A stretch of DNA of 38,780 nt, from positions 1 to 38,780 of the IMG/VR virus record IMGVR_UViG_3300009502_002963. One strand, written 5' to 3'. Positions 1 to 38,780 of this stretch are shown one piece after another. Source of the stretch: a virus. The translations under genes and the position numbers were made by a program. Within the stretch, counting starts at the first letter, position 1, and each line of letters begins with the position of its first letter. Under the pieces are notes generated by a model. That model had not been told where the DNA came from. It made no database searches and saw nothing but the letters and a program-made list of their open reading frames with translations.

Positions 1-774
1 TCAGGGAACACCCGGGCCTGGGCGCAGCCAGCGGATGTAGGCGACCAGCGCGCGCTGTTCCTCGTCGGTGATTTTTCCGCGAAACGCCGGCATCGGCACG
101 CGCTGGCGTTTGACGAAGAAGCCGCCGACGGGGTGATGGGCGATGCGCTGGCAGACACCGTCCAGGATCCACTCGCGGATTTCGTCGTCGTTGCCTGCCA
201 CGTCGGGAAAGTCGGCGCCGTCCCACGCCGGGATGTAGCCTTTGAACGAGCCGGTGTTCGGCAGGCAGCCGCGGCCTTCCGGGCCGTGACAACTGAAACA
301 GCCTTTGTCGCTGGCGACGTCCCGGCCCTTGCGCGCCAGTTCGTCCTTCGGCGCGTCGAGCCACGAGACGGCTTTGACATACGCCACCAGATCGTCGAGT
401 TCGGGCGCGGAAAGCCACCCGCGGAACGCCGGCATCCGCACCAGCATCGCGTTCCGCTGCTTCAGATAATCCGCCTCTTTGCGCCGGCTGGCAGTCATGC
501 CGTCCAGAATCCACTCGCGCAGCTCCTGCTCGTTGGCGGCAAACATCATGACGTTGCCGCCGTCCCACGCCGGCACGGCTTTGATGGAACTGCCTGGATT
601 GGGAATGCCGTGCGTGCCGCCGGGGCCGTGGCAACCAAAACATCCGTGTTGCTCGGCCACGACACGGCCGCGCTCGACGGGGCCAATGTTCGCCGTGCGC
701 CACCAGCGCCACGCACCGACAGCCGCGGCGGCCACCACGGCCGCCGCCATAAGCATCCGGATGATTTTTTTCAT
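1..774 (-). CDS. Diheme c-type cytochrome (host flank)
   Basis: A 257-residue protein starting MKKIIRML, with an N-terminal hydrophobic signal/anchor (about residues 5-23), so it is probably periplasmic or membrane-tethered. It has two cytochrome c domains in tandem, with heme motifs CFGCH at 45-49 and CFSCH at 159-163. Each is followed by a likely axial-ligand Met in an MPAF motif (Met114 and Met228). The two halves are clearly duplicates (PAWDG, REWILDG and MPAFRG occur in both). Its role is electron transfer; the partner enzyme cannot be told. The stop codon lies exactly at position 1-3. The reading frame stays open upstream to 924, but that stretch is low-complexity and the start at 774 precedes the signal sequence. 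It has nothing in common with phage genes and is taken as host DNA left of the prophage. Confidence 0.85.
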   Translation of the reverse strand: MKKIIRMLMAAAVVAAAAVGAWRWWRTANIGPVERGRVVAEQHGCFGCHGPGGTHGIPNPGSSIKAVPAWDGGNVMMFAANEQELREWILDGMTASRRKEADYLKQRNAMLVRMPAFRGWLSAPELDDLVAYVKAVSWLDAPKDELARKGRDVASDKGCFSCHGPEGRGCLPNTGSFKGYIPAWDGADFPDVAGNDDEIREWILDGVCQRIAHHPVGGFFVKRQRVPMPAFRGKITDEEQRALVAYIRWLRPGPGVP

Positions 775-815
775 CGCCGCATCGGTCGAAACCATCACGG
801 CTTGAGACTTGGCAG

Positions 816-900
816 AATGTTTGAACAGCCGAGAGATGGCTTGAAATGGCTGGAAGTGGCCTGAAAACCGGGGGTTTTGAATTGGGGCTGTCCAAACATT
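816..900. promoter_or_regulatory. Candidate prophage left-end protein-binding region
   Basis: Between the cytochrome c gene and the portal gene lie two inverted copies of a 15-nt motif (14/15 match), at 816-830 and 886-900. The second reads GGCTGTCCAAACATT. Between them are three tandem decamers, ATGGCTTGAA, ATGGCTGGAA and GTGGCCTGAA (836-865). A third, 13-nt copy of the motif, CTGTCCAAACTTT, occurs at 38682-38694 at the other phage/host junction. A motif repeated at both ends is what transposase end-binding sites would look like, but the exact terminus (TG...CA) and the target duplication were not resolved. The decamers could also be a host promoter element for the cytochrome gene. Confidence 0.4.
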
Positions 901-942
901 ACCGGCCCCGATTTCATGGACCAAACGGCCATCTCAAAAGGG

Positions 943-2610
943 TCATTTTGTGGCCCCGGCGGTGGCTCCGTTGGCACCGTAAGCCGTGAGAGCTTCCTCG
1001 ATCAAAGCGACCTGGCGTCCAGGAGCCAGGTCGGCGAAAAACAACCGAATGCTGCGCTCCAGTTCCCTGGGCGATTTGCTCTCCAGGATGAGTTGCCGAA
1101 CCGGCGCGTAGGCTCCGCGGAACGCTCGCGCCAACCCCGCCGAGCCATTGCGGGCGATTTCATCGCCGGCCTTTTCTGCCACCGCGACGTGAGCCGGCAC
1201 ATCCGCAGTCAGCGCCGTCAAAGCAGCCGAGCCAAAAGGATTCCCGACCGGCGATGGCGTGGCCATGCGACGAACCTGCATCCCGAATTTTTCCGACAGA
1301 CCGGGCAACGCTTCATCCGTCGGTTCCAGTCCGGCGTCGCGCATGTTCTTGAGCAACTCACCGAGCGCCTTTTGCTCGGCGGGCGATACGGAACCAAAGA
1401 CCGCTTTGGGCACCGCGCCGCGCCGACCATTGATTCGGGCCAACTGCGCGAACAGTTGTTGCTTGAGCGTGCGGCCCAACACCGTGCTGTCCCACACGCG
1501 AAAGTCCTGGCGCACCGCCTCCTGCGCCGTCCCGACGCCGCTGTTCATTCCGCCACCAGTCTGCCCTTCAGAGGTTGCGGTCTGGCCGAGGATGATTTGC
1601 GCAATCTCCCTCTTGGCCGTGTCCCTGAAAACCTTGAACGCATCGCCCGACTGATTGGACGCCTGGATCAGTTGGAACGAAGTCTCCTTGCTGATGACCA
1701 AACCGCCAATGCGCAGGGAAAACTGAACCGCTCGCTGCGCAAGCCTGCGGCTTTCGTCGTCGCTCTGGTTGTATTGGATGACAGGGAACGGCATCCCAAA
1801 CCGATCCAGGAAGCGCGCCCAACCGTCCCGGTTCAGCGCCATGAATAACCACCAGAACAGCAGCGCCCGCATCGGGCCGCCCCAGTTGTCCGGCGTGCTC
1901 AGGAGATGGCCGCGGTGAATGATGTATCGTTCCGGGTCGGCTTCATGGCGCTGGCCGGTCAACGCGCCGTTGGCGTCCACGTCCCAGATCAGCATCCGGC
2001 CGGTGGTGTAGTCGAGCAAGTGATGCGGCACCGGCACGAGCGCGCGCAGTTCAAACCGCAACCCCGGCTTCGTGCTCGGACGAAAAACTTTCTCGGTCAG
2101 ACTGACCGGCCAGAGATGGCCGTCCATGATGGCGGCGAGGACGTTGAGCCAGGGGGTGAGATTTTCAAACTCCGCGGCAATCGGCGGCGGCGCGTCATAA
2201 CTATCAATCGCGTCCCTGATCATCTGCGCCGTATCCACGTCGTCGGGGTTGTTTTTATCCGGCGGCAAAATCGCCATCACGTCGCCGAGCACGGCCAGCT
2301 TGCGCGTCGAGAACAGAGTCTGAATGTAACCGTCGGACATCACCACGTCGCGGAATAAAGAAAACAGGTCGCGCACCGCGCCGCTCTCTGCCCCGCGCAA
2401 AATGGCGTGCAGGCGGTCCGCGTCCACCATGTGGCCGAGCGCGGGCGGCTCGTAGCGCGAGTTGACGATGGTCCAACGCGCGACGGGAACCGGCTGCGGT
2501 GCCGGTTCAACCTTGACCGTCGGATCGGTGGCCGTCGGCGCGGGCGCGGGCAATGCCAGTTGCGTCCGGGCCGGGTTCGTTGGAGATGTTGGGGATGATG
2601 TTTTAGACAT
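943..2610 (-). CDS. Portal protein, Mu gp29-like (DUF935)
   Basis: A 555-residue DUF935 protein, the portal through which DNA enters and leaves the capsid. Recognised by its order of conserved stretches: ESG-VRDLFSLFRDVV, a tryptophan/phenylalanine-rich core around LLFWWLFMALNRDGWARFLDRFG, and the segment ending QIILGQTATSEGQTGG. The N-terminal 50 residues are Pro/Ala/Thr-rich and probably disordered. The chosen ATG at 2610 has GAGGAA about 10 nt upstream and overlaps the stop of the terminase nuclease gene by 8 bp. The frame is open further upstream, but that stretch lies inside the nuclease gene. It is the last gene of the leftward late operon, and its stop is only about 43 bp from the candidate left-end motif. 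In Mu the portal gene is followed directly by gene F; here F is 18 kb away on the other strand. Confidence 0.9.
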   Translation of the reverse strand: MSKTSSPTSPTNPARTQLALPAPAPTATDPTVKVEPAPQPVPVARWTIVNSRYEPPALGHMVDADRLHAILRGAESGAVRDLFSLFRDVVMSDGYIQTLFSTRKLAVLGDVMAILPPDKNNPDDVDTAQMIRDAIDSYDAPPPIAAEFENLTPWLNVLAAIMDGHLWPVSLTEKVFRPSTKPGLRFELRALVPVPHHLLDYTTGRMLIWDVDANGALTGQRHEADPERYIIHRGHLLSTPDNWGGPMRALLFWWLFMALNRDGWARFLDRFGMPFPVIQYNQSDDESRRLAQRAVQFSLRIGGLVISKETSFQLIQASNQSGDAFKVFRDTAKREIAQIILGQTATSEGQTGGGMNSGVGTAQEAVRQDFRVWDSTVLGRTLKQQLFAQLARINGRRGAVPKAVFGSVSPAEQKALGELLKNMRDAGLEPTDEALPGLSEKFGMQVRRMATPSPVGNPFGSAALTALTADVPAHVAVAEKAGDEIARNGSAGLARAFRGAYAPVRQLILESKSPRELERSIRLFFADLAPGRQVALIEEALTAYGANGATAGATK

Positions 2611-3331
2611 AGAGTTTCGATTCCTCGCCGGACCCGTCGAGGCTGGTCCAGCCTTCGCGTTTCTTCGCCCAGGCAGCATCATCATCGCTGACTCGGCCAA
2701 GTGGTCCCGCCAGCACGGGATAAGCTTCGACGCGCTCGCCAATCGAAACGAGCGCCTTCAGGCTGGCACCGATGGCGCAAAAACAGTCAGCGTGGTTTCC
2801 CGCCTTATCCACCTCGGCCTCGAAGCCGCCCTTCTCGCGCCGCGTCTGGCGGATGTCGTCGCGCAGCCAGGTGGCGCTCGGCACCCACAGCTTGCCGTCG
2901 GACATGCTGTTGACGACAAGATTTCCGAGGTAGGTTTTTACCATCATCCTCTCGCCGCGATACAGGATGGACTCGCTCTCGATCACGAGTTCCACCGGCA
3001 GCACGCCCGACAGTTCCCTGGCCAGGTCGGCGGCAAAGAACCGCTCGCTGGTGGCCAGCACGCAAAGCTTTCTCGCCCGGTGGCCTGTCGACCGCACCAA
3101 CGCTTCGCGCAGCACGGCGCGCGTCACGTTGGGATTGTCGGTCTTGAATCGCACCACGGCCCGCACGATGAACGTGTCGCCGCGCCGCTCAGTGACGGCG
3201 ATGGCAGTCGGGTTCGACTTCTTTTTTGCCGTGGTCGCCGGATCGAGGCCGATGCCGATAGGACCGGTGCCAAGTAGTTCCTCCCAACCGGCCGGCCAGA
3301 CCTCTCCCGCGGTGATGCGTCGGTCCATCAT
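2603..3331 (-). CDS. Large terminase, nuclease half (Mu gp28 C-terminal domain)
   Basis: A 242-residue protein equivalent to the C-terminal RNase H-fold nuclease of the large terminase, which cuts phage DNA during packaging. The first acidic residue is Asp30 in GIGLDPATT and the last is probably Asp182 in NHADCFCA; Glu118/Glu120 lie between. There is no ATPase domain in this gene; it is in the separate gene at 3477-4550. The start MMDRR at 3331 overlaps the stop of the intervening 49-codon gene by 4 bp (ATGA), so translation is likely coupled. Mu gp28 is a single two-domain protein; here the break falls at the interdomain linker. Summed lengths (357 + 242) match a normal TerL. Confidence 0.85.
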   Translation of the reverse strand: MMDRRITAGEVWPAGWEELLGTGPIGIGLDPATTAKKKSNPTAIAVTERRGDTFIVRAVVRFKTDNPNVTRAVLREALVRSTGHRARKLCVLATSERFFAADLARELSGVLPVELVIESESILYRGERMMVKTYLGNLVVNSMSDGKLWVPSATWLRDDIRQTRREKGGFEAEVDKAGNHADCFCAIGASLKALVSIGERVEAYPVLAGPLGRVSDDDAAWAKKREGWTSLDGSGEESKLYV

Positions 3332-3477
3332 GCGCGCCTCCGATGCCACCAGACGCCAACCCACCAGCTACGCCACACCCGCGCCGAAAATTTCCAATAA
3401 ACAGGATAGTAAGGCCAAAACGAAATTCGCCCGTCGCAACATCCGTGGCCGGCGTAGAATTGGAAGTTTCCGATCAT
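3328..3477 (-). CDS. 49-residue protein between terminase halves
   Basis: Unrecognised. It starts MIGNFQFYAG and is very rich in aromatic residues (seven Trp and four Tyr in 49), with a paired Cys (CC) near residue 13 and an Arg-rich tail. Support for its being a real gene is its position: its ATG overlaps the stop of the ATPase gene (TGATG) and its stop overlaps the ATG of the nuclease gene (ATGA). It could be a small packaging factor, a membrane-active peptide, or simply a coupling ORF that carries ribosomes from one terminase half to the next. Confidence 0.55.
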   Translation of the reverse strand: MIGNFQFYAGHGCCDGRISFWPYYPVYWKFSARVWRSWWVGVWWHRRRA

Positions 3478-4550
3478 CACGGCACGATCTCCTCGGTGAT
3501 GGCGTTGCACTTGCCTTCGTTGCGGCCGAGGTCCATCGCGCGCTCGACGACCGAGAGCGGCACCGCGGCCATGCCGCTGCGTTTGAAGGCCAGCGCGAAG
3601 TTGCGGTCCCACGCGTCCTTGTCGAAGTAGAGCTGTCGGTCTTCTTCCGGCGTGATGACCGCTCCGGTGTCGGGGTGGTAGCACTTCAATCCCGCCGCCT
3701 GGCGGTCGAACGCATCCACGCGGTGAACCCAAATCTTCGAGGGCGAGAGATACCAGTTGCCTTTGGCGCGCACCGCGAACGATTCCTGCGGAGGGCAAAA
3801 CAGTTCCCACGAATAATGGGTGTCGTCGAGCGGCGAGGTTGAAGACCAGATGTATTGGAACTGCGGATTGTCCGACATGATCGGGTCAATGGATTCCTTG
3901 ACCTCTTTCAAGGCGTCAATCCGCGCCCACTCATCCACGAAGACGTGGCCGCCGTAACCGACCGCGCGCGGCGTTGGCGCGAGCACGAGCGTGCGGCTGC
4001 ACGTGGTGCGGTCGTGCCAGAGCCGCGTGACGAGTTTGTTTTGCTCGAAAATATCGCAGAGCGCGTCGAGGTCCACACCGTCGGCGTCGGACTCGAATTT
4101 CATCCCGCGCTTCGCCGCCTGGTCGCGCATCTTCCGCAGCAGCAATTGCCAGACGAACGCTTCTTTGCGGATGTATTCCTCGCCGAGCAGCAGCGACGCC
4201 GAGAGAAAGAACACGTCTACGCCGCGCGTCTCGGCCATCAGCCGGAACGCCTTCGCGCCGCCGGTCGTGGACTTGCGAGCGCGTCGGCACCAAAGCCAGC
4301 ATTGGCGGCGCGGCGTGTCGGTCCAGAAGACTTCGTTTTGGTAGGCGGTGAAGCTGTCGGCAACGATGGCCGATGGCTCCGCGCCAGGCGCAGTCGGCTG
4401 TGGCGTGCGATATGATCCCCACTGCGCTTTCTCATCCGCCGCAGCCTGCTCTGGAGGCACGCCGTAGGGTTCATCGGACGATGGGGATTTGAACGCGTGT
4501 TCGTCGAGAACCACGGAAGCGGATTTTCCGCGAAGTTTGGAGGCTTTCAT
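3477..4550 (-). CDS. Large terminase, ATPase half (Mu gp28 N-terminal domain)
   Basis: A 357-residue packaging ATPase. A degenerate Walker A of the terminase type (RRARKST, residues 89-95), Walker B HVFVDE (202-207) and a coupling motif SSTS (236-239) are visible. The protein stops after the ATPase core, before any nuclease residues. A strong ribosome site (GGGAGGAAAC) sits directly before the ATG at 4550. It lies 12 bp after the small terminase gene and overlaps the next small gene. Together with 2603-3331 it should form the packaging motor that docks on the portal. Confidence 0.88.
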   Translation of the reverse strand: MKASKLRGKSASVVLDEHAFKSPSSDEPYGVPPEQAAADEKAQWGSYRTPQPTAPGAEPSAIVADSFTAYQNEVFWTDTPRRQCWLWCRRARKSTTGGAKAFRLMAETRGVDVFFLSASLLLGEEYIRKEAFVWQLLLRKMRDQAAKRGMKFESDADGVDLDALCDIFEQNKLVTRLWHDRTTCSRTLVLAPTPRAVGYGGHVFVDEWARIDALKEVKESIDPIMSDNPQFQYIWSSTSPLDDTHYSWELFCPPQESFAVRAKGNWYLSPSKIWVHRVDAFDRQAAGLKCYHPDTGAVITPEEDRQLYFDKDAWDRNFALAFKRSGMAAVPLSVVERAMDLGRNEGKCNAITEEIVP

Positions 4551-4562
4551 GTTTCCTCCCGT

Positions 4563-5225
4563 CTATGCCACGCCGGCCATCGGCCCGGTTGGCGCGTCGG
4601 GACGCTTGCCGAACATGAGCCGGATCAGCTTGTCCATCTTGATCGGATGCGGGTCGCTGCTGTTGAGAATGTCCGCCAGTTGTTTAACGCCGATTTTCTC
4701 CACCGCCTCAGCCGCGTCCCACTGGAACTTCTGGACGTTCAATGTCACCGCGGCCTTGCGGTTTTCCTCGGCCTGCAACTGCACGACTTTCTCAACGAGC
4801 GAAAGCAAATCCTTGGGCCGGTCCGCGAGCAGTTCGCTGATGGCCGAGGGCGTCAGATGCTCGTCGAGCGCCGCGAGCAGCCGGCTGCCGGAGAGATTCG
4901 CCGCCGCGTCCGCGGGGCTTCCGCCGGTCTTGCGCGTGAGGTCGGCCGAGAACTCCACCAGCCCTTTGGTTTGGTCGAGTTCATCCTGGCGTTGGAGCCA
5001 TTCCTTGTAGCCGCCGTTGCGCCAGGCTGAAAGGTTTTGGTCGCTGACCGCTTCGGCGCGCCAGCGTTTCTTCAGGATCGCCTTGACGGCCGGCATCGCA
5101 TTGAGCCAGGGCAAAATCGTGGCGCTCGACTCGCCATCTCGAAGTCGCGCATTCAGTTCATCGCGGACCGTCTTCGGCATCCGGCCGATCTTGCCCTTGC
5201 GTGCGGTGGTGTCTGGCGCGCTCAT
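4563..5225 (-). CDS. Small terminase subunit, Mu gp27-like (DUF3486)
   Basis: A 220-residue DUF3486 protein, the family to which the DNA-recognition subunit of Mu-like terminases belongs. The N-terminus carries the characteristic KGKIGRMPKTVRDELN-R-RDGE pattern (about residues 10-33), followed by an HTH-like region and a helical, charged C-terminal half. Its ATG overlaps the stop of the small zinc protein gene by 4 bp. It precedes the two large-terminase genes, as in Mu, though the whole block is on the opposite strand to the structural genes. Confidence 0.88.
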   Translation of the reverse strand: MSAPDTTARKGKIGRMPKTVRDELNARLRDGESSATILPWLNAMPAVKAILKKRWRAEAVSDQNLSAWRNGGYKEWLQRQDELDQTKGLVEFSADLTRKTGGSPADAAANLSGSRLLAALDEHLTPSAISELLADRPKDLLSLVEKVVQLQAEENRKAAVTLNVQKFQWDAAEAVEKIGVKQLADILNSSDPHPIKMDKLIRLMFGKRPDAPTGPMAGVA

Positions 5226-5404
5226 AATGCCGGCTCAAACTCCTTCGACGTGAGATGCCATCCCTGGCAGGCGGGACAATAGTAGGCACGCAGTCGTTCC
5301 GGCCGGTTGGAGTGTCGCCTCAATGCTGCGTTCATCGCCGTCCGCGCGTCTTTCTTCGACGGGTAACGGTTCTTAGCACTGCACGTTTGGTGGGGGTTGC
5401 TCAT
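5222..5404 (-). CDS. Small zinc-ribbon-like phage protein
   Basis: A 60-residue basic protein starting MSNPHQTC. It ends with a CPACQGWHLTS motif, the CxxCxGWHLT signature of small phage proteins of unknown function that probably bind one zinc ion (with Cys8 or the His as further ligands). It overlaps both neighbours by 4 bp (ATGA on each side) within the lysis/terminase operon. Function unknown; DNA or RNA binding is plausible from the basic composition. Confidence 0.7.
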   Translation of the reverse strand: MSNPHQTCSAKNRYPSKKDARTAMNAALRRHSNRPERLRAYYCPACQGWHLTSKEFEPAL

Positions 5405-5631
5405 GCCAACCTGAGTTGACGCTCCAGTTCGGCCGTTTGTTCCTCTGCCGCAGTCAGCCATATCTCGGCCGCATCCATGTCTTCGCCGATCAGGGCGTCG
5501 AACACGTCCAGCATTCTAGCCAGCAGCTTACGGTCGTGCTTCAGCGCCGCGAGAGCGCGTTTCAGCCGTGTGCCGGTTGCCGACTTCTGACTTCTGACCT
5601 CTGACTTCTGATTTCTGGTTTCCGTTTTCAC
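5401..5631 (-). CDS. Small helical hypothetical protein
   Basis: About 76 residues. The GTG at 5631 overlaps the stop of the peptidase gene (GTGA) and its stop overlaps the next ATG, which supports it in spite of the rare start. The first 20 residues are encoded by the heptamer array at 5583-5617 (repeated QKSEVRS type) and are probably unstructured. The rest is a charged helical segment (LKRALAALKHDRKLLARML, then a Glu-rich tail). No family recognised. Confidence 0.5.
   Translation of the reverse strand: MKTETRNQKSEVRSQKSATGTRLKRALAALKHDRKLLARMLDVFDALIGEDMDAAEIWLTAAEEQTAELERQLRLA
5583..5617. repeat. Heptamer tandem array (ACTTCTG type)
   Basis: Five head-to-tail 7-bp units, ACTTCTG with one-base variants; on the minus strand they read CAGAAGT. 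The array lies inside the N-terminal coding part of the small gene at 5401-5631. It is one of about twenty arrays in this window with an exact 7-bp period. Confidence 0.85.
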
Positions 5632-6422
5632 GACACCAGTTGGATTTGCCAGAAGTCGCTCGCGAGATTCGGGTTGGCAGCGTAGGCGAACGGCATCGTG
5701 AAATAACCCTGCTGTCCCCACTTCACGCCCCAGGAGTTGCGAACCAACAGCCGCTGGCTCGGCAGATCGTAGCCGACCGCCAGCACCGCATGACCGCCAA
5801 GATTCGCCTCGTGCGGCTGCGGCAGATTCAACACGCCGGTCTGCGCCACGGCGTCGCCCTCGAAACCCGCATAGACCGTGAACCCGAACACAACCGGAAA
5901 ACCGGCGGCGAGGCACGACTGGATGGAGGCCGGGAACTGCGGCACGCGGGCGTAGTTCACGGCCTTGTGCTGCACCGCGTGGGCGTAGCACGGCGCTGGC
6001 GGCTTCACGGCAAACAGCGGCGGATTGTAAGGCCACTCGCTTTCCGGGCAATCGCCGTTCGTGGCCACGCTCTTGATGCCGTCGCGGATTTGCGCGCCGC
6101 AATCCGAGTGGATCGTGCCCTCCATCGCGCGCTCGTTGAAGTAAATGAACAGGCGCGACGGCATGAAGTTCGGCAGCTTCTGGCGCAACCGGTCGAACTC
6201 CAGCGCCGCGGCGATGGCGTTCGCTGTGCAGCTTCCGAGTTCCTCCTGGTCGTAAACTGCCGGCATGTTCGGCCCGCGCAGGTCCACGTGCGGCGGCAGC
6301 GCGGCCGGCGGCATGAAGGCCATGCAGAGCCGGTCGCGGTGGTCCGGCAGGTCGCGATGCCAGCCGTAACGACGGCCGAGGCGCGACTTGGAGGATAGGA
6401 GCGAAGGAGTGTTGGGGTTCAT
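5628..6422 (-). CDS. Papain-like (C1A) cysteine peptidase
   Basis: A 264-residue protein with all three elements of a C1A peptidase: nucleophile Cys65 in ELGSCTANA, His211 in NLGGHAVLAVGYD, and Asn229 in VRNSWGVKWG. There is no signal peptide or propeptide, so it would act in the cytoplasm unless released by a holin. It sits directly after the lipoprotein and holin-like genes, where Mu-like phages carry an endolysin, and no lysozyme, amidase or transglycosylase is found anywhere in the window. A lysis role is therefore inferred from context; virion protein processing is an alternative. Its ATG overlaps the lipoprotein stop by 4 bp. Confidence 0.85.
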   Translation of the reverse strand: MNPNTPSLLSSKSRLGRRYGWHRDLPDHRDRLCMAFMPPAALPPHVDLRGPNMPAVYDQEELGSCTANAIAAALEFDRLRQKLPNFMPSRLFIYFNERAMEGTIHSDCGAQIRDGIKSVATNGDCPESEWPYNPPLFAVKPPAPCYAHAVQHKAVNYARVPQFPASIQSCLAAGFPVVFGFTVYAGFEGDAVAQTGVLNLPQPHEANLGGHAVLAVGYDLPSQRLLVRNSWGVKWGQQGYFTMPFAYAANPNLASDFWQIQLVS

Positions 6423-6547
6423 GGATTAAAAATGGAGTTGTTGCTGTTGTTGACGATGGCTGGCTCGCCCGGCACGAGCCATGCGGAGCAACCCGTCAGC
6501 AAAAACGCCAGCGCCGCCACTGCGAGTCGCAACGCGAGGGATTTCAT
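6419..6547 (-). CDS. 42-residue lipoprotein (outer-membrane spanin candidate)
   Basis: Starts MKSLALRLAV, with a hydrophobic signal followed by the lipobox LLTGC (residues 16-20, lipidated Cys20) and a 22-residue Pro/Asn-rich mature part. This is the architecture of Rz1-type o-spanins, which link to an inner-membrane spanin and disrupt the outer membrane at lysis. Both ends overlap neighbours by 4 bp (ATGA). The membrane/coiled-coil protein at 7816-8319 is the possible partner. The small size and lack of a Cys-based dimer motif leave room for other roles. Confidence 0.7.
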   Translation of the reverse strand: MKSLALRLAVAALAFLLTGCSAWLVPGEPAIVNNSNNSIFNP

Positions 6548-6714
6548 GCTTGCGGCGGATCGGGCTGCGCATACTTGGTTTTCAAGTCTTCCCAATCCTG
6601 CGGGGTCGGACTCGGATTGCGGAAGATGGCGATGATGTCCTCCACGAACTGGGGACCGTATTGCATCATCGCGGGCGCGAGCGCCTGGATGATTTGAATG
6701 ATGACGAGTGGCAT
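6544..6714 (-). CDS. 56-residue hypothetical protein in lysis cassette
   Basis: Starts MPLVIIQIIQALAPAMMQYG. The N-terminal 30 residues are hydrophobic/amphipathic and the C-terminal half is polar, with PSPTPQDWEDL. AAAGGACACC just before the ATG at 6714 is a good ribosome site. Its stop overlaps the lipoprotein start. Location between a holin-like gene and a spanin-like gene suggests a lysis accessory role; no family recognised. Confidence 0.6.
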   Translation of the reverse strand: MPLVIIQIIQALAPAMMQYGPQFVEDIIAIFRNPSPTPQDWEDLKTKYAQPDPPQA

Positions 6715-6746
6715 GGTGTCCTTTCTTGGCCCGGCGTTGCGCAGGG

Positions 6747-7406
6747 CTACTGGGTTCCGTTGAGCTTTGCCGCCAGATCGGGCGGCAACAGGGTGGTGAC
6801 GAGCGTGACCAGGTCTTTTTCGCAAAGACCGACGACGTTCATCGCGGCCTGAAATGCGGAAGTGTTATTGGTGCCGTTTTGGGCTATTGCCGCCCCCGCG
6901 TCGGCTGCGAGATCGAACGCGGCAACATACTTGGCCCAACAGTCGCGCACTGTGGCAATGTCAGCGGCTTTCGCCTGGCCGCTGGCAGCGTAGGCTTTCC
7001 ACAGTTCATGGGCCGTGTTGGCCGTCGCGCCAATCGTGCCGAGCGCCCGGTATTCAATCACTTGCGCATTCTGCGAGCAGCCAGTCACGAACAGCGGCAG
7101 CATCAGCGCCATCAGGATCATCGGCAGCGCGCGGCCCAATGCCGTTTTGCGCCGCGCCTCTTGTTTAATGGCCATCTGTTCACTCGGCGCAAGCGTGTCC
7201 CACCATTGCTTGAGCGTGTGGGTTCGCGCCGCGTTCACGAGAGCGCAGACGAATCCGAGGATGACCAGCGCCTCGCCCACGAGTTGCATGGTGACGTTGA
7301 CCGCGTTGGTGCAGTGCGCCGCGTCGGTGTAGCCGAGCGTGACCGCGATGGTGCCGGCAATCGTCAAAGTGTGCCGGATGGCTGAGAGAACCTGCGTCGA
7401 GTTCAT
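6747..7406 (-). CDS. Holin-like protein fused to a lipobox-containing domain
   Basis: A 219-residue membrane protein. Residues 1-60 (VLSAIRHTLTIAGTIAVTLGY, then a second helix around LVGEALVILGFVCALVN) resemble small two-helix phage holins of the Pam3-gp28 type. Residues 94-109 form a third hydrophobic segment ending LFVTGC, a perfect lipobox with Cys110, followed by a soluble helical region to 219. A lipobox in the middle of a protein is unusual. Either this is a holin fused to a former lipoprotein, or Met78 is an internal start giving a separate lipoprotein; no strong ribosome site precedes Met78. GGAAG lies 6 nt before the first ATG. Holin function is inferred from topology and position. 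Confidence 0.6.
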   Translation of the reverse strand: MNSTQVLSAIRHTLTIAGTIAVTLGYTDAAHCTNAVNVTMQLVGEALVILGFVCALVNAARTHTLKQWWDTLAPSEQMAIKQEARRKTALGRALPMILMALMLPLFVTGCSQNAQVIEYRALGTIGATANTAHELWKAYAASGQAKAADIATVRDCWAKYVAAFDLAADAGAAIAQNGTNNTSAFQAAMNVVGLCEKDLVTLVTTLLPPDLAAKLNGTQ

Positions 7407-7430
7407 GGTGCTTCCTTTCGTTTTTTGTTT

Positions 7431-7498
7431 GCCGCTAATGACGCGAACAGGCGCGAATTTCGGTTTTCCAATTGGCGTCCATTCGCGTCATTGGCGGC
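7431..7498. repeat. Palindromic element (17-bp arms)
   Basis: The left arm GCCGCTAATGACGCGAA (7431-7447) pairs with 7482-7498 with one mismatch (16/17), around a 34-nt centre. It lies in the gap between two late genes. There is no T-run after it on the minus strand, so it is more likely a dispersed palindromic repeat or mRNA stabiliser than an intrinsic terminator. Confidence 0.75.
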
Positions 7499-7514
7499 TA
7501 TCTTTTCCCTGCGT

Positions 7515-7796
7515 TCATACAAGACTGTTCGCCTCGCAAAACTTCATCCCCGCCGCCGTGATAAACCAAAACGGCGGCAAGCCGGGCGACATCGCGGCGG
7601 CGCGCTCGGTCTGGCGCGGCTCGACGTTGCCTTCGCCACGCAGCAATTCGAGCGATGCGTCCACCTGGTTGGCGTCGCACTTCACGTCATCTTGCACAAT
7701 CTGGCAAAGGCGCGCGGCGGTCCGTCCGAGCGGCGTCACACGGTAGAGTTCGCGCAGCAGCGCGCAGCGAAGGTCGTAGAGTTGTTGGGGATTCAT
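7515..7796 (-). CDS. Hypothetical protein, winged-helix-like
   Basis: A 93-residue protein starting MNPQQLYDLR. The pattern of helix (LLRELYRVTPLGRTAARLCQIV), helix (NQVDASLELLRGEGNVEPRQ) and a final strand-like WFITAAGMKFCEANSLV resembles a small winged-helix fold, but no family was recognised. The frame is open upstream to 7910, into the spanin-like gene; the ATG at 7796 was preferred because AAGGGAA lies upstream and it avoids that overlap. Confidence 0.6.
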   Translation of the reverse strand: MNPQQLYDLRCALLRELYRVTPLGRTAARLCQIVQDDVKCDANQVDASLELLRGEGNVEPRQTERAAAMSPGLPPFWFITAAGMKFCEANSLV

Positions 7797-7815
7797 GCGC
7801 TGGTTTCCCTTGCCG

Positions 7816-8319
7816 TCAGTTTTTGATTCGTCCCGCCAGGTTGGCCAGCCCCTCGGCAACGTCGGATAGTTTCCTGCTCGTGGATTCGAGCCATTCACTT
7901 TGGTTTTCACTCCTCTCCGTCAGCTTCGAGATGTCCGTCTCGATCCGGGTGAGTTGGACGTGAAGTTTCTCGCGTGATGATTTGTTCGCCTCGTCTCGCC
8001 GGGTGGCATCTGCCTTGATCGCTTCAAGCTCGGCGTCGAGCTTCTTGTGGCGCGCGTCGCAGTCCCCGGCGTCAGCAAACTCCGGCGGAAAAGTGACCGA
8101 GCGCGGCTTCGGCTGGTTGCCCTCGCGCATCTTCCGCCCCTCGTTGATTGCGGCCAGCGTGTAATAGACGCCCGCCGCAATAGCGAAGAGAGCAACGATG
8201 ATCCACCCAATGGCCTGGTAGCTGTCGGGCAACGGCAGCGCCGCAACCAACTGTCCACTGCCCACTGCCCACTGCCCGCTGATTGCTGAAAGCTGATGGC
8301 TGAGTGCTGTCTCGAACAT
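7816..8319 (-). CDS. Membrane-anchored coiled-coil protein (inner spanin candidate)
   Basis: A 167-residue protein with one transmembrane helix (about residues 36-57, GWIIVALFAIAAGVYYTLA), then a charged region and a long coiled coil (about 90-165, heptad-rich ELEAIKADATRR to KLSDVAEGLANLAG). A membrane anchor plus periplasmic coiled coil is the form of Rz-type i-spanins. Residues 4-24 are encoded by the nine-unit heptamer array at 8248-8310, so the extreme N-terminus looks like repeat-derived addition. The ATG at 8319 is preferred because the 41-bp promoter-like element ends 30 nt before it, the same spacing as at the other late operon. It is the first gene of the leftward late operon. Confidence 0.65.
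   Translation of the reverse strand: MFETALSHQLSAISGQWAVGSGQLVAALPLPDSYQAIGWIIVALFAIAAGVYYTLAAINEGRKMREGNQPKPRSVTFPPEFADAGDCDARHKKLDAELEAIKADATRRDEANKSSREKLHVQLTRIETDISKLTERSENQSEWLESTSRKLSDVAEGLANLAGRIKN
8248..8310. repeat. Heptamer tandem array, nine units
   Basis: Nine consecutive 7-bp units that drift in sequence while keeping register: CAACTGT, CCACTGC (three times), CCGCTGA, TTGCTGA, AAGCTGA, TGGCTGA, GTGCTGT. The core CTG is fixed and the other positions vary. It is translated as the N-terminus of the spanin-like protein. It is the longest array in the window. Confidence 0.9.
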
Positions 8320-8349
8320 GCCCGCCACGCTACGCGCCCGCGTGGCGTG

Positions 8350-8390
8350 CCGTCATGCGATGGTGTCTATGCTTTCCACCCTTTCCAGAA
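8350..8390 (-). promoter_or_regulatory. Candidate late promoter/activator site, leftward copy
   Basis: A 41-bp element matching 23481-23521 in inverted orientation, 39/41 identical; the outer 32 bp (8359-8390) are identical. Read on the minus strand it contains TGGAAAGGG and TGGAAAGCA in tandem (9-bp direct repeat), then ATAGACACCATC. It ends 30 nt before the start codon of the leftward late operon; the other copy ends 29 nt before the rightward late operon. Equal spacing and orientation towards the genes argue for a shared promoter or activator-binding site, comparable in role to Mu C-dependent late promoters. Confidence 0.6.
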
Positions 8391-8467
8391 TATCTGCCCG
8401 GATGGAAGACGGCAGATGGAAGATGGGATTTTGAGACGGCAGCCGGCAGTCGCAGTCGGGAGATAGA

Positions 8468-8524
8468 GCGGCGGCGGCCCACCAAGGAGCAACGGGCTTG
8501 TGGAACCCGCCGGGCCGCCGCCGC
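8468..8524. terminator. Strong GC hairpin between repressor operon and late operon
   Basis: Perfect 13-bp stem: GCGGCGGCGGCCC at 8468-8480 pairs with 8512-8524, with an inner CGGG/CCCG stem. It lies just past the end of the DUF2939 gene and about 80 bp upstream of the late promoter candidate, where a terminator would insulate the late operon from repressor-operon transcription. It lacks a U-tract, so a factor-dependent terminator or a dispersed palindrome are both possible. Confidence 0.5.
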
Positions 8525-8544
8525 TAAAGAAACCACTCTTGCCG

Positions 8545-9147
8545 TCAGCGTGCGGTGGAAACCTGTCGATTTGAAAACGTATCCATCGGCATCTGGACCC
8601 GCCGCAGCTTCCATCCAAAATCCGCAAAACCAAAAAACAGATTTATCTCGCCGTCAGTCAGGGCAAAGACCGTCGGGGACACAAAGCCAGCCCATTCAAA
8701 TTTGTCGGTTTTGAGCAGGCGTTTCATCCTATCGTTCATGGCGTTTTCCTTTTCGGCCGCCGGTGAATCCCCCTTCATTATCTCGACGAAGCCAGACGGT
8801 GTAACATATTGATCTATCAGCGATCCAACGATCATGGGACCGAAGAAAAAAGCGGCTGCATGGGCGACACCGTCACTGACATCTTCGGTTTGCGGTTTGG
8901 ATTTCAGATCCGCCAACATCTGAGCTTTGAAATCCTCCTTCAAACCATCGCGCACTTTCGGGAAATCCACGAGCCAGTCAAGCCTTACAGTGTCGCGTTG
9001 TTCGACCGCCGCCTTCAGGGAATAGAGGACGAAGACGGCATCGCCAGCGTAGTAGAGCAGCGCGGCGGGGATAGCCCAATAAAACAGCCTCCGCGCAAAT
9101 GAGACGGACGGAGTTGAGGGGTCGCTGAGATATTTGCTCTGCCTCAT
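8545..9147 (-). CDS. DUF2939 membrane-anchored protein (lysogenic cargo candidate)
   Basis: A 200-residue protein with one N-terminal membrane helix (about residues 20-42) followed by the DUF2939 signature: LYSLKAAVEQRDTVRLD-LVDFPKVRDGLKEDF. The domain continues to a C-terminal FGFADFGWKLRRVQMP strand region. DUF2939 proteins are found in bacterial chromosomes and their function is unknown. It is co-directional with, and 14 bp behind, the repressor gene, so it is probably expressed in the lysogen. That position makes it a moron (lysogenic conversion) candidate rather than a phage growth gene. GGAGA lies about 11 nt before the ATG. Confidence 0.75.
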   Translation of the reverse strand: MRQSKYLSDPSTPSVSFARRLFYWAIPAALLYYAGDAVFVLYSLKAAVEQRDTVRLDWLVDFPKVRDGLKEDFKAQMLADLKSKPQTEDVSDGVAHAAAFFFGPMIVGSLIDQYVTPSGFVEIMKGDSPAAEKENAMNDRMKRLLKTDKFEWAGFVSPTVFALTDGEINLFFGFADFGWKLRRVQMPMDTFSNRQVSTAR

Positions 9148-9161
9148 CGTCGGGCGTTCTC

Positions 9162-9890
9162 CTACAGTTTCCTGAACACACCCACTACCGGATAGATGAA
9201 TCGGAAGTCGCTCAGGTTGAACTCCAGCGGCGGGTAATCCGGGTTGACACTCACAAGACGAACCTTAGTGCCATTCGGGCCAAAGCGGAAGAATTTTTTC
9301 AGAAAGACGCCGTGATCCTTGCGCGTGCGAGCGATTACGACGTTGCCGCTCTGAGCTTCCTTGTTTGGTGAAACGGTGACACGACTCCCCTCACTGATCA
9401 TTGGTTCCATCGAGTTGCCTTGCACGATCAAACCAAAAGCGTTTTCATCCCGACTCTCCGTTGGAATTTTCTCATCGAGAAAATTTGCCAGATCGTTGTA
9501 GTCCTTGGCGGCCCCGGCTGTCGCCCAGGACACAACAGGAATCCACCGCAGTTGCGGCATCGCTTCCAGCCGCACTTCGCCTTTCAAGCCTGCTGGCACG
9601 CCCAAAGCTTTCGCCATCTGCTCGTTATTAGGCGATGGCTCATCGTCCGGTGCTTCGGAAATATGCTTGGGGCCGGCTCCGAAGCGCAGCCACTTCCAGT
9701 TCAACTCTAAAGCGGCGCAAACGTCGCGCAGCAACCTCTCGCTAAAGGAACCTGCGCGCTCGATCTCATAGATTGGCTGGAGACTACAGCGCGCCTTCTT
9801 TCCAACATCAGCCAGCGTTAGTTTTCGATCTTCGCGTTCGCGGCGAAGGCGGTTAGCGATTTCAGTCTTGTCCCGATCTGGAATCTTCAC
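9162..9890 (-). CDS. CI/LexA-type phage repressor (S24 peptidase)
   Basis: A 242-residue repressor. The N-terminal helix-turn-helix (about residues 8-62, RLRREREDRKLTLADVGKKA) should bind operators in the adjacent divergent region. The C-terminal S24 domain has catalytic Ser160 in QGNSMEPM and Lys198 in GVFLKK. The probable self-cleavage bond is Ala125-Gly126 in SWATAGAA. Induction by RecA-stimulated autocleavage is therefore likely, unlike the Mu c repressor, which is not cleaved this way. The start is GTG at 9890 with GGAGGG five nt upstream. It maintains lysogeny by shutting off the early operon that begins at 9975. Confidence 0.9.
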   Translation of the reverse strand: MKIPDRDKTEIANRLRREREDRKLTLADVGKKARCSLQPIYEIERAGSFSERLLRDVCAALELNWKWLRFGAGPKHISEAPDDEPSPNNEQMAKALGVPAGLKGEVRLEAMPQLRWIPVVSWATAGAAKDYNDLANFLDEKIPTESRDENAFGLIVQGNSMEPMISEGSRVTVSPNKEAQSGNVVIARTRKDHGVFLKKFFRFGPNGTKVRLVSVNPDYPPLEFNLSDFRFIYPVVGVFRKL

Positions 9891-9974
9891 AAAAACCCTC
9901 CGTTTATAAATTTAAGAAAGAATGAAAAAAGAGCTTGACCCTTTTCATAATTTATTAATAATGGGCGCATTCAA
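9891..9974. promoter_or_regulatory. AT-rich divergent control region (repressor/early promoter and operators)
   Basis: This 84-bp gap between repressor and early operon is strikingly AT-rich against the GC-rich surroundings. A plausible rightward early promoter has -35 TTGACC at 9935-9940 and an AT-rich -10 around AATAAT (9957-9962, 16-bp spacing). Two inverted AATTTAT-type words (near 9904-9911 and 9950-9957) could be half-operators for the repressor or the Ner-like protein. The leftward repressor promoter must also lie here, but no clear box stands out. Confidence 0.65.
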
Positions 9975-10211
9975 ATGAAACGTTCGCAACAACGCGCGAG
10001 TGTCCCGCCGAGCCGATCTTCCGTCAACACCGAAGTTGCTGCTGGTTTGGAGATTCGTTTCGCTCTGGCTCGAAAGGGTTACACGTTTGCCAGTTGGGGG
10101 CGCGAGCGCGACTGGTCGCGAACACAAGTTTCCCTGGCCGCCAACCGCAAACGCACCGACCGGCGCTCGCGCGAGATTCTCGCCGCGCTGGAAAAGGAGA
10201 TCAGTCAATGA
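9975..10211 (+). CDS. Ner-like early transcription regulator
   Basis: A 78-residue basic protein, first gene of the rightward operon and divergent from the repressor, the position of ner in Mu. The core IRFALARKGYTFASWGRERDWSRTQVS and the ending REILAALEKEI match the layout of small Ner/HTH proteins that damp early transcription. The first 20 residues are Arg/Ser-rich. The start has no good ribosome site and lies very close to the predicted transcript start, so a leaderless mRNA is possible. Confidence 0.65.
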   Translation: MKRSQQRASVPPSRSSVNTEVAAGLEIRFALARKGYTFASWGRERDWSRTQVSLAANRKRTDRRSREILAALEKEISQ

Positions 10212-10564
10212 AACACACGCCCGACATTCGCAACGGAATTGATTACGCGGACCGCTCACGGCCGTGGCTCGCCATCCCCAAAGCGGGACAGTTGCTGAGA
10301 GGCATGGCCGAGTGGTGTGCATACATGGACCATAACGAATTGGCTCCAGCCACCGAGTGGGAGGAAGTGCAGTTCAAAGCGTGGGCGATCATTGAAACGG
10401 TCCAGATGGTCGCGGCCAAACTGAAGGCGGCGCTGAAACAAAAAAACACCTCCGAACCTCGTGGAGTTGGCGGATTGCGCAAGACGGCCGGATGGCGCAC
10501 CGGTCACACAAACAAACCGTCCGCCAACTCCCATCTTTCCGCCAAGAGCGGAGGCAAGCGATGA
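10208..10564 (+). CDS. Hypothetical early protein
   Basis: A 118-residue protein starting MKHTPDIRNG. The central region is helical (EVQFKAWAIIETVQMVAAKLKAALKQ) and the C-terminus is basic and low-complexity (AKSGGKR). It overlaps the Ner-like gene and the next membrane protein gene by 4 bp on each side. No family recognised. Confidence 0.65.
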   Translation: MKHTPDIRNGIDYADRSRPWLAIPKAGQLLRGMAEWCAYMDHNELAPATEWEEVQFKAWAIIETVQMVAAKLKAALKQKNTSEPRGVGGLRKTAGWRTGHTNKPSANSHLSAKSGGKR

Positions 10565-10665
10565 GCGATATGGCGATCCTGATCATTTGCATCACGGTGA
10601 TTGTTGTCTCCCCATGCGCACTTGTCGGACTTGTGGTGTTCATCGGCTGGAGGTTAAACCGATGA
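10561..10665 (+). CDS. 34-residue membrane peptide
   Basis: Starts MSDMAILIICITVIVV, with one membrane-spanning helix of about 25 residues and a short basic tail GWRLNR. ATGA overlaps at both ends support translation. Small single-span proteins are common in phage early operons; function unknown. Confidence 0.6.
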   Translation: MSDMAILIICITVIVVSPCALVGLVVFIGWRLNR

Positions 10666-10907
10666 CCGCGCGCCAAGTCGAACTCAAGCGGCTTGCGTCC
10701 GAGGCCAGGGAGATGGCGAACCGATGGGGCGGCCTGGCCGCGTCTTTGATCGTGCTACGCGATGCCCGTCGCCCGCGCTGCCAGGCCGAATCTGCTGCTG
10801 TTCGTATCCGCCAGGCAAACGCCGTTACCTCGGCGTCGGCGCGGCTGCAAGATTCGGTGGACTTCCTCGTTCGCATCAAACTGCTCGCCGCAAAGGAGCG
10901 CCGATGA
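10662..10907 (+). CDS. Hypothetical small helical protein
   Basis: An 81-residue, Ala/Arg-rich helical protein starting MTARQVELKR, ending LVRIKLLAAKERR. It overlaps both neighbours by 4 bp. No family recognised. Confidence 0.6.
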   Translation: MTARQVELKRLASEAREMANRWGGLAASLIVLRDARRPRCQAESAAVRIRQANAVTSASARLQDSVDFLVRIKLLAAKERR

Positions 10908-11158
10908 TTCCCAATTCCCCACTGCCCACTGGCAACTGCCCACTGCCCACTAGCGCGGCTCCGCTTCCGCTCTTTCTCCGGCAGCACCGCGCCGCCGCCG
11001 CGCTCTTCCGTTCCTGCGTCTGCGGTCATCCGCAATGGAAGCACACCGCCTTCAGCTACGGCTGCCGCGAATCCGGCTGCCACTGTGAATTTTTTGACGA
11101 GGCGCCCGTTGCGTCTCAGAAGTCAGAAGCCAGCAGTCAGAAGTCAGCAAGCCACTAA
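10904..11158 (+). CDS. Small Cys/His-cluster protein with repeat-encoded ends
   Basis: An 84-residue protein whose middle (about 40-65) holds a metal-binding-like cluster: CVCGHPQWKH, then C-x4-C-x-C ending CHCEFF. Both ends are encoded by heptamer arrays (10918-10952 gives the Pro/Leu-rich N-terminus; 11115-11149 gives the Gln-Lys-Ser C-terminus). The functional core is therefore only about 50 residues. It overlaps the preceding gene by 4 bp. The role is unknown; nucleic-acid or protein binding through zinc is plausible. Confidence 0.55.
   Translation: MIPNSPLPTGNCPLPTSAAPLPLFLRQHRAAAALFRSCVCGHPQWKHTAFSYGCRESGCHCEFFDEAPVASQKSEASSQKSASH
10918..10952. repeat. Heptamer tandem array (CCCACTG type)
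   Basis: Five 7-bp units, CCCACTG with variants GCAACTG and CCCACTA, beginning 14 nt after an ATG and translated as part of the N-terminus of the small Cys/His protein. Confidence 0.85.
11115..11149. repeat. Heptamer tandem array (GTCAGAA type)
   Basis: Five 7-bp units, CTCAGAA, GTCAGAA, GCCAGCA, GTCAGAA, GTCAGCA, at the 3' end of the preceding coding sequence and about 45 bp before the ParB-like gene. Confidence 0.85.
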
Positions 11159-11194
11159 ACCTCAACCCCAAAATCCAAGGAGCAAGAAGAGAAC

Positions 11195-12049
11195 ATGGAG
11201 CCAAGCAACAAGATCGTCATGATGAAGGTGTCGGAACTCAGCAATCATCCCGTTGCGGACCTGATTCCGATGCTGCCGGAAGATCACCCGAAATATAAAG
11301 CGCTGGTGGATAGTATTGGTGCCGACGGTGTCCAGGAGCCGTTGATTTGCGATCCGAAGGGGCGTGTCTCGAATGGACGCCACCGCCTGCGCGGAGCCAG
11401 AAACTTTCCGAGCATCGAAGAACTGCCGTGCATCGTGAAGCCGGAGGATCAGGTTGCGACCATCGCCATGCAGACGGCGCTGGCGCGGCGCGATTTCAAC
11501 GAGAGCCAGCGCGCCATCATGATCGCGGTGCTATTTCCCAAGACCGCTGCCGAGAGGAAAGCAGCCAGTCTGGCAAACCTCCGAAATGTCGGAAAAGGGT
11601 CAAAACCCCTGATTTCCTCGAACACTACGGAGTGTGGCAACAGCGTCACCATCAAGGAGTTCTCCGCGCAGCACGACGTTGGCCTAGCTTTCATGGAATA
11701 CGCGCTACGCGTCATGGGCCAACCGACCGAGCGCCGCGAACGGGCCATCAACGATGTCATGCAGCGGGGCATCGGCCTTGGCCGCGTGGTCGCCGGATGG
11801 GGCGGGAAGGATGCGGCGGACGCCGGCAAGACGAAGCCGATCAAGAACTACGGCAAACTGATTGGAGGCGCGTTCCTCAGCCTCACTCGGCATGGCTGTG
11901 GGTTCAACAAGATCGCCAAGGCCGGCATTGCCGGGGCGATCTTGCGCGATGCCGAGAAAATGCCAGCCAAACTTCCCGAACCGTTGGTCAAGGCCGTCAT
12001 GCGCGGTTGCAAGGCGCGTATCGAAGCTCTCAAGGAAGGCGCGCGATGA
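11195..12049 (+). CDS. ParB-like (ParB/Srx fold) protein
   Basis: A 284-residue protein with a ParB N-terminal-like domain (residues 8-92): KVSELSNHP, then LVDSIGADGVQEPL, and the nucleotide-binding signature GRVSNGRHRLRGAR. The remaining two thirds are helical and contain a Lys/Arg-rich DNA-binding-like part. ParB-fold proteins bind CTP and DNA, and in transposable phages such genes often sit just before the transposase. A role in transposition control or plasmid-like partition is inferred only. AAGGAG lies upstream of the ATG, and the stop overlaps the next ATG by 4 bp. Confidence 0.75.
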   Translation: MEPSNKIVMMKVSELSNHPVADLIPMLPEDHPKYKALVDSIGADGVQEPLICDPKGRVSNGRHRLRGARNFPSIEELPCIVKPEDQVATIAMQTALARRDFNESQRAIMIAVLFPKTAAERKAASLANLRNVGKGSKPLISSNTTECGNSVTIKEFSAQHDVGLAFMEYALRVMGQPTERRERAINDVMQRGIGLGRVVAGWGGKDAADAGKTKPIKNYGKLIGGAFLSLTRHGCGFNKIAKAGIAGAILRDAEKMPAKLPEPLVKAVMRGCKARIEALKEGAR

Positions 12050-12279
12050 ATCCCGGCCTGAATCCAAACGACGGGGACCGGGCCGAGTTTGTCCGCATGA
12101 TTGATGTGCGACACGGCGATCAACTCTACCTCTATAAAAAGTGGCAGACGGTGCGCAAGGTCCGCGTCTTCGCAACGGGGATTCATGCTTGGTTTGAAGG
12201 AATAAAAACGCATCGCCAATTCACCCACGGTCTTGTTGCCAGAAAACTTCCTGACGTGCCAACCGAACTGGCGCGATGA
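12046..12279 (+). CDS. Hypothetical protein upstream of transposase
   Basis: A 77-residue protein starting MNPGLNPNDG, with a beta-rich look (DQLYLYKKWQTVRKVRVFATGIHAWFEG). It overlaps the ParB-like gene and the transposase by 4 bp each, so the transposase is translationally coupled to it. No family recognised. Confidence 0.6.
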   Translation: MNPGLNPNDGDRAEFVRMIDVRHGDQLYLYKKWQTVRKVRVFATGIHAWFEGIKTHRQFTHGLVARKLPDVPTELAR

Positions 12280-14438
12280 ACGAATCAACAATCACTGTAG
12301 CGGCGGTCTGTGACCGCCGGTCCGGGAACGCGAGCAATAGAGCCGTGGGAGAGCCACGGACAAGGGAGTGCATCCCCATCATTGAACAGCCCGCGTGCGA
12401 ACCTCCCGCTGCCGACTCTAATCCCGGCATCCCGGATCGGCGGTCACAGACCGCCGCTACAGCCGCCGACGCGACCGATTCCCACTGCCCACTGCCCACT
12501 GCCCACTGCCAACTTTCCGTCTCTCCCTGGGCATCGTCGCGCGCGAAAGCGGTCCGCAAATGGCTCGCGCTTCAGGCGGAGGGATTGTCATCGGTCGCCG
12601 CCGCAAGAGAGGTCGGGCATCCGAGAATCACGCTGCGCAACTGGTCGCTCAAGCTCGTCGCGGGCGGCGAGCCGGGACTGGAGCGCGGCTACCACCGAAG
12701 CGGGAGGAAACAAAAGGTGACGCTCAACGCCGCGGAGAAAAAAACCGCCCGCAAGTTCGCGCTCAAGACCGAGAGCACGCCGATGGGCATCGAGTTGATG
12801 GCCGACTCGGAGGTGTGCCGGCCGGAGGTCCGCGAGGTCATCGCGGGCTACCGGCAGACCGGATGCTATCCGCGAAGCCTGATGCGCCAGGTGCGCGTGA
12901 CTTCCGAGGAAATGGCTGCGGCGCGGGGCGCGGAGGATTTGCGGTCGGTGGCATTCAGCGTGCGTCGCGGGATGTTCGGCTACGACGACGAAGGCGCATG
13001 GGTGCCGGTCAACAGCGGCGACATCGTGGAGTTCGACGACGTGTCCACGGACGTGCCGTTTTTCTGGCAGGATCCGGACGGCTATTGGCGCGTGGGCCGG
13101 CAGATTTTGATGGCGCGCGACGTGCGCAGCGGGAAGTGGCTCGGCGTTTATCCGGTCGCTCGTTTCGGGGACAGTTACCGCGGCGAGGACATTGCGCGGT
13201 TCATCGAATTGCTCGTGCGGCGTTGGGGGCGGTTCGGACGGTTGCGGCTGGAACGCGGTCGCTGGGAGAATAACGCGGTGGACGGCATCCGCGTGCACGC
13301 CGACGGCAGCCGTTGGGGCGGCATCTCCAGCGTGATTCGCGTGGACCACGTATTTGCTTCGACGGCCAAGGGCGGCATCGAATCGGCGTTCCGTCCGTTC
13401 CACAAGATCATGGGCGTCTATGGCGTGCGCATCGGCAAAACGCGCGGCGAATACGAGCAGGCCACCGACGACATGATGGCGGTCAACGCGCAAAAGGCCG
13501 ACCCGCGCAAGTGCGGCTTCATTCCCTGGGGCGAGGAACTCATCCACAAGCTCGTCAAGGGCTGCCAGTTTTTGAACCGGCGCGTGCGTCGCTGCGACGG
13601 GCTTCCGCCGGAAGCGCCCGATGTGACCTGGGCACGCGACATGGCTACCATCGGCGGCACGCTGCCGGCCGTGGGCGAACAGGATTTCTGGATGTTCAAG
13701 CCGACGATCCGCATGAAGAGCTTCGGCGTGCAGCTTCCCGGCCACGTCCAGGTGAAGGTCGAGACCTATCCCACGCCGTTCCGGTTCCACGCCGCGACGC
13801 AGGAGGTGCCGTTCATTGAGCGCGGCCATCGCATCATTGCGCGCTTCGATCCGCTGATGCCGGAGGCCGGCTGCGCGCTGTTCAACTTCGAGTCGCGGCC
13901 GATGAACCGCGAGAACTGGAAACGCTTCCAGTTCATCGGCGTCGCGCCGTGGGCGGCGGGCGAGCCGCAGTTCTCCGACTGGAGCGACTACGTTTCGCCG
14001 GCCATCGCCGCGCGCAAACTGCGCACCGCCCAGGTGCGCGCGAGTTTTGCGGCCATCGAGCCGGGCGGACGCGCCGCCGTCGTTCACCTGGAGTCCGACG
14101 GCCGCGGCAATGTGTTGCGCACGGAAGTCGGAGGTCGGAAGTCAGAAGTCAGAAGTCAGAAGCCAACAACGCTCCACGATCCACTTTCCGAGCGCGCCGC
14201 CGAGGGCAGGACCGCTAACGAGCGGGCATTACCCAATCGGGCAAATCCCATCGAAAGCGGCGCGCTCGATATTTCAACGCGGGGAACGGAAACCACTGCG
14301 GACGACTCGGCAGCCTCCCGGCTGCGTCCGCCTAATTCACCCGTTCCCCGCGGAACTTTCGACCGCGCTGCTGCGGCCGATTACATCGCCCGGCGCGAGG
14401 CCGAAGCCCGCGCGCGCGGTGAACTGATCGAAACGTAG
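12276..14438 (+). CDS. MuA-like DDE transposase
   Basis: A 720-residue transposase that would integrate and replicate the phage by transposition. Residues 89-150 hold an HTH-like DNA-binding region (AVRKWLALQAEGLSSVAAAREVGHPRITLRNW is recognisable in parts). The RNase H-fold core starts at about 245. The candidate catalytic triad is Asp254 (VEFDDVS), Glu326 (RLRLERGRWENN) and Glu369 (GGIESAFRPFH). Glu at the second position replaces the Asp of MuA. A beta-barrel-type domain follows to about 600. The first 80 residues are encoded by a 166-bp inverted-repeat element and a heptamer array, and residues 617-630 by another array, so the original N-terminus probably lay near residue 85. The nominal ATG overlaps the previous stop by 4 bp. 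Confidence 0.88.
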   Translation: MNESTITVAAVCDRRSGNASNRAVGEPRTRECIPIIEQPACEPPAADSNPGIPDRRSQTAATAADATDSHCPLPTAHCQLSVSPWASSRAKAVRKWLALQAEGLSSVAAAREVGHPRITLRNWSLKLVAGGEPGLERGYHRSGRKQKVTLNAAEKKTARKFALKTESTPMGIELMADSEVCRPEVREVIAGYRQTGCYPRSLMRQVRVTSEEMAAARGAEDLRSVAFSVRRGMFGYDDEGAWVPVNSGDIVEFDDVSTDVPFFWQDPDGYWRVGRQILMARDVRSGKWLGVYPVARFGDSYRGEDIARFIELLVRRWGRFGRLRLERGRWENNAVDGIRVHADGSRWGGISSVIRVDHVFASTAKGGIESAFRPFHKIMGVYGVRIGKTRGEYEQATDDMMAVNAQKADPRKCGFIPWGEELIHKLVKGCQFLNRRVRRCDGLPPEAPDVTWARDMATIGGTLPAVGEQDFWMFKPTIRMKSFGVQLPGHVQVKVETYPTPFRFHAATQEVPFIERGHRIIARFDPLMPEAGCALFNFESRPMNRENWKRFQFIGVAPWAAGEPQFSDWSDYVSPAIAARKLRTAQVRASFAAIEPGGRAAVVHLESDGRGNVLRTEVGGRKSEVRSQKPTTLHDPLSERAAEGRTANERALPNRANPIESGALDISTRGTETTADDSAASRLRPPNSPVPRGTFDRAAAADYIARREAEARARGELIET
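12296..12461. repeat. 166-bp MITE-like element with 32-bp terminal inverted repeats
   Basis: The left end 12296-12327 (TGTAGCGGCGGTCTGTGACC...) and right end 12430-12461 are inverted copies with 31/32 matches. The interior has no gene of its own. It lies inside the 5' part of the transposase gene and is read through in frame. Such TIR-only elements look like non-autonomous host repeats that moved into the prophage. No clear target duplication was seen. Confidence 0.8.
12481..12508. repeat. Heptamer tandem array (CCCACTG x4)
   Basis: Four identical CCCACTG units, followed by a decayed CCAACTT, directly before the DNA-binding region of the transposase and 19 bp after the MITE-like element. Confidence 0.9.
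14124..14165. repeat. Heptamer tandem array (GAAGTCA type) inside transposase gene
   Basis: Six 7-bp units: GAAGTCG, GAGGTCG, GAAGTCA three times, GAAGCCA. It is in frame in the transposase C-terminal region, adding a Lys-Ser-Glu-Val-Arg-Ser type stretch. Confidence 0.88.
14278..14352. repeat. Nested palindromic element in transposase 3' region
   Basis: A perfect 12-bp inverted pair (CGCGGGGAACGG at 14278-14289 with 14341-14352) encloses a second pair, GCGGAC (14298-14303) with GTCCGC (14326-14331), and an inner GCAGCC/GGCTGC stem. It looks like a mobile palindromic repeat that added about 25 codons to the transposase C-terminus. Confidence 0.7.
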
Positions 14439-14442
14439 AAAA

Positions 14443-14470
14443 GAAGCCAGAAATCAGAAGTCAGAAAACA
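14443..14470. repeat. Heptamer tandem array (GAAGTCA type)
   Basis: Four units, GAAGCCA, GAAATCA, GAAGTCA, GAAAACA, running into GAAAGGA, which serves as the ribosome site of the next gene at 14480. Confidence 0.85.
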
Positions 14471-14479
14471 GAAAGGACA

Positions 14480-14767
14480 ATGCAGATGAAGACGACTAGC
14501 TACCAAGTCGAACGCCAATGGGAAGCCATTCTCAAAGCGGACATCGAAGTGGATCGCGCACAAAAAAGACTGCGTGCCGCCATCCAAAAAGCGTTTCCCG
14601 TAGGAGCCAGTATCTCGGTAACGCTCGGAGGCGCGTCCATTGTGGCCGTGGTTGATGGTCACGGCGATGGACCTTGGTCGTCCACGATCACATGCCACAA
14701 TCTGACGACAGGAAAGACTCGACGTTTCTCCGTCATCGCAAACCCGCCGAACCGTCTCGGCGTCTAA
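14480..14767 (+). CDS. Hypothetical protein between transposase genes
   Basis: A 95-residue protein starting MQMKTTSYQV. It has an N-terminal helical part (VDRAQKRLRAAIQKAF) and a C-terminal beta-rich part (ISVTLGGASIVAVVDGHG). The ribosome site AAAGGAC comes from the end of a heptamer array. It sits between MuA- and MuB-type genes; no family recognised. Confidence 0.65.
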   Translation: MQMKTTSYQVERQWEAILKADIEVDRAQKRLRAAIQKAFPVGASISVTLGGASIVAVVDGHGDGPWSSTITCHNLTTGKTRRFSVIANPPNRLGV

Positions 14768-14792
14768 CTGTACACTGCCCACTGACCACTAG
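14765..14792. repeat. Heptamer tandem array (CCACTGA type)
   Basis: Four units, TAACTGT, ACACTGC, CCACTGA, CCACTAG, filling most of the gap between the preceding gene and the MuB-like gene. Confidence 0.8.
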
Positions 14793-14806
14793 AAAGAGCT
14801 ACCACC

Positions 14807-15814
14807 ATGAACACGGAAACTGTAAACAGCGCGGCGGCGGAAGCGCAGCAAAAGGACCTGCGCTCGCTCGCTCAAACGATCCGCGACTACCAGAAGAAAC
14901 GCGGATGGAACGACACGCAGCTTTGCAAACGCTTCGGCGGCGTCGGCTCAACGAAAACTTTCGGGCGCATCCTGGCGGGCGACTTGAAGGAACTCGACCT
15001 TGAACGCTGGCTGCTCGAATACCGCACCGTCGTCAACCTCATCGAGGCCGAGGGCGCTGCCGACGACACCGACGAGGCGATCTTCGACGACCTCAGCACA
15101 TGCAGCCGGCTGCGCGTGGCGTTCCTGAAAATCATGAACGTCCACGGGAACAACCGGCTGATCATCATCGAGGGCGTCAGCGGCAGCGGCAAGACGAAGG
15201 CCGGACGGATGCTCGCGGCCAAATACGGCCGGCGCGTGCTCTTCGGCGAGGCCGACGAGACGTGGAAGAACCCGACCACAATGCTTGGCGGCATCCTGAA
15301 GATGCTCGGCAAAAAGGAGTTTGCGGGCGGCACCAACGAGCGCAAGGAACTGGCCATCTCCGAACTGAACCTTCGCCGCGTCTGCCTGTTCATTGACGAG
15401 ATGCACCACCTCGGTCCGGCGTCGCTGAACATGCTCAAAACACTGATCAACCAAACGCCCGGCGAGTTCATCGGCTCCGCGTTCAGCACGCTCTGGAAAC
15501 GCCTGGAGACGCAGGCTTACTTCGAGGCGCTGCAACTCACCCGCAACCGCATGGCCGAGCGGATCAACTTCGACACGCTGGACCTCCACGACGTGGAGAT
15601 GCTCGTGAAGCGGCGGCTCCGTTGGGAAAACGGCGAGGGTAAAAAGGCCGCGACGATCCTCATCGGCGGCGAGGGCAAAGGTCCCGCGACGCGGCTTGGT
15701 CATCTGGCGTTCGTGGACGCCGTGTGCCGCGAGGCCAAGGACATGGCCGACGGCGATCCCGTCACCATCGAAGTCTTCGGCGAGGCCGTCAAGAAAGTGG
15801 AGAAGACGCGATGA
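14807..15814 (+). CDS. MuB-like target-selection ATPase (AAA+)
   Basis: A 335-residue protein of the MuB/TniB-type AAA ATPases, which bind DNA, choose target sites and activate the transposase. The N-terminal HTH-like domain is at about residues 18-65 (RDYQKKRGWNDTQLCKRFGG). Walker A GVSGSGKT is at 123-130 and Walker B CLFIDEMHH at 193-201, followed by a sensor/arginine region (LQLTRNRMAERI). The order A then B matches Mu, with one small gene between. Its stop overlaps the next ATG by 4 bp. Confidence 0.88.
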   Translation: MNTETVNSAAAEAQQKDLRSLAQTIRDYQKKRGWNDTQLCKRFGGVGSTKTFGRILAGDLKELDLERWLLEYRTVVNLIEAEGAADDTDEAIFDDLSTCSRLRVAFLKIMNVHGNNRLIIIEGVSGSGKTKAGRMLAAKYGRRVLFGEADETWKNPTTMLGGILKMLGKKEFAGGTNERKELAISELNLRRVCLFIDEMHHLGPASLNMLKTLINQTPGEFIGSAFSTLWKRLETQAYFEALQLTRNRMAERINFDTLDLHDVEMLVKRRLRWENGEGKKAATILIGGEGKGPATRLGHLAFVDAVCREAKDMADGDPVTIEVFGEAVKKVEKTR

Positions 15815-16017
15815 AAACACTGAAGCGAAACTATCACATGAAACTGAACGAACAGCAGTTCATGTCCGTGCTAGCGCAGCACGTCGGCCACGTCCGCAGG
15901 CTGCACGGTCCATACGAGGCGAACATTTGCTACGATTTGAAGATCAGCAACGGGAGAGTCGAATCCTGCGACATCATGCTAGGGCCGCCGAAGACTGGAG
16001 AGGAGGCCGCGCGATGA
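15811..16017 (+). CDS. Hypothetical early protein
   Basis: A 68-residue protein starting MKTLKRNYHM. It has a helical first half (NEQQFMSVLAQHVGHVRRLHG) and a strand-rich second half (ICYDLKISNGRVESCDIML). ATGA overlaps on both sides. No family recognised. Confidence 0.65.
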   Translation: MKTLKRNYHMKLNEQQFMSVLAQHVGHVRRLHGPYEANICYDLKISNGRVESCDIMLGPPKTGEEAAR

Positions 16018-16391
16018 ATCACCTGACTCAATCCACGCATCCGCAGCCGGCACCAGCCGCACGTCTGCGATCCGCTTCCGACAAGACCACGGCCGCTGCC
16101 GGGATGATGGCCGCCGCCGCCCACAACATTCAGGACCGGCTTCACGCAGCCGAAGTGGACGGCGTTGCGTTCAGTGAAGACGAACTGATTCAACTCGAAC
16201 GCGGGTGGGAGCATCTCGAACTCGCGAGACAATCAGTGTACCGCTACGTGACGCGCCCGTCCCAATTCACCCCGGACCTCTGGTCGAGAGAATATCAGGG
16301 ACTGCCAATGTTCGGCAGCGGCGCGAAATTGGGCGAGCCGAAAGCCGTACCCCATCACTCCACAAATCCATCACTCCAACACTCCAACTGA
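16014..16391 (+). CDS. Hypothetical early protein
   Basis: A 125-residue protein. Residues 28-90 are helical (GMMAAAAHNIQDRLHAAEV, then DELIQLERGWEHLELARQSV). The last dozen residues are encoded by a CACTCCA-type repeat tract (about 16357-16390) and look like added tail. It overlaps the preceding gene by 4 bp. No family recognised. Confidence 0.6.
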   Translation: MNHLTQSTHPQPAPAARLRSASDKTTAAAGMMAAAAHNIQDRLHAAEVDGVAFSEDELIQLERGWEHLELARQSVYRYVTRPSQFTPDLWSREYQGLPMFGSGAKLGEPKAVPHHSTNPSLQHSN

Positions 16392-16404
16392 AAGGAAGCT
16401 ACCT

Positions 16405-16998
16405 ATGGCAAAGAAACCAACTGAAACAAAAACCACGACCGTTCCTGTCCCGACGATCACGTCGCGCGAGGAAATGGTCAACGCCGTCGGCCAGATGCGC
16501 GAGTGGGAAATCCGCAAACGCAAACTGGAGGCGAAGAAGGCCCAGGCCGTGCTCGACGCCGAGCGGGAGTTCGCCACCGGCATTGACGAGGCCGTTCAAC
16601 AGATCACCGCCTGGAACGAAGGCGTGAAGGCGTGGAGCGTGGATAACCGCAAAGAGTTCGAGGGGCACGAGTTCATTGAGACTGTCCACGGCAAGGTGAA
16701 GCTCTATCTCGGCGCGTGGGGCACGAAGCTGATGCCGAAGTTCACCTGGGAAAAGGTCGTCAAGATCGTCAAGTCCTTTGGCCTGGATAACGTCCTGCTG
16801 CGGACGCTCGATCCTGAGCCGGACAAAGAGGCAATGCTCGCCTACCGCAACGAACCGATCCCGAATCCGAAGAATCCGAAAGCGCCGCTGACGTTGGAGC
16901 AACTCGGCGTCACCTGCGAGCGCGGCGAGTTCTTCGAGGTGGAGCTGAAGATTGAGGAAGTCGAGGCCCCGACCGAAGCGGCCAAGGAGGCGGCATGA
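16405..16998 (+). CDS. Gam-like host-nuclease inhibitor
   Basis: A 197-residue protein of the Mu Gam family, which binds DNA ends as a Ku-like dimer and blocks exonucleases. Visible are the long N-terminal helical hairpin (EMVNAVGQMREWEIRKRKLE, continuing to about residue 75), the ETVHGKVKLYLGAWG-type strand region, and the ending LTLEQLGVTCERGEFFEVEL. AAAGGAAG precedes the ATG. As in Mu, it follows the A and B genes. It should protect linear phage ends after infection. Confidence 0.82.
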   Translation: MAKKPTETKTTTVPVPTITSREEMVNAVGQMREWEIRKRKLEAKKAQAVLDAEREFATGIDEAVQQITAWNEGVKAWSVDNRKEFEGHEFIETVHGKVKLYLGAWGTKLMPKFTWEKVVKIVKSFGLDNVLLRTLDPEPDKEAMLAYRNEPIPNPKNPKAPLTLEQLGVTCERGEFFEVELKIEEVEAPTEAAKEAA

Positions 16999-17315
16999 AA
17001 CAGAAGAAGCCAGCAGTCAGAAGTCAGAAGAAGCCGGATCGAAACTCACGCCGGTTGAAGCGCGACCTCGACACGCTCAGCGGCACCGCGCTCGTCGCGA
17101 AGGTGCTGAAACAAAAATCCAAGCCGGCGTTGAAGCCGGGCTTCGCCATCTGCCAAGGCTGTGGGCGTCAATACAAGATCGGGATGCCTCACGCGATGTT
17201 TTGCGTGGCCAACACCTGCGAAGAATGTGGCACGAGTTACCCCGGCGGCGTGCCGAAGAATGACGAAGGCCGGCGCATCTGCGTCCGCTGCCAGTCTGGA
17301 GAGGAATCGGCATGA
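16995..17315 (+). CDS. Zinc-finger-like protein
   Basis: A 106-residue protein. The basic N-terminal 45 residues begin with a heptamer-encoded stretch (17009-17029). The C-terminal half holds three CxxC pairs: CQGC, CEEC and CVRC, plus Cys in MFCVANTC, enough for one or two zinc ribbons. It overlaps Gam by 4 bp. Probably nucleic-acid binding; family not identified. Confidence 0.65.
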   Translation: MKQKKPAVRSQKKPDRNSRRLKRDLDTLSGTALVAKVLKQKSKPALKPGFAICQGCGRQYKIGMPHAMFCVANTCEECGTSYPGGVPKNDEGRRICVRCQSGEESA

Positions 17316-17566
17316 AGAACACCAAGACGCCATCGGTTTTAAGAATGCCACAGATTTCCGTGACGCTGCGTTTTAATCCAGTCGAGATAGCCCATCTCAA
17401 TGGCGCGATGATGCTCGCGATGGCGACGCAGGGTTTTCTTCCAAAGGAGGCTTGCAAAGAAAATGCCGCGCGCCGCGCTCTTGGCCATCGCATCCACAAT
17501 GCCTCAGTGCGTTCAAAAGCGAAGCTGGACGCCTTCATTAAAAAGACTAGGGAGCAAGCGCGATGA
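17312..17566 (+). CDS. Hypothetical early protein
   Basis: An 84-residue basic protein. It has a strand-then-helix start resembling ribbon-helix-helix proteins (ISVTLRFNPVEIAHLNGAMM), then helical, Lys/Arg-rich segments. ATGA overlaps on both sides. A DNA-binding role is a guess from the pattern. Confidence 0.6.
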   Translation: MKNTKTPSVLRMPQISVTLRFNPVEIAHLNGAMMLAMATQGFLPKEACKENAARRALGHRIHNASVRSKAKLDAFIKKTREQAR

Positions 17567-18174
17567 TCATCCCTGCTGACATCGCGAGCGAGACGTACCG
17601 GGTGACGTTCCAGCACCGCACCGGCCGGCCCGTGCCGTCGCCAGCCGCGCCACTCGACAACGGCCAGAAGGCGAGGTTGTGCATCCTGGCACGCGAAGCG
17701 TTTGACACACTCGTTGAGCGTGGAGCGATGGAGCGCGGAGCCAACTTCGAGGCGTGGCGGCATGAGCAGCAGCTTGAAGCTTGCGGACTTTCCTCGCTCC
17801 GCGCCGCGACACAGCGGCACTACGCGCTGGTCGTCGGCCATCTCAAAGGATTGCTCGGCGACGTGGCAGCGGCGGCACGCGCCATTGAGCGCGCGCAGAC
17901 CGAGCCGCGCCGGCTCGCCATGTTCAAGCTGAAGGAGGCGTTGGGCGAGCGCGACCTTCCAGAGAGCTACGCCGCAGGAATCTGTTGGCGTCAGTTCAAG
18001 CGTCCGCTATCGGAGGCCAGTGATCGGCAAGTCTGGTGCCTCGTTTACACGGTGAGGAGCCGGAGGAAGCCGGTAACGCGGACACTCTTGTCCGCGCCGA
18101 ATGACAGCGGACAGGAGTGTCCGCCTTACGATGACGCGCCAGCGACCGCCGTTGCAGCCAACAACCCATTTTGA
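17563..18174 (+). CDS. Hypothetical middle protein (GemA/Mor region)
   Basis: A 203-residue, mainly helical protein (KARLCILAREAFDTLVERGA; FEAWRHEQQLEACG; ATQRHYALVVGHLKGLLGD). It occupies the place of the gemA/mor regulators of Mu, but I cannot identify either family. The last 35 residues are encoded by a palindromic element (18078-18124) and adjoining sequence and are probably not part of the functional fold. It overlaps the preceding gene by 4 bp. A candidate for the activator of the two late promoters, on position alone. Confidence 0.55.
   Translation: MIIPADIASETYRVTFQHRTGRPVPSPAAPLDNGQKARLCILAREAFDTLVERGAMERGANFEAWRHEQQLEACGLSSLRAATQRHYALVVGHLKGLLGDVAAAARAIERAQTEPRRLAMFKLKEALGERDLPESYAAGICWRQFKRPLSEASDRQVWCLVYTVRSRRKPVTRTLLSAPNDSGQECPPYDDAPATAVAANNPF
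18078..18124. repeat. Palindromic repeat element (18-bp arms)
   Basis: GCGGACACTCTTGTCCGC at 18078-18095 and an inverted copy at 18107-18124 (17/18 match), with an 11-bp spacer. Each arm is itself a near-palindrome. It is translated as the C-terminus of the preceding protein. Looks like a host-type dispersed repeat. Confidence 0.85.
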
Positions 18175-18177
18175 ATC

Positions 18178-18357
18178 ATGAAGACGCTCTTCGATCCAAA
18201 GACCACGCGAAGCCGCGCGCCGTTCTACTGCAAGTGGCCCGGCTGTCACGCCATCGCCAACGGCACCTTCACCGACGCGAGCGCAGGCGAACCTTATCGC
18301 GTCCAGGTCTGCGAGAGGCACCGGCGCAAAATCCAAAATGGGGGGGGGGCAACTTAG
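18178..18357 (+). CDS. Small treble-clef-like zinc protein
   Basis: A 59-residue protein starting MKTLFDPKTT. The Cys/His set FYCKWPGCHA and VCERHR gives C-x4-C...C-x2-H, a plausible single zinc site. The 3' end passes through a run of ten G (18340-18349) encoding Gly-Gly-Gly. One extra G, or a -1 slip there, would fuse it in frame to the next protein (18372-18737). Function unknown. Confidence 0.6.
   Translation: MKTLFDPKTTRSRAPFYCKWPGCHAIANGTFTDASAGEPYRVQVCERHRRKIQNGGGAT
18340..18349 (+). other. G10 homopolymer, possible slippage site
   Basis: Ten consecutive G near the end of the small zinc protein gene. The next gene is in the -1 frame and has no stop between this tract and its ATG at 18372, so slippage (replicative or translational) would make a fused protein. 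Confidence 0.6.
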
Positions 18358-18371
18358 CCTGGCTTTGCATC

Positions 18372-18737
18372 ATGAAACCCGTTGATTTCAGAAACGAAAC
18401 GTTCGCTAGCCTGAAGCAGAACTGGCTTGTGGATTCGCGGCTCGAAGTCTTGGACGCGCTCAAAGTCCACGGCCCTTGCACCACGAAACAACTGGCCGTT
18501 GCGATGCGGCCGAACGATCCGCTGTTCGTTCTGGATGTCCGCCCGCGTGTCTCGGAGTTATACGCGCTCGGCTTCGCGCTGCTGGTGGAAGAATGCGACC
18601 CGAAAACCGGCCAGCCTTTGCCGACGCCTTCCACAGGCGGCATCTATCGCGCCGCGTCGGAGTTCGAGGCGCGGGGATTATTCGACGCCGCCAAGCGGCT
18701 GGCGCTCCAGGAGCAACTGGTTTTTCCAAAGGTCTGA
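18372..18737 (+). CDS. Winged-helix-like protein
   Basis: A 121-residue protein. The segment EVLDALKVHGPCTTKQLAVAM, followed by PRVSELYALGFALLVEE, is the helix-turn-helix plus wing pattern of MarR/ArsR-like winged-helix proteins. It could be a phage regulator, possibly of middle or late genes; the family is not fixed. Its stop overlaps the next start (TGATG). Confidence 0.6.
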   Translation: MKPVDFRNETFASLKQNWLVDSRLEVLDALKVHGPCTTKQLAVAMRPNDPLFVLDVRPRVSELYALGFALLVEECDPKTGQPLPTPSTGGIYRAASEFEARGLFDAAKRLALQEQLVFPKV

Positions 18738-19171
18738 TGAACATGAGCCAATCCGCTGCCACTTACAAAGCCAGGGTCATCGGGAAGAAGGCCGAGGTTG
18801 AAATCGCGCCGGGCGTGAAGATCACGCCGGTGTCGGTGGAGGTCGTGACGCGCTTCGCCATCGCGCGCCTGTTGCCGGCGGGCGACGGCACCTTCAGGCC
18901 GGTCGTCCAGGCTTGCGAGCCGTGGATGCGGCTGACCGTCGCGCTGCCGCGCCAACTCGGCCTGGGCATCTGTTGGAAGACTCTGCTGAGGCTGATCACG
19001 TCGGGCATCATCGAGAGCCGCCGCACATCGCCGCACTCGACGGAAATCAGCATCGAGTCGCTCAACGCGCATCTCGAAGGCTGCCGGGACCCGGAATATT
19101 GGACCACGCCCGTCACCTGGCCGGATCGGCGTCGCATGACGCGCCTCGAGAGGTGGAAGGAAGCGATATGA
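18737..19171 (+). CDS. Hypothetical protein with HTH-like segment
   Basis: A 144-residue protein. The N-terminal third is beta-rich (YKARVIGKKAEVEIAPGVKI). The C-terminal half has a helix-turn-helix-like stretch around LGICWKTLLRLITSGIIESR and a Trp/Arg-rich end. It is another candidate DNA-binding regulator in the middle region. ATGA overlap with the ASCH gene. Confidence 0.55.
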   Translation: MNMSQSAATYKARVIGKKAEVEIAPGVKITPVSVEVVTRFAIARLLPAGDGTFRPVVQACEPWMRLTVALPRQLGLGICWKTLLRLITSGIIESRRTSPHSTEISIESLNAHLEGCRDPEYWTTPVTWPDRRRMTRLERWKEAI

Positions 19172-19518
19172 GAAACATCTCGTTCTCTCTGACCGAGGCG
19201 CAGTTCCGCGCGCGCACCAAGACAGTGACGCGTAGGCTTGGATGGAAGAAGTTGAAGCCGGGCACGCTGTTATGCGGCGTCCGCAAGGCGATGGGGTTAA
19301 AGCCCGGCGAGAAAATCATCCGGCTCGGCAACATCCGCGTTGTCAGTGTTCGGCGTGAGTCGCTGATCGCAATCACAATGGAGGATTGTGCGCGGGAAGG
19401 TTTCCCCGAACTCGGTCCAGTTGAGTTCATCGAGATGTTCAAGCACCACATGGGCTGTTTGGGGTTTGCTGCGGTCACGCGGATCGAATTTGAATACGTA
19501 GAGGAGGCTGCGCGATGA
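19168..19518 (+). CDS. ASCH-domain protein
   Basis: A 116-residue protein matching the phage ASCH family: MRNISFSLTEAQFRARTKTVTRRLGW at the start is typical, then LKPGTLLCGVRKAMGLK, LGNIRVVSVRRESL and EGFPELGPVEFIEMF. ASCH folds resemble PUA domains and are linked to RNA binding; one bacterial member (YqfB) is an amidohydrolase of N4-acetylcytidine. Here substrate and role are unknown. It overlaps the radical-SAM gene by 4 bp, so the two may act together. Confidence 0.82.
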   Translation: MRNISFSLTEAQFRARTKTVTRRLGWKKLKPGTLLCGVRKAMGLKPGEKIIRLGNIRVVSVRRESLIAITMEDCAREGFPELGPVEFIEMFKHHMGCLGFAAVTRIEFEYVEEAAR

Positions 19519-20228
19519 GCCTGAAGAAATCCGCTGGCAACATGTATCCCTGGGTGACGCATACCCACAGCCATCTGCGCGGCGGGTGTCCGCACCGCTG
19601 CGGCTACTGTTACGTCCAGGCGATGGAGAGGAAGTTTAGCGGCGGCCACTACACGGGGCCGCTGCGGCTTGAGGAAAAGGAGTTCAAGGTCAACTATGGC
19701 GTTGACCGGACCATATTCATTGAGCACTGCAACGACCTATTTGCTGACGACATCCCCGGCGATTGGATTCGCAGAATCCTCGCCCACTGCGCGGAGTGGC
19801 ATCAAAATAATTACGTCCTTCAAACAAAGAACGTCGGCCGCCTGGTCCAGTTGCTTGCGAATCGCGCCGTTCGCTGGCCGCTCAAGTTCATGGTCGGAAC
19901 GACGATTGAAAGCAACCGATGGCACGACGTGATGGGCAAAGCGCCAACGCCGCAACTGCGCATCGGAAACTTCAAACGCCTGCGCTCCTACTGGCCGCAA
20001 GTGCCGGCGTTCATCACCATCGAGCCGGTCCTGGACTTCGACGATTCGGAACTTATCGAGTGGATCGCGATGGCGCGGCCGGACTTCATCAACATCGGCG
20101 CGGATTCCAAAGGCCACGGCCTTCAAGAGCCGGACGCAGCGAAGATCATGCGTCTAATCAACGGAGTGACCGCAGCGGGCATTCCAATCCGGCAGAAGCA
20201 CAACCTCGACCGGCTGTTGAAGTCATGA
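19515..20228 (+). CDS. Radical-SAM-like DUF5131 (phage Gp37/Gp68 family) protein
   Basis: A 237-residue protein of the DUF5131 family. The cluster motif GGCPHRCGYCYVQ gives Cys25-x3-Cys29-x2-Cys32, the radical-SAM 4Fe-4S pattern. The barrel-like part continues with FIEHCNDLFADDIPGDWI, NYVLQTKNVGRLV, KFMVGTTIESNRW and FITIEPVLDFD. Such proteins occur in many phages with no known substrate; nucleic acid or nucleotide modification is the usual guess. It is coupled to the ASCH gene upstream and a small gene downstream by ATGA overlaps. Confidence 0.82.
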   Translation: MSLKKSAGNMYPWVTHTHSHLRGGCPHRCGYCYVQAMERKFSGGHYTGPLRLEEKEFKVNYGVDRTIFIEHCNDLFADDIPGDWIRRILAHCAEWHQNNYVLQTKNVGRLVQLLANRAVRWPLKFMVGTTIESNRWHDVMGKAPTPQLRIGNFKRLRSYWPQVPAFITIEPVLDFDDSELIEWIAMARPDFINIGADSKGHGLQEPDAAKIMRLINGVTAAGIPIRQKHNLDRLLKS

Positions 20229-20533
20229 ACTCCAACGTCCTGACCAAAGCATCTGAGTCTGGCGCGATTCCCATCGCGTGCTTTAGCGACTTGGATTTGT
20301 TCGAGTGGGCGTTGCGAAACTATTGCTTCCGCTATCTGTCCCACCCGGATTTGAAACGCGCAGAGAAGCTCGCCAACCTGCCACTTGTCGAACAGAACCT
20401 GGCTACGATGCTCGGCAAACTCCGCGAAGCCCACGTGCCCGACTACAACGCCCGCGCTGAAATTGTGGCGACGGAACTCAGTTTCAGAATCAGCCAGGGG
20501 AAGCTCGACCAACCGGAGGATCACAAGCAATGA
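20225..20533 (+). CDS. Hypothetical protein
   Basis: A 102-residue helical protein starting MNSNVLTKAS, with FEWALRNYCFRYLSHPDLKR and NLATMLGKLREAHV as clear helices. ATGA overlaps on both sides. No family recognised. Confidence 0.62.
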   Translation: MNSNVLTKASESGAIPIACFSDLDLFEWALRNYCFRYLSHPDLKRAEKLANLPLVEQNLATMLGKLREAHVPDYNARAEIVATELSFRISQGKLDQPEDHKQ

Positions 20534-20661
20534 TCTTGACGCTAAGAATCCGGTGGTGGCTTTTCCTGTTGACGCTTCCGCTGTGGATTGTGCCGCTTGG
20601 GATTCTCTGCGTCATCGCGACCATCATCTGCGCGAAGATCGAGGTCGAGAGCGAGCGATGA
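20530..20661 (+). CDS. 43-residue membrane peptide
   Basis: Starts MILTLRIRWWLFLLTLPLWI, with one long hydrophobic segment (about residues 9-34) and a charged tail KIEVESER. Both ends overlap neighbours by 4 bp. Unknown function; possibly a holin/antiholin-like or regulatory membrane peptide. Confidence 0.6.
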   Translation: MILTLRIRWWLFLLTLPLWIVPLGILCVIATIICAKIEVESER

Positions 20662-20954
20662 AGCCCACCGACGACAAAGCGTTTGAGACCTGGTTCGCGT
20701 CGAAGATGCCGCGCCCGGCGGCGCGCCAACATTGGACCGCCTACGACACGCTGCGCGACTGGTCGCGCAAAGGCTGGCGCGAGTGCCGCGAGCGGATGGA
20801 GGACAGTGGGCAGTTGACAGTGGACAGTGGACAGCGGGCGCGAGTAGCCGCGTTGCTCCGTAACGCGCATCGTCAAGCTGCAATCGCGTCGCAGAGTGAC
20901 GCGGCTGCCCCAATCACCAATCACGAATCACCAGTCACGAGTCACCATGCCTGA
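20658..20954 (+). CDS. Hypothetical protein with repeat-encoded C-terminus
   Basis: A 98-residue protein. Its first 48 residues look genuine (FETWFASKMPRPAARQHW, TAYDTLRDWSRKGW). The rest is largely encoded by two heptamer arrays (20802-20836 and 20911-20945) and the sequence between them, so the C-terminal half is probably repeat-derived. It overlaps the start of the head gene by 8 bp. Confidence 0.6.
   Translation: MKPTDDKAFETWFASKMPRPAARQHWTAYDTLRDWSRKGWRECRERMEDSGQLTVDSGQRARVAALLRNAHRQAAIASQSDAAAPITNHESPVTSHHA
20802..20836. repeat. Heptamer tandem array (GACAGTG type)
   Basis: Five units: GACAGTG, GGCAGTT, GACAGTG, GACAGTG, GACAGCG. It is the reverse-complement family of the CCACTGC arrays. 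Confidence 0.88.
20911..20945. repeat. Heptamer tandem array (CAATCAC type) abutting a start codon
   Basis: Five units, CAATCAC twice, GAATCAC, CAGTCAC, GAGTCAC, ending one base before the ATG of the MuF gene. No Shine-Dalgarno sequence is present here, so the array replaces the normal leader. Confidence 0.9.
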
Positions 20955-22584
20955 CACCGGCTTCCTTTTTAATCCTGTCCCGCACGCGGAGGCGATTGCG
21001 TTCCTCAAGAGCAAGCCGGTTGTGGCGCGGCGCGTGTTCGATCAAATGCTGCCGGAGATCAAAGGCCGGGCGTTCACCATCACCGGCATCGAAGACGCCC
21101 ACGTGATGCAAGGCGTGCTGGACCGGATTGCGGAGTTGCCGGAAGGCGCGGTGTGGGACGACGTGAAGCGCGACATCGTGAATGACATCTCGCCGTGGAT
21201 CAGCGACCCCGATCTTCCCGGTTCGACGGCCGCGGCCGAGGCGCGGGCGGAACTGTTGATGCGAACGCACGGCTTCCAGGCTTACGAGTCGGCGACGCAT
21301 CGGGCCATCGTCGAGAACGCCGACGTGTTTCCCTACAGCATGTATGTGACGGCCGGCGACGACCGCGTTCGCGACACGCACGCGGCGCTCAACGGCGTGA
21401 CGCTGCCAACGCTCGATCCGTTTTGGGACACGCACACCGGGCCGTGGGAATGGGGTTGCCGTTGCACGAAGGTCCCCAAGACCGCCGAGGAGGTTGGCGA
21501 GATTCGCGATGCGGACGCGGACCGGCTGCCGGAGGAACGGCAACTGATCGAGGGCGCGGCCCGGCGCAAGCTCGACGAGAACGGCACGCTGTTTCGGTCG
21601 GTGAACGGCGCGGCGGCGCAGAACTTCGACGTGCGCGCGCCGATAGAAAAGGCGACGACAGCCGCCGAGCGCGCGGCGGCGTATCAGTGGAACCCGAACA
21701 CGCTCCGGCTGCCGCTAGAGCAACTGAAGGCGCGCTACGACGCTCCGGCGTGGCAGGTGTTTGAAAACTTCGCGCGCGCGCAAACGCTCGACACCGAGGG
21801 CACCACGGTTTGGGAATGGCTCGGCGGCTCGCCGATCCTGCCACCGGAATCTTCCGCGACGTTACCGAAGAAGACGCCGGACAGCATCGAAGCGGCTCTG
21901 GCTCGCCTCGGTCTCGACAAGAAGGTCGAGTGGGAAGAAAAAGACGTGCGGGCGCTGATTTCGGAAATGCGGGAAACGGAGCCGGCGAAGGCCACTGATT
22001 TCGTCAGTTCGATCACCGGCGAAACCACGAAAGGAAAGTTCTCGGCAAAGTCCATTATGGCGACCATCCAGGAGGTTGTTGATTTTCTTCCCCGGCCTGT
22101 CGCGGAGTTGTTGCCGAAATTCGATGTTCGGCTGGAGCAGTCGATTGGCAGCGGGACGCTCGGCAGCTACAACGACAAGACCCACACCTTGAAAATCTCC
22201 CGGACGGCCCACAACAAGGGCGGCGCGGCGCTCCTGCACGAGACGATCTATCACGAGTTGACGCACTGGATTCACATGCACGGTCCGCAGGCGTATCGCG
22301 ATGCCATCAAGGCGCTCTATGACAAGAGAACGGCCGGAGAGTCGCTCGTCAACGTGGGCTACACAAACCCGGTCCGAAAGGACAAGTGGTGGTGGAACTA
22401 CGCCGGCTCGCAGTATCTCACGCGGGGAGAAACTGCAAAGACGGTCGCCGGCCTGGAAGTGCCCACGACGCACGTTGAACTGCTGGCGCGGCCCGCAAGG
22501 CTCGCGAATCTCATCAACGAAAAACCCGACGCGTTGATTATCGAAAACCTCCGTGTCATCCTTGAAGTGTTCTTCAGCGCATGA
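20947..22584 (+). CDS. MuF minor head protein fused to a C-terminal HExxH metallopeptidase domain
   Basis: A 545-residue protein. Residues 15-180 are a phage Mu gpF/SPP1 gp7 head-morphogenesis domain: YVTAGDDRVRDTHAALNGV and the closing GPWEWGCRCTKVP (Cys171, Cys173). The family alone is much shorter. Residues about 330-545 form a second domain with GSYNDKTHTLKIS, then LLHETIYHELTHWIHMHG, where HELTH (436-440) is a zincin HExxH motif; a Glu/His in THVELLARP may be the third zinc ligand. MuF proteins with C-terminal toxin domains are a known class of phage polymorphic toxins injected with DNA. Here the extra domain would be a protease. The next gene overlaps by 4 bp and could encode its immunity or inhibitor protein. 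A role in head maturation is the alternative. Confidence 0.82.
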   Translation: MPDTGFLFNPVPHAEAIAFLKSKPVVARRVFDQMLPEIKGRAFTITGIEDAHVMQGVLDRIAELPEGAVWDDVKRDIVNDISPWISDPDLPGSTAAAEARAELLMRTHGFQAYESATHRAIVENADVFPYSMYVTAGDDRVRDTHAALNGVTLPTLDPFWDTHTGPWEWGCRCTKVPKTAEEVGEIRDADADRLPEERQLIEGAARRKLDENGTLFRSVNGAAAQNFDVRAPIEKATTAAERAAAYQWNPNTLRLPLEQLKARYDAPAWQVFENFARAQTLDTEGTTVWEWLGGSPILPPESSATLPKKTPDSIEAALARLGLDKKVEWEEKDVRALISEMRETEPAKATDFVSSITGETTKGKFSAKSIMATIQEVVDFLPRPVAELLPKFDVRLEQSIGSGTLGSYNDKTHTLKISRTAHNKGGAALLHETIYHELTHWIHMHGPQAYRDAIKALYDKRTAGESLVNVGYTNPVRKDKWWWNYAGSQYLTRGETAKTVAGLEVPTTHVELLARPARLANLINEKPDALIIENLRVILEVFFSA

Positions 22585-22844
22585 AAACCATCTGCACAAC
22601 TTTGGAGTGGCCAGACGGAAAGAAGGTCGTCATCACCGGCGTCTGGGAAAACCAATGGGATGAAGCACCGCTGGCCTACGAGGGCGAAACAAGCCGCCTT
22701 CTTACATTGATGTCTTGGCGGAAGTCGTTACCGAAGAGCTACGACGGCCGCGCCTACGAAGGCATGTGGGAAAATATTGCCAAGAAGAACGGCATCCAAG
22801 CGCACACTGAAACGAGCGGCAAGTGGACTGCCGCAGAAATGTAG
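22581..22844 (+). CDS. Small protein after MuF-peptidase (immunity candidate)
   Basis: An 87-residue acidic/aromatic protein starting MKTICTTLEW, with strand-like KKVVITGVWENQW and helices around LLTLMSWRKSLP and MWENIAKKNG. It overlaps the MuF-metallopeptidase gene by 4 bp and lies between F and G, which are adjacent in Mu. A small unrelated gene directly behind a toxin-like domain is the usual position of a cognate immunity gene. No family recognised; the role is inferred only from position. Confidence 0.65.
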   Translation: MKTICTTLEWPDGKKVVITGVWENQWDEAPLAYEGETSRLLTLMSWRKSLPKSYDGRAYEGMWENIAKKNGIQAHTETSGKWTAAEM

Positions 22845-22857
22845 AGCCGCAATCCTC

Positions 22858-23367
22858 ATGAGCCTTTCCTACCAGGACCGGATCAGTCCGAAGCTGCTCG
22901 AACTGGCGCGGGGCATCAGCGACCGCCGGCCGATCCTGGAAGCAATGGGCGTCAAGTTCCGCGGATACATCGTCGAGAGTTTCACCAACCCGGCGCTGCG
23001 GATTGCGACCTGGCCGGCGAAGAAAGACGGCTCCGCGAGCGTGCTGTTCAAGAGCGGCCAACTCAAGAAGGGCATCCATGTTTCCGCCGTCACCAACGAC
23101 ACAGTGACCGTCTCGACGCTCGATCTTCCCTACGCGTTCATCCAGCAGTTTGGAGGCACAACGCGGGCGCATGTCATCGAGGCGCTCAACAAACGCGCGC
23201 TGGCGTGGCCGGGCGCGGCGCATCCGGTGCGTCGAGTGAATCATCCAGGATCGAAGATTCCGGCGCGGCCGTATTTCCCAATCGGGCCGGATGGGCGGAT
23301 GCAGCGCGCCAACTACGTCATCGCCAACGTCGCGCGCGAGAAGATCAAGGCGATGCTGAGGCGGTAG
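22858..23367 (+). CDS. Virion morphogenesis protein, Mu gpG-like
   Basis: A 169-residue protein of the phage virion morphogenesis family (Mu gpG, tail completion/connector). Typical features are the N-terminal helical part, VLFKSGQLKKGIHVSAVTNDTVTV, YAFIQQFGG, and the C-terminal PARPYFPIG motif. The start at 22858 was chosen because it gives the normal family start; no strong ribosome site is visible. It ends the early/middle operon; the next 183 bp carry a palindrome and the late promoter candidate. Confidence 0.82.
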   Translation: MSLSYQDRISPKLLELARGISDRRPILEAMGVKFRGYIVESFTNPALRIATWPAKKDGSASVLFKSGQLKKGIHVSAVTNDTVTVSTLDLPYAFIQQFGGTTRAHVIEALNKRALAWPGAAHPVRRVNHPGSKIPARPYFPIGPDGRMQRANYVIANVAREKIKAMLRR

Positions 23368-23382
23368 CGCGGCGCGCCGCCT

Positions 23383-23453
23383 GTAGCCGCCGACGTGAGG
23401 AGGCGAAAACATTGCGGCGGGGCAAACATCCACCTCCTTACGTCGGTGGCTAC
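23383..23453. repeat. Palindromic repeat element (21-bp arms)
   Basis: The left arm 23383-23403 (GTAGCCGCCGACGTGAGGAG...) and inverted right arm 23433-23453 match at 19/21, around a 29-nt centre. It lies between gpG and the late promoter candidate and may also act as a terminator of the middle operon. It has the look of a host-type dispersed repeat. Confidence 0.8.
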
Positions 23454-23480
23454 TGGGCCAAAATCATTCCTGAATCTTTT

Positions 23481-23521
23481 TCTGGAAAGGGTGGAAAGCA
23501 TAGACACCATCACCTGACGGC
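23481..23521 (+). promoter_or_regulatory. Candidate late promoter/activator site, rightward copy
   Basis: The plus-strand copy of the 41-bp element also found inverted at 8350-8390 (39/41 identical, first 32 bp identical). It begins TTCTGGAAAGGGTGGAAAGC and continues with ATAGACACCATC. It ends 29 nt before the GTG of the protease gene that opens the rightward late operon. The tandem TGGAAAG words spaced 9 bp could be activator half-sites. Confidence 0.6.
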
Positions 23522-23550
23522 GCGCGGCGTGTTCTGCAATCCTCGCGCCC

Positions 23551-24864
23551 GTGCAGAACGACATTTACCGACTGGTCCCGCTGAGCGCGTTGATGAAACT
23601 CGACGCGACCAAGGAACTTCCCACGCGGCTCACGCTACTGAAGTGGGGCCGCAACGAGACGACCAAGGGTCCGGTGATGGTCGGCCCGAAGACATTGTCG
23701 GTGCTTCCGCGCAACCAGGCGTTGAACGGCTTCGACAGCGTGGCGCTCGACTTCGAGCACAACACGGTGCCCGGCAGCCCCGAATACCTCCGCAGCCAGG
23801 AGCCACGGCCCATTGGAGCGAAGGGCAAGCCGTTCGTCGAACTCAACATCGGCCTCGGCATTGACAACCCGCGATGGACGCCGGACGGCAGCAAGTTCGC
23901 GGGCGAGGGGCATTACGAGGATTTGTCCGGGGCGGTCGCGCTGGATGAAAACAACGAGGTCATCTTCCTGCACAGCGGCGCGCTCTGCCGCCAGGGATCG
24001 GCGCGCGACATCCATCTCTTTTCCGCCGGCATCGGCGCGGACGGCAAGCTCGTGACGCTGGCCGCGGCGGTGAAGAAGGAAGCGGACGGCGAGCATTCCT
24101 GCTCGCATTACCTCGTCGCCGAGAATCCCGATGAGCCTTCGACCTGGCATCTGCGGGTCAAGGGCAGCGACGGAAAGCCGGATCACACCCTGATGGGCGC
24201 TGCCTGGGCGGCGCTGCACGAAGGTTATCGGGGCAACCAATACGACGGGCCGAAGAAAACCGACGCCCTCGACAAGCTGAAGTCCCTCTACAAGTCCGAA
24301 AACATGCCCGTGCCGGGCGAAACCCAAACCCACAATCCCATGAACAATAAATTCCTCATCCAACTTTTCAACGCCGCGGGCGCGGCGCTCAAGCCCGACG
24401 CCTCCGATGCCGACGTGGACGCCGCGGGCGCGGTCTTCATCACGCGGTTTACCGCGCTGCTCAAGGGCGGCGGCGCGTCCACGGCCGCTCCCGTGGACCT
24501 CGCGCCGGTCAACACCAGGCTCGACACCTTCAAGGCTTCGATGGACGCGCTGAACGTCCGGTTCGACGCGCTCGACCGCGAGGCCATCGTCCGCGACGCC
24601 AGCATCGAGGGCAAGGTTGTCCCGGCCTCCGCGCTGCCGGACAAGGACGGCAAAGGCGGCTACACCATTCCGCAGCTTCGCGCGCTCGTCGCCGAACTTC
24701 CGGTGACGGTGCCGGTCAGCCAGCGCACGCCGACGAATCTCAAGACGCTCGCCGCCTCTTCGATGTCCGTGTCGCCAGAGTCGCAGGCCATCAGCAACCA
24801 ACTCGGAATCACCGAGGAAGAGCGGACGAAGTGGGGCGGCCAGGGGACCGCGGTGAAGAAGTAA
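23551..24864 (+). CDS. Head maturation protease/scaffold, Mu gpI-like
   Basis: A 437-residue protein. The N-terminal 250 residues match Mu-like prophage I protein (FDSVALDFEHNTVPGSPEY, GKPFVELNIGLGI, IHLFSAGIG), a serine-type capsid protease. The C-terminal 170 residues are Ala-rich and probably the scaffold. An in-frame Met264 (ATG at 24340, MNNKFLIQLF) lies at the boundary and could start a separate scaffold, as Mu does with gpZ, though its ribosome site is weak. The start is GTG at 23551, supported by spacing from the promoter-like element; ATG at 23593 is an alternative. Confidence 0.82.
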   Translation: MQNDIYRLVPLSALMKLDATKELPTRLTLLKWGRNETTKGPVMVGPKTLSVLPRNQALNGFDSVALDFEHNTVPGSPEYLRSQEPRPIGAKGKPFVELNIGLGIDNPRWTPDGSKFAGEGHYEDLSGAVALDENNEVIFLHSGALCRQGSARDIHLFSAGIGADGKLVTLAAAVKKEADGEHSCSHYLVAENPDEPSTWHLRVKGSDGKPDHTLMGAAWAALHEGYRGNQYDGPKKTDALDKLKSLYKSENMPVPGETQTHNPMNNKFLIQLFNAAGAALKPDASDADVDAAGAVFITRFTALLKGGGASTAAPVDLAPVNTRLDTFKASMDALNVRFDALDREAIVRDASIEGKVVPASALPDKDGKGGYTIPQLRALVAELPVTVPVSQRTPTNLKTLAASSMSVSPESQAISNQLGITEEERTKWGGQGTAVKK

Positions 24865-24870
24865 CCGCGC

Positions 24871-24919
24871 GTCACGAATCACGAACCACGAGTCACCAGT
24901 TACCAATCACCAATCACCA
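24871..24919. repeat. Heptamer tandem array (ATCACCA type), seven units
   Basis: GTCACGA, ATCACGA, ACCACGA, GTCACCA, GTTACCA, ATCACCA, ATCACCA, filling the gap between the protease and DUF2190 genes and ending just before the AGGGAGAAA ribosome site. Confidence 0.9.
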
Positions 24920-24935
24920 ATAGGGAGAAACAACC

Positions 24936-25382
24936 ATGCCAGCCACCGCAGACCTCCAAGCACCGCTGATGCAGGACACGTTCATCGTCCGTCCTGTTGA
25001 AGCCGCCACCAAACTCTTTGCCGGCACCATCGGCGCAGTCAACGCCGCGGGCAACGGCGTTCCCGCCGCCGACACCGCCGGTCTGAAGGTCGTCGGCCGC
25101 GTCGAAGAGCAGGTGGATAACACCAGCGCCGCGCCGGAGTGGATGGGCGTGAGCGGCAGCGCGGGAGACAAGAACGTCCGGCTGCGCCGCGAACCGTTCA
25201 AGGTCAAGAACTCGGAGTCCGATCCGGTCGTTCCCGCCGACCTGATGCATTTCGTCTATGTCGAAGACGACAGCACGGTGAGCCACGGCCCCGGCACGAA
25301 CCACATCGCCGCCGGCCTGTGCATCCAGATTGACGACGATGGGGTTTGGATTGACCCGGAGTTCGCCCCACTCGCGGTCTGA
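24936..25382 (+). CDS. DUF2190 capsid decoration-like protein
   Basis: A 148-residue DUF2190 protein (capsid cement/fibre family): PLMQDTFIVRPVEAATKLFAGTIGAVNAAG, recognisable in parts, then AGLKVVGRVEEQVDN, HFVYVEDDSTVS and LCIQIDDDGVW. It sits between protease/scaffold and major capsid genes, the usual place for decoration proteins. Good ribosome site AGGGAGAAA. Confidence 0.78.
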   Translation: MPATADLQAPLMQDTFIVRPVEAATKLFAGTIGAVNAAGNGVPAADTAGLKVVGRVEEQVDNTSAAPEWMGVSGSAGDKNVRLRREPFKVKNSESDPVVPADLMHFVYVEDDSTVSHGPGTNHIAAGLCIQIDDDGVWIDPEFAPLAV

Positions 25383-25387
25383 GTAGA

Positions 25388-25408
25388 GAAGCCAGAAGCC
25401 AGAAGTCA
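25388..25408. repeat. Heptamer tandem array (GAAGCCA type)
   Basis: Three units, GAAGCCA, GAAGCCA, GAAGTCA, just after the DUF2190 stop. Confidence 0.8.
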
Positions 25409-25430
25409 GAAACAAAATCAGGAAACGATC

Positions 25431-25931
25431 ATGCAACCCAAAAACCACAACTGGAAAACGTTCTTCGCGGGAGTCACCACGGGCGTTTGCGCCTTCGCCG
25501 TCATGCTGATTGGCATCGCGGCCAGCCCGACCGACAGCACCGTTCGCGATTATCTCCGGAGGCTGGTGGATTCGACGGCCACGCCGCCGCCGCTCTGCCA
25601 GGCGACGACGGGCCAGTTCAGCACCGTCATCGCCGCGACCAACAACGCGTTGACGATCCTGGTGACGACGAACGTCGCCGCGTCCGGCCGCGTGGACACG
25701 ATGGACCTCACCTCGACGAACAGCGTCAAGTCTGCCGTTGGCACGTTCAACGTGTTCAGCAACGGCATCTTTAGCTCCGCGAGCGGCACGATTCAGACGG
25801 GAACAGTCGGATCATTGCTTCCGGTCAGCCCTGTGCGAACGACGAACACGTTCATCGTTGGCACCAACATCATCACGATCATCATGGATGCTCTCAAAAT
25901 CATCCAGTCGTTCACCGTCACGCCGCTCTAA
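25431..25931 (+). CDS. Hypothetical head-region protein with N-terminal membrane/signal helix
   Basis: A 166-residue protein. Residues 11-31 are hydrophobic (FFAGVTTGVCAFAVMLIGIA), followed by a Thr/Ser/Asn-rich beta-type region and a hydrophobic end (NIITIIMDALKIIQ). It lies between DUF2190 and major capsid genes, with AGGAAAC before the ATG. A surface or decoration role is possible; family not recognised. Confidence 0.65.
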   Translation: MQPKNHNWKTFFAGVTTGVCAFAVMLIGIAASPTDSTVRDYLRRLVDSTATPPPLCQATTGQFSTVIAATNNALTILVTTNVAASGRVDTMDLTSTNSVKSAVGTFNVFSNGIFSSASGTIQTGTVGSLLPVSPVRTTNTFIVGTNIITIIMDALKIIQSFTVTPL

Positions 25932-25986
25932 CCCGTCACCATCTCCCATCTCCTAACGTCCATCTCCAAATCAAAGGAACCCAAAC

Positions 25987-26934
25987 ATGATCCTCAACCG
26001 ACAAGTCCTCCTCGACGCCAGCCGCGACTTCAAGCTCCTCTTCCAGGGCGGCATGGCGCAAGCCAAGCCGCTGTGGCCGAACATCGCCACCGAGTCGCCG
26101 TCGTCCACTTTCGCCGAGACCTATGGCTGGCTCAAGGACCTGCCTTCCATGCGCGAGTGGCTCGGCTCGCGCGTGGTTCACAATCTCGCGGCCAGTTCCT
26201 ACACGCTGATCAACCGCCCCTTCGAGTTGACCGTGAGCGTGCCGCGCGAAAACTTCGAGGATGACCGGCTTGGCGTCTTCCGCATCCCCTTCCTGAATCT
26301 GGGCGAGAGCGTGGCGATGTCCCCCGACCAGCTTATCTGGGCGATGCTGCTCAACGGCTGGAACACGCCCTGTTACGACGGCAAGGCTTACTTCGCCGAA
26401 GATCACCCGGTCGGCAATTCCTCGCTCGGCAACACGCTGGCGCTGCCGCTGGCCAATCTCACGGACAATCCGGCCGAGATCGGCGACAACTTCGGCCAGG
26501 CGTTCACGAAGATCAGCACCTTCACGAACGACACGGGCCAGCCGCTCGGCATCATCCCGTCGCACCTGTTCTACGGGCCGACGAACTTCGCCGCGGCCAA
26601 CCGCATCCTGCGCAGCGAGTATCTCTCGCCGGGCGTGAAGAACCCCTACTTCAACATCGCCGAGCCGGTGATGGTGCCGTGGTTCGGCATCTCGCCCATC
26701 TGGATTCTGGCCTGCTGCTCGCGCGTCGTGAAGCCGGTCATCCTCCAGCGCCGCAAGAACCCGGAGTTCGTGATGAAGAACGCGCTGACCGACGACAACG
26801 TGTTCTTCGACAAGGAGTTCGTCTATGGCGCGGACGACCGCAAGAATGTGGGCGTCTCGCTCTGGCAACTCGCCGTCGGCAGCACCGGCATCGTGCCGCA
26901 GGCAGCGAAGAGGTCGGAAGCTGCCAAGAAATAA
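25987..26934 (+). CDS. Major capsid protein, Mu gpT-like
   Basis: A 315-residue protein of the Mu major head subunit (gpT) family: LDASRDFKLLFQGG, FAETYGWLKDLPSMREWLG, ELTVSVPRENFEDDRLGVF, FAEDHPVG and a C-terminal DDRKNVGVSLWQLAVGS. It builds the icosahedral shell. AAAGGAACCC precedes the ATG. A strong hairpin follows the gene at 26971-27005. Confidence 0.92.
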   Translation: MILNRQVLLDASRDFKLLFQGGMAQAKPLWPNIATESPSSTFAETYGWLKDLPSMREWLGSRVVHNLAASSYTLINRPFELTVSVPRENFEDDRLGVFRIPFLNLGESVAMSPDQLIWAMLLNGWNTPCYDGKAYFAEDHPVGNSSLGNTLALPLANLTDNPAEIGDNFGQAFTKISTFTNDTGQPLGIIPSHLFYGPTNFAAANRILRSEYLSPGVKNPYFNIAEPVMVPWFGISPIWILACCSRVVKPVILQRRKNPEFVMKNALTDDNVFFDKEFVYGADDRKNVGVSLWQLAVGSTGIVPQAAKRSEAAKK

Positions 26935-26970
26935 CTTTCGCGCGCCTCGCCAGGCAAATGCGAAACCCGG

Positions 26971-27005
26971 ACGGGCGCGCGTGCTGGTAGCGCACACGCG
27001 CCCGT
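26971..27005 (+). terminator. Strong hairpin after the major capsid gene
   Basis: A 14-bp stem with one mismatch (ACGGGCGCGCGTGC at 26971-26984 with 26992-27005) and a 7-nt loop, 36 bp after the capsid stop. No U-run follows, so it may be a partial terminator or a 3' stabiliser that keeps capsid mRNA levels high relative to the tail genes. Confidence 0.55.
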
Positions 27006-27013
27006 TCCTCTGA

Positions 27014-27048
27014 AAACTGAACACTGTCCACTGAGCACTGAGCACTGA
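27014..27048. repeat. Heptamer tandem array (GCACTGA type)
   Basis: Five units, AAACTGA, ACACTGT, CCACTGA, GCACTGA, GCACTGA, ending 5 bp before the start of the gp36-like gene, where no normal ribosome site is present. Confidence 0.88.
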
Positions 27049-27053
27049 ACGAC

Positions 27054-27482
27054 ATGGGTTACTACGCGACATGGGATGACGTTTGCGGCGGCTGGATTCC
27101 AGCCGACTTCATGGTGGAGGCGTTCGACGACAACAAGGACGGCCAGCCAGACGCCGGCCTGTTCGATCTTCTCGCGGCCGGCGTGAACAGCACCATCGAG
27201 GGAATGCTCGGCGGCCGTTTCAAGACGCCGTTCGCCGAGCCGCTCATCTCCATCGTCAAGGACGCCGCGCGCATCATCACCTGCGAGCGCATCTACAAGC
27301 GCCGGGGCGTTCCCGACGAAACCAATCCGTGGAGCAAGGACGCGAACGCGGTCCGCGCCAGGCTCACGCGCATCGCCACCGGCCAGGATCCGCTCTCCGT
27401 TGCGGTGGACCGCGCACAGCCGAGCGCCGTCATTATCACCGAGCCAAGTAAAACTTTCAGCCGCGGGGGCATGAATATATGA
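27054..27482 (+). CDS. Head-tail connector, Mu gp36-like (DUF1320)
   Basis: A 142-residue DUF1320 protein: MGYYATWDDVCGGWIP, then LFDLLAAGVNSTIEGMLGGRF-TPF and IVKDAARIITCERIYKRRG. This family supplies a head-completion/connector protein in Mu-like phages. It overlaps the gp37-like gene by 4 bp. Confidence 0.85.
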   Translation: MGYYATWDDVCGGWIPADFMVEAFDDNKDGQPDAGLFDLLAAGVNSTIEGMLGGRFKTPFAEPLISIVKDAARIITCERIYKRRGVPDETNPWSKDANAVRARLTRIATGQDPLSVAVDRAQPSAVIITEPSKTFSRGGMNI

Positions 27483-27973
27483 CCCGACTTTCTCCAGCGG
27501 ACATCCTTGGAAGGATCGAGAAGGGAATCAAACCGTGGTGCGATGCCCACCGCGTAAAACCCTCGCTGGCCACCGATTCCTGGAACGTCCTCGAACTGCT
27601 CGCGCAATCGCCTTCCGGCTTGCGGGTGATTCTGCATTGGAACGGCGACGACGACGCGGGCGGCCACGAATCGGCCGGCATCGTGGACAACGTGGTCGAG
27701 GTCATTGTCAGCCACAACCGCGGGTTGCTCGCCGCGCCTGGAGCGAACCTCGTGCACGGCATCGCCGGCCAGCCGCCGCTTTACACGACTCTCAGCGACC
27801 TGCGCGCCGTGCTGCGCTCGCTCACATGGCCCGACGGCATCGCGAGCAAGCGCCTGTTCTACAAAGGCACCAAGCCGATGACCGCGCCGGACGGCCTGCC
27901 GTTGGACGCGATGAAGATGACCTTCGGTCTCGTTGCCGGCATCCCGGCCATCCCTGATCATCTCGTCAGTTGA
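27479..27973 (+). CDS. Mu gp37-like tail-completion protein (DUF1834)
   Basis: A 164-residue protein. Position directly after the gp36-like gene, length, and a layout of helix, strand (GLRVILHWNGDDD), strand (DNVVEVIVSHNRGL) and C-terminal domain agree with DUF1834/gp37. Family assignment is from context plus pattern, so less sure than gp36. Confidence 0.65.
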   Translation: MTRLSPADILGRIEKGIKPWCDAHRVKPSLATDSWNVLELLAQSPSGLRVILHWNGDDDAGGHESAGIVDNVVEVIVSHNRGLLAAPGANLVHGIAGQPPLYTTLSDLRAVLRSLTWPDGIASKRLFYKGTKPMTAPDGLPLDAMKMTFGLVAGIPAIPDHLVS

Positions 27974-27994
27974 CCCTCAAACAGGAACCACGCT

Positions 27995-28468
27995 ATGCCC
28001 GACACACCTCCCACCAACACCAACACCAACACCATCGTCGGAACGCCCGCCGATGTCGTTCTTGGCACCGGCGAGTTTGCCACGTCCGGCTACATCAAGT
28101 CCGGCCGCGCCAAGCGCGGCAGCGAACGCATCCTTCTTCCCGGAAACGACGCGTGGACCACGGCGAAGATTTACTTCGACATGAACTGGGAGCTTGAACT
28201 CGAAGTTTACTTCCAAGAAGGCACGACCGTTCCCGATCCGGGCACCGCGATCACCATCTTCGGAATTGCGGGCGACGTGGACAACGCCGAAGCCATCGGC
28301 ACGGAGAAACAGTTGATGACCATGCGCGTCAACGCGAGCAAGCACGACGGCGTCACGCGAGGAACTTCCAGCATCGCACCGTCCGTCCTTGGCGCGCCTG
28401 GCGTTCTCAATGCCTCGGCTTCGCGCCCGAAAGCGCCTGCGACGAAAGCCGCCGCAGCAAAACCCTGA
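27995..28468 (+). CDS. Probable tail tube/major tail protein
   Basis: A 157-residue protein in the slot between the head-tail connectors and the tail chaperones, where siphoviruses encode the tail tube subunit. The N-terminus has an Asn-Thr repeat (TNTNTNT). The middle is beta-rich (WELELEVYFQEG, TAITIFGIAGDVDNAEA) and the last 15 residues are an Ala/Lys-rich tail. No sheath gene neighbours it. The assignment rests mainly on gene order. Confidence 0.5.
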   Translation: MPDTPPTNTNTNTIVGTPADVVLGTGEFATSGYIKSGRAKRGSERILLPGNDAWTTAKIYFDMNWELELEVYFQEGTTVPDPGTAITIFGIAGDVDNAEAIGTEKQLMTMRVNASKHDGVTRGTSSIAPSVLGAPGVLNASASRPKAPATKAAAAKP

Positions 28469-28477
28469 CCTGCGTTC

Positions 28478-28512
28478 AAACTGTCCACTGCCAACTGACC
28501 ACTGACCACTAA
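28478..28512. repeat. Heptamer tandem array (CCACTGA type)
   Basis: Five units, AAACTGT, CCACTGC, CAACTGA, CCACTGA, CCACTAA, in the gap before the tail chaperone gene. Confidence 0.88.
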
Positions 28513-28527
28513 TTTGCCACCGCTACC

Positions 28528-29118
28528 ATGAAATCCAAAATCCAAAATCCAAAATCCAAAACGCCGGACGCCGCTCCACGCGGCCTCACTCCCGCCGACG
28601 GCGCGGCGATCCGCGCCGCCAACGCCGCGGGCAACACGCGGCAACCCGGCGCGGTCCACGCGGCCTTTCCGCCGCCCTCCGGCCGGATGGGTGATTTCCG
28701 GCTGCTCGTCATGTGCGCGGTGCACGTGCTCGCCCTCGAAAAGATCAAGTCGCCCTTCCTGGAAGCCGACGCCGAAGCCAAGGCCACGACCGAGGACGTG
28801 GCCGGCGCGCTGTGGGCGCTCACCCTCGAAGGCGAACCGCTGTGGGACATGATGCAGGCCGCGCAGACCAATGGACCCGAGGAAATCAACGCGTCCATCA
28901 AGCAGATCGTTTGCTCAATGCCAGGCTCGCGCGCGTGGATCGCCGAAGCCAGACGGAAGATTGCCGCGCACGTCAACGGCTCCTTTGTCACCGTCATCGC
29001 GCGCTCCGCGCCGGAGAAACCGGAGGTGGGGCGAGACTCCGTCGAGCCGTCCCCTGGAGATGAGAAAAGTTTTTTTCCCGGCTCCCAGCCCGGCGGTCCG
29101 GCTGCGGCTGGCTCCTGA
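28528..29118 (+). CDS. Tail assembly chaperone (G-type product)
   Basis: A 196-residue protein directly upstream of the tape measure gene, the conserved place for the tail assembly chaperone. The centre is helical (DFRLLVMCAVHVLALEKIKS, ALWALTLEGEPLWDMMQAAQ, ARRKIAAHVNGSF); both ends are low-complexity. Near the 3' end, codons Ser-Phe-Phe are written T TTT TTT (29070-29076), a canonical -1 slippery heptamer. Most ribosomes would end at 29118; a minority would slip and extend into the overlapping frame to 29345. Confidence 0.72.
   Translation: MKSKIQNPKSKTPDAAPRGLTPADGAAIRAANAAGNTRQPGAVHAAFPPPSGRMGDFRLLVMCAVHVLALEKIKSPFLEADAEAKATTEDVAGALWALTLEGEPLWDMMQAAQTNGPEEINASIKQIVCSMPGSRAWIAEARRKIAAHVNGSFVTVIARSAPEKPEVGRDSVEPSPGDEKSFFPGSQPGGPAAAGS
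28531..28558. repeat. Heptamer tandem array (AAATCCA x4) at a gene start
   Basis: Four units of AAATCCA starting directly after the ATG at 28528, encoding the Lys-Ser-Lys-Ile-Gln-Asn-Pro stretch at the chaperone N-terminus. Confidence 0.9.
29070..29076 (+). other. Programmed -1 frameshift site (T TTT TTT)
   Basis: Seven T in the register X XXY YYZ relative to the frame of the upstream chaperone gene. The downstream frame (open from 29064 to 29345) is exactly -1. A GC-rich stretch with a 6-bp inverted pair (29085-29090 with 29106-29111) follows, which could act as the stimulatory structure. Confidence 0.75.
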
Positions 29119-29345
29119 CGGCGGTGGACTGCTACGCGCATGAATACGGGCGCGATCCAATCAAGGTCCTGGTGAAGACGCCGCTCGCCATCCTGTTCGC
29201 GCTCTACGCCGCGATTGCCGAGCGTTACGAAGTGGACCTCGGCGGACTTTCCTACGCCGACCGCGACGTGGCCATCGCCGTGGAACAATCCAGGCGGCAA
29301 TCTCCCATATCCCATCTCCAAACTCCCAATCAACATGGGCGCTGA
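29076..29345 (+). CDS. Tail assembly chaperone, frameshift extension (GT-type)
   Basis: The -1 frame after the slippery site encodes about 89 residues, including LLTAVDCYAHEYGRDPIKVL and TPLAILFALYAAIAERYEVD, with no good start of its own (a GTG at 29124 exists but has no ribosome site). Fused to the upstream product it gives a protein of about 272 residues. By the established G/GT logic the extension recruits the tape measure protein. The last part is encoded by a TCCCATA-type repeat tract. It overlaps the tape measure start by 11 bp. Confidence 0.7.
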   Translation, partial: SRLPARRSGCGWLLTAVDCYAHEYGRDPIKVLVKTPLAILFALYAAIAERYEVDLGGLSYADRDVAIAVEQSRRQSPISHLQTPNQHGR

Positions 29346-30741
29346 CCTCCAATTTACCCTGGGCCTCGACGGCCAACAGTTCGTCGGCACGATTCGCCTG
29401 GCGAATGCCGGCGTCGCCGGCCTGACCAGCAACATGCAACGCGCATTTGGCGGCGCTGCTGGCGGCGCGGGGATCGGCGCGATGGTCGCTCAATCGAAGG
29501 GCACAACAAATGCGGTTGCTGGCCTGGCAGTCGGCCTGGGCAAGCTGGTTGCGGGATACTTCACCGTGCGAGCCGCGCTGTCGGCGTTCAACTCCACGCT
29601 CCAGAAATCCGAGGACCTGATGGCTCTGTCAGAGCGCGTCGGCGAGACGCGCGAGAACGCCCTGCGGTTGTCTTCGGCGTTCCGGCTGGCCGGCCTCGAT
29701 GCCGGCAACGCCGCGCCGCAACTGAACATCATGCAGCGGAGCATTGCCGGCGTGAACGAACAAGGGCTTCCGACGAAACACATCTTCGACCAGATCGGCC
29801 TGTCCATCGAGGACCTGCAAAGGCTTTCGCCGGTGCAGCAGTTCCAGAAAATTGCTGCGACGATTTCCGCGATTCCCAACCCGGCACAGCGCGCCAACGC
29901 GGCCATGAACATCTTCGGCCGGTCCGGCGGCGAACTGCTGCGCATCTTCAACCGGCCCGACGCGATGGCGGCTTTCACGGCGCAGTTGACGTTGCAGCAG
30001 CGCGTCATGCTGGCGAGCGCTCCGGCCATCGAGAACATGGCCATCCAGTGGAAAATCTTCAAAGCCAACCTCGCCACGGGTTTCGGAGGCACAACCTTCA
30101 TGTCCGAGATGCGCGTGCTCGCGATGTTACTGACGGCGCTCAACCACGGCAGCGGAGGCGATTTTGCCACCAGCTTCGTGAAGGGAGCCGGATGGGTGCT
30201 GGACCGCCTGGCGTCAACGGTCATGGGGTTGGCAAGTGTCTTTGCCTGGGGCGGCATGAAGATCGTCGAGGCTGGTTATCAGTTCATGGGAATCTTAACG
30301 AATGGCATGGTCAAAGTGCCGGACGAACTCAAGAAGCGGATTGGCATTGCTGAGGACGATCCGACTGTTGGCTTCAAAGCCTTGTTTGGAAAATGGGCGA
30401 TTCCTCCGAAGTTCGGCACGGTCCCAAACGAGAAGTCCACGCCGGGCGATCCTTACGATGTCGAGGGTGCGGACAAGGGAACGGGCCATCATCATCGCAC
30501 GCCGCCACTCGGAAATCCGACCCCGCTCCAGCAAATCGGCCAGTTTGTCGCGCCAACGCGGGCGGCTTACGGGATGATGGCCGAAAATCTTTCTCCCTAC
30601 GAGCGGCGCGCGCTCCAGTCCATGCGCCTCTACGAAAAAAACACGAACGAACTTGTCAAACACGTCACCACCATCGCCCAAGTCGTGCAGCGCGCGATGA
30701 CACCGAGCCGCGCCATCCAGGCACTGGCGGTCTACCAATAG
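29335..30741 (+). CDS. Tail tape measure protein
   Basis: A 468-residue protein, short for this family. The features are an N-terminal region of small residues and helices (MGADLQFTLGLDGQQFVGTI), a long helical middle (ALRLSSAFRLAGLDAGNAAP; QQFQKIAATISAIPNPAQRA; NIFGRSGGELLRIF), then a hydrophobic stretch around VLDRLASTVMGLASVFAWGG. It fixes tail length; at a usual scale of about 0.15 nm per residue the tail would be roughly 70 nm. It starts inside the end of the chaperone extension. Confidence 0.82.
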   Translation: MGADLQFTLGLDGQQFVGTIRLANAGVAGLTSNMQRAFGGAAGGAGIGAMVAQSKGTTNAVAGLAVGLGKLVAGYFTVRAALSAFNSTLQKSEDLMALSERVGETRENALRLSSAFRLAGLDAGNAAPQLNIMQRSIAGVNEQGLPTKHIFDQIGLSIEDLQRLSPVQQFQKIAATISAIPNPAQRANAAMNIFGRSGGELLRIFNRPDAMAAFTAQLTLQQRVMLASAPAIENMAIQWKIFKANLATGFGGTTFMSEMRVLAMLLTALNHGSGGDFATSFVKGAGWVLDRLASTVMGLASVFAWGGMKIVEAGYQFMGILTNGMVKVPDELKKRIGIAEDDPTVGFKALFGKWAIPPKFGTVPNEKSTPGDPYDVEGADKGTGHHHRTPPLGNPTPLQQIGQFVAPTRAAYGMMAENLSPYERRALQSMRLYEKNTNELVKHVTTIAQVVQRAMTPSRAIQALAVYQ

Positions 30742-30747
30742 GGCAAC

Positions 30748-31548
30748 ATGAGCAACCCAACCGTTTGGATCGGCGGACAAGGCGTCAACGAGCGTCCGGT
30801 GTCGCCCCGGACCGACAACACGTTGACGGCGGCGGTCACGACTCGTTTTTTCACGGGACCTTACGCGGCGCTCGAAAGCCAGATGCCTCTCTTCGGCGAC
30901 GCCGTGTCAGGCGGTGATGGTGGTTATGTTTCGCACGCGACGCTGGAGCACGCCGAGGGCGGCAGCGGAATCCTGACGGTCGAGTTCACACAGCCCATCC
31001 GCAAACCGAAGCGGCGCGTGACGTGGGCTTATGAAGATGTGGATCTGTTGACCATTCCCCGCTACGACGCAATGGACGAAGGCCAACTGGCGTTGACTCG
31101 TGCGGCTTGCGAAGAAGCTGACCTCGTTCTGCTTCCATTCGAGTCTGGAAGTCTGAACAACCACGACAACGATCCGATTTACAAACTCGCACTCGATGCC
31201 TTCAAGAAATGGATGCGTGGGGAACGCTCTGCGCGCGTTTACTATCCCGTCGTCACGCTGACCACCTATTCGCCGAACCCGACAGCCAACAGCGGTTCTG
31301 CGCTCAACACGATCCAGCAACCGCCGGGCATCGCGCGCGCGCCATACCAGTGCCGCCTCACAGGCAAGCCGTGGATTTATATCGGCACTGGGGATTCAGA
31401 CAACGACCTCGATGACGGCACGACCGAGCGCGTGCAGGAATGGCAGGGCCGGGTATCCGTGGACCGTGATTTGCTGGCCTCCAACTGGTGGAACGATCCC
31501 GACGAATCCGCGCGCCGACGGCTGGCGCGTAAAAAGGCGCGCCGCTAA
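30748..31548 (+). CDS. Tail protein after tape measure (distal tail candidate)
   Basis: A 266-residue protein starting MSNPTVWIGG. The pattern is beta-rich with aromatic residues (SGILTVEFTQPIRKPKRRVTW, YYPVVTLTTYSP, KPWIYIGTGDSD). The place directly behind the tape measure suggests a distal tail or tail-tip protein. AGGG lies before the ATG, and the stop overlaps the next ATG by one base (TAATG). No family recognised. Confidence 0.62.
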   Translation: MSNPTVWIGGQGVNERPVSPRTDNTLTAAVTTRFFTGPYAALESQMPLFGDAVSGGDGGYVSHATLEHAEGGSGILTVEFTQPIRKPKRRVTWAYEDVDLLTIPRYDAMDEGQLALTRAACEEADLVLLPFESGSLNNHDNDPIYKLALDAFKKWMRGERSARVYYPVVTLTTYSPNPTANSGSALNTIQQPPGIARAPYQCRLTGKPWIYIGTGDSDNDLDDGTTERVQEWQGRVSVDRDLLASNWWNDPDESARRRLARKKARR

Positions 31549-33284
31549 TGGGCTTGATCATCCTTCCTGAAGAACCCAAGAGTGGCGATCCCGTTCGCGC
31601 ATTGGACGTTGCGGCACTCATCCGTTATGTGAGGTCAATCACGCCGCGCACCTCTCGCGACGTGCGTCCGAACATCTCCACGGACGGCACGACGTTCGAC
31701 ATCATCAGCGCCAGCCGGAAGGGGAGCAAGCCGAAGCCGTTTGATTTGGTTCCGGCGCTGCACCTGCCGGATTACGAGTCCCAGGACGACGGCAAGGATT
31801 TTCGGCGCTACTACGTGCGGTGGGGATTGCTGAACGGCACGCCCGTCAGCGGCACGCTCCAACAAGACGGCAGCATCGGAGACGACAGCACGCTCATTGA
31901 GATACCGGAGGACGCGACCAAGTTCATCGTTTGGATTGGCGTGGGCGCGAGCATCGAACCCGGCGACTACGGCACTGGCGGTTGGCCGTGCACGCTGAAA
32001 TTTGCGTTCACGTCCGCCGGACCATCCGGCGAGAGCGTGCCAACGATCTACAGCGGCAAGGATGGCTGGACCGAGTATCCGTTCCAGCCACCGGCGCTTC
32101 GCGGGGTGGACATTTCGGGCTACGCGGGATACTGCACCGATCCCTACATGAGCATCACGCAGACGTGCTACTGCCCGATTGCCATCGTCACCAAGGACCC
32201 GGAAACCAATAGGCTGGTCGTTGAGCAGAATGTGGACCATCACATGGACCTGGTGTTGACGTATCTTGGCGGCGCAGGCAACGCCGACCATCCGCCGCCC
32301 GTTGTGCCCACCTTCAGCATCTCGACGCGCGTGGAAGACATCACAGATAAGACGCCGGCGTCTGACGATCCCTGCGCGGGAGATTGCGAAGAGCCTAACC
32401 CTGGAGAGCAAGGCGGCGGCCCGAATCCGTATGGCGACTTGGTGGCTCAAGGTCTCGATGAACACACGCCGGATCAACTCTACCGTTACTTTGGATCGTG
32501 GCTCTATCGCTTGTTCCGTCCCGCCAACCCCGGCCATGCGGACAGCAACAACTGGCGCACGGTGCAAATGCAGGATGGGCTGCTGTTTACGGGCAGCGGA
32601 GCGGACGGCGAAGGCGACCCGATCACGGTGAGCTTCGACGGCGTCGTGGTGCCGTCCGGCGTCGGGCTGGACGATCCTTATCTGATCGCGCTTGAAGTGG
32701 ATTTTCAAAACCTGTGCGGACTCGGCAGTGGGGCCAACGCGCAGTTTCAAGGAACGATCACGCACGGCCTGGCCAGCGAACTCGACGTGTCGCCCGAATA
32801 TTACACGGCAAGCAAGACGCCGACGGGATGGCCGAGCGGCTGCACGATTGCCAATGTGGACAACGGCAAGCTCTATATGGTCCTTGCCTCGATCACAACC
32901 GAAGACGGCGTGATGGTCATCACGGAACACTTCCGCGACCAGGCCAGCTTCGTGTTGCGGCCCATCGGCGGACCGGATGGCGTGACGGCCAGCACCGGCC
33001 TGCTCATCCCGATGCACCTGCCGCTGCTCGTTGGCGGCAAGGCACAGATTGACCTGCTGCCGCTCCTGGCGGACCACTGTTTCGATAAGAAGCCCACGGC
33101 CGTGTATCCCAAGATGGTCAAGACGACCAGCGGAGCTTCGATTTATTGGGACCTCCAACAGCAGGTGCTCAACGGTTACTACTACATGGGATCGCTCGCG
33201 TATCAGGACGATCCCGACACCGTGGACTTCGCCGCCGTGAGCGGCAGCGATCAAATCGAAGGCTACGACTGCACTTCAAGCTGA
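31548..33284 (+). CDS. Large tail/tip structural protein
   Basis: A 578-residue protein, probably beta-rich, with scattered Cys (GYCTDPYMSITQTCYCPIAI; CAGDCEEPNPGEQGGG forming a linker about residue 280). The second half, from about 300, looks like a separate domain starting at a YRYFGSWLYRLFRPANPG stretch. It lies between the distal tail candidate and the Cys-rich proteins. Likely a tail-tip or receptor-binding component; no family recognised. Confidence 0.62.
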   Translation: MGLIILPEEPKSGDPVRALDVAALIRYVRSITPRTSRDVRPNISTDGTTFDIISASRKGSKPKPFDLVPALHLPDYESQDDGKDFRRYYVRWGLLNGTPVSGTLQQDGSIGDDSTLIEIPEDATKFIVWIGVGASIEPGDYGTGGWPCTLKFAFTSAGPSGESVPTIYSGKDGWTEYPFQPPALRGVDISGYAGYCTDPYMSITQTCYCPIAIVTKDPETNRLVVEQNVDHHMDLVLTYLGGAGNADHPPPVVPTFSISTRVEDITDKTPASDDPCAGDCEEPNPGEQGGGPNPYGDLVAQGLDEHTPDQLYRYFGSWLYRLFRPANPGHADSNNWRTVQMQDGLLFTGSGADGEGDPITVSFDGVVVPSGVGLDDPYLIALEVDFQNLCGLGSGANAQFQGTITHGLASELDVSPEYYTASKTPTGWPSGCTIANVDNGKLYMVLASITTEDGVMVITEHFRDQASFVLRPIGGPDGVTASTGLLIPMHLPLLVGGKAQIDLLPLLADHCFDKKPTAVYPKMVKTTSGASIYWDLQQQVLNGYYYMGSLAYQDDPDTVDFAAVSGSDQIEGYDCTSS

Positions 33285-33286
33285 CC

Positions 33287-33907
33287 ATGAACGCACTCGG
33301 CATACCTGCAAGCCTCACAACTCCGATTCCGTGCTGCTGCTTCGACTGTTCGGACTGCAACACCGGGATCATCATGGTGCAAATCAAGCCGCATCCGTCC
33401 ATCACCAACTCCGTGTGTTACATGAAGGCGTTCGGGACATTCTGCGGCGCTAACGTGTGCGCCAGCAGCGATCCGTTCGGCAATATCGTGAGCAACTGGA
33501 GCGGCAGCCTGGTGCTGCCCAATACGGTGGAGGATTGGGCGAGTCCGGGGACGGGCGCGTATAACGGCTATGGAATTTGGGTTGATCCATACATGGCTTG
33601 CGCCAACAAGTGCATGGGGCCGGGAAAGAATCTGCCGATGATCATCTATACTGGATGGCTGTCCGATCCGCGAAGCCACGGATTCACGACTGCGATTAAA
33701 GTCACGATTGTCTTCATCACGGACTTCACGGCCTACATGGCAAATCAGAGCGATGGCGCGACGATTCTTTGGCAGGGAACCACTGGAGTGAACTTGCTTG
33801 CGCCGGGGGCATTCAGCAGCAACCGCTGCCAGGCGCCGGAGCTTGTCAGGGTCAACTGCGGCTGGCCGTGTGATAGCGCATCCAGCTACGGCATTCAGTG
33901 GACTTAA
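33287..33907 (+). CDS. Cysteine-rich tail-region protein
   Basis: A 206-residue protein with about 13 Cys, clustered at the N-terminus (PCCCFDCSDC) and near NSVCYMKAFGTFCGANVC and YMACANKCMG, which could bind metal or form disulfides. The rest is strand-rich with aromatic residues. It lies in the tail module two bases after the preceding stop. Function unknown. Confidence 0.62.
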   Translation: MNALGIPASLTTPIPCCCFDCSDCNTGIIMVQIKPHPSITNSVCYMKAFGTFCGANVCASSDPFGNIVSNWSGSLVLPNTVEDWASPGTGAYNGYGIWVDPYMACANKCMGPGKNLPMIIYTGWLSDPRSHGFTTAIKVTIVFITDFTAYMANQSDGATILWQGTTGVNLLAPGAFSSNRCQAPELVRVNCGWPCDSASSYGIQWT

Positions 33908-33909
33908 CA

Positions 33910-34524
33910 ATGAACTGGACCGATTCCAATTTGTGCAGGTCTGGAAAAAACTGCCGCGGCTGCCGGGACAAGGCCGGCGAGTTTCGCAAGATGATTTGCG
34001 CCGGCTACGAGCTTCCCGGCGGCAACGTGGATTTTGAATGTCCTTTCGGAAAACCGTGGGGCGCGACGGATGATTCGCGAGTTCCACGCCAACCGCTCTC
34101 AACCAAGGAAACAGCCATGCCCTGTCCCCAAAACACTCCGTGCGGTCAATCGAAGACGGCGAGGCCGGAGCCGACACTCGGCAAGATGCTCAAAGCGGCC
34201 GTTGCCATCCTCACGTCAAAATCGGTGCCGCAGGAAACCGTCAACGCTCGCATGAAAATCTGCCGTAAGCCGTGCGCGCATCTCGGCCAGAACGCATCGG
34301 GTTACACCTGGTGCGCGCTGTGCGGCTGCCGGGTGAACGGCCAGAAGGGATTGCTCAACCTCGCCTCTTACGAAGAAAATCTCCCCGGTCTGCCCGGCTA
34401 CAATTCGCTGCTACCCGAACACGGCTGCCATTTTCCCGGACGGCTCGAAGGCAAAGGCGGCTGGCCGCTTCCGACTTCCATCACACCAGCACTCCAAAAC
34501 TCCAACACTCCGGTGCAGCCATGA
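33910..34524 (+). CDS. Cys-cluster protein, possibly two fused units
   Basis: A 204-residue protein. The first 45 residues have LCRSGKNCRGCRDKAGEF and an FECPFGKPWG motif. After a linker, an internal Met70 (ATG at 34117, preceded by AAGGAAA) begins a second Cys-rich region with KICRKPCAHLG, YTWCALCGCRVNGQKG and EHGCHFPG. Each half would stand as a small zinc-binding protein, so this may be a fusion of two genes, or two products from two starts. The end is encoded by an ACTCCAAC-type repeat tract. ATGA overlap with the next gene. Confidence 0.6.
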   Translation: MNWTDSNLCRSGKNCRGCRDKAGEFRKMICAGYELPGGNVDFECPFGKPWGATDDSRVPRQPLSTKETAMPCPQNTPCGQSKTARPEPTLGKMLKAAVAILTSKSVPQETVNARMKICRKPCAHLGQNASGYTWCALCGCRVNGQKGLLNLASYEENLPGLPGYNSLLPEHGCHFPGRLEGKGGWPLPTSITPALQNSNTPVQP

Positions 34525-35468
34525 ACCAGACTCTTTACATCAACGTCAGCACGCAGCAGCTCGTTGCCGGGCCGCTGTCCAACTCGTCCGCCTCCGTGGC
34601 CAGCCAATTCATCGGCAGCCACGTCGCGCTCGACCTGGTGTTTCTCGCCGACAACGGAGACGGCACGCTCTCGGTGATCGACTGGGACGCTTACGCGGCG
34701 CAGATCGGCGTCTTCGCCCCGATGGCCAAATCGTTCCAGGGATTTTTCCCGCTGACATTCGGCGACGACACAACGCCGCCGATACCCGCGGCCGCGTTCG
34801 CACGGCGCATCGAAGCCGAGTTGAACGTGCTGGCCTCCATCATTGCGGCCGGCGGAATCACACTCAGCGGCCAGGTCGGCGGTCCGTTTGCCGTCTTATT
34901 CAACGAACCGGGCGCGCGAGATTTGATCGGCAGCAGCAATGACCAGCTTTTCCCTGGCGCTCAGGTGACTGTGGATCGGGCGCAGGAAGGAACGGAAACG
35001 CAGGCCGAGATTCAGATCATCCGGTTCACGGCGCTGGCTGCGGCCTTCAACGATTCGTGGACCAACTTCGCCAGCGACCACAATCCGAACGCAGCCAACG
35101 GCAAGAGCGGTGTGCTCAGCCTGGCTACGGCCGCGTGCCGGCAGATCGTGGGCAACAGCGGCTCCGGTCCGGCCACGCTGGAAGTCCGCGTGACGCCGCC
35201 GGGCGGCGATCCGATGACCGTGCTCTCCGCGCCGTTCACGCTCATCAACTCGCAGCTCGCGGACGACTCTACCGCGCCGGTGGACCTCGCCGAAGTCCCC
35301 ACGAGGGCGGAAGTCAACGCCGCCATCGCCGATGCGGTCGCAGGCACTGCCGCCAATCCATCCACGGTGACGGCGCTCGCACTAACGCCGGGCACGACTT
35401 ACACCGCGTCCGATCTCACCGCCATCATCTCCAAACTCAACGCTCTCATTGCCGCGCTCAATCGCTAG
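34521..35468 (+). CDS. Tail fibre/appendage protein A
   Basis: A 315-residue protein. The first about 95 residues (TLYINVSTQQLVAG, HVALDLVFLADN) share layout with the start of the next gene, so the two are probably duplicated adaptor domains. A Gly/Ala/Thr-rich, strand-type middle follows and a helical end (SDLTAIISKLNALIAALN). Likely an attachment part of the fibre complex. Confidence 0.65.
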   Translation: MNQTLYINVSTQQLVAGPLSNSSASVASQFIGSHVALDLVFLADNGDGTLSVIDWDAYAAQIGVFAPMAKSFQGFFPLTFGDDTTPPIPAAAFARRIEAELNVLASIIAAGGITLSGQVGGPFAVLFNEPGARDLIGSSNDQLFPGAQVTVDRAQEGTETQAEIQIIRFTALAAAFNDSWTNFASDHNPNAANGKSGVLSLATAACRQIVGNSGSGPATLEVRVTPPGGDPMTVLSAPFTLINSQLADDSTAPVDLAEVPTRAEVNAAIADAVAGTAANPSTVTALALTPGTTYTASDLTAIISKLNALIAALNR

Positions 35469-35477
35469 AAAGGAAAC

Positions 35478-37196
35478 ATGACCCTCAATCTCTATCTCGA
35501 CATCACCAACCGCCGCCTCGTGCGGAGCTTCGACTCCGACACCGCGTTCACGCTGCCGTCGTGGTTTCAGGGCGACGATATTGTGCTGAACATTTTCCCA
35601 CTCATCCCGGCGAGCGATCCATCGCAAGGACCGTTCCGCTACGCCGAGCTTCAAGGCACGACGCTCCGCGCCGCGCTCTGCGGCGGCAGCGGCCGGCCGG
35701 CCGGCACCGATGGAAGCTCAACCTACCTCGCATACCAGGATGCGTTCACCGCCATCGAGCACGGCTTCACGGGCAACCTCAGCCTGGCAACGGAGGAACT
35801 GGCCACGTTCATCGGCGCGCAGTCGTCTGCATCGAGCACGTTTGAAATCGAGGTGACGGATGGCGATGGCAACAAGACCACGGTGCTGCAAGCGCCGCAA
35901 ACGATCAACGCCGAGGTGATTGAGGTTGGCACGCTCACGCCGGCACAACAGCCGTCCTACTTCACGAAGACGGAGAGCAATGCCCGTTTCGCGCTCCAAA
36001 GCGCTGGTGGCGGCAACGTGAGCGGACCGTCTGCCGCGCCGGGGAATGGCGAGATTGTTGCCTTCGACGGCGCGACCGGCCGGCAGCTCAAGACCGTCGG
36101 CAAGACGCTCGTCCAACTCATGAGCGACGTGGGCAGCGCCATCAGTTCGGCCATCTCGGCATTGGGCCTGGGCGGGGCGGCAACAAAGGATGTTGGCACA
36201 ATAACCGGCACTGTTTGCGCGGCCGATGATTCGCGCCTGAGCAATTCCCGCACGCCCACGGCGCACAAGACATCCCACAGCACCGGAGAGAGCGATGCGC
36301 TCGCGCCGTCCGACATCGGCGCGGCTGCTGCAACACACGCTTCGCGCCATCAGAACGGCGGCGCGGATGAGATTGCCACGGCAACTCCCACGGCGAACGC
36401 AATTCCGAAAGCCGGCAGCGGCGGCACTCTTGATGCTGGATGGTTTGGAGGCGGCAGCGGCATCTCAGCGCTCGCGCAGACGGCCGCCAATGCAACAATA
36501 CGCCTGGCGCTCACGAGCAAGCCGCTCGGCTACCGGGTTTACCAGCTCGACAATCACCATGCTTACGAACTCGTTGACTTGTCCAACATCGCCAACGAAC
36601 GCGGCTGGATCGATTGGGGCGATGTGCTTCCCTACGCGCCCACAATGACGGCCGCGCCGACGATCAGCGGCACGCCAACTGTTGGGACTGCCTACACCGC
36701 AACCACAGGCACCGCCGCCGGGCGTCCAACGCCTACGCTCGCATGGAAATGGCAGACCAGCACCGATAGCGGATCGACGTGGAGCGACATCTCCGGCGCG
36801 ACAAGCGCCAGCTACACGCCGGTCAGCGGCGACGTGGGCAATCTGCTCCGCGTTGGCCAGCAAGCCAGCAACGCGCTCGGTGATTCTGGTTGGAGTTTCA
36901 GCGATGCTTCGGGGGCCGTGACGGCGGCTGGTGGATCGTGGACCGGATTGGCCTTTTTCGCCATTGTTAACACGGCGATGAACGGCCTCAGCGCGACGTT
37001 CAATAGCGGTGAGGAAACAGGCAACGTGTCTTTCGCCGGAATCAGTCCTGGCGACTCCTGTGGCTTCTACACAGACCACCAAACTGACGTGGTGTTGTGC
37101 GACCACATTTCGGAGGACGGCTTGACCATCTATTTTCAGTCGGCCACCATTAACACGAACGCCGGCATTCAAATGTGGGCACTTGGTGGCGCTTAG
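35478..37196 (+). CDS. Tail fibre protein with Ig-like C-terminal domain
   Basis: A 572-residue protein. The N-terminal adaptor (LNLYLDITNRRLVRSFDSD; DDIVLNIFPLIPASD) is like that of the previous gene. A fibre shaft with typical repeats follows (HKTSHSTGESDALAPSDIGA; THASRHQNGGADEI). From about residue 390 there is an Ig-like domain of the TISGTPTVGTAYTATTG type, with the Trp pair LAWKWQTS and ending near SYTPVSGDVGNLLRV. The end is a small beta domain. Probable receptor-binding fibre. AAAGGAAAC precedes the ATG. Confidence 0.78.
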   Translation: MTLNLYLDITNRRLVRSFDSDTAFTLPSWFQGDDIVLNIFPLIPASDPSQGPFRYAELQGTTLRAALCGGSGRPAGTDGSSTYLAYQDAFTAIEHGFTGNLSLATEELATFIGAQSSASSTFEIEVTDGDGNKTTVLQAPQTINAEVIEVGTLTPAQQPSYFTKTESNARFALQSAGGGNVSGPSAAPGNGEIVAFDGATGRQLKTVGKTLVQLMSDVGSAISSAISALGLGGAATKDVGTITGTVCAADDSRLSNSRTPTAHKTSHSTGESDALAPSDIGAAAATHASRHQNGGADEIATATPTANAIPKAGSGGTLDAGWFGGGSGISALAQTAANATIRLALTSKPLGYRVYQLDNHHAYELVDLSNIANERGWIDWGDVLPYAPTMTAAPTISGTPTVGTAYTATTGTAAGRPTPTLAWKWQTSTDSGSTWSDISGATSASYTPVSGDVGNLLRVGQQASNALGDSGWSFSDASGAVTAAGGSWTGLAFFAIVNTAMNGLSATFNSGEETGNVSFAGISPGDSCGFYTDHQTDVVLCDHISEDGLTIYFQSATINTNAGIQMWALGGA

Positions 37197-37200
37197 AACC

Positions 37201-37536
37201 CTAACCTGCGCCGCCAGCGATTCCGGGTTTGGATGCGAGCCGAGCTTCTATGAAGCCCTGGCGCAGTTCAGCCGTGTCCTTTCGGCCGTGAAGCCATGCG
37301 AGATAATCCTCAACGCTGATCATCAGTTTGGTGATTTTCAATCCGCCCCGTTTGTGCTCGCGAAGTGCGGCCTGATAGACCATCCGGTAGTAGGAGATTC
37401 CCCAACGGTGCTGCGGCGCGAACAAATCCAGCGCAGCCTGGTCTTTGAAGTCGGCGAGGAACACACGCTTTCCGTCTTGCTTCAAGGGACGGATGGCCTC
37501 GGCATCTCGTTTGGCGTCGCTCCAACTCACGGGCAA
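37201..37536 (-). CDS. Hypothetical minus-strand protein between fibre and methylase
   Basis: A 111-residue protein whose stop lies 4 bp from the fibre gene stop (convergent). Start TTG at 37536 or GTG at 37530, both without a clear ribosome site. Segments such as RVFLADFKDQAALDLFAPQH and ISVEDYLAWLHGRKD look protein-like and helical. It is the only minus-strand candidate in the right half, so it could be a separately expressed lysogen gene; not recognised. Confidence 0.45.
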   Translation of the reverse strand: MPVSWSDAKRDAEAIRPLKQDGKRVFLADFKDQAALDLFAPQHRWGISYYRMVYQAALREHKRGGLKITKLMISVEDYLAWLHGRKDTAELRQGFIEARLASKPGIAGGAG

Positions 37537-37654
37537 AAATCAGATTACACAGTTCCACTGCGTAACCGACTTTTACGCCCTGGGGCCGGGCGGTGCTGCG
37601 ATGCTGAGAATACTATCACGCGCCGACGGATGCCAGCCCGACGCGAATCATTTC

Positions 37655-38551
37655 ATGAAGTGCAAACAATGCGGGCCTCGCGGATGCGCGGCTCACACGG
37701 CGCAGTGCAAGTGCCAAACGGCTGCGCAACCACACCAGCGGGCTACAGGACTGATTCCCTGGCCAGGCGGTAAATCCTGGCTAGTCCCCAGGCTGCTGAG
37801 ACTCATCCCGCCGCACCGGTGCTACTGCGAGGTCTTCGGCGGCGCTGGCGCGCTGCTCTTGAGCAAGCCACGAAGCGAGGTCGAGGTTTACAACGACGCC
37901 AGCAACCGGCTCGTTGAGCTTTTCCGCTGCGTCCGTTTCCACCGAGACGCGCTGCTCGAAGAGATGGAGCTTGTCCTTAACAGTCGCGACGAGTTCAAGG
38001 CGTTTGGCGCGCAGCCAGGTCTCACCGAAATCCAGCGCGCCGCGCGTTGGTTCTTCCGCGTGAGCACCTGCTTCGGCGGATCGTCCATCGGCAGCTTCGG
38101 CGTCTCGAAGCTGACCGGCGGTGCGGCGATGGGTTCCCGCATGGGACGGCTCAACAAGCTCGCCGCCTTGAGCCAGCGCCTCGACCGCGTCTGCATCGAG
38201 CGCCTTGACTGGCGCGAATGCCTGGAACGCTACGACGGGCCGGGGACGTTCTACTTCCTCGACCCGCCCTACACCGAGTGCGATCCAAAGATGTATGACG
38301 GGTGGAAGCCGGAAGAGATGGCTACCTTTGCCGCCGTGTTGCCGGCATTGAAGGCGCGGTGGATGGTTACGGTTAACGACACGGACGACAACCGGAGACT
38401 GTTCGGCCGCTTCCCTATGCGGCCGTTGGCGAGAGCCAACATGATTGAGAACCGCCCGGGCCGGAAACTGAATGCCGTCTACCGCGAGCTGCTCATCTCG
38501 CGCGACCGCCTGCCGAGATTAGCCGCCAGCGCCCCGCAAAGCCCGCTGTAG
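37655..38551 (+). CDS. Adenine-specific DNA methyltransferase (D12/Dam class)
   Basis: A 298-residue N6-adenine methyltransferase of the D12 class. Motif X is IPWPGGKSW (34-42), the SAM-binding motif I EVFGGAGAL (59-67), and the catalytic DPPY at 203-206. A short Cys-rich start (CKQCGPRGC, CKC) precedes the domain. The frame is open back to 37445; the ATG at 37655 was taken as the first with a normal domain start, and 37601 is an alternative. It stands at the far right, the position of the Mom modification gene in Mu, so it may protect phage DNA from host restriction. Confidence 0.82.
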   Translation: MKCKQCGPRGCAAHTAQCKCQTAAQPHQRATGLIPWPGGKSWLVPRLLRLIPPHRCYCEVFGGAGALLLSKPRSEVEVYNDASNRLVELFRCVRFHRDALLEEMELVLNSRDEFKAFGAQPGLTEIQRAARWFFRVSTCFGGSSIGSFGVSKLTGGAAMGSRMGRLNKLAALSQRLDRVCIERLDWRECLERYDGPGTFYFLDPPYTECDPKMYDGWKPEEMATFAAVLPALKARWMVTVNDTDDNRRLFGRFPMRPLARANMIENRPGRKLNAVYRELLISRDRLPRLAASAPQSPL

Positions 38552-38699
38552 GCTTCCGTTCGCGCCGGTCGGCTGGCTGTGGCGGCTATCTCGCCGCCGG
38601 CCGGCGCGTGGGCCGCGGGGCATCGGCGGCTCGGCCGCCGTTACCCTTTCGACGGCGCTTTTTGCCCCCCCCCATGTTACCCTGTCCAAACTTTCGACC
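38552..38699. other. Right prophage end/host junction region
   Basis: Non-coding stretch after the methylase. It holds GC-rich palindromic sequence, a C9 run (38665-38673), GTTACCC at 38640-38646 and 38676-38682, TTTCGAC at 38648-38654 and 38692-38698, and the 13-nt motif CTGTCCAAACTTT (38682-38694) shared with the left junction. Repeated short words at a transposable-phage end suggest transposase sites. A possible terminus is ...GTGTTACA at about 38708, which ends in CA, but no matching target duplication was found on the left. Confidence 0.4.
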
Positions 38700-38780
38700 G
38701 TGTTACATTACGTGCGCAAAGACGGCACGGTGGCCTGGGTGAATGTGAACATGACCGTCATCCGGGACGCTGCCGGCCAG
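38700..38780 (+). CDS. PAS-domain sensor fragment (host flank, partial)
   Basis: The frame ending at the window edge encodes HYVRKDGTVAWVNVNM followed by TVIRDAAGQ, the standard PAC-type end of a PAS domain (YxRKDGxxxWV... RDxxG), as found in sensor kinases and diguanylate cyclases. The protein continues past the window. The N-terminal part of the domain is not present to the left, either here or at the left junction, so the gene appears cut by the prophage or by a deletion next to it. Confidence 0.55.
   Translation, partial: MLHYVRKDGTVAWVNVNMTVIRDAAGQ

Follow-up and report, generated by a model that had tools for sequence, protein, structure and literature searches.

Probable fission of the terminase large subunit gene in Mu-like phages of Verrucomicrobia, with a gene junction that tolerates cargo

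In the window, i.e., the whole 38,780-nt stretch of viral DNA analyzed here, the terminase large subunit (TerL) is encoded in two pieces, with the ATPase half and the nuclease half on separate genes, and the same split recurs in 32 non-redundant related loci from independent genomes and contigs. In other tailed phages, TerL is as a rule a single chain. We conclude that the TerL gene of Verrucomicrobia Mu-like phages has probably undergone fission, giving rise to a translationally coupled two-chain motor with a gene junction that tolerates cargo. The relevant features, all on the minus strand, are listed below.

943..2607, minus strand: portal gene (PF06074 Portal_Mu, E 2.4e-55; phrog_113 portal)
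2603..3331, minus strand: TerL nuclease half, RNase H fold, separate gene of 242 aa (PF17289, AlphaFold2, Foldseek)
3328..3477, minus strand: spacer with a 49-codon Trp/Tyr-rich ORF of doubtful coding status (open frame, Shine-Dalgarno (SD) site, stop/start overlaps)
3337..3341, minus strand: GGAGG, SD-like site 5 nt before the nuclease ATG (sequence, SD survey)
3477..4550, minus strand: TerL ATPase half, separate gene of 357 aa (family matches of relatives, profile match to T4 gp17)
3489..3494, minus strand: GAGGAG, SD-like site for the next start, within the ATPase codons for 'TEE' (sequence, enrichment in the clade)
4563..5225, minus strand: probable small terminase (TerS) gene, upstream neighbor of the ATPase half (phrog_426 terminase small subunit, weak match, E 6.8e-4)

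The two TerL genes and their prophage

The nuclease half matched PF17289 (Terminase_6C) with an E-value of 3.4e-4, just under the curated cut-off. Modeled alone with AlphaFold2, it reached a pLDDT of 84.6, and Foldseek matched the model to the G20c TerL nuclease (E 5e-6) and to T4 gp17 (E 2.5e-5). Residues D30, E96, and D182 are invariant across 30 split relatives, so that the protein has the RNase H-like nuclease domain with conserved acidic residues that is typical of TerL.

The packaging ATPase domain, with its Walker A, Walker B, and coupling motifs, was recognized mainly via relatives. The ATPase protein of the window alone had no family match in Pfam or PHROG, and NCBIfam matched no TerL of this group. 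Among the 16 aligned ATPase relatives, Terminase_6N matched 13 and phrog_2 (terminase large subunit) 15, and the ATPase profile matched T4 gp17 in the PDB (E 1.8e-5). The window motifs read 'CRRARKSTT' (a degenerate Walker A), 'HVFVDEWAR' (Walker B), and 'SSTS' (coupling motif); the Walker A consensus among relatives is WRRQxGKS. At 4230-4290 (minus strand), the window has 'RRARKST' where most relatives have 'RRQxGKS', i.e., the P-loop glycine of GK is replaced, and locus L004 is similarly changed. Because the window copy is divergent, with a long end branch (0.94) and a Walker A motif without the usual GK glycine, it could itself be weakened even if the clade is sound.

The prophage looks Mu-like. 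The Mu-like head order of TerS, TerL halves, and Mu-type portal is present, TerS resting on the weak phrog_426 match and the portal on PF06074. The portal gene adjoins the nuclease gene downstream and is the last phage gene at this prophage end; the next gene outward is a cytochrome-c-like ORF. The TerS-TerL-portal block (943-5225, minus strand) lies at the prophage end and faces outward. The portal is not directly followed by the MuF and capsid genes of a Mu-like head module; MuF- and capsid-like ORFs, read by eye, are found at about 20896-26934 on the plus strand, about 18 kb from the portal block. Inspection by eye also revealed, at 9.2-9.9 kb, a repressor-like gene; at 12.3-14.4 kb, where a transposase would be expected, a 720-aa ORF; an AAA-like ORF; and, further right, MuF-, protease-, and capsid-like ORFs.

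Two other genes of the prophage deserve mention. A papain-family cysteine protease, an unusual phage enzyme, is encoded at 5628-6422 (minus strand; PF00112, E 1.9e-13) in the lysis/late region. An ORF in the early region (19515-20228, plus strand) has a CxxxCGYCYxxxM-like start (YPWVTHTHSHLRGGCPHRCGYCY), a radical-SAM-type resemblance seen by eye only.

The window is part of genome G000 (7.1 Mb, 126 contigs). This genome contains a second Mu-like TerL, L007 on contig C16, which is one chain of 591 codons, showing that fused and split forms live in one host.

Recurrence and history of the split

To survey relatives, we searched an ATPase profile against the phylum and class of the window, IMG/VR, and GTDB contigs and classified each locus by its ORFs. 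This yielded the 32 split loci (30 in the main set plus L131 and L135) and about 50 fused ones. Named relatives belong to the Verrucomicrobiota, and further copies occur in other genomes of the same phylum. Split members come, among others, from Akkermansia genomes (one of them a single contig) and from the isolate Geminisphaera colitermitum TAV2; they include L003 in the single-contig genome G031, L099 in an Akkermansia muciniphila record, and L096 and L097 in TAV2. A tblastn search for relatives in cultured phages or plasmids returned none. As both domains lie on separate ORFs in 32 loci rather than in one polypeptide, we refer to a two-chain TerL, not an ordinary TerL.

The preliminary description had placed the ATPase and nuclease genes at these coordinates, with their motifs, had set them apart from single-chain TerLs, and had suggested a search for the same split in relatives; the survey bears out this reading. 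It had also argued against a sequencing error, which is ruled out because the split recurs in independent genomes. The description had named a fused close relative, together with indels joining the two frames, as evidence against the split. Fused relatives do exist (L058, L110, and also L007, from the genome of the window itself), but indel errors do not explain a split found in independent genomes. What the description missed is that the split characterizes a whole clade, that it comes with a slot for cargo, and that reversion to a single chain apparently happened twice.

The break was likewise correctly assigned to the interdomain linker. The AlphaFold2 model of the one-chain relative L058 (pLDDT 89.6) matched T4 gp17 (E 6.5e-16) and other terminases, and in this model the point equivalent to the split falls in a loop that connects strand 292-295 (VKIT) to helices 305-316.

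In an unrooted two-domain tree computed without the far outgroup, the 30 split rows together with L058 and L110 fell on one side (support 99/81). L058 nests within the split group (100/99), and a clade of split loci only was rejected (p 2e-7). The linkers of L058 and L110, both one-chain proteins, retain tails of the split type, and the 'ITE' tail that L058 keeps is absent from the linkers of type I and type II fused TerLs. Judging from these sequences, L058 and L110 were most likely re-fused. A fission followed by two fusions is the simplest account, from which we infer the direction of change. A topology with the Akkermansia group held outside the split group gave an AU p of 0.44; this group may represent a separate origin, and the split may have arisen once or twice.

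The relatives also differ in where the block lies. With contig ends as no more than a proxy for phage ends, the median distance from the end of the ATPase match to the portal-side contig end was 2.5-3.8 kb in split (non-Akkermansia), re-fused, and type II fused phages and 20.6 kb in type I fused phages; two Akkermansia-type loci had 10 and 23 kb. A TerS-TerL-portal block at the end is common to split, re-fused, and type II fused relatives, whereas it is internal in type I fused ones.

Junction signals and cargo between the halves

The ATPase stop codon lies within [AG]TGA in 27 of the 30 split loci, compared to 7 of 30 nuclease-portal junctions with an open frame and 9 of 53 stops of fused TerLs. 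The ATPase stop and the nuclease start overlap directly in 14 of the 30 loci, 13 times by exactly 4 nt and once (L111) by 8 nt. The remaining 16 loci have one or more ORFs between the halves, on the same strand and mostly joined on both sides by ATGA or GTGA. In the window, the overlaps TGATG and ATGA are present as the preliminary description stated: the ATG of the 49-codon ORF overlaps the ATPase stop by 1 nt (TGATG), and the nuclease ATG overlaps the stop of the 49-codon ORF by 4 nt (ATGA). If the 49-codon ORF started instead at the GTG one codon upstream, its overlap with the ATPase stop would be 4 nt (GTGA).

ATPase tails read ..ITEEI.., ..ITEAI.., ..SKEV.., or ..AGEEV.., and their codons often hold GGAGG 7-10 nt before the restart codon. 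SD duplex energy averaged -7.8 at the junction, compared with -2.5 in the interior of these genes (combined p 4e-20, with related loci treated as independent) and with -5.4 under synonymous recoding, a weak enrichment (combined p 0.03). Eight loci without an SD site still keep an ITE or ITD tail, which suggests that the tail may also matter as protein. A role of the 'ITEE' tail as a docking motif only was not upheld, since it often encodes the SD site; both roles are possible.

Identifiable cargo includes a C5-cytosine methyltransferase in L050 (4879-6123; PF00145, E 6.8e-69) and an N4/N6 methyltransferase in L098 (7134-8039; PF01555, E 2.9e-35), both possibly anti-restriction cargo. L115 carries a gp49/66-family protein (PF13876, E 7e-19) and L052 a 65-aa small protein distantly similar to the product of 5222-5461 in the window. 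The other inserts are orphans of 55-231 aa; the 2.1-kb insert of L098 was cut into ORFs mechanically, and several of the short ORFs obtained in this way are unlikely to be genes. Pfam and PHROG scans of 19 insert ORFs for homing endonucleases (HNH, GIY-YIG, LAGLIDADG) found none. Inserts are clearly related between loci in two pairs only (L053-L112 and L094-L103), and among the sister loci L043, L044, and L047, whose ATPases are 78-83% identical, each has a different, unrelated insert, which shows that cargo turns over fast.

L050, L094, and L103, three related prophages of the Mu-like type that share the IMG genome number 2517572100, combine differing ATPase halves (52-86% identical), nuclease halves (60-70%), and cargo. 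We considered whether splitting promotes the exchange of halves and found no excess: both halves had the same nearest neighbor in 13 of 30 split and 20 of 48 fused loci.

Taken together, we propose that the TerL gene underwent fission at the ATPase-nuclease linker in a clade of Verrucomicrobiota Mu-like phages. Ribosomes ending the ATPase would restart at the ATGA or GTGA overlap, usually helped by the SD site that lies within the last ATPase codons. The ATPase and nuclease proteins would then come together on the portal as a functional TerL whose parts are not covalently joined; we infer this two-chain assembly, the translational coupling, and the activity of the halves. The new gene boundary would act as a tolerated slot that captures unrelated genes such as methyltransferases and small orphans, all oriented alike and for the most part joined by the same overlaps. 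The window would be one such case, with a slot of about 147 nt, translated or not.

Alternative explanations and known systems

The preliminary description regarded the 49-codon ORF as a gene linking the halves. We consider it distinctly unlikely that it encodes a real small protein bridging or regulating them. Its open frame, SD-like site, and exact stop/start overlaps on both sides favor such a protein, and real genes occupy the same slot in relatives. However, 14 of the 30 split relatives have no insert and the remaining inserts are unrelated to it, and a search for the 49-residue protein in relatives found no homolog. The candidate role as a conserved bridging subunit was rejected because relatives lack it. 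Its codon score of -0.19, from a model trained on the window, places it among the lowest-scoring 2% of gene windows from this region; one reverse frame scores higher, and GC2 exceeds GC1. Searched as a repeat within its own genome, the spacer matched itself only. For most insert ORFs of relatives the annotated frame is the best one, and the L050 methyltransferase has a low codon score too. Because short foreign genes can fail codon tests, the 49-codon ORF is doubtful as a gene rather than disproved. That an intron, an intein, or programmed frameshifting joins the ORFs into one TerL chain after all appears extremely unlikely. There is a precedent in the Jug phages, in which group I introns are reported to interrupt terL and splicing to restore it (PMC12363816), and some loci without an insert have a nuclease frame that stays open through the ATPase stop. 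Yet Rfam matched no self-splicing intron between the halves in the window or in five insert loci, and 14 loci have no insert at all. A slippery heptamer within the last 90 nt before the ATPase stop was found in no more than 3 of the 30 loci, and its position varied, which argues against a recurrent site. Frameshifting cannot span inserts that measure 150-2100 nt and in some cases comprise complete enzyme genes, and overlaps of stop and start codons together with SD sites are the signals expected if the genes are translated separately.

The long branch, the degenerate Walker A, and the poor quality of the spacer could point to a decaying prophage remnant in which TerL was broken by mutation. 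We regard this as very unlikely, since the same break is common to distant, intact-looking relatives. Moreover, both window halves keep open frames and codon bias, the nuclease keeps its acidic residues, and the prophage carries a full-length set of further ORFs; the conservation of catalytic residues in both halves argues for selection, not decay. It is also unlikely, though less so, that the split is the ancestral state of these Mu-like phages and that their single-chain TerLs represent three or more fusions. The Akkermansia split group does branch first when three distant outgroup rows are included, but this root depends on a branch of length ~2.4, the single chain is the rule in other tailed phages, and type I and II fused linkers lack the 'ITE' tail.

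Beyond fission with a cargo-tolerating junction, a bolder reading, which we consider tentative and on balance unlikely, would make the nuclease a separately dosed subunit, with fewer nucleases than ATPases per ring or recruitment for cleavage only, and the boundary a standing slot for cargo capture. Restart at the overlap would yield fewer nuclease than ATPase chains, and cargo, e.g., DNA methyltransferases, would be produced alongside the packaging machine.

A mechanistic question on viral DNA motors is whether the packaging ATPase has to share a single chain with the headful nuclease, and this clade offers a natural experiment on it: two-gene TerLs over a wide divergence, nested single-chain relatives, and varied junction cargo. 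For annotation, half-length TerLs in this group should not be called pseudogenes, and marker-based methods that rely on TerL will encounter a pair of short proteins in place of one.

The two-gene TerL clade looks undescribed, in the sense of not found rather than proven new: among open PMC full texts, the only split terminase described earlier was the intron-split terL of the Jug phages. There, terL is also in pieces, but RNA splicing restores one chain, whereas the present search turned up no intron, and each piece has a start and a stop codon of its own. Single-chain TerLs (T4 gp17, Mu gp28, Terminase_6N/6C) share the ATPase and RNase H domains, their order, and the TerS-TerL-portal neighborhood; here, in contrast, two genes meet at a junction with SD site and overlap, often with other genes between them. 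A closer parallel in form is provided by the genes-in-pieces of T4-like phages, i.e., nrdA/mobE in Aeh1, topoisomerase 39/60 with mobA, and split gene 43, in which a single-chain phage enzyme became two genes with foreign sequence between them and whose products work, according to a review (PMC2988022). In those cases, the split goes with a homing endonuclease gene or with a spacer that is not translated (PMC2988022), whereas the tested inserts here have no homing-endonuclease match, many loci are insert-free, and the split is clade-wide. The cargo itself resembles phage morons, unrelated genes gained at one spot with fast turnover among sisters; unlike morons, it is placed between the two halves of one enzyme and joined to them by stop/start overlaps.

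Follow-up and report, generated by a model that had tools for sequence, protein, structure and literature searches.

The window analysed here, the whole 38,780-nt stretch of the viral record IMGVR_UViG_3300009502_002963, contains a transposable Mu-like prophage from a lineage of Verrucomicrobiota. Its late unit of the Mu lys type lies inverted at the left phage end. In this phage, the unit consists of the lysis, TerS, TerL, and portal genes, without F and the neck gene, and both it and the gene I unit are headed by a copy of a 46-bp element that points with transcription. Judging from the sequence patterns described below, the inverted lys unit probably carries its own late promoter/activator element, equivalent to Plys and PI of Mu, such that both late halves would be co-activated, and recombination at the elements has probably flipped or moved the units repeatedly. 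The initial annotation had emphasized that such a plan changes which genes lie nearest each transposition end, which seems less telling than the 46-bp repeat heading both late units. The genes recognized are as follows:

943-2742, minus strand: portal (Portal_Mu, E 3e-55; phrog_113, E 1e-55)
2603-3364, minus strand: terminase large subunit, nuclease part (Terminase_6C, E 4e-4, under the cut-off; aligned with the single-ORF TerL of a prophage on contig C16)
3477-4550, minus strand: terminase large subunit, ATPase part (shares homology with the N-terminal portion of relatives' single-ORF TerL)
4563-5225, minus strand: terminase small subunit, TerS (weak, phrog_426, E 7e-4; adjoins TerL in relatives, conserved)
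5628-6422, minus strand: papain-type peptidase, likely lysis gene (Peptidase_C1, E 2e-13)
6747-7406, minus strand: holin (Phage_holin_10, E 6e-8)
7816-8319, minus strand: first gene of the leftward late unit (ATG at 8317-8319, 26 bp downstream of the left element)
8545-9147, minus strand: DUF2939 protein (E 2e-17)
9162-9890, minus strand: repressor, HTH plus S24 peptidase (phrog_4, E 3e-32; Peptidase_S24, E 3e-19)
11195-12049, plus strand: ParB-like protein (phrog_4715, E 4e-8)
12276-14438, plus strand: MuA-type transposase (model matches Mu transpososome 4fcy, Foldseek E 1.7e-13; profile 1bcm, E 0.0014)
14807-15814, plus strand: MuB-type ATPase (phrog_296, E 4e-16; AAA_22)
16405-16998, plus strand: Gam (Phage_Mu_Gam, E 3e-12)
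20896-22584, plus strand: MuF head protein (phrog_220, E 5e-32; Phage_Mu_F, E 2e-13)
22777-23367, plus strand: neck/virion morphogenesis protein (phrog_26, E 1e-11; Phage_tail_S)
23551-24864, plus strand: protease/scaffold, Mu gene I homologue (Mu-like_Pro, E 8e-10)
25987-26934, plus strand: major head protein gpT (Mu-like_gpT, E 4e-82)
29215-30741, plus strand: tape measure protein (phrog_9483, E 2e-9)
37445-38551, plus strand: adenine DNA methyltransferase (MethyltransfD12, E 2e-13)

The leftward late block (943-8319: portal, terminase, lysis) reaches the left phage end at base 803 and, beyond the holin, includes two small ORFs that extend it to the ATG at 8317-8319. The repressor adjoins this block, and MuA/MuB, F, the protease, and the capsid and tail genes are all rightward. 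Gene order, strands, and profile matches thus bear out the initial description of a block inverted and placed left of the repressor; the strands of the mapped genes likewise agree with two late units diverging from a central early region, and the 18 kb claimed to separate F from the portal gene was measured as 18.2 kb. The same gene order occurs in the C16 prophage, a diverged second prophage of the same genome (its portal is 40% identical), as well as in unrelated assemblies, and the plan is common to 35 of 57 mapped portal-bearing sequences as judged by strand pattern, the -M3 orders being known from single records of metagenomes or isolates. Relatives with the standard order had been named as potential evidence against an inverted block, and some were indeed found: G424 and G431 exhibit collinear Mu order and, among the matches listed, 22 portal/gpT pairs in the phylum, paired by hand, are close neighbours on a single strand, whereas most mapped relatives are divided. 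As for the terminase, the ATPase-part ORF (3477-4550) has no Pfam match of its own, and a broken terminase in this phage was rejected as first choice because TerL is two ORFs in 23/50 relatives, several of them with overlapping ends.

Membership among the Mu-like phages is supported by a MuA-type DDE transposase and a MuB ATPase (Foldseek and profile matches), by the presence of Mu-type portal, F, I, T, and Gam proteins, and by TG...CA ends, the left one assigned by similarity and the right one joined to two host loci:

803-830, plus strand: left phage end (5'-TG...; aligns with the reverse complement of the right end)
38680-38707, plus strand: right phage end (...ACA-3'; the record and contig C59 diverge after 38707)

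The right end was placed at 38707 because the sequence beyond it, bases 38708-38780, departs from host contig C59 and instead corresponds to a different locus, C119. With the left end at 803, the portal stop codon lies approximately 140 bp inside it. In C59, GGCT flanks the prophage on both sides and the fifth base differs. The target duplication of Mu is 5 bp. A 4-bp flank, rather than a 5- or 6-bp target duplication, comes from a single insertion and does not outweigh the other Mu-like features.

The two copies of the late-unit element form an inverted pair:

8345-8390, minus strand: left copy (46 bp with 93% identity to the opposite strand at 23480-23525)
23480-23525, plus strand: right copy (pairs with 8345-8390 in inverted orientation; the gene I homologue starts 25 bp downstream)

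Among 42 testable phages, a pair in the correct orientation reached a score of at least 18 in 23, compared with 2/42 in the wrong orientation and 0/42 when each element was compared with those of eight other phages; the element is phage-specific. From these 23 pairs, 21 were kept, as G413 (coding duplication) and G424 (low complexity) were dropped; the 19 phages with no pair at this cut-off include KS10 (score 13). The pair is found with collinear Mu order (G431), with a flipped early core (G433), and in G418, where both units share a strand, and element orientation agrees with transcription in four gene orders. Further copies, located outside the mapped genes of the 28 phages scanned, were on the strand of the nearest gene in 13/13 cases. 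Element sequence varies among phages, yet a 9-bp tandem repeat is often kept: lag 9 scores 5.31 versus 3.53 in shuffles, with no other lag from 5 to 15 being notable. TAnnnT occurs 43-47 nt downstream of the first repeat nine times versus 2.2 expected, this being one of 12 bins and the arms not being independent. An Rfam search of the 38,780-nt record gave no match, and a sigma-54 reading of the elements was dropped on spacing, as assessed by eye.

Based upon these features, the element would be a late promoter combined with the site to which a late activator specific to the phage binds, and the packaging unit would have moved together with its own late promoter. Because the lys unit carries its own copy of the element, it could lie in either direction, and both halves of the head/packaging set would switch on together. 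Such near-identical control sequence at both late halves would explain the joint switching of a split set, and since matching elements head both late units in half of the testable phages, this coordination is testable. Paired elements may also allow late promoters of uncultured phages to be called from a single genome alone. Regarding the activator itself, the scan of early/middle ORFs revealed no homologue of Mor/C. One candidate considered was the middle gene at 17563-18174, the best conserved (42/45), but searches of PDB and BFVD for its fold yielded nothing at E <= 0.001; one of 14 members matches GemA (E 0.088).

A distinct explanation, which we regard as unlikely, is that the element serves as a leader attenuator or insulating terminator, with transcription starting upstream and a late antiterminator allowing it to pass. 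A hairpin followed by a T-run is present on the sense strand in 12/52 arms, versus 1.4 expected and four on the antisense strand, and both arms carry it in G005, G008, and G415. However, 40/52 arms have no hairpin, and what the arms have in common is the 9-bp tandem repeat, which often lies near a start codon with the -10-like TAnnnT between.

Element positions also tie changes in gene order to the putative promoter sites. Between Type I and Type II phages, the segment bounded by the two elements is inverted; the neck stop lies 4-124 bp from the right element in 18/23 Type I phages, and 25 bp (G002) and -7 bp (G433) from the left element in Type II. In phages with a flipped early core, the breakpoints are adjacent to the elements. 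The order labels require at least nine changes on the portal tree, a quick tree with SH-aLRT only and long branches (KS10 and G433). A single inversion from the opposite-arm plan of outgroup phages was rejected because Gam, A, and B follow one another in a different order along the direction of transcription in the two plans (A was located from its position and length). Whole units have probably been flipped or moved repeatedly by recombination at the elements. It is conceivable, albeit improbable, that the 15-kb core between the inverted putative late promoters (repressor, transposase, F, and neck) is an invertible segment, which flips during growth or over short evolutionary time with late expression unharmed, the phages existing as isomers. 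If so, late promoters would double as module-shuffling points.

The same inversions and breakpoints could suggest that the primary role of the element is as a recombination site that keeps the early core invertible, which we consider quite improbable, as extra copies precede other genes on the coding strand, the collinear G431 has its pair as a direct repeat, no dedicated recombinase was noted among the ORFs scanned, and no near-identical isomer pair was seen. Plain modular rearrangement without shared late control, the pairs being dispersed repeats, is similarly doubtful, with very little probability in our estimation. Short dispersed repeats do occur in these genomes, and 5/40 sense and 2/40 antisense early-region stretches of the same phage, a less clean control, reach 18, the five also matching the right region; against this, position, strand, and pairing within phages are very regular, as is the strand of the extra copies. 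An assembly artefact has a negligible chance: the left copy ends exactly at 8390, the position queried earlier as a possible join, but the suspected error fails because the C16 prophage and relatives from many separate assemblies share the divided plan, and a 46-bp repeat is shorter than ordinary short reads.

When compared with known systems, the element precedes the lysis/terminase/portal and gene I units and so occupies the places of Plys and PI among the Mu late units (Plys, PI, PP, and Pmom). In Mu, both late units (lys and I) lie on one strand. The site described here differs in being a phage-specific 9-bp direct repeat, and in the lack of a C homologue among the ORFs scanned. The divided plan is not new in kind, as KS10 and a Leptospira prophage group also part terminase and portal from other head genes. 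Burkholderia phage KS10 (NC_011216; PMC2628397, 2008) carries F together with the portal, terminase, and lysis genes in leftward orientation at its left end, and its authors called the split head module unique, for an unknown reason, and guessed at a coordinating regulator. In KS10, as in our phage, a leftward block at the left end comprises portal, TerL, TerS, lysis genes, and repressor, and transposase, MuB, protease, head, and tail genes are rightward. However, MuF occupies the leftmost position in the left block of KS10, whereas F and neck are on the right strand here; KS10 encodes a Mor-type late activator, none being recognized among our early/middle ORFs, and it was not found to have the element pair. 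The Leptospira TG1 transposable prophages (PMC8705779) belong to another phylum and are compared here by arm direction; their left and right arms run in opposite directions, and Mor/C was not found in them either. Among the papers listed by our searches of the open-access literature, we saw no report of a divided plan in Verrucomicrobiota or of paired late elements, and it is this paired-element regulatory anatomy that is apparently new, at least to us. The relatives G424 and G431 (IMG/VR) share homologous MuA, MuB, Gam, F, neck, and protease, but in both, the mapped genes all follow Mu order on a single strand, and G431 carries the element before both late units; in the large phage lineage examined here, the split is the commonest plan.

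The late genes of this Mu-like prophage are divided between two opposed blocks, and this layout is real, conserved and no artefact. Gene mapping confirmed the inverted lysis-terminase-portal arrangement proposed in the initial annotation: leftward genes comprise portal, terminase, TerS, a papain-type peptidase, a holin and small genes to the ATG at 8319, with DUF2939 and the repressor beyond, while ParB-like, MuA, MuB, Gam, F (the MuF head protein), neck, gene I homologue, gpT and tail genes run rightward. The principal features are:

803 to 38707: prophage
2603-4550, leftward: TerL, encoded as two ORFs (ATPase, nuclease)
8345-8390, leftward: left copy of a paired element
12276-14438, rightward: transposase
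19515-20228, middle region: DUF5131/radical-SAM-like protein (E 5e-11)
23480-23525, rightward: right copy of the paired element
25987-26934, rightward: gpT
37445-38551, + strand: adenine methylase

The right end is fixed exactly at 38707, since the final 73 window bases match contig C119 of the host genome instead of the prophage's host contig, C59; the left end was assigned from its resemblance to the right one, and GGCT flanks the prophage on both sides in C59. Window bases 38708-38780 correspond to C119:102425-102497, and a long PAS-kinase ORF is unbroken across this site in the host genome. The match suggests either that the phage transposed to a different site or that the reads mix several insertions.

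The suspicion that the inverted block might reflect an assembly error was not borne out, as a diverged second prophage in the same genome (on contig C16) shares the gene order and relatives carry the layout as well. The portal lies near the record end, facing outward, in all 16 IMG/VR relatives found by portal, a record end not necessarily being a phage end; 14 were fetched and mapped, ten having the window's plan and four a variant; the remaining two are 9-kb fragments. A wider set of 60 viral and 33 genome loci yielded 27 further records, with Verrucomicrobia, Kiritimatiellae and Lentisphaerae among the titles. Writing M1 for lysis-TerS-TerL-portal, M2 for repressor-A-B-Gam-F-neck and M3 for gene I-gpT-tail, the window's strand pattern is -M1 +M2 +M3 (Type I), found in 35 of 57 mapped portal-bearing sequences. 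Type II (-M1 -M2 +M3) accounts for two (G002, G433) plus three partial records whose right part is absent (G004, G010, G012), collinear Mu order for two (G424, G431) and Type IV for one; 14 are partial, other or KS10-like. Among the variants, G409 and G423 are -M3 -M2 (with TerS/TerL elsewhere in G423), G418 is -M1 -M3 +M2, and G435 resembles the Burkholderia phage KS10. Across 387 genomes of the phylum, at least 119 encode a Mu portal and at least 56 gpT; pairing rows by hand gave at least 22 same-strand portal/gpT pairs 1.0-4.5 kb apart and at least four opposite-strand pairs separated by over 18 kb (window, C16, G301, G115), and for the remaining portals gpT is on another contig or absent among the matches listed. 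In group f28/g93, portal and gpT occupy separate contigs in 6/6 genomes (G122, G125, G131, G145, G192, G330) among the matches listed, and may thus belong to an element that has been split and domesticated.

Gene-order labels were placed on a quick portal tree with 63 rows, seven of the 14 partial, other or KS10-like sequences being assigned by hand using partial maps; a minimum of nine label changes is required. Type II G002 and G004 are sister to Type I G014 (SH-aLRT 99), G409 to G410 (SH-aLRT 100) and G423 to G425 (SH-aLRT 99). Going by these label changes and sister pairings, the other orders emerged more than once, either out of the widespread Type I or alongside it, the ancestral order being unsure. 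Among the 50 sequences whose TerL was mapped, 23 have it split, a character that also needs at least nine changes on this tree.

MuA has no Pfam match; its predicted model matches the Mu transpososome, a profile built from 16 relatives matches 1bcm, and 10 of 16 relatives match a PHROG transposase family. The second catalytic aspartate position looks like glutamate (E326, motif ExGxW) in 16/16 aligned transposases, with D254/D255 and E369 its likely partners by fold position. The gpT match to PF10124 falls into segments ordered 6-137, 223-288, 154-223, a pattern shared by many gpT rows of the phylum and indicating either permutation with respect to the Pfam model or a peculiarity of that model. 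The adenine methylase is located at the right end (+) in the window, but is adjacent to the portal (-) in C16 (81% identical), G002, G008, G009 and G014. Short dispersed microrepeats of the CTGACTTCTGAC and CACTGCCCACTGCCC types occur within the phage at 5577-5611, 8247-8290, 10919-10945 and 11116-11150.

Both late units are preceded by the paired element, whose copies are 93% identical and lie 26 bp before the first codon of the lysis unit and 25 bp before that of the gene I homologue. When the stretches before gene I and the TerS unit were compared in 42 phages, a cut-off score of 18 was reached in 23 in transcription orientation, in two in the wrong orientation and in none (0/42) against eight other phages each. 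A same-phage control was less clean, with early-region stretches reaching 18 in 5/40 sense and 2/40 antisense comparisons. Excluding G413 (coding duplication) and G424 (low complexity) left 21 pairs, 18 of them in Type I phages and one each in a Type II, a Type IV and a collinear phage. The element sequence varies between phages, yet a 9-bp tandem repeat recurs, and a TAnnnT box is over-represented at 43-47 nt downstream of the first repeat. Across 28 phages, 13/13 additional copies fall outside mapped genes and share the strand of the nearest gene, and 12/52 arms contain terminator-like hairpins. An inversion of the segment between the two elements distinguishes Type II from Type I. In 18/23 Type I phages the distance between the neck end and the right element is 4-124 bp; in Type II the neck end is 25 bp (G002) or -7 bp (G433) from the left element, the G002 pair being weak (15 bp, score 15.0).

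The window's two elements occupy the positions expected of the Mu late promoters Plys and PI. Presumably, both late units have retained a separate copy of a phage-specific late promoter with an activator site, and the lysis unit would therefore be free to face either direction while still being activated together with the unit for head and tail. The early and middle ORFs scanned gave no match to a Mu-type Mor/C activator. Two genes are late-activator candidates by position: 18372-18737 (25/45 phages), whose product has no Pfam match and looks winged-helix by eye, and 17563-18174 (42/45 phages). The coordination proposed here for divided late units is testable.

The divided layout is already known in kind, since KS10 and the Leptospira TG1 transposable prophages are divided likewise. 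KS10 has the same kind of plan, with its MuF also in the left block, and its authors described this plan as unique and its reason as unknown (NC_011216; PMC2628397); in TG1, TerS-TerL-portal lies apart from the remaining structural genes (PMC8705779). As far as the literature searched shows, the new aspects here are the lineage, where F and neck lie, and the pairing of the elements.
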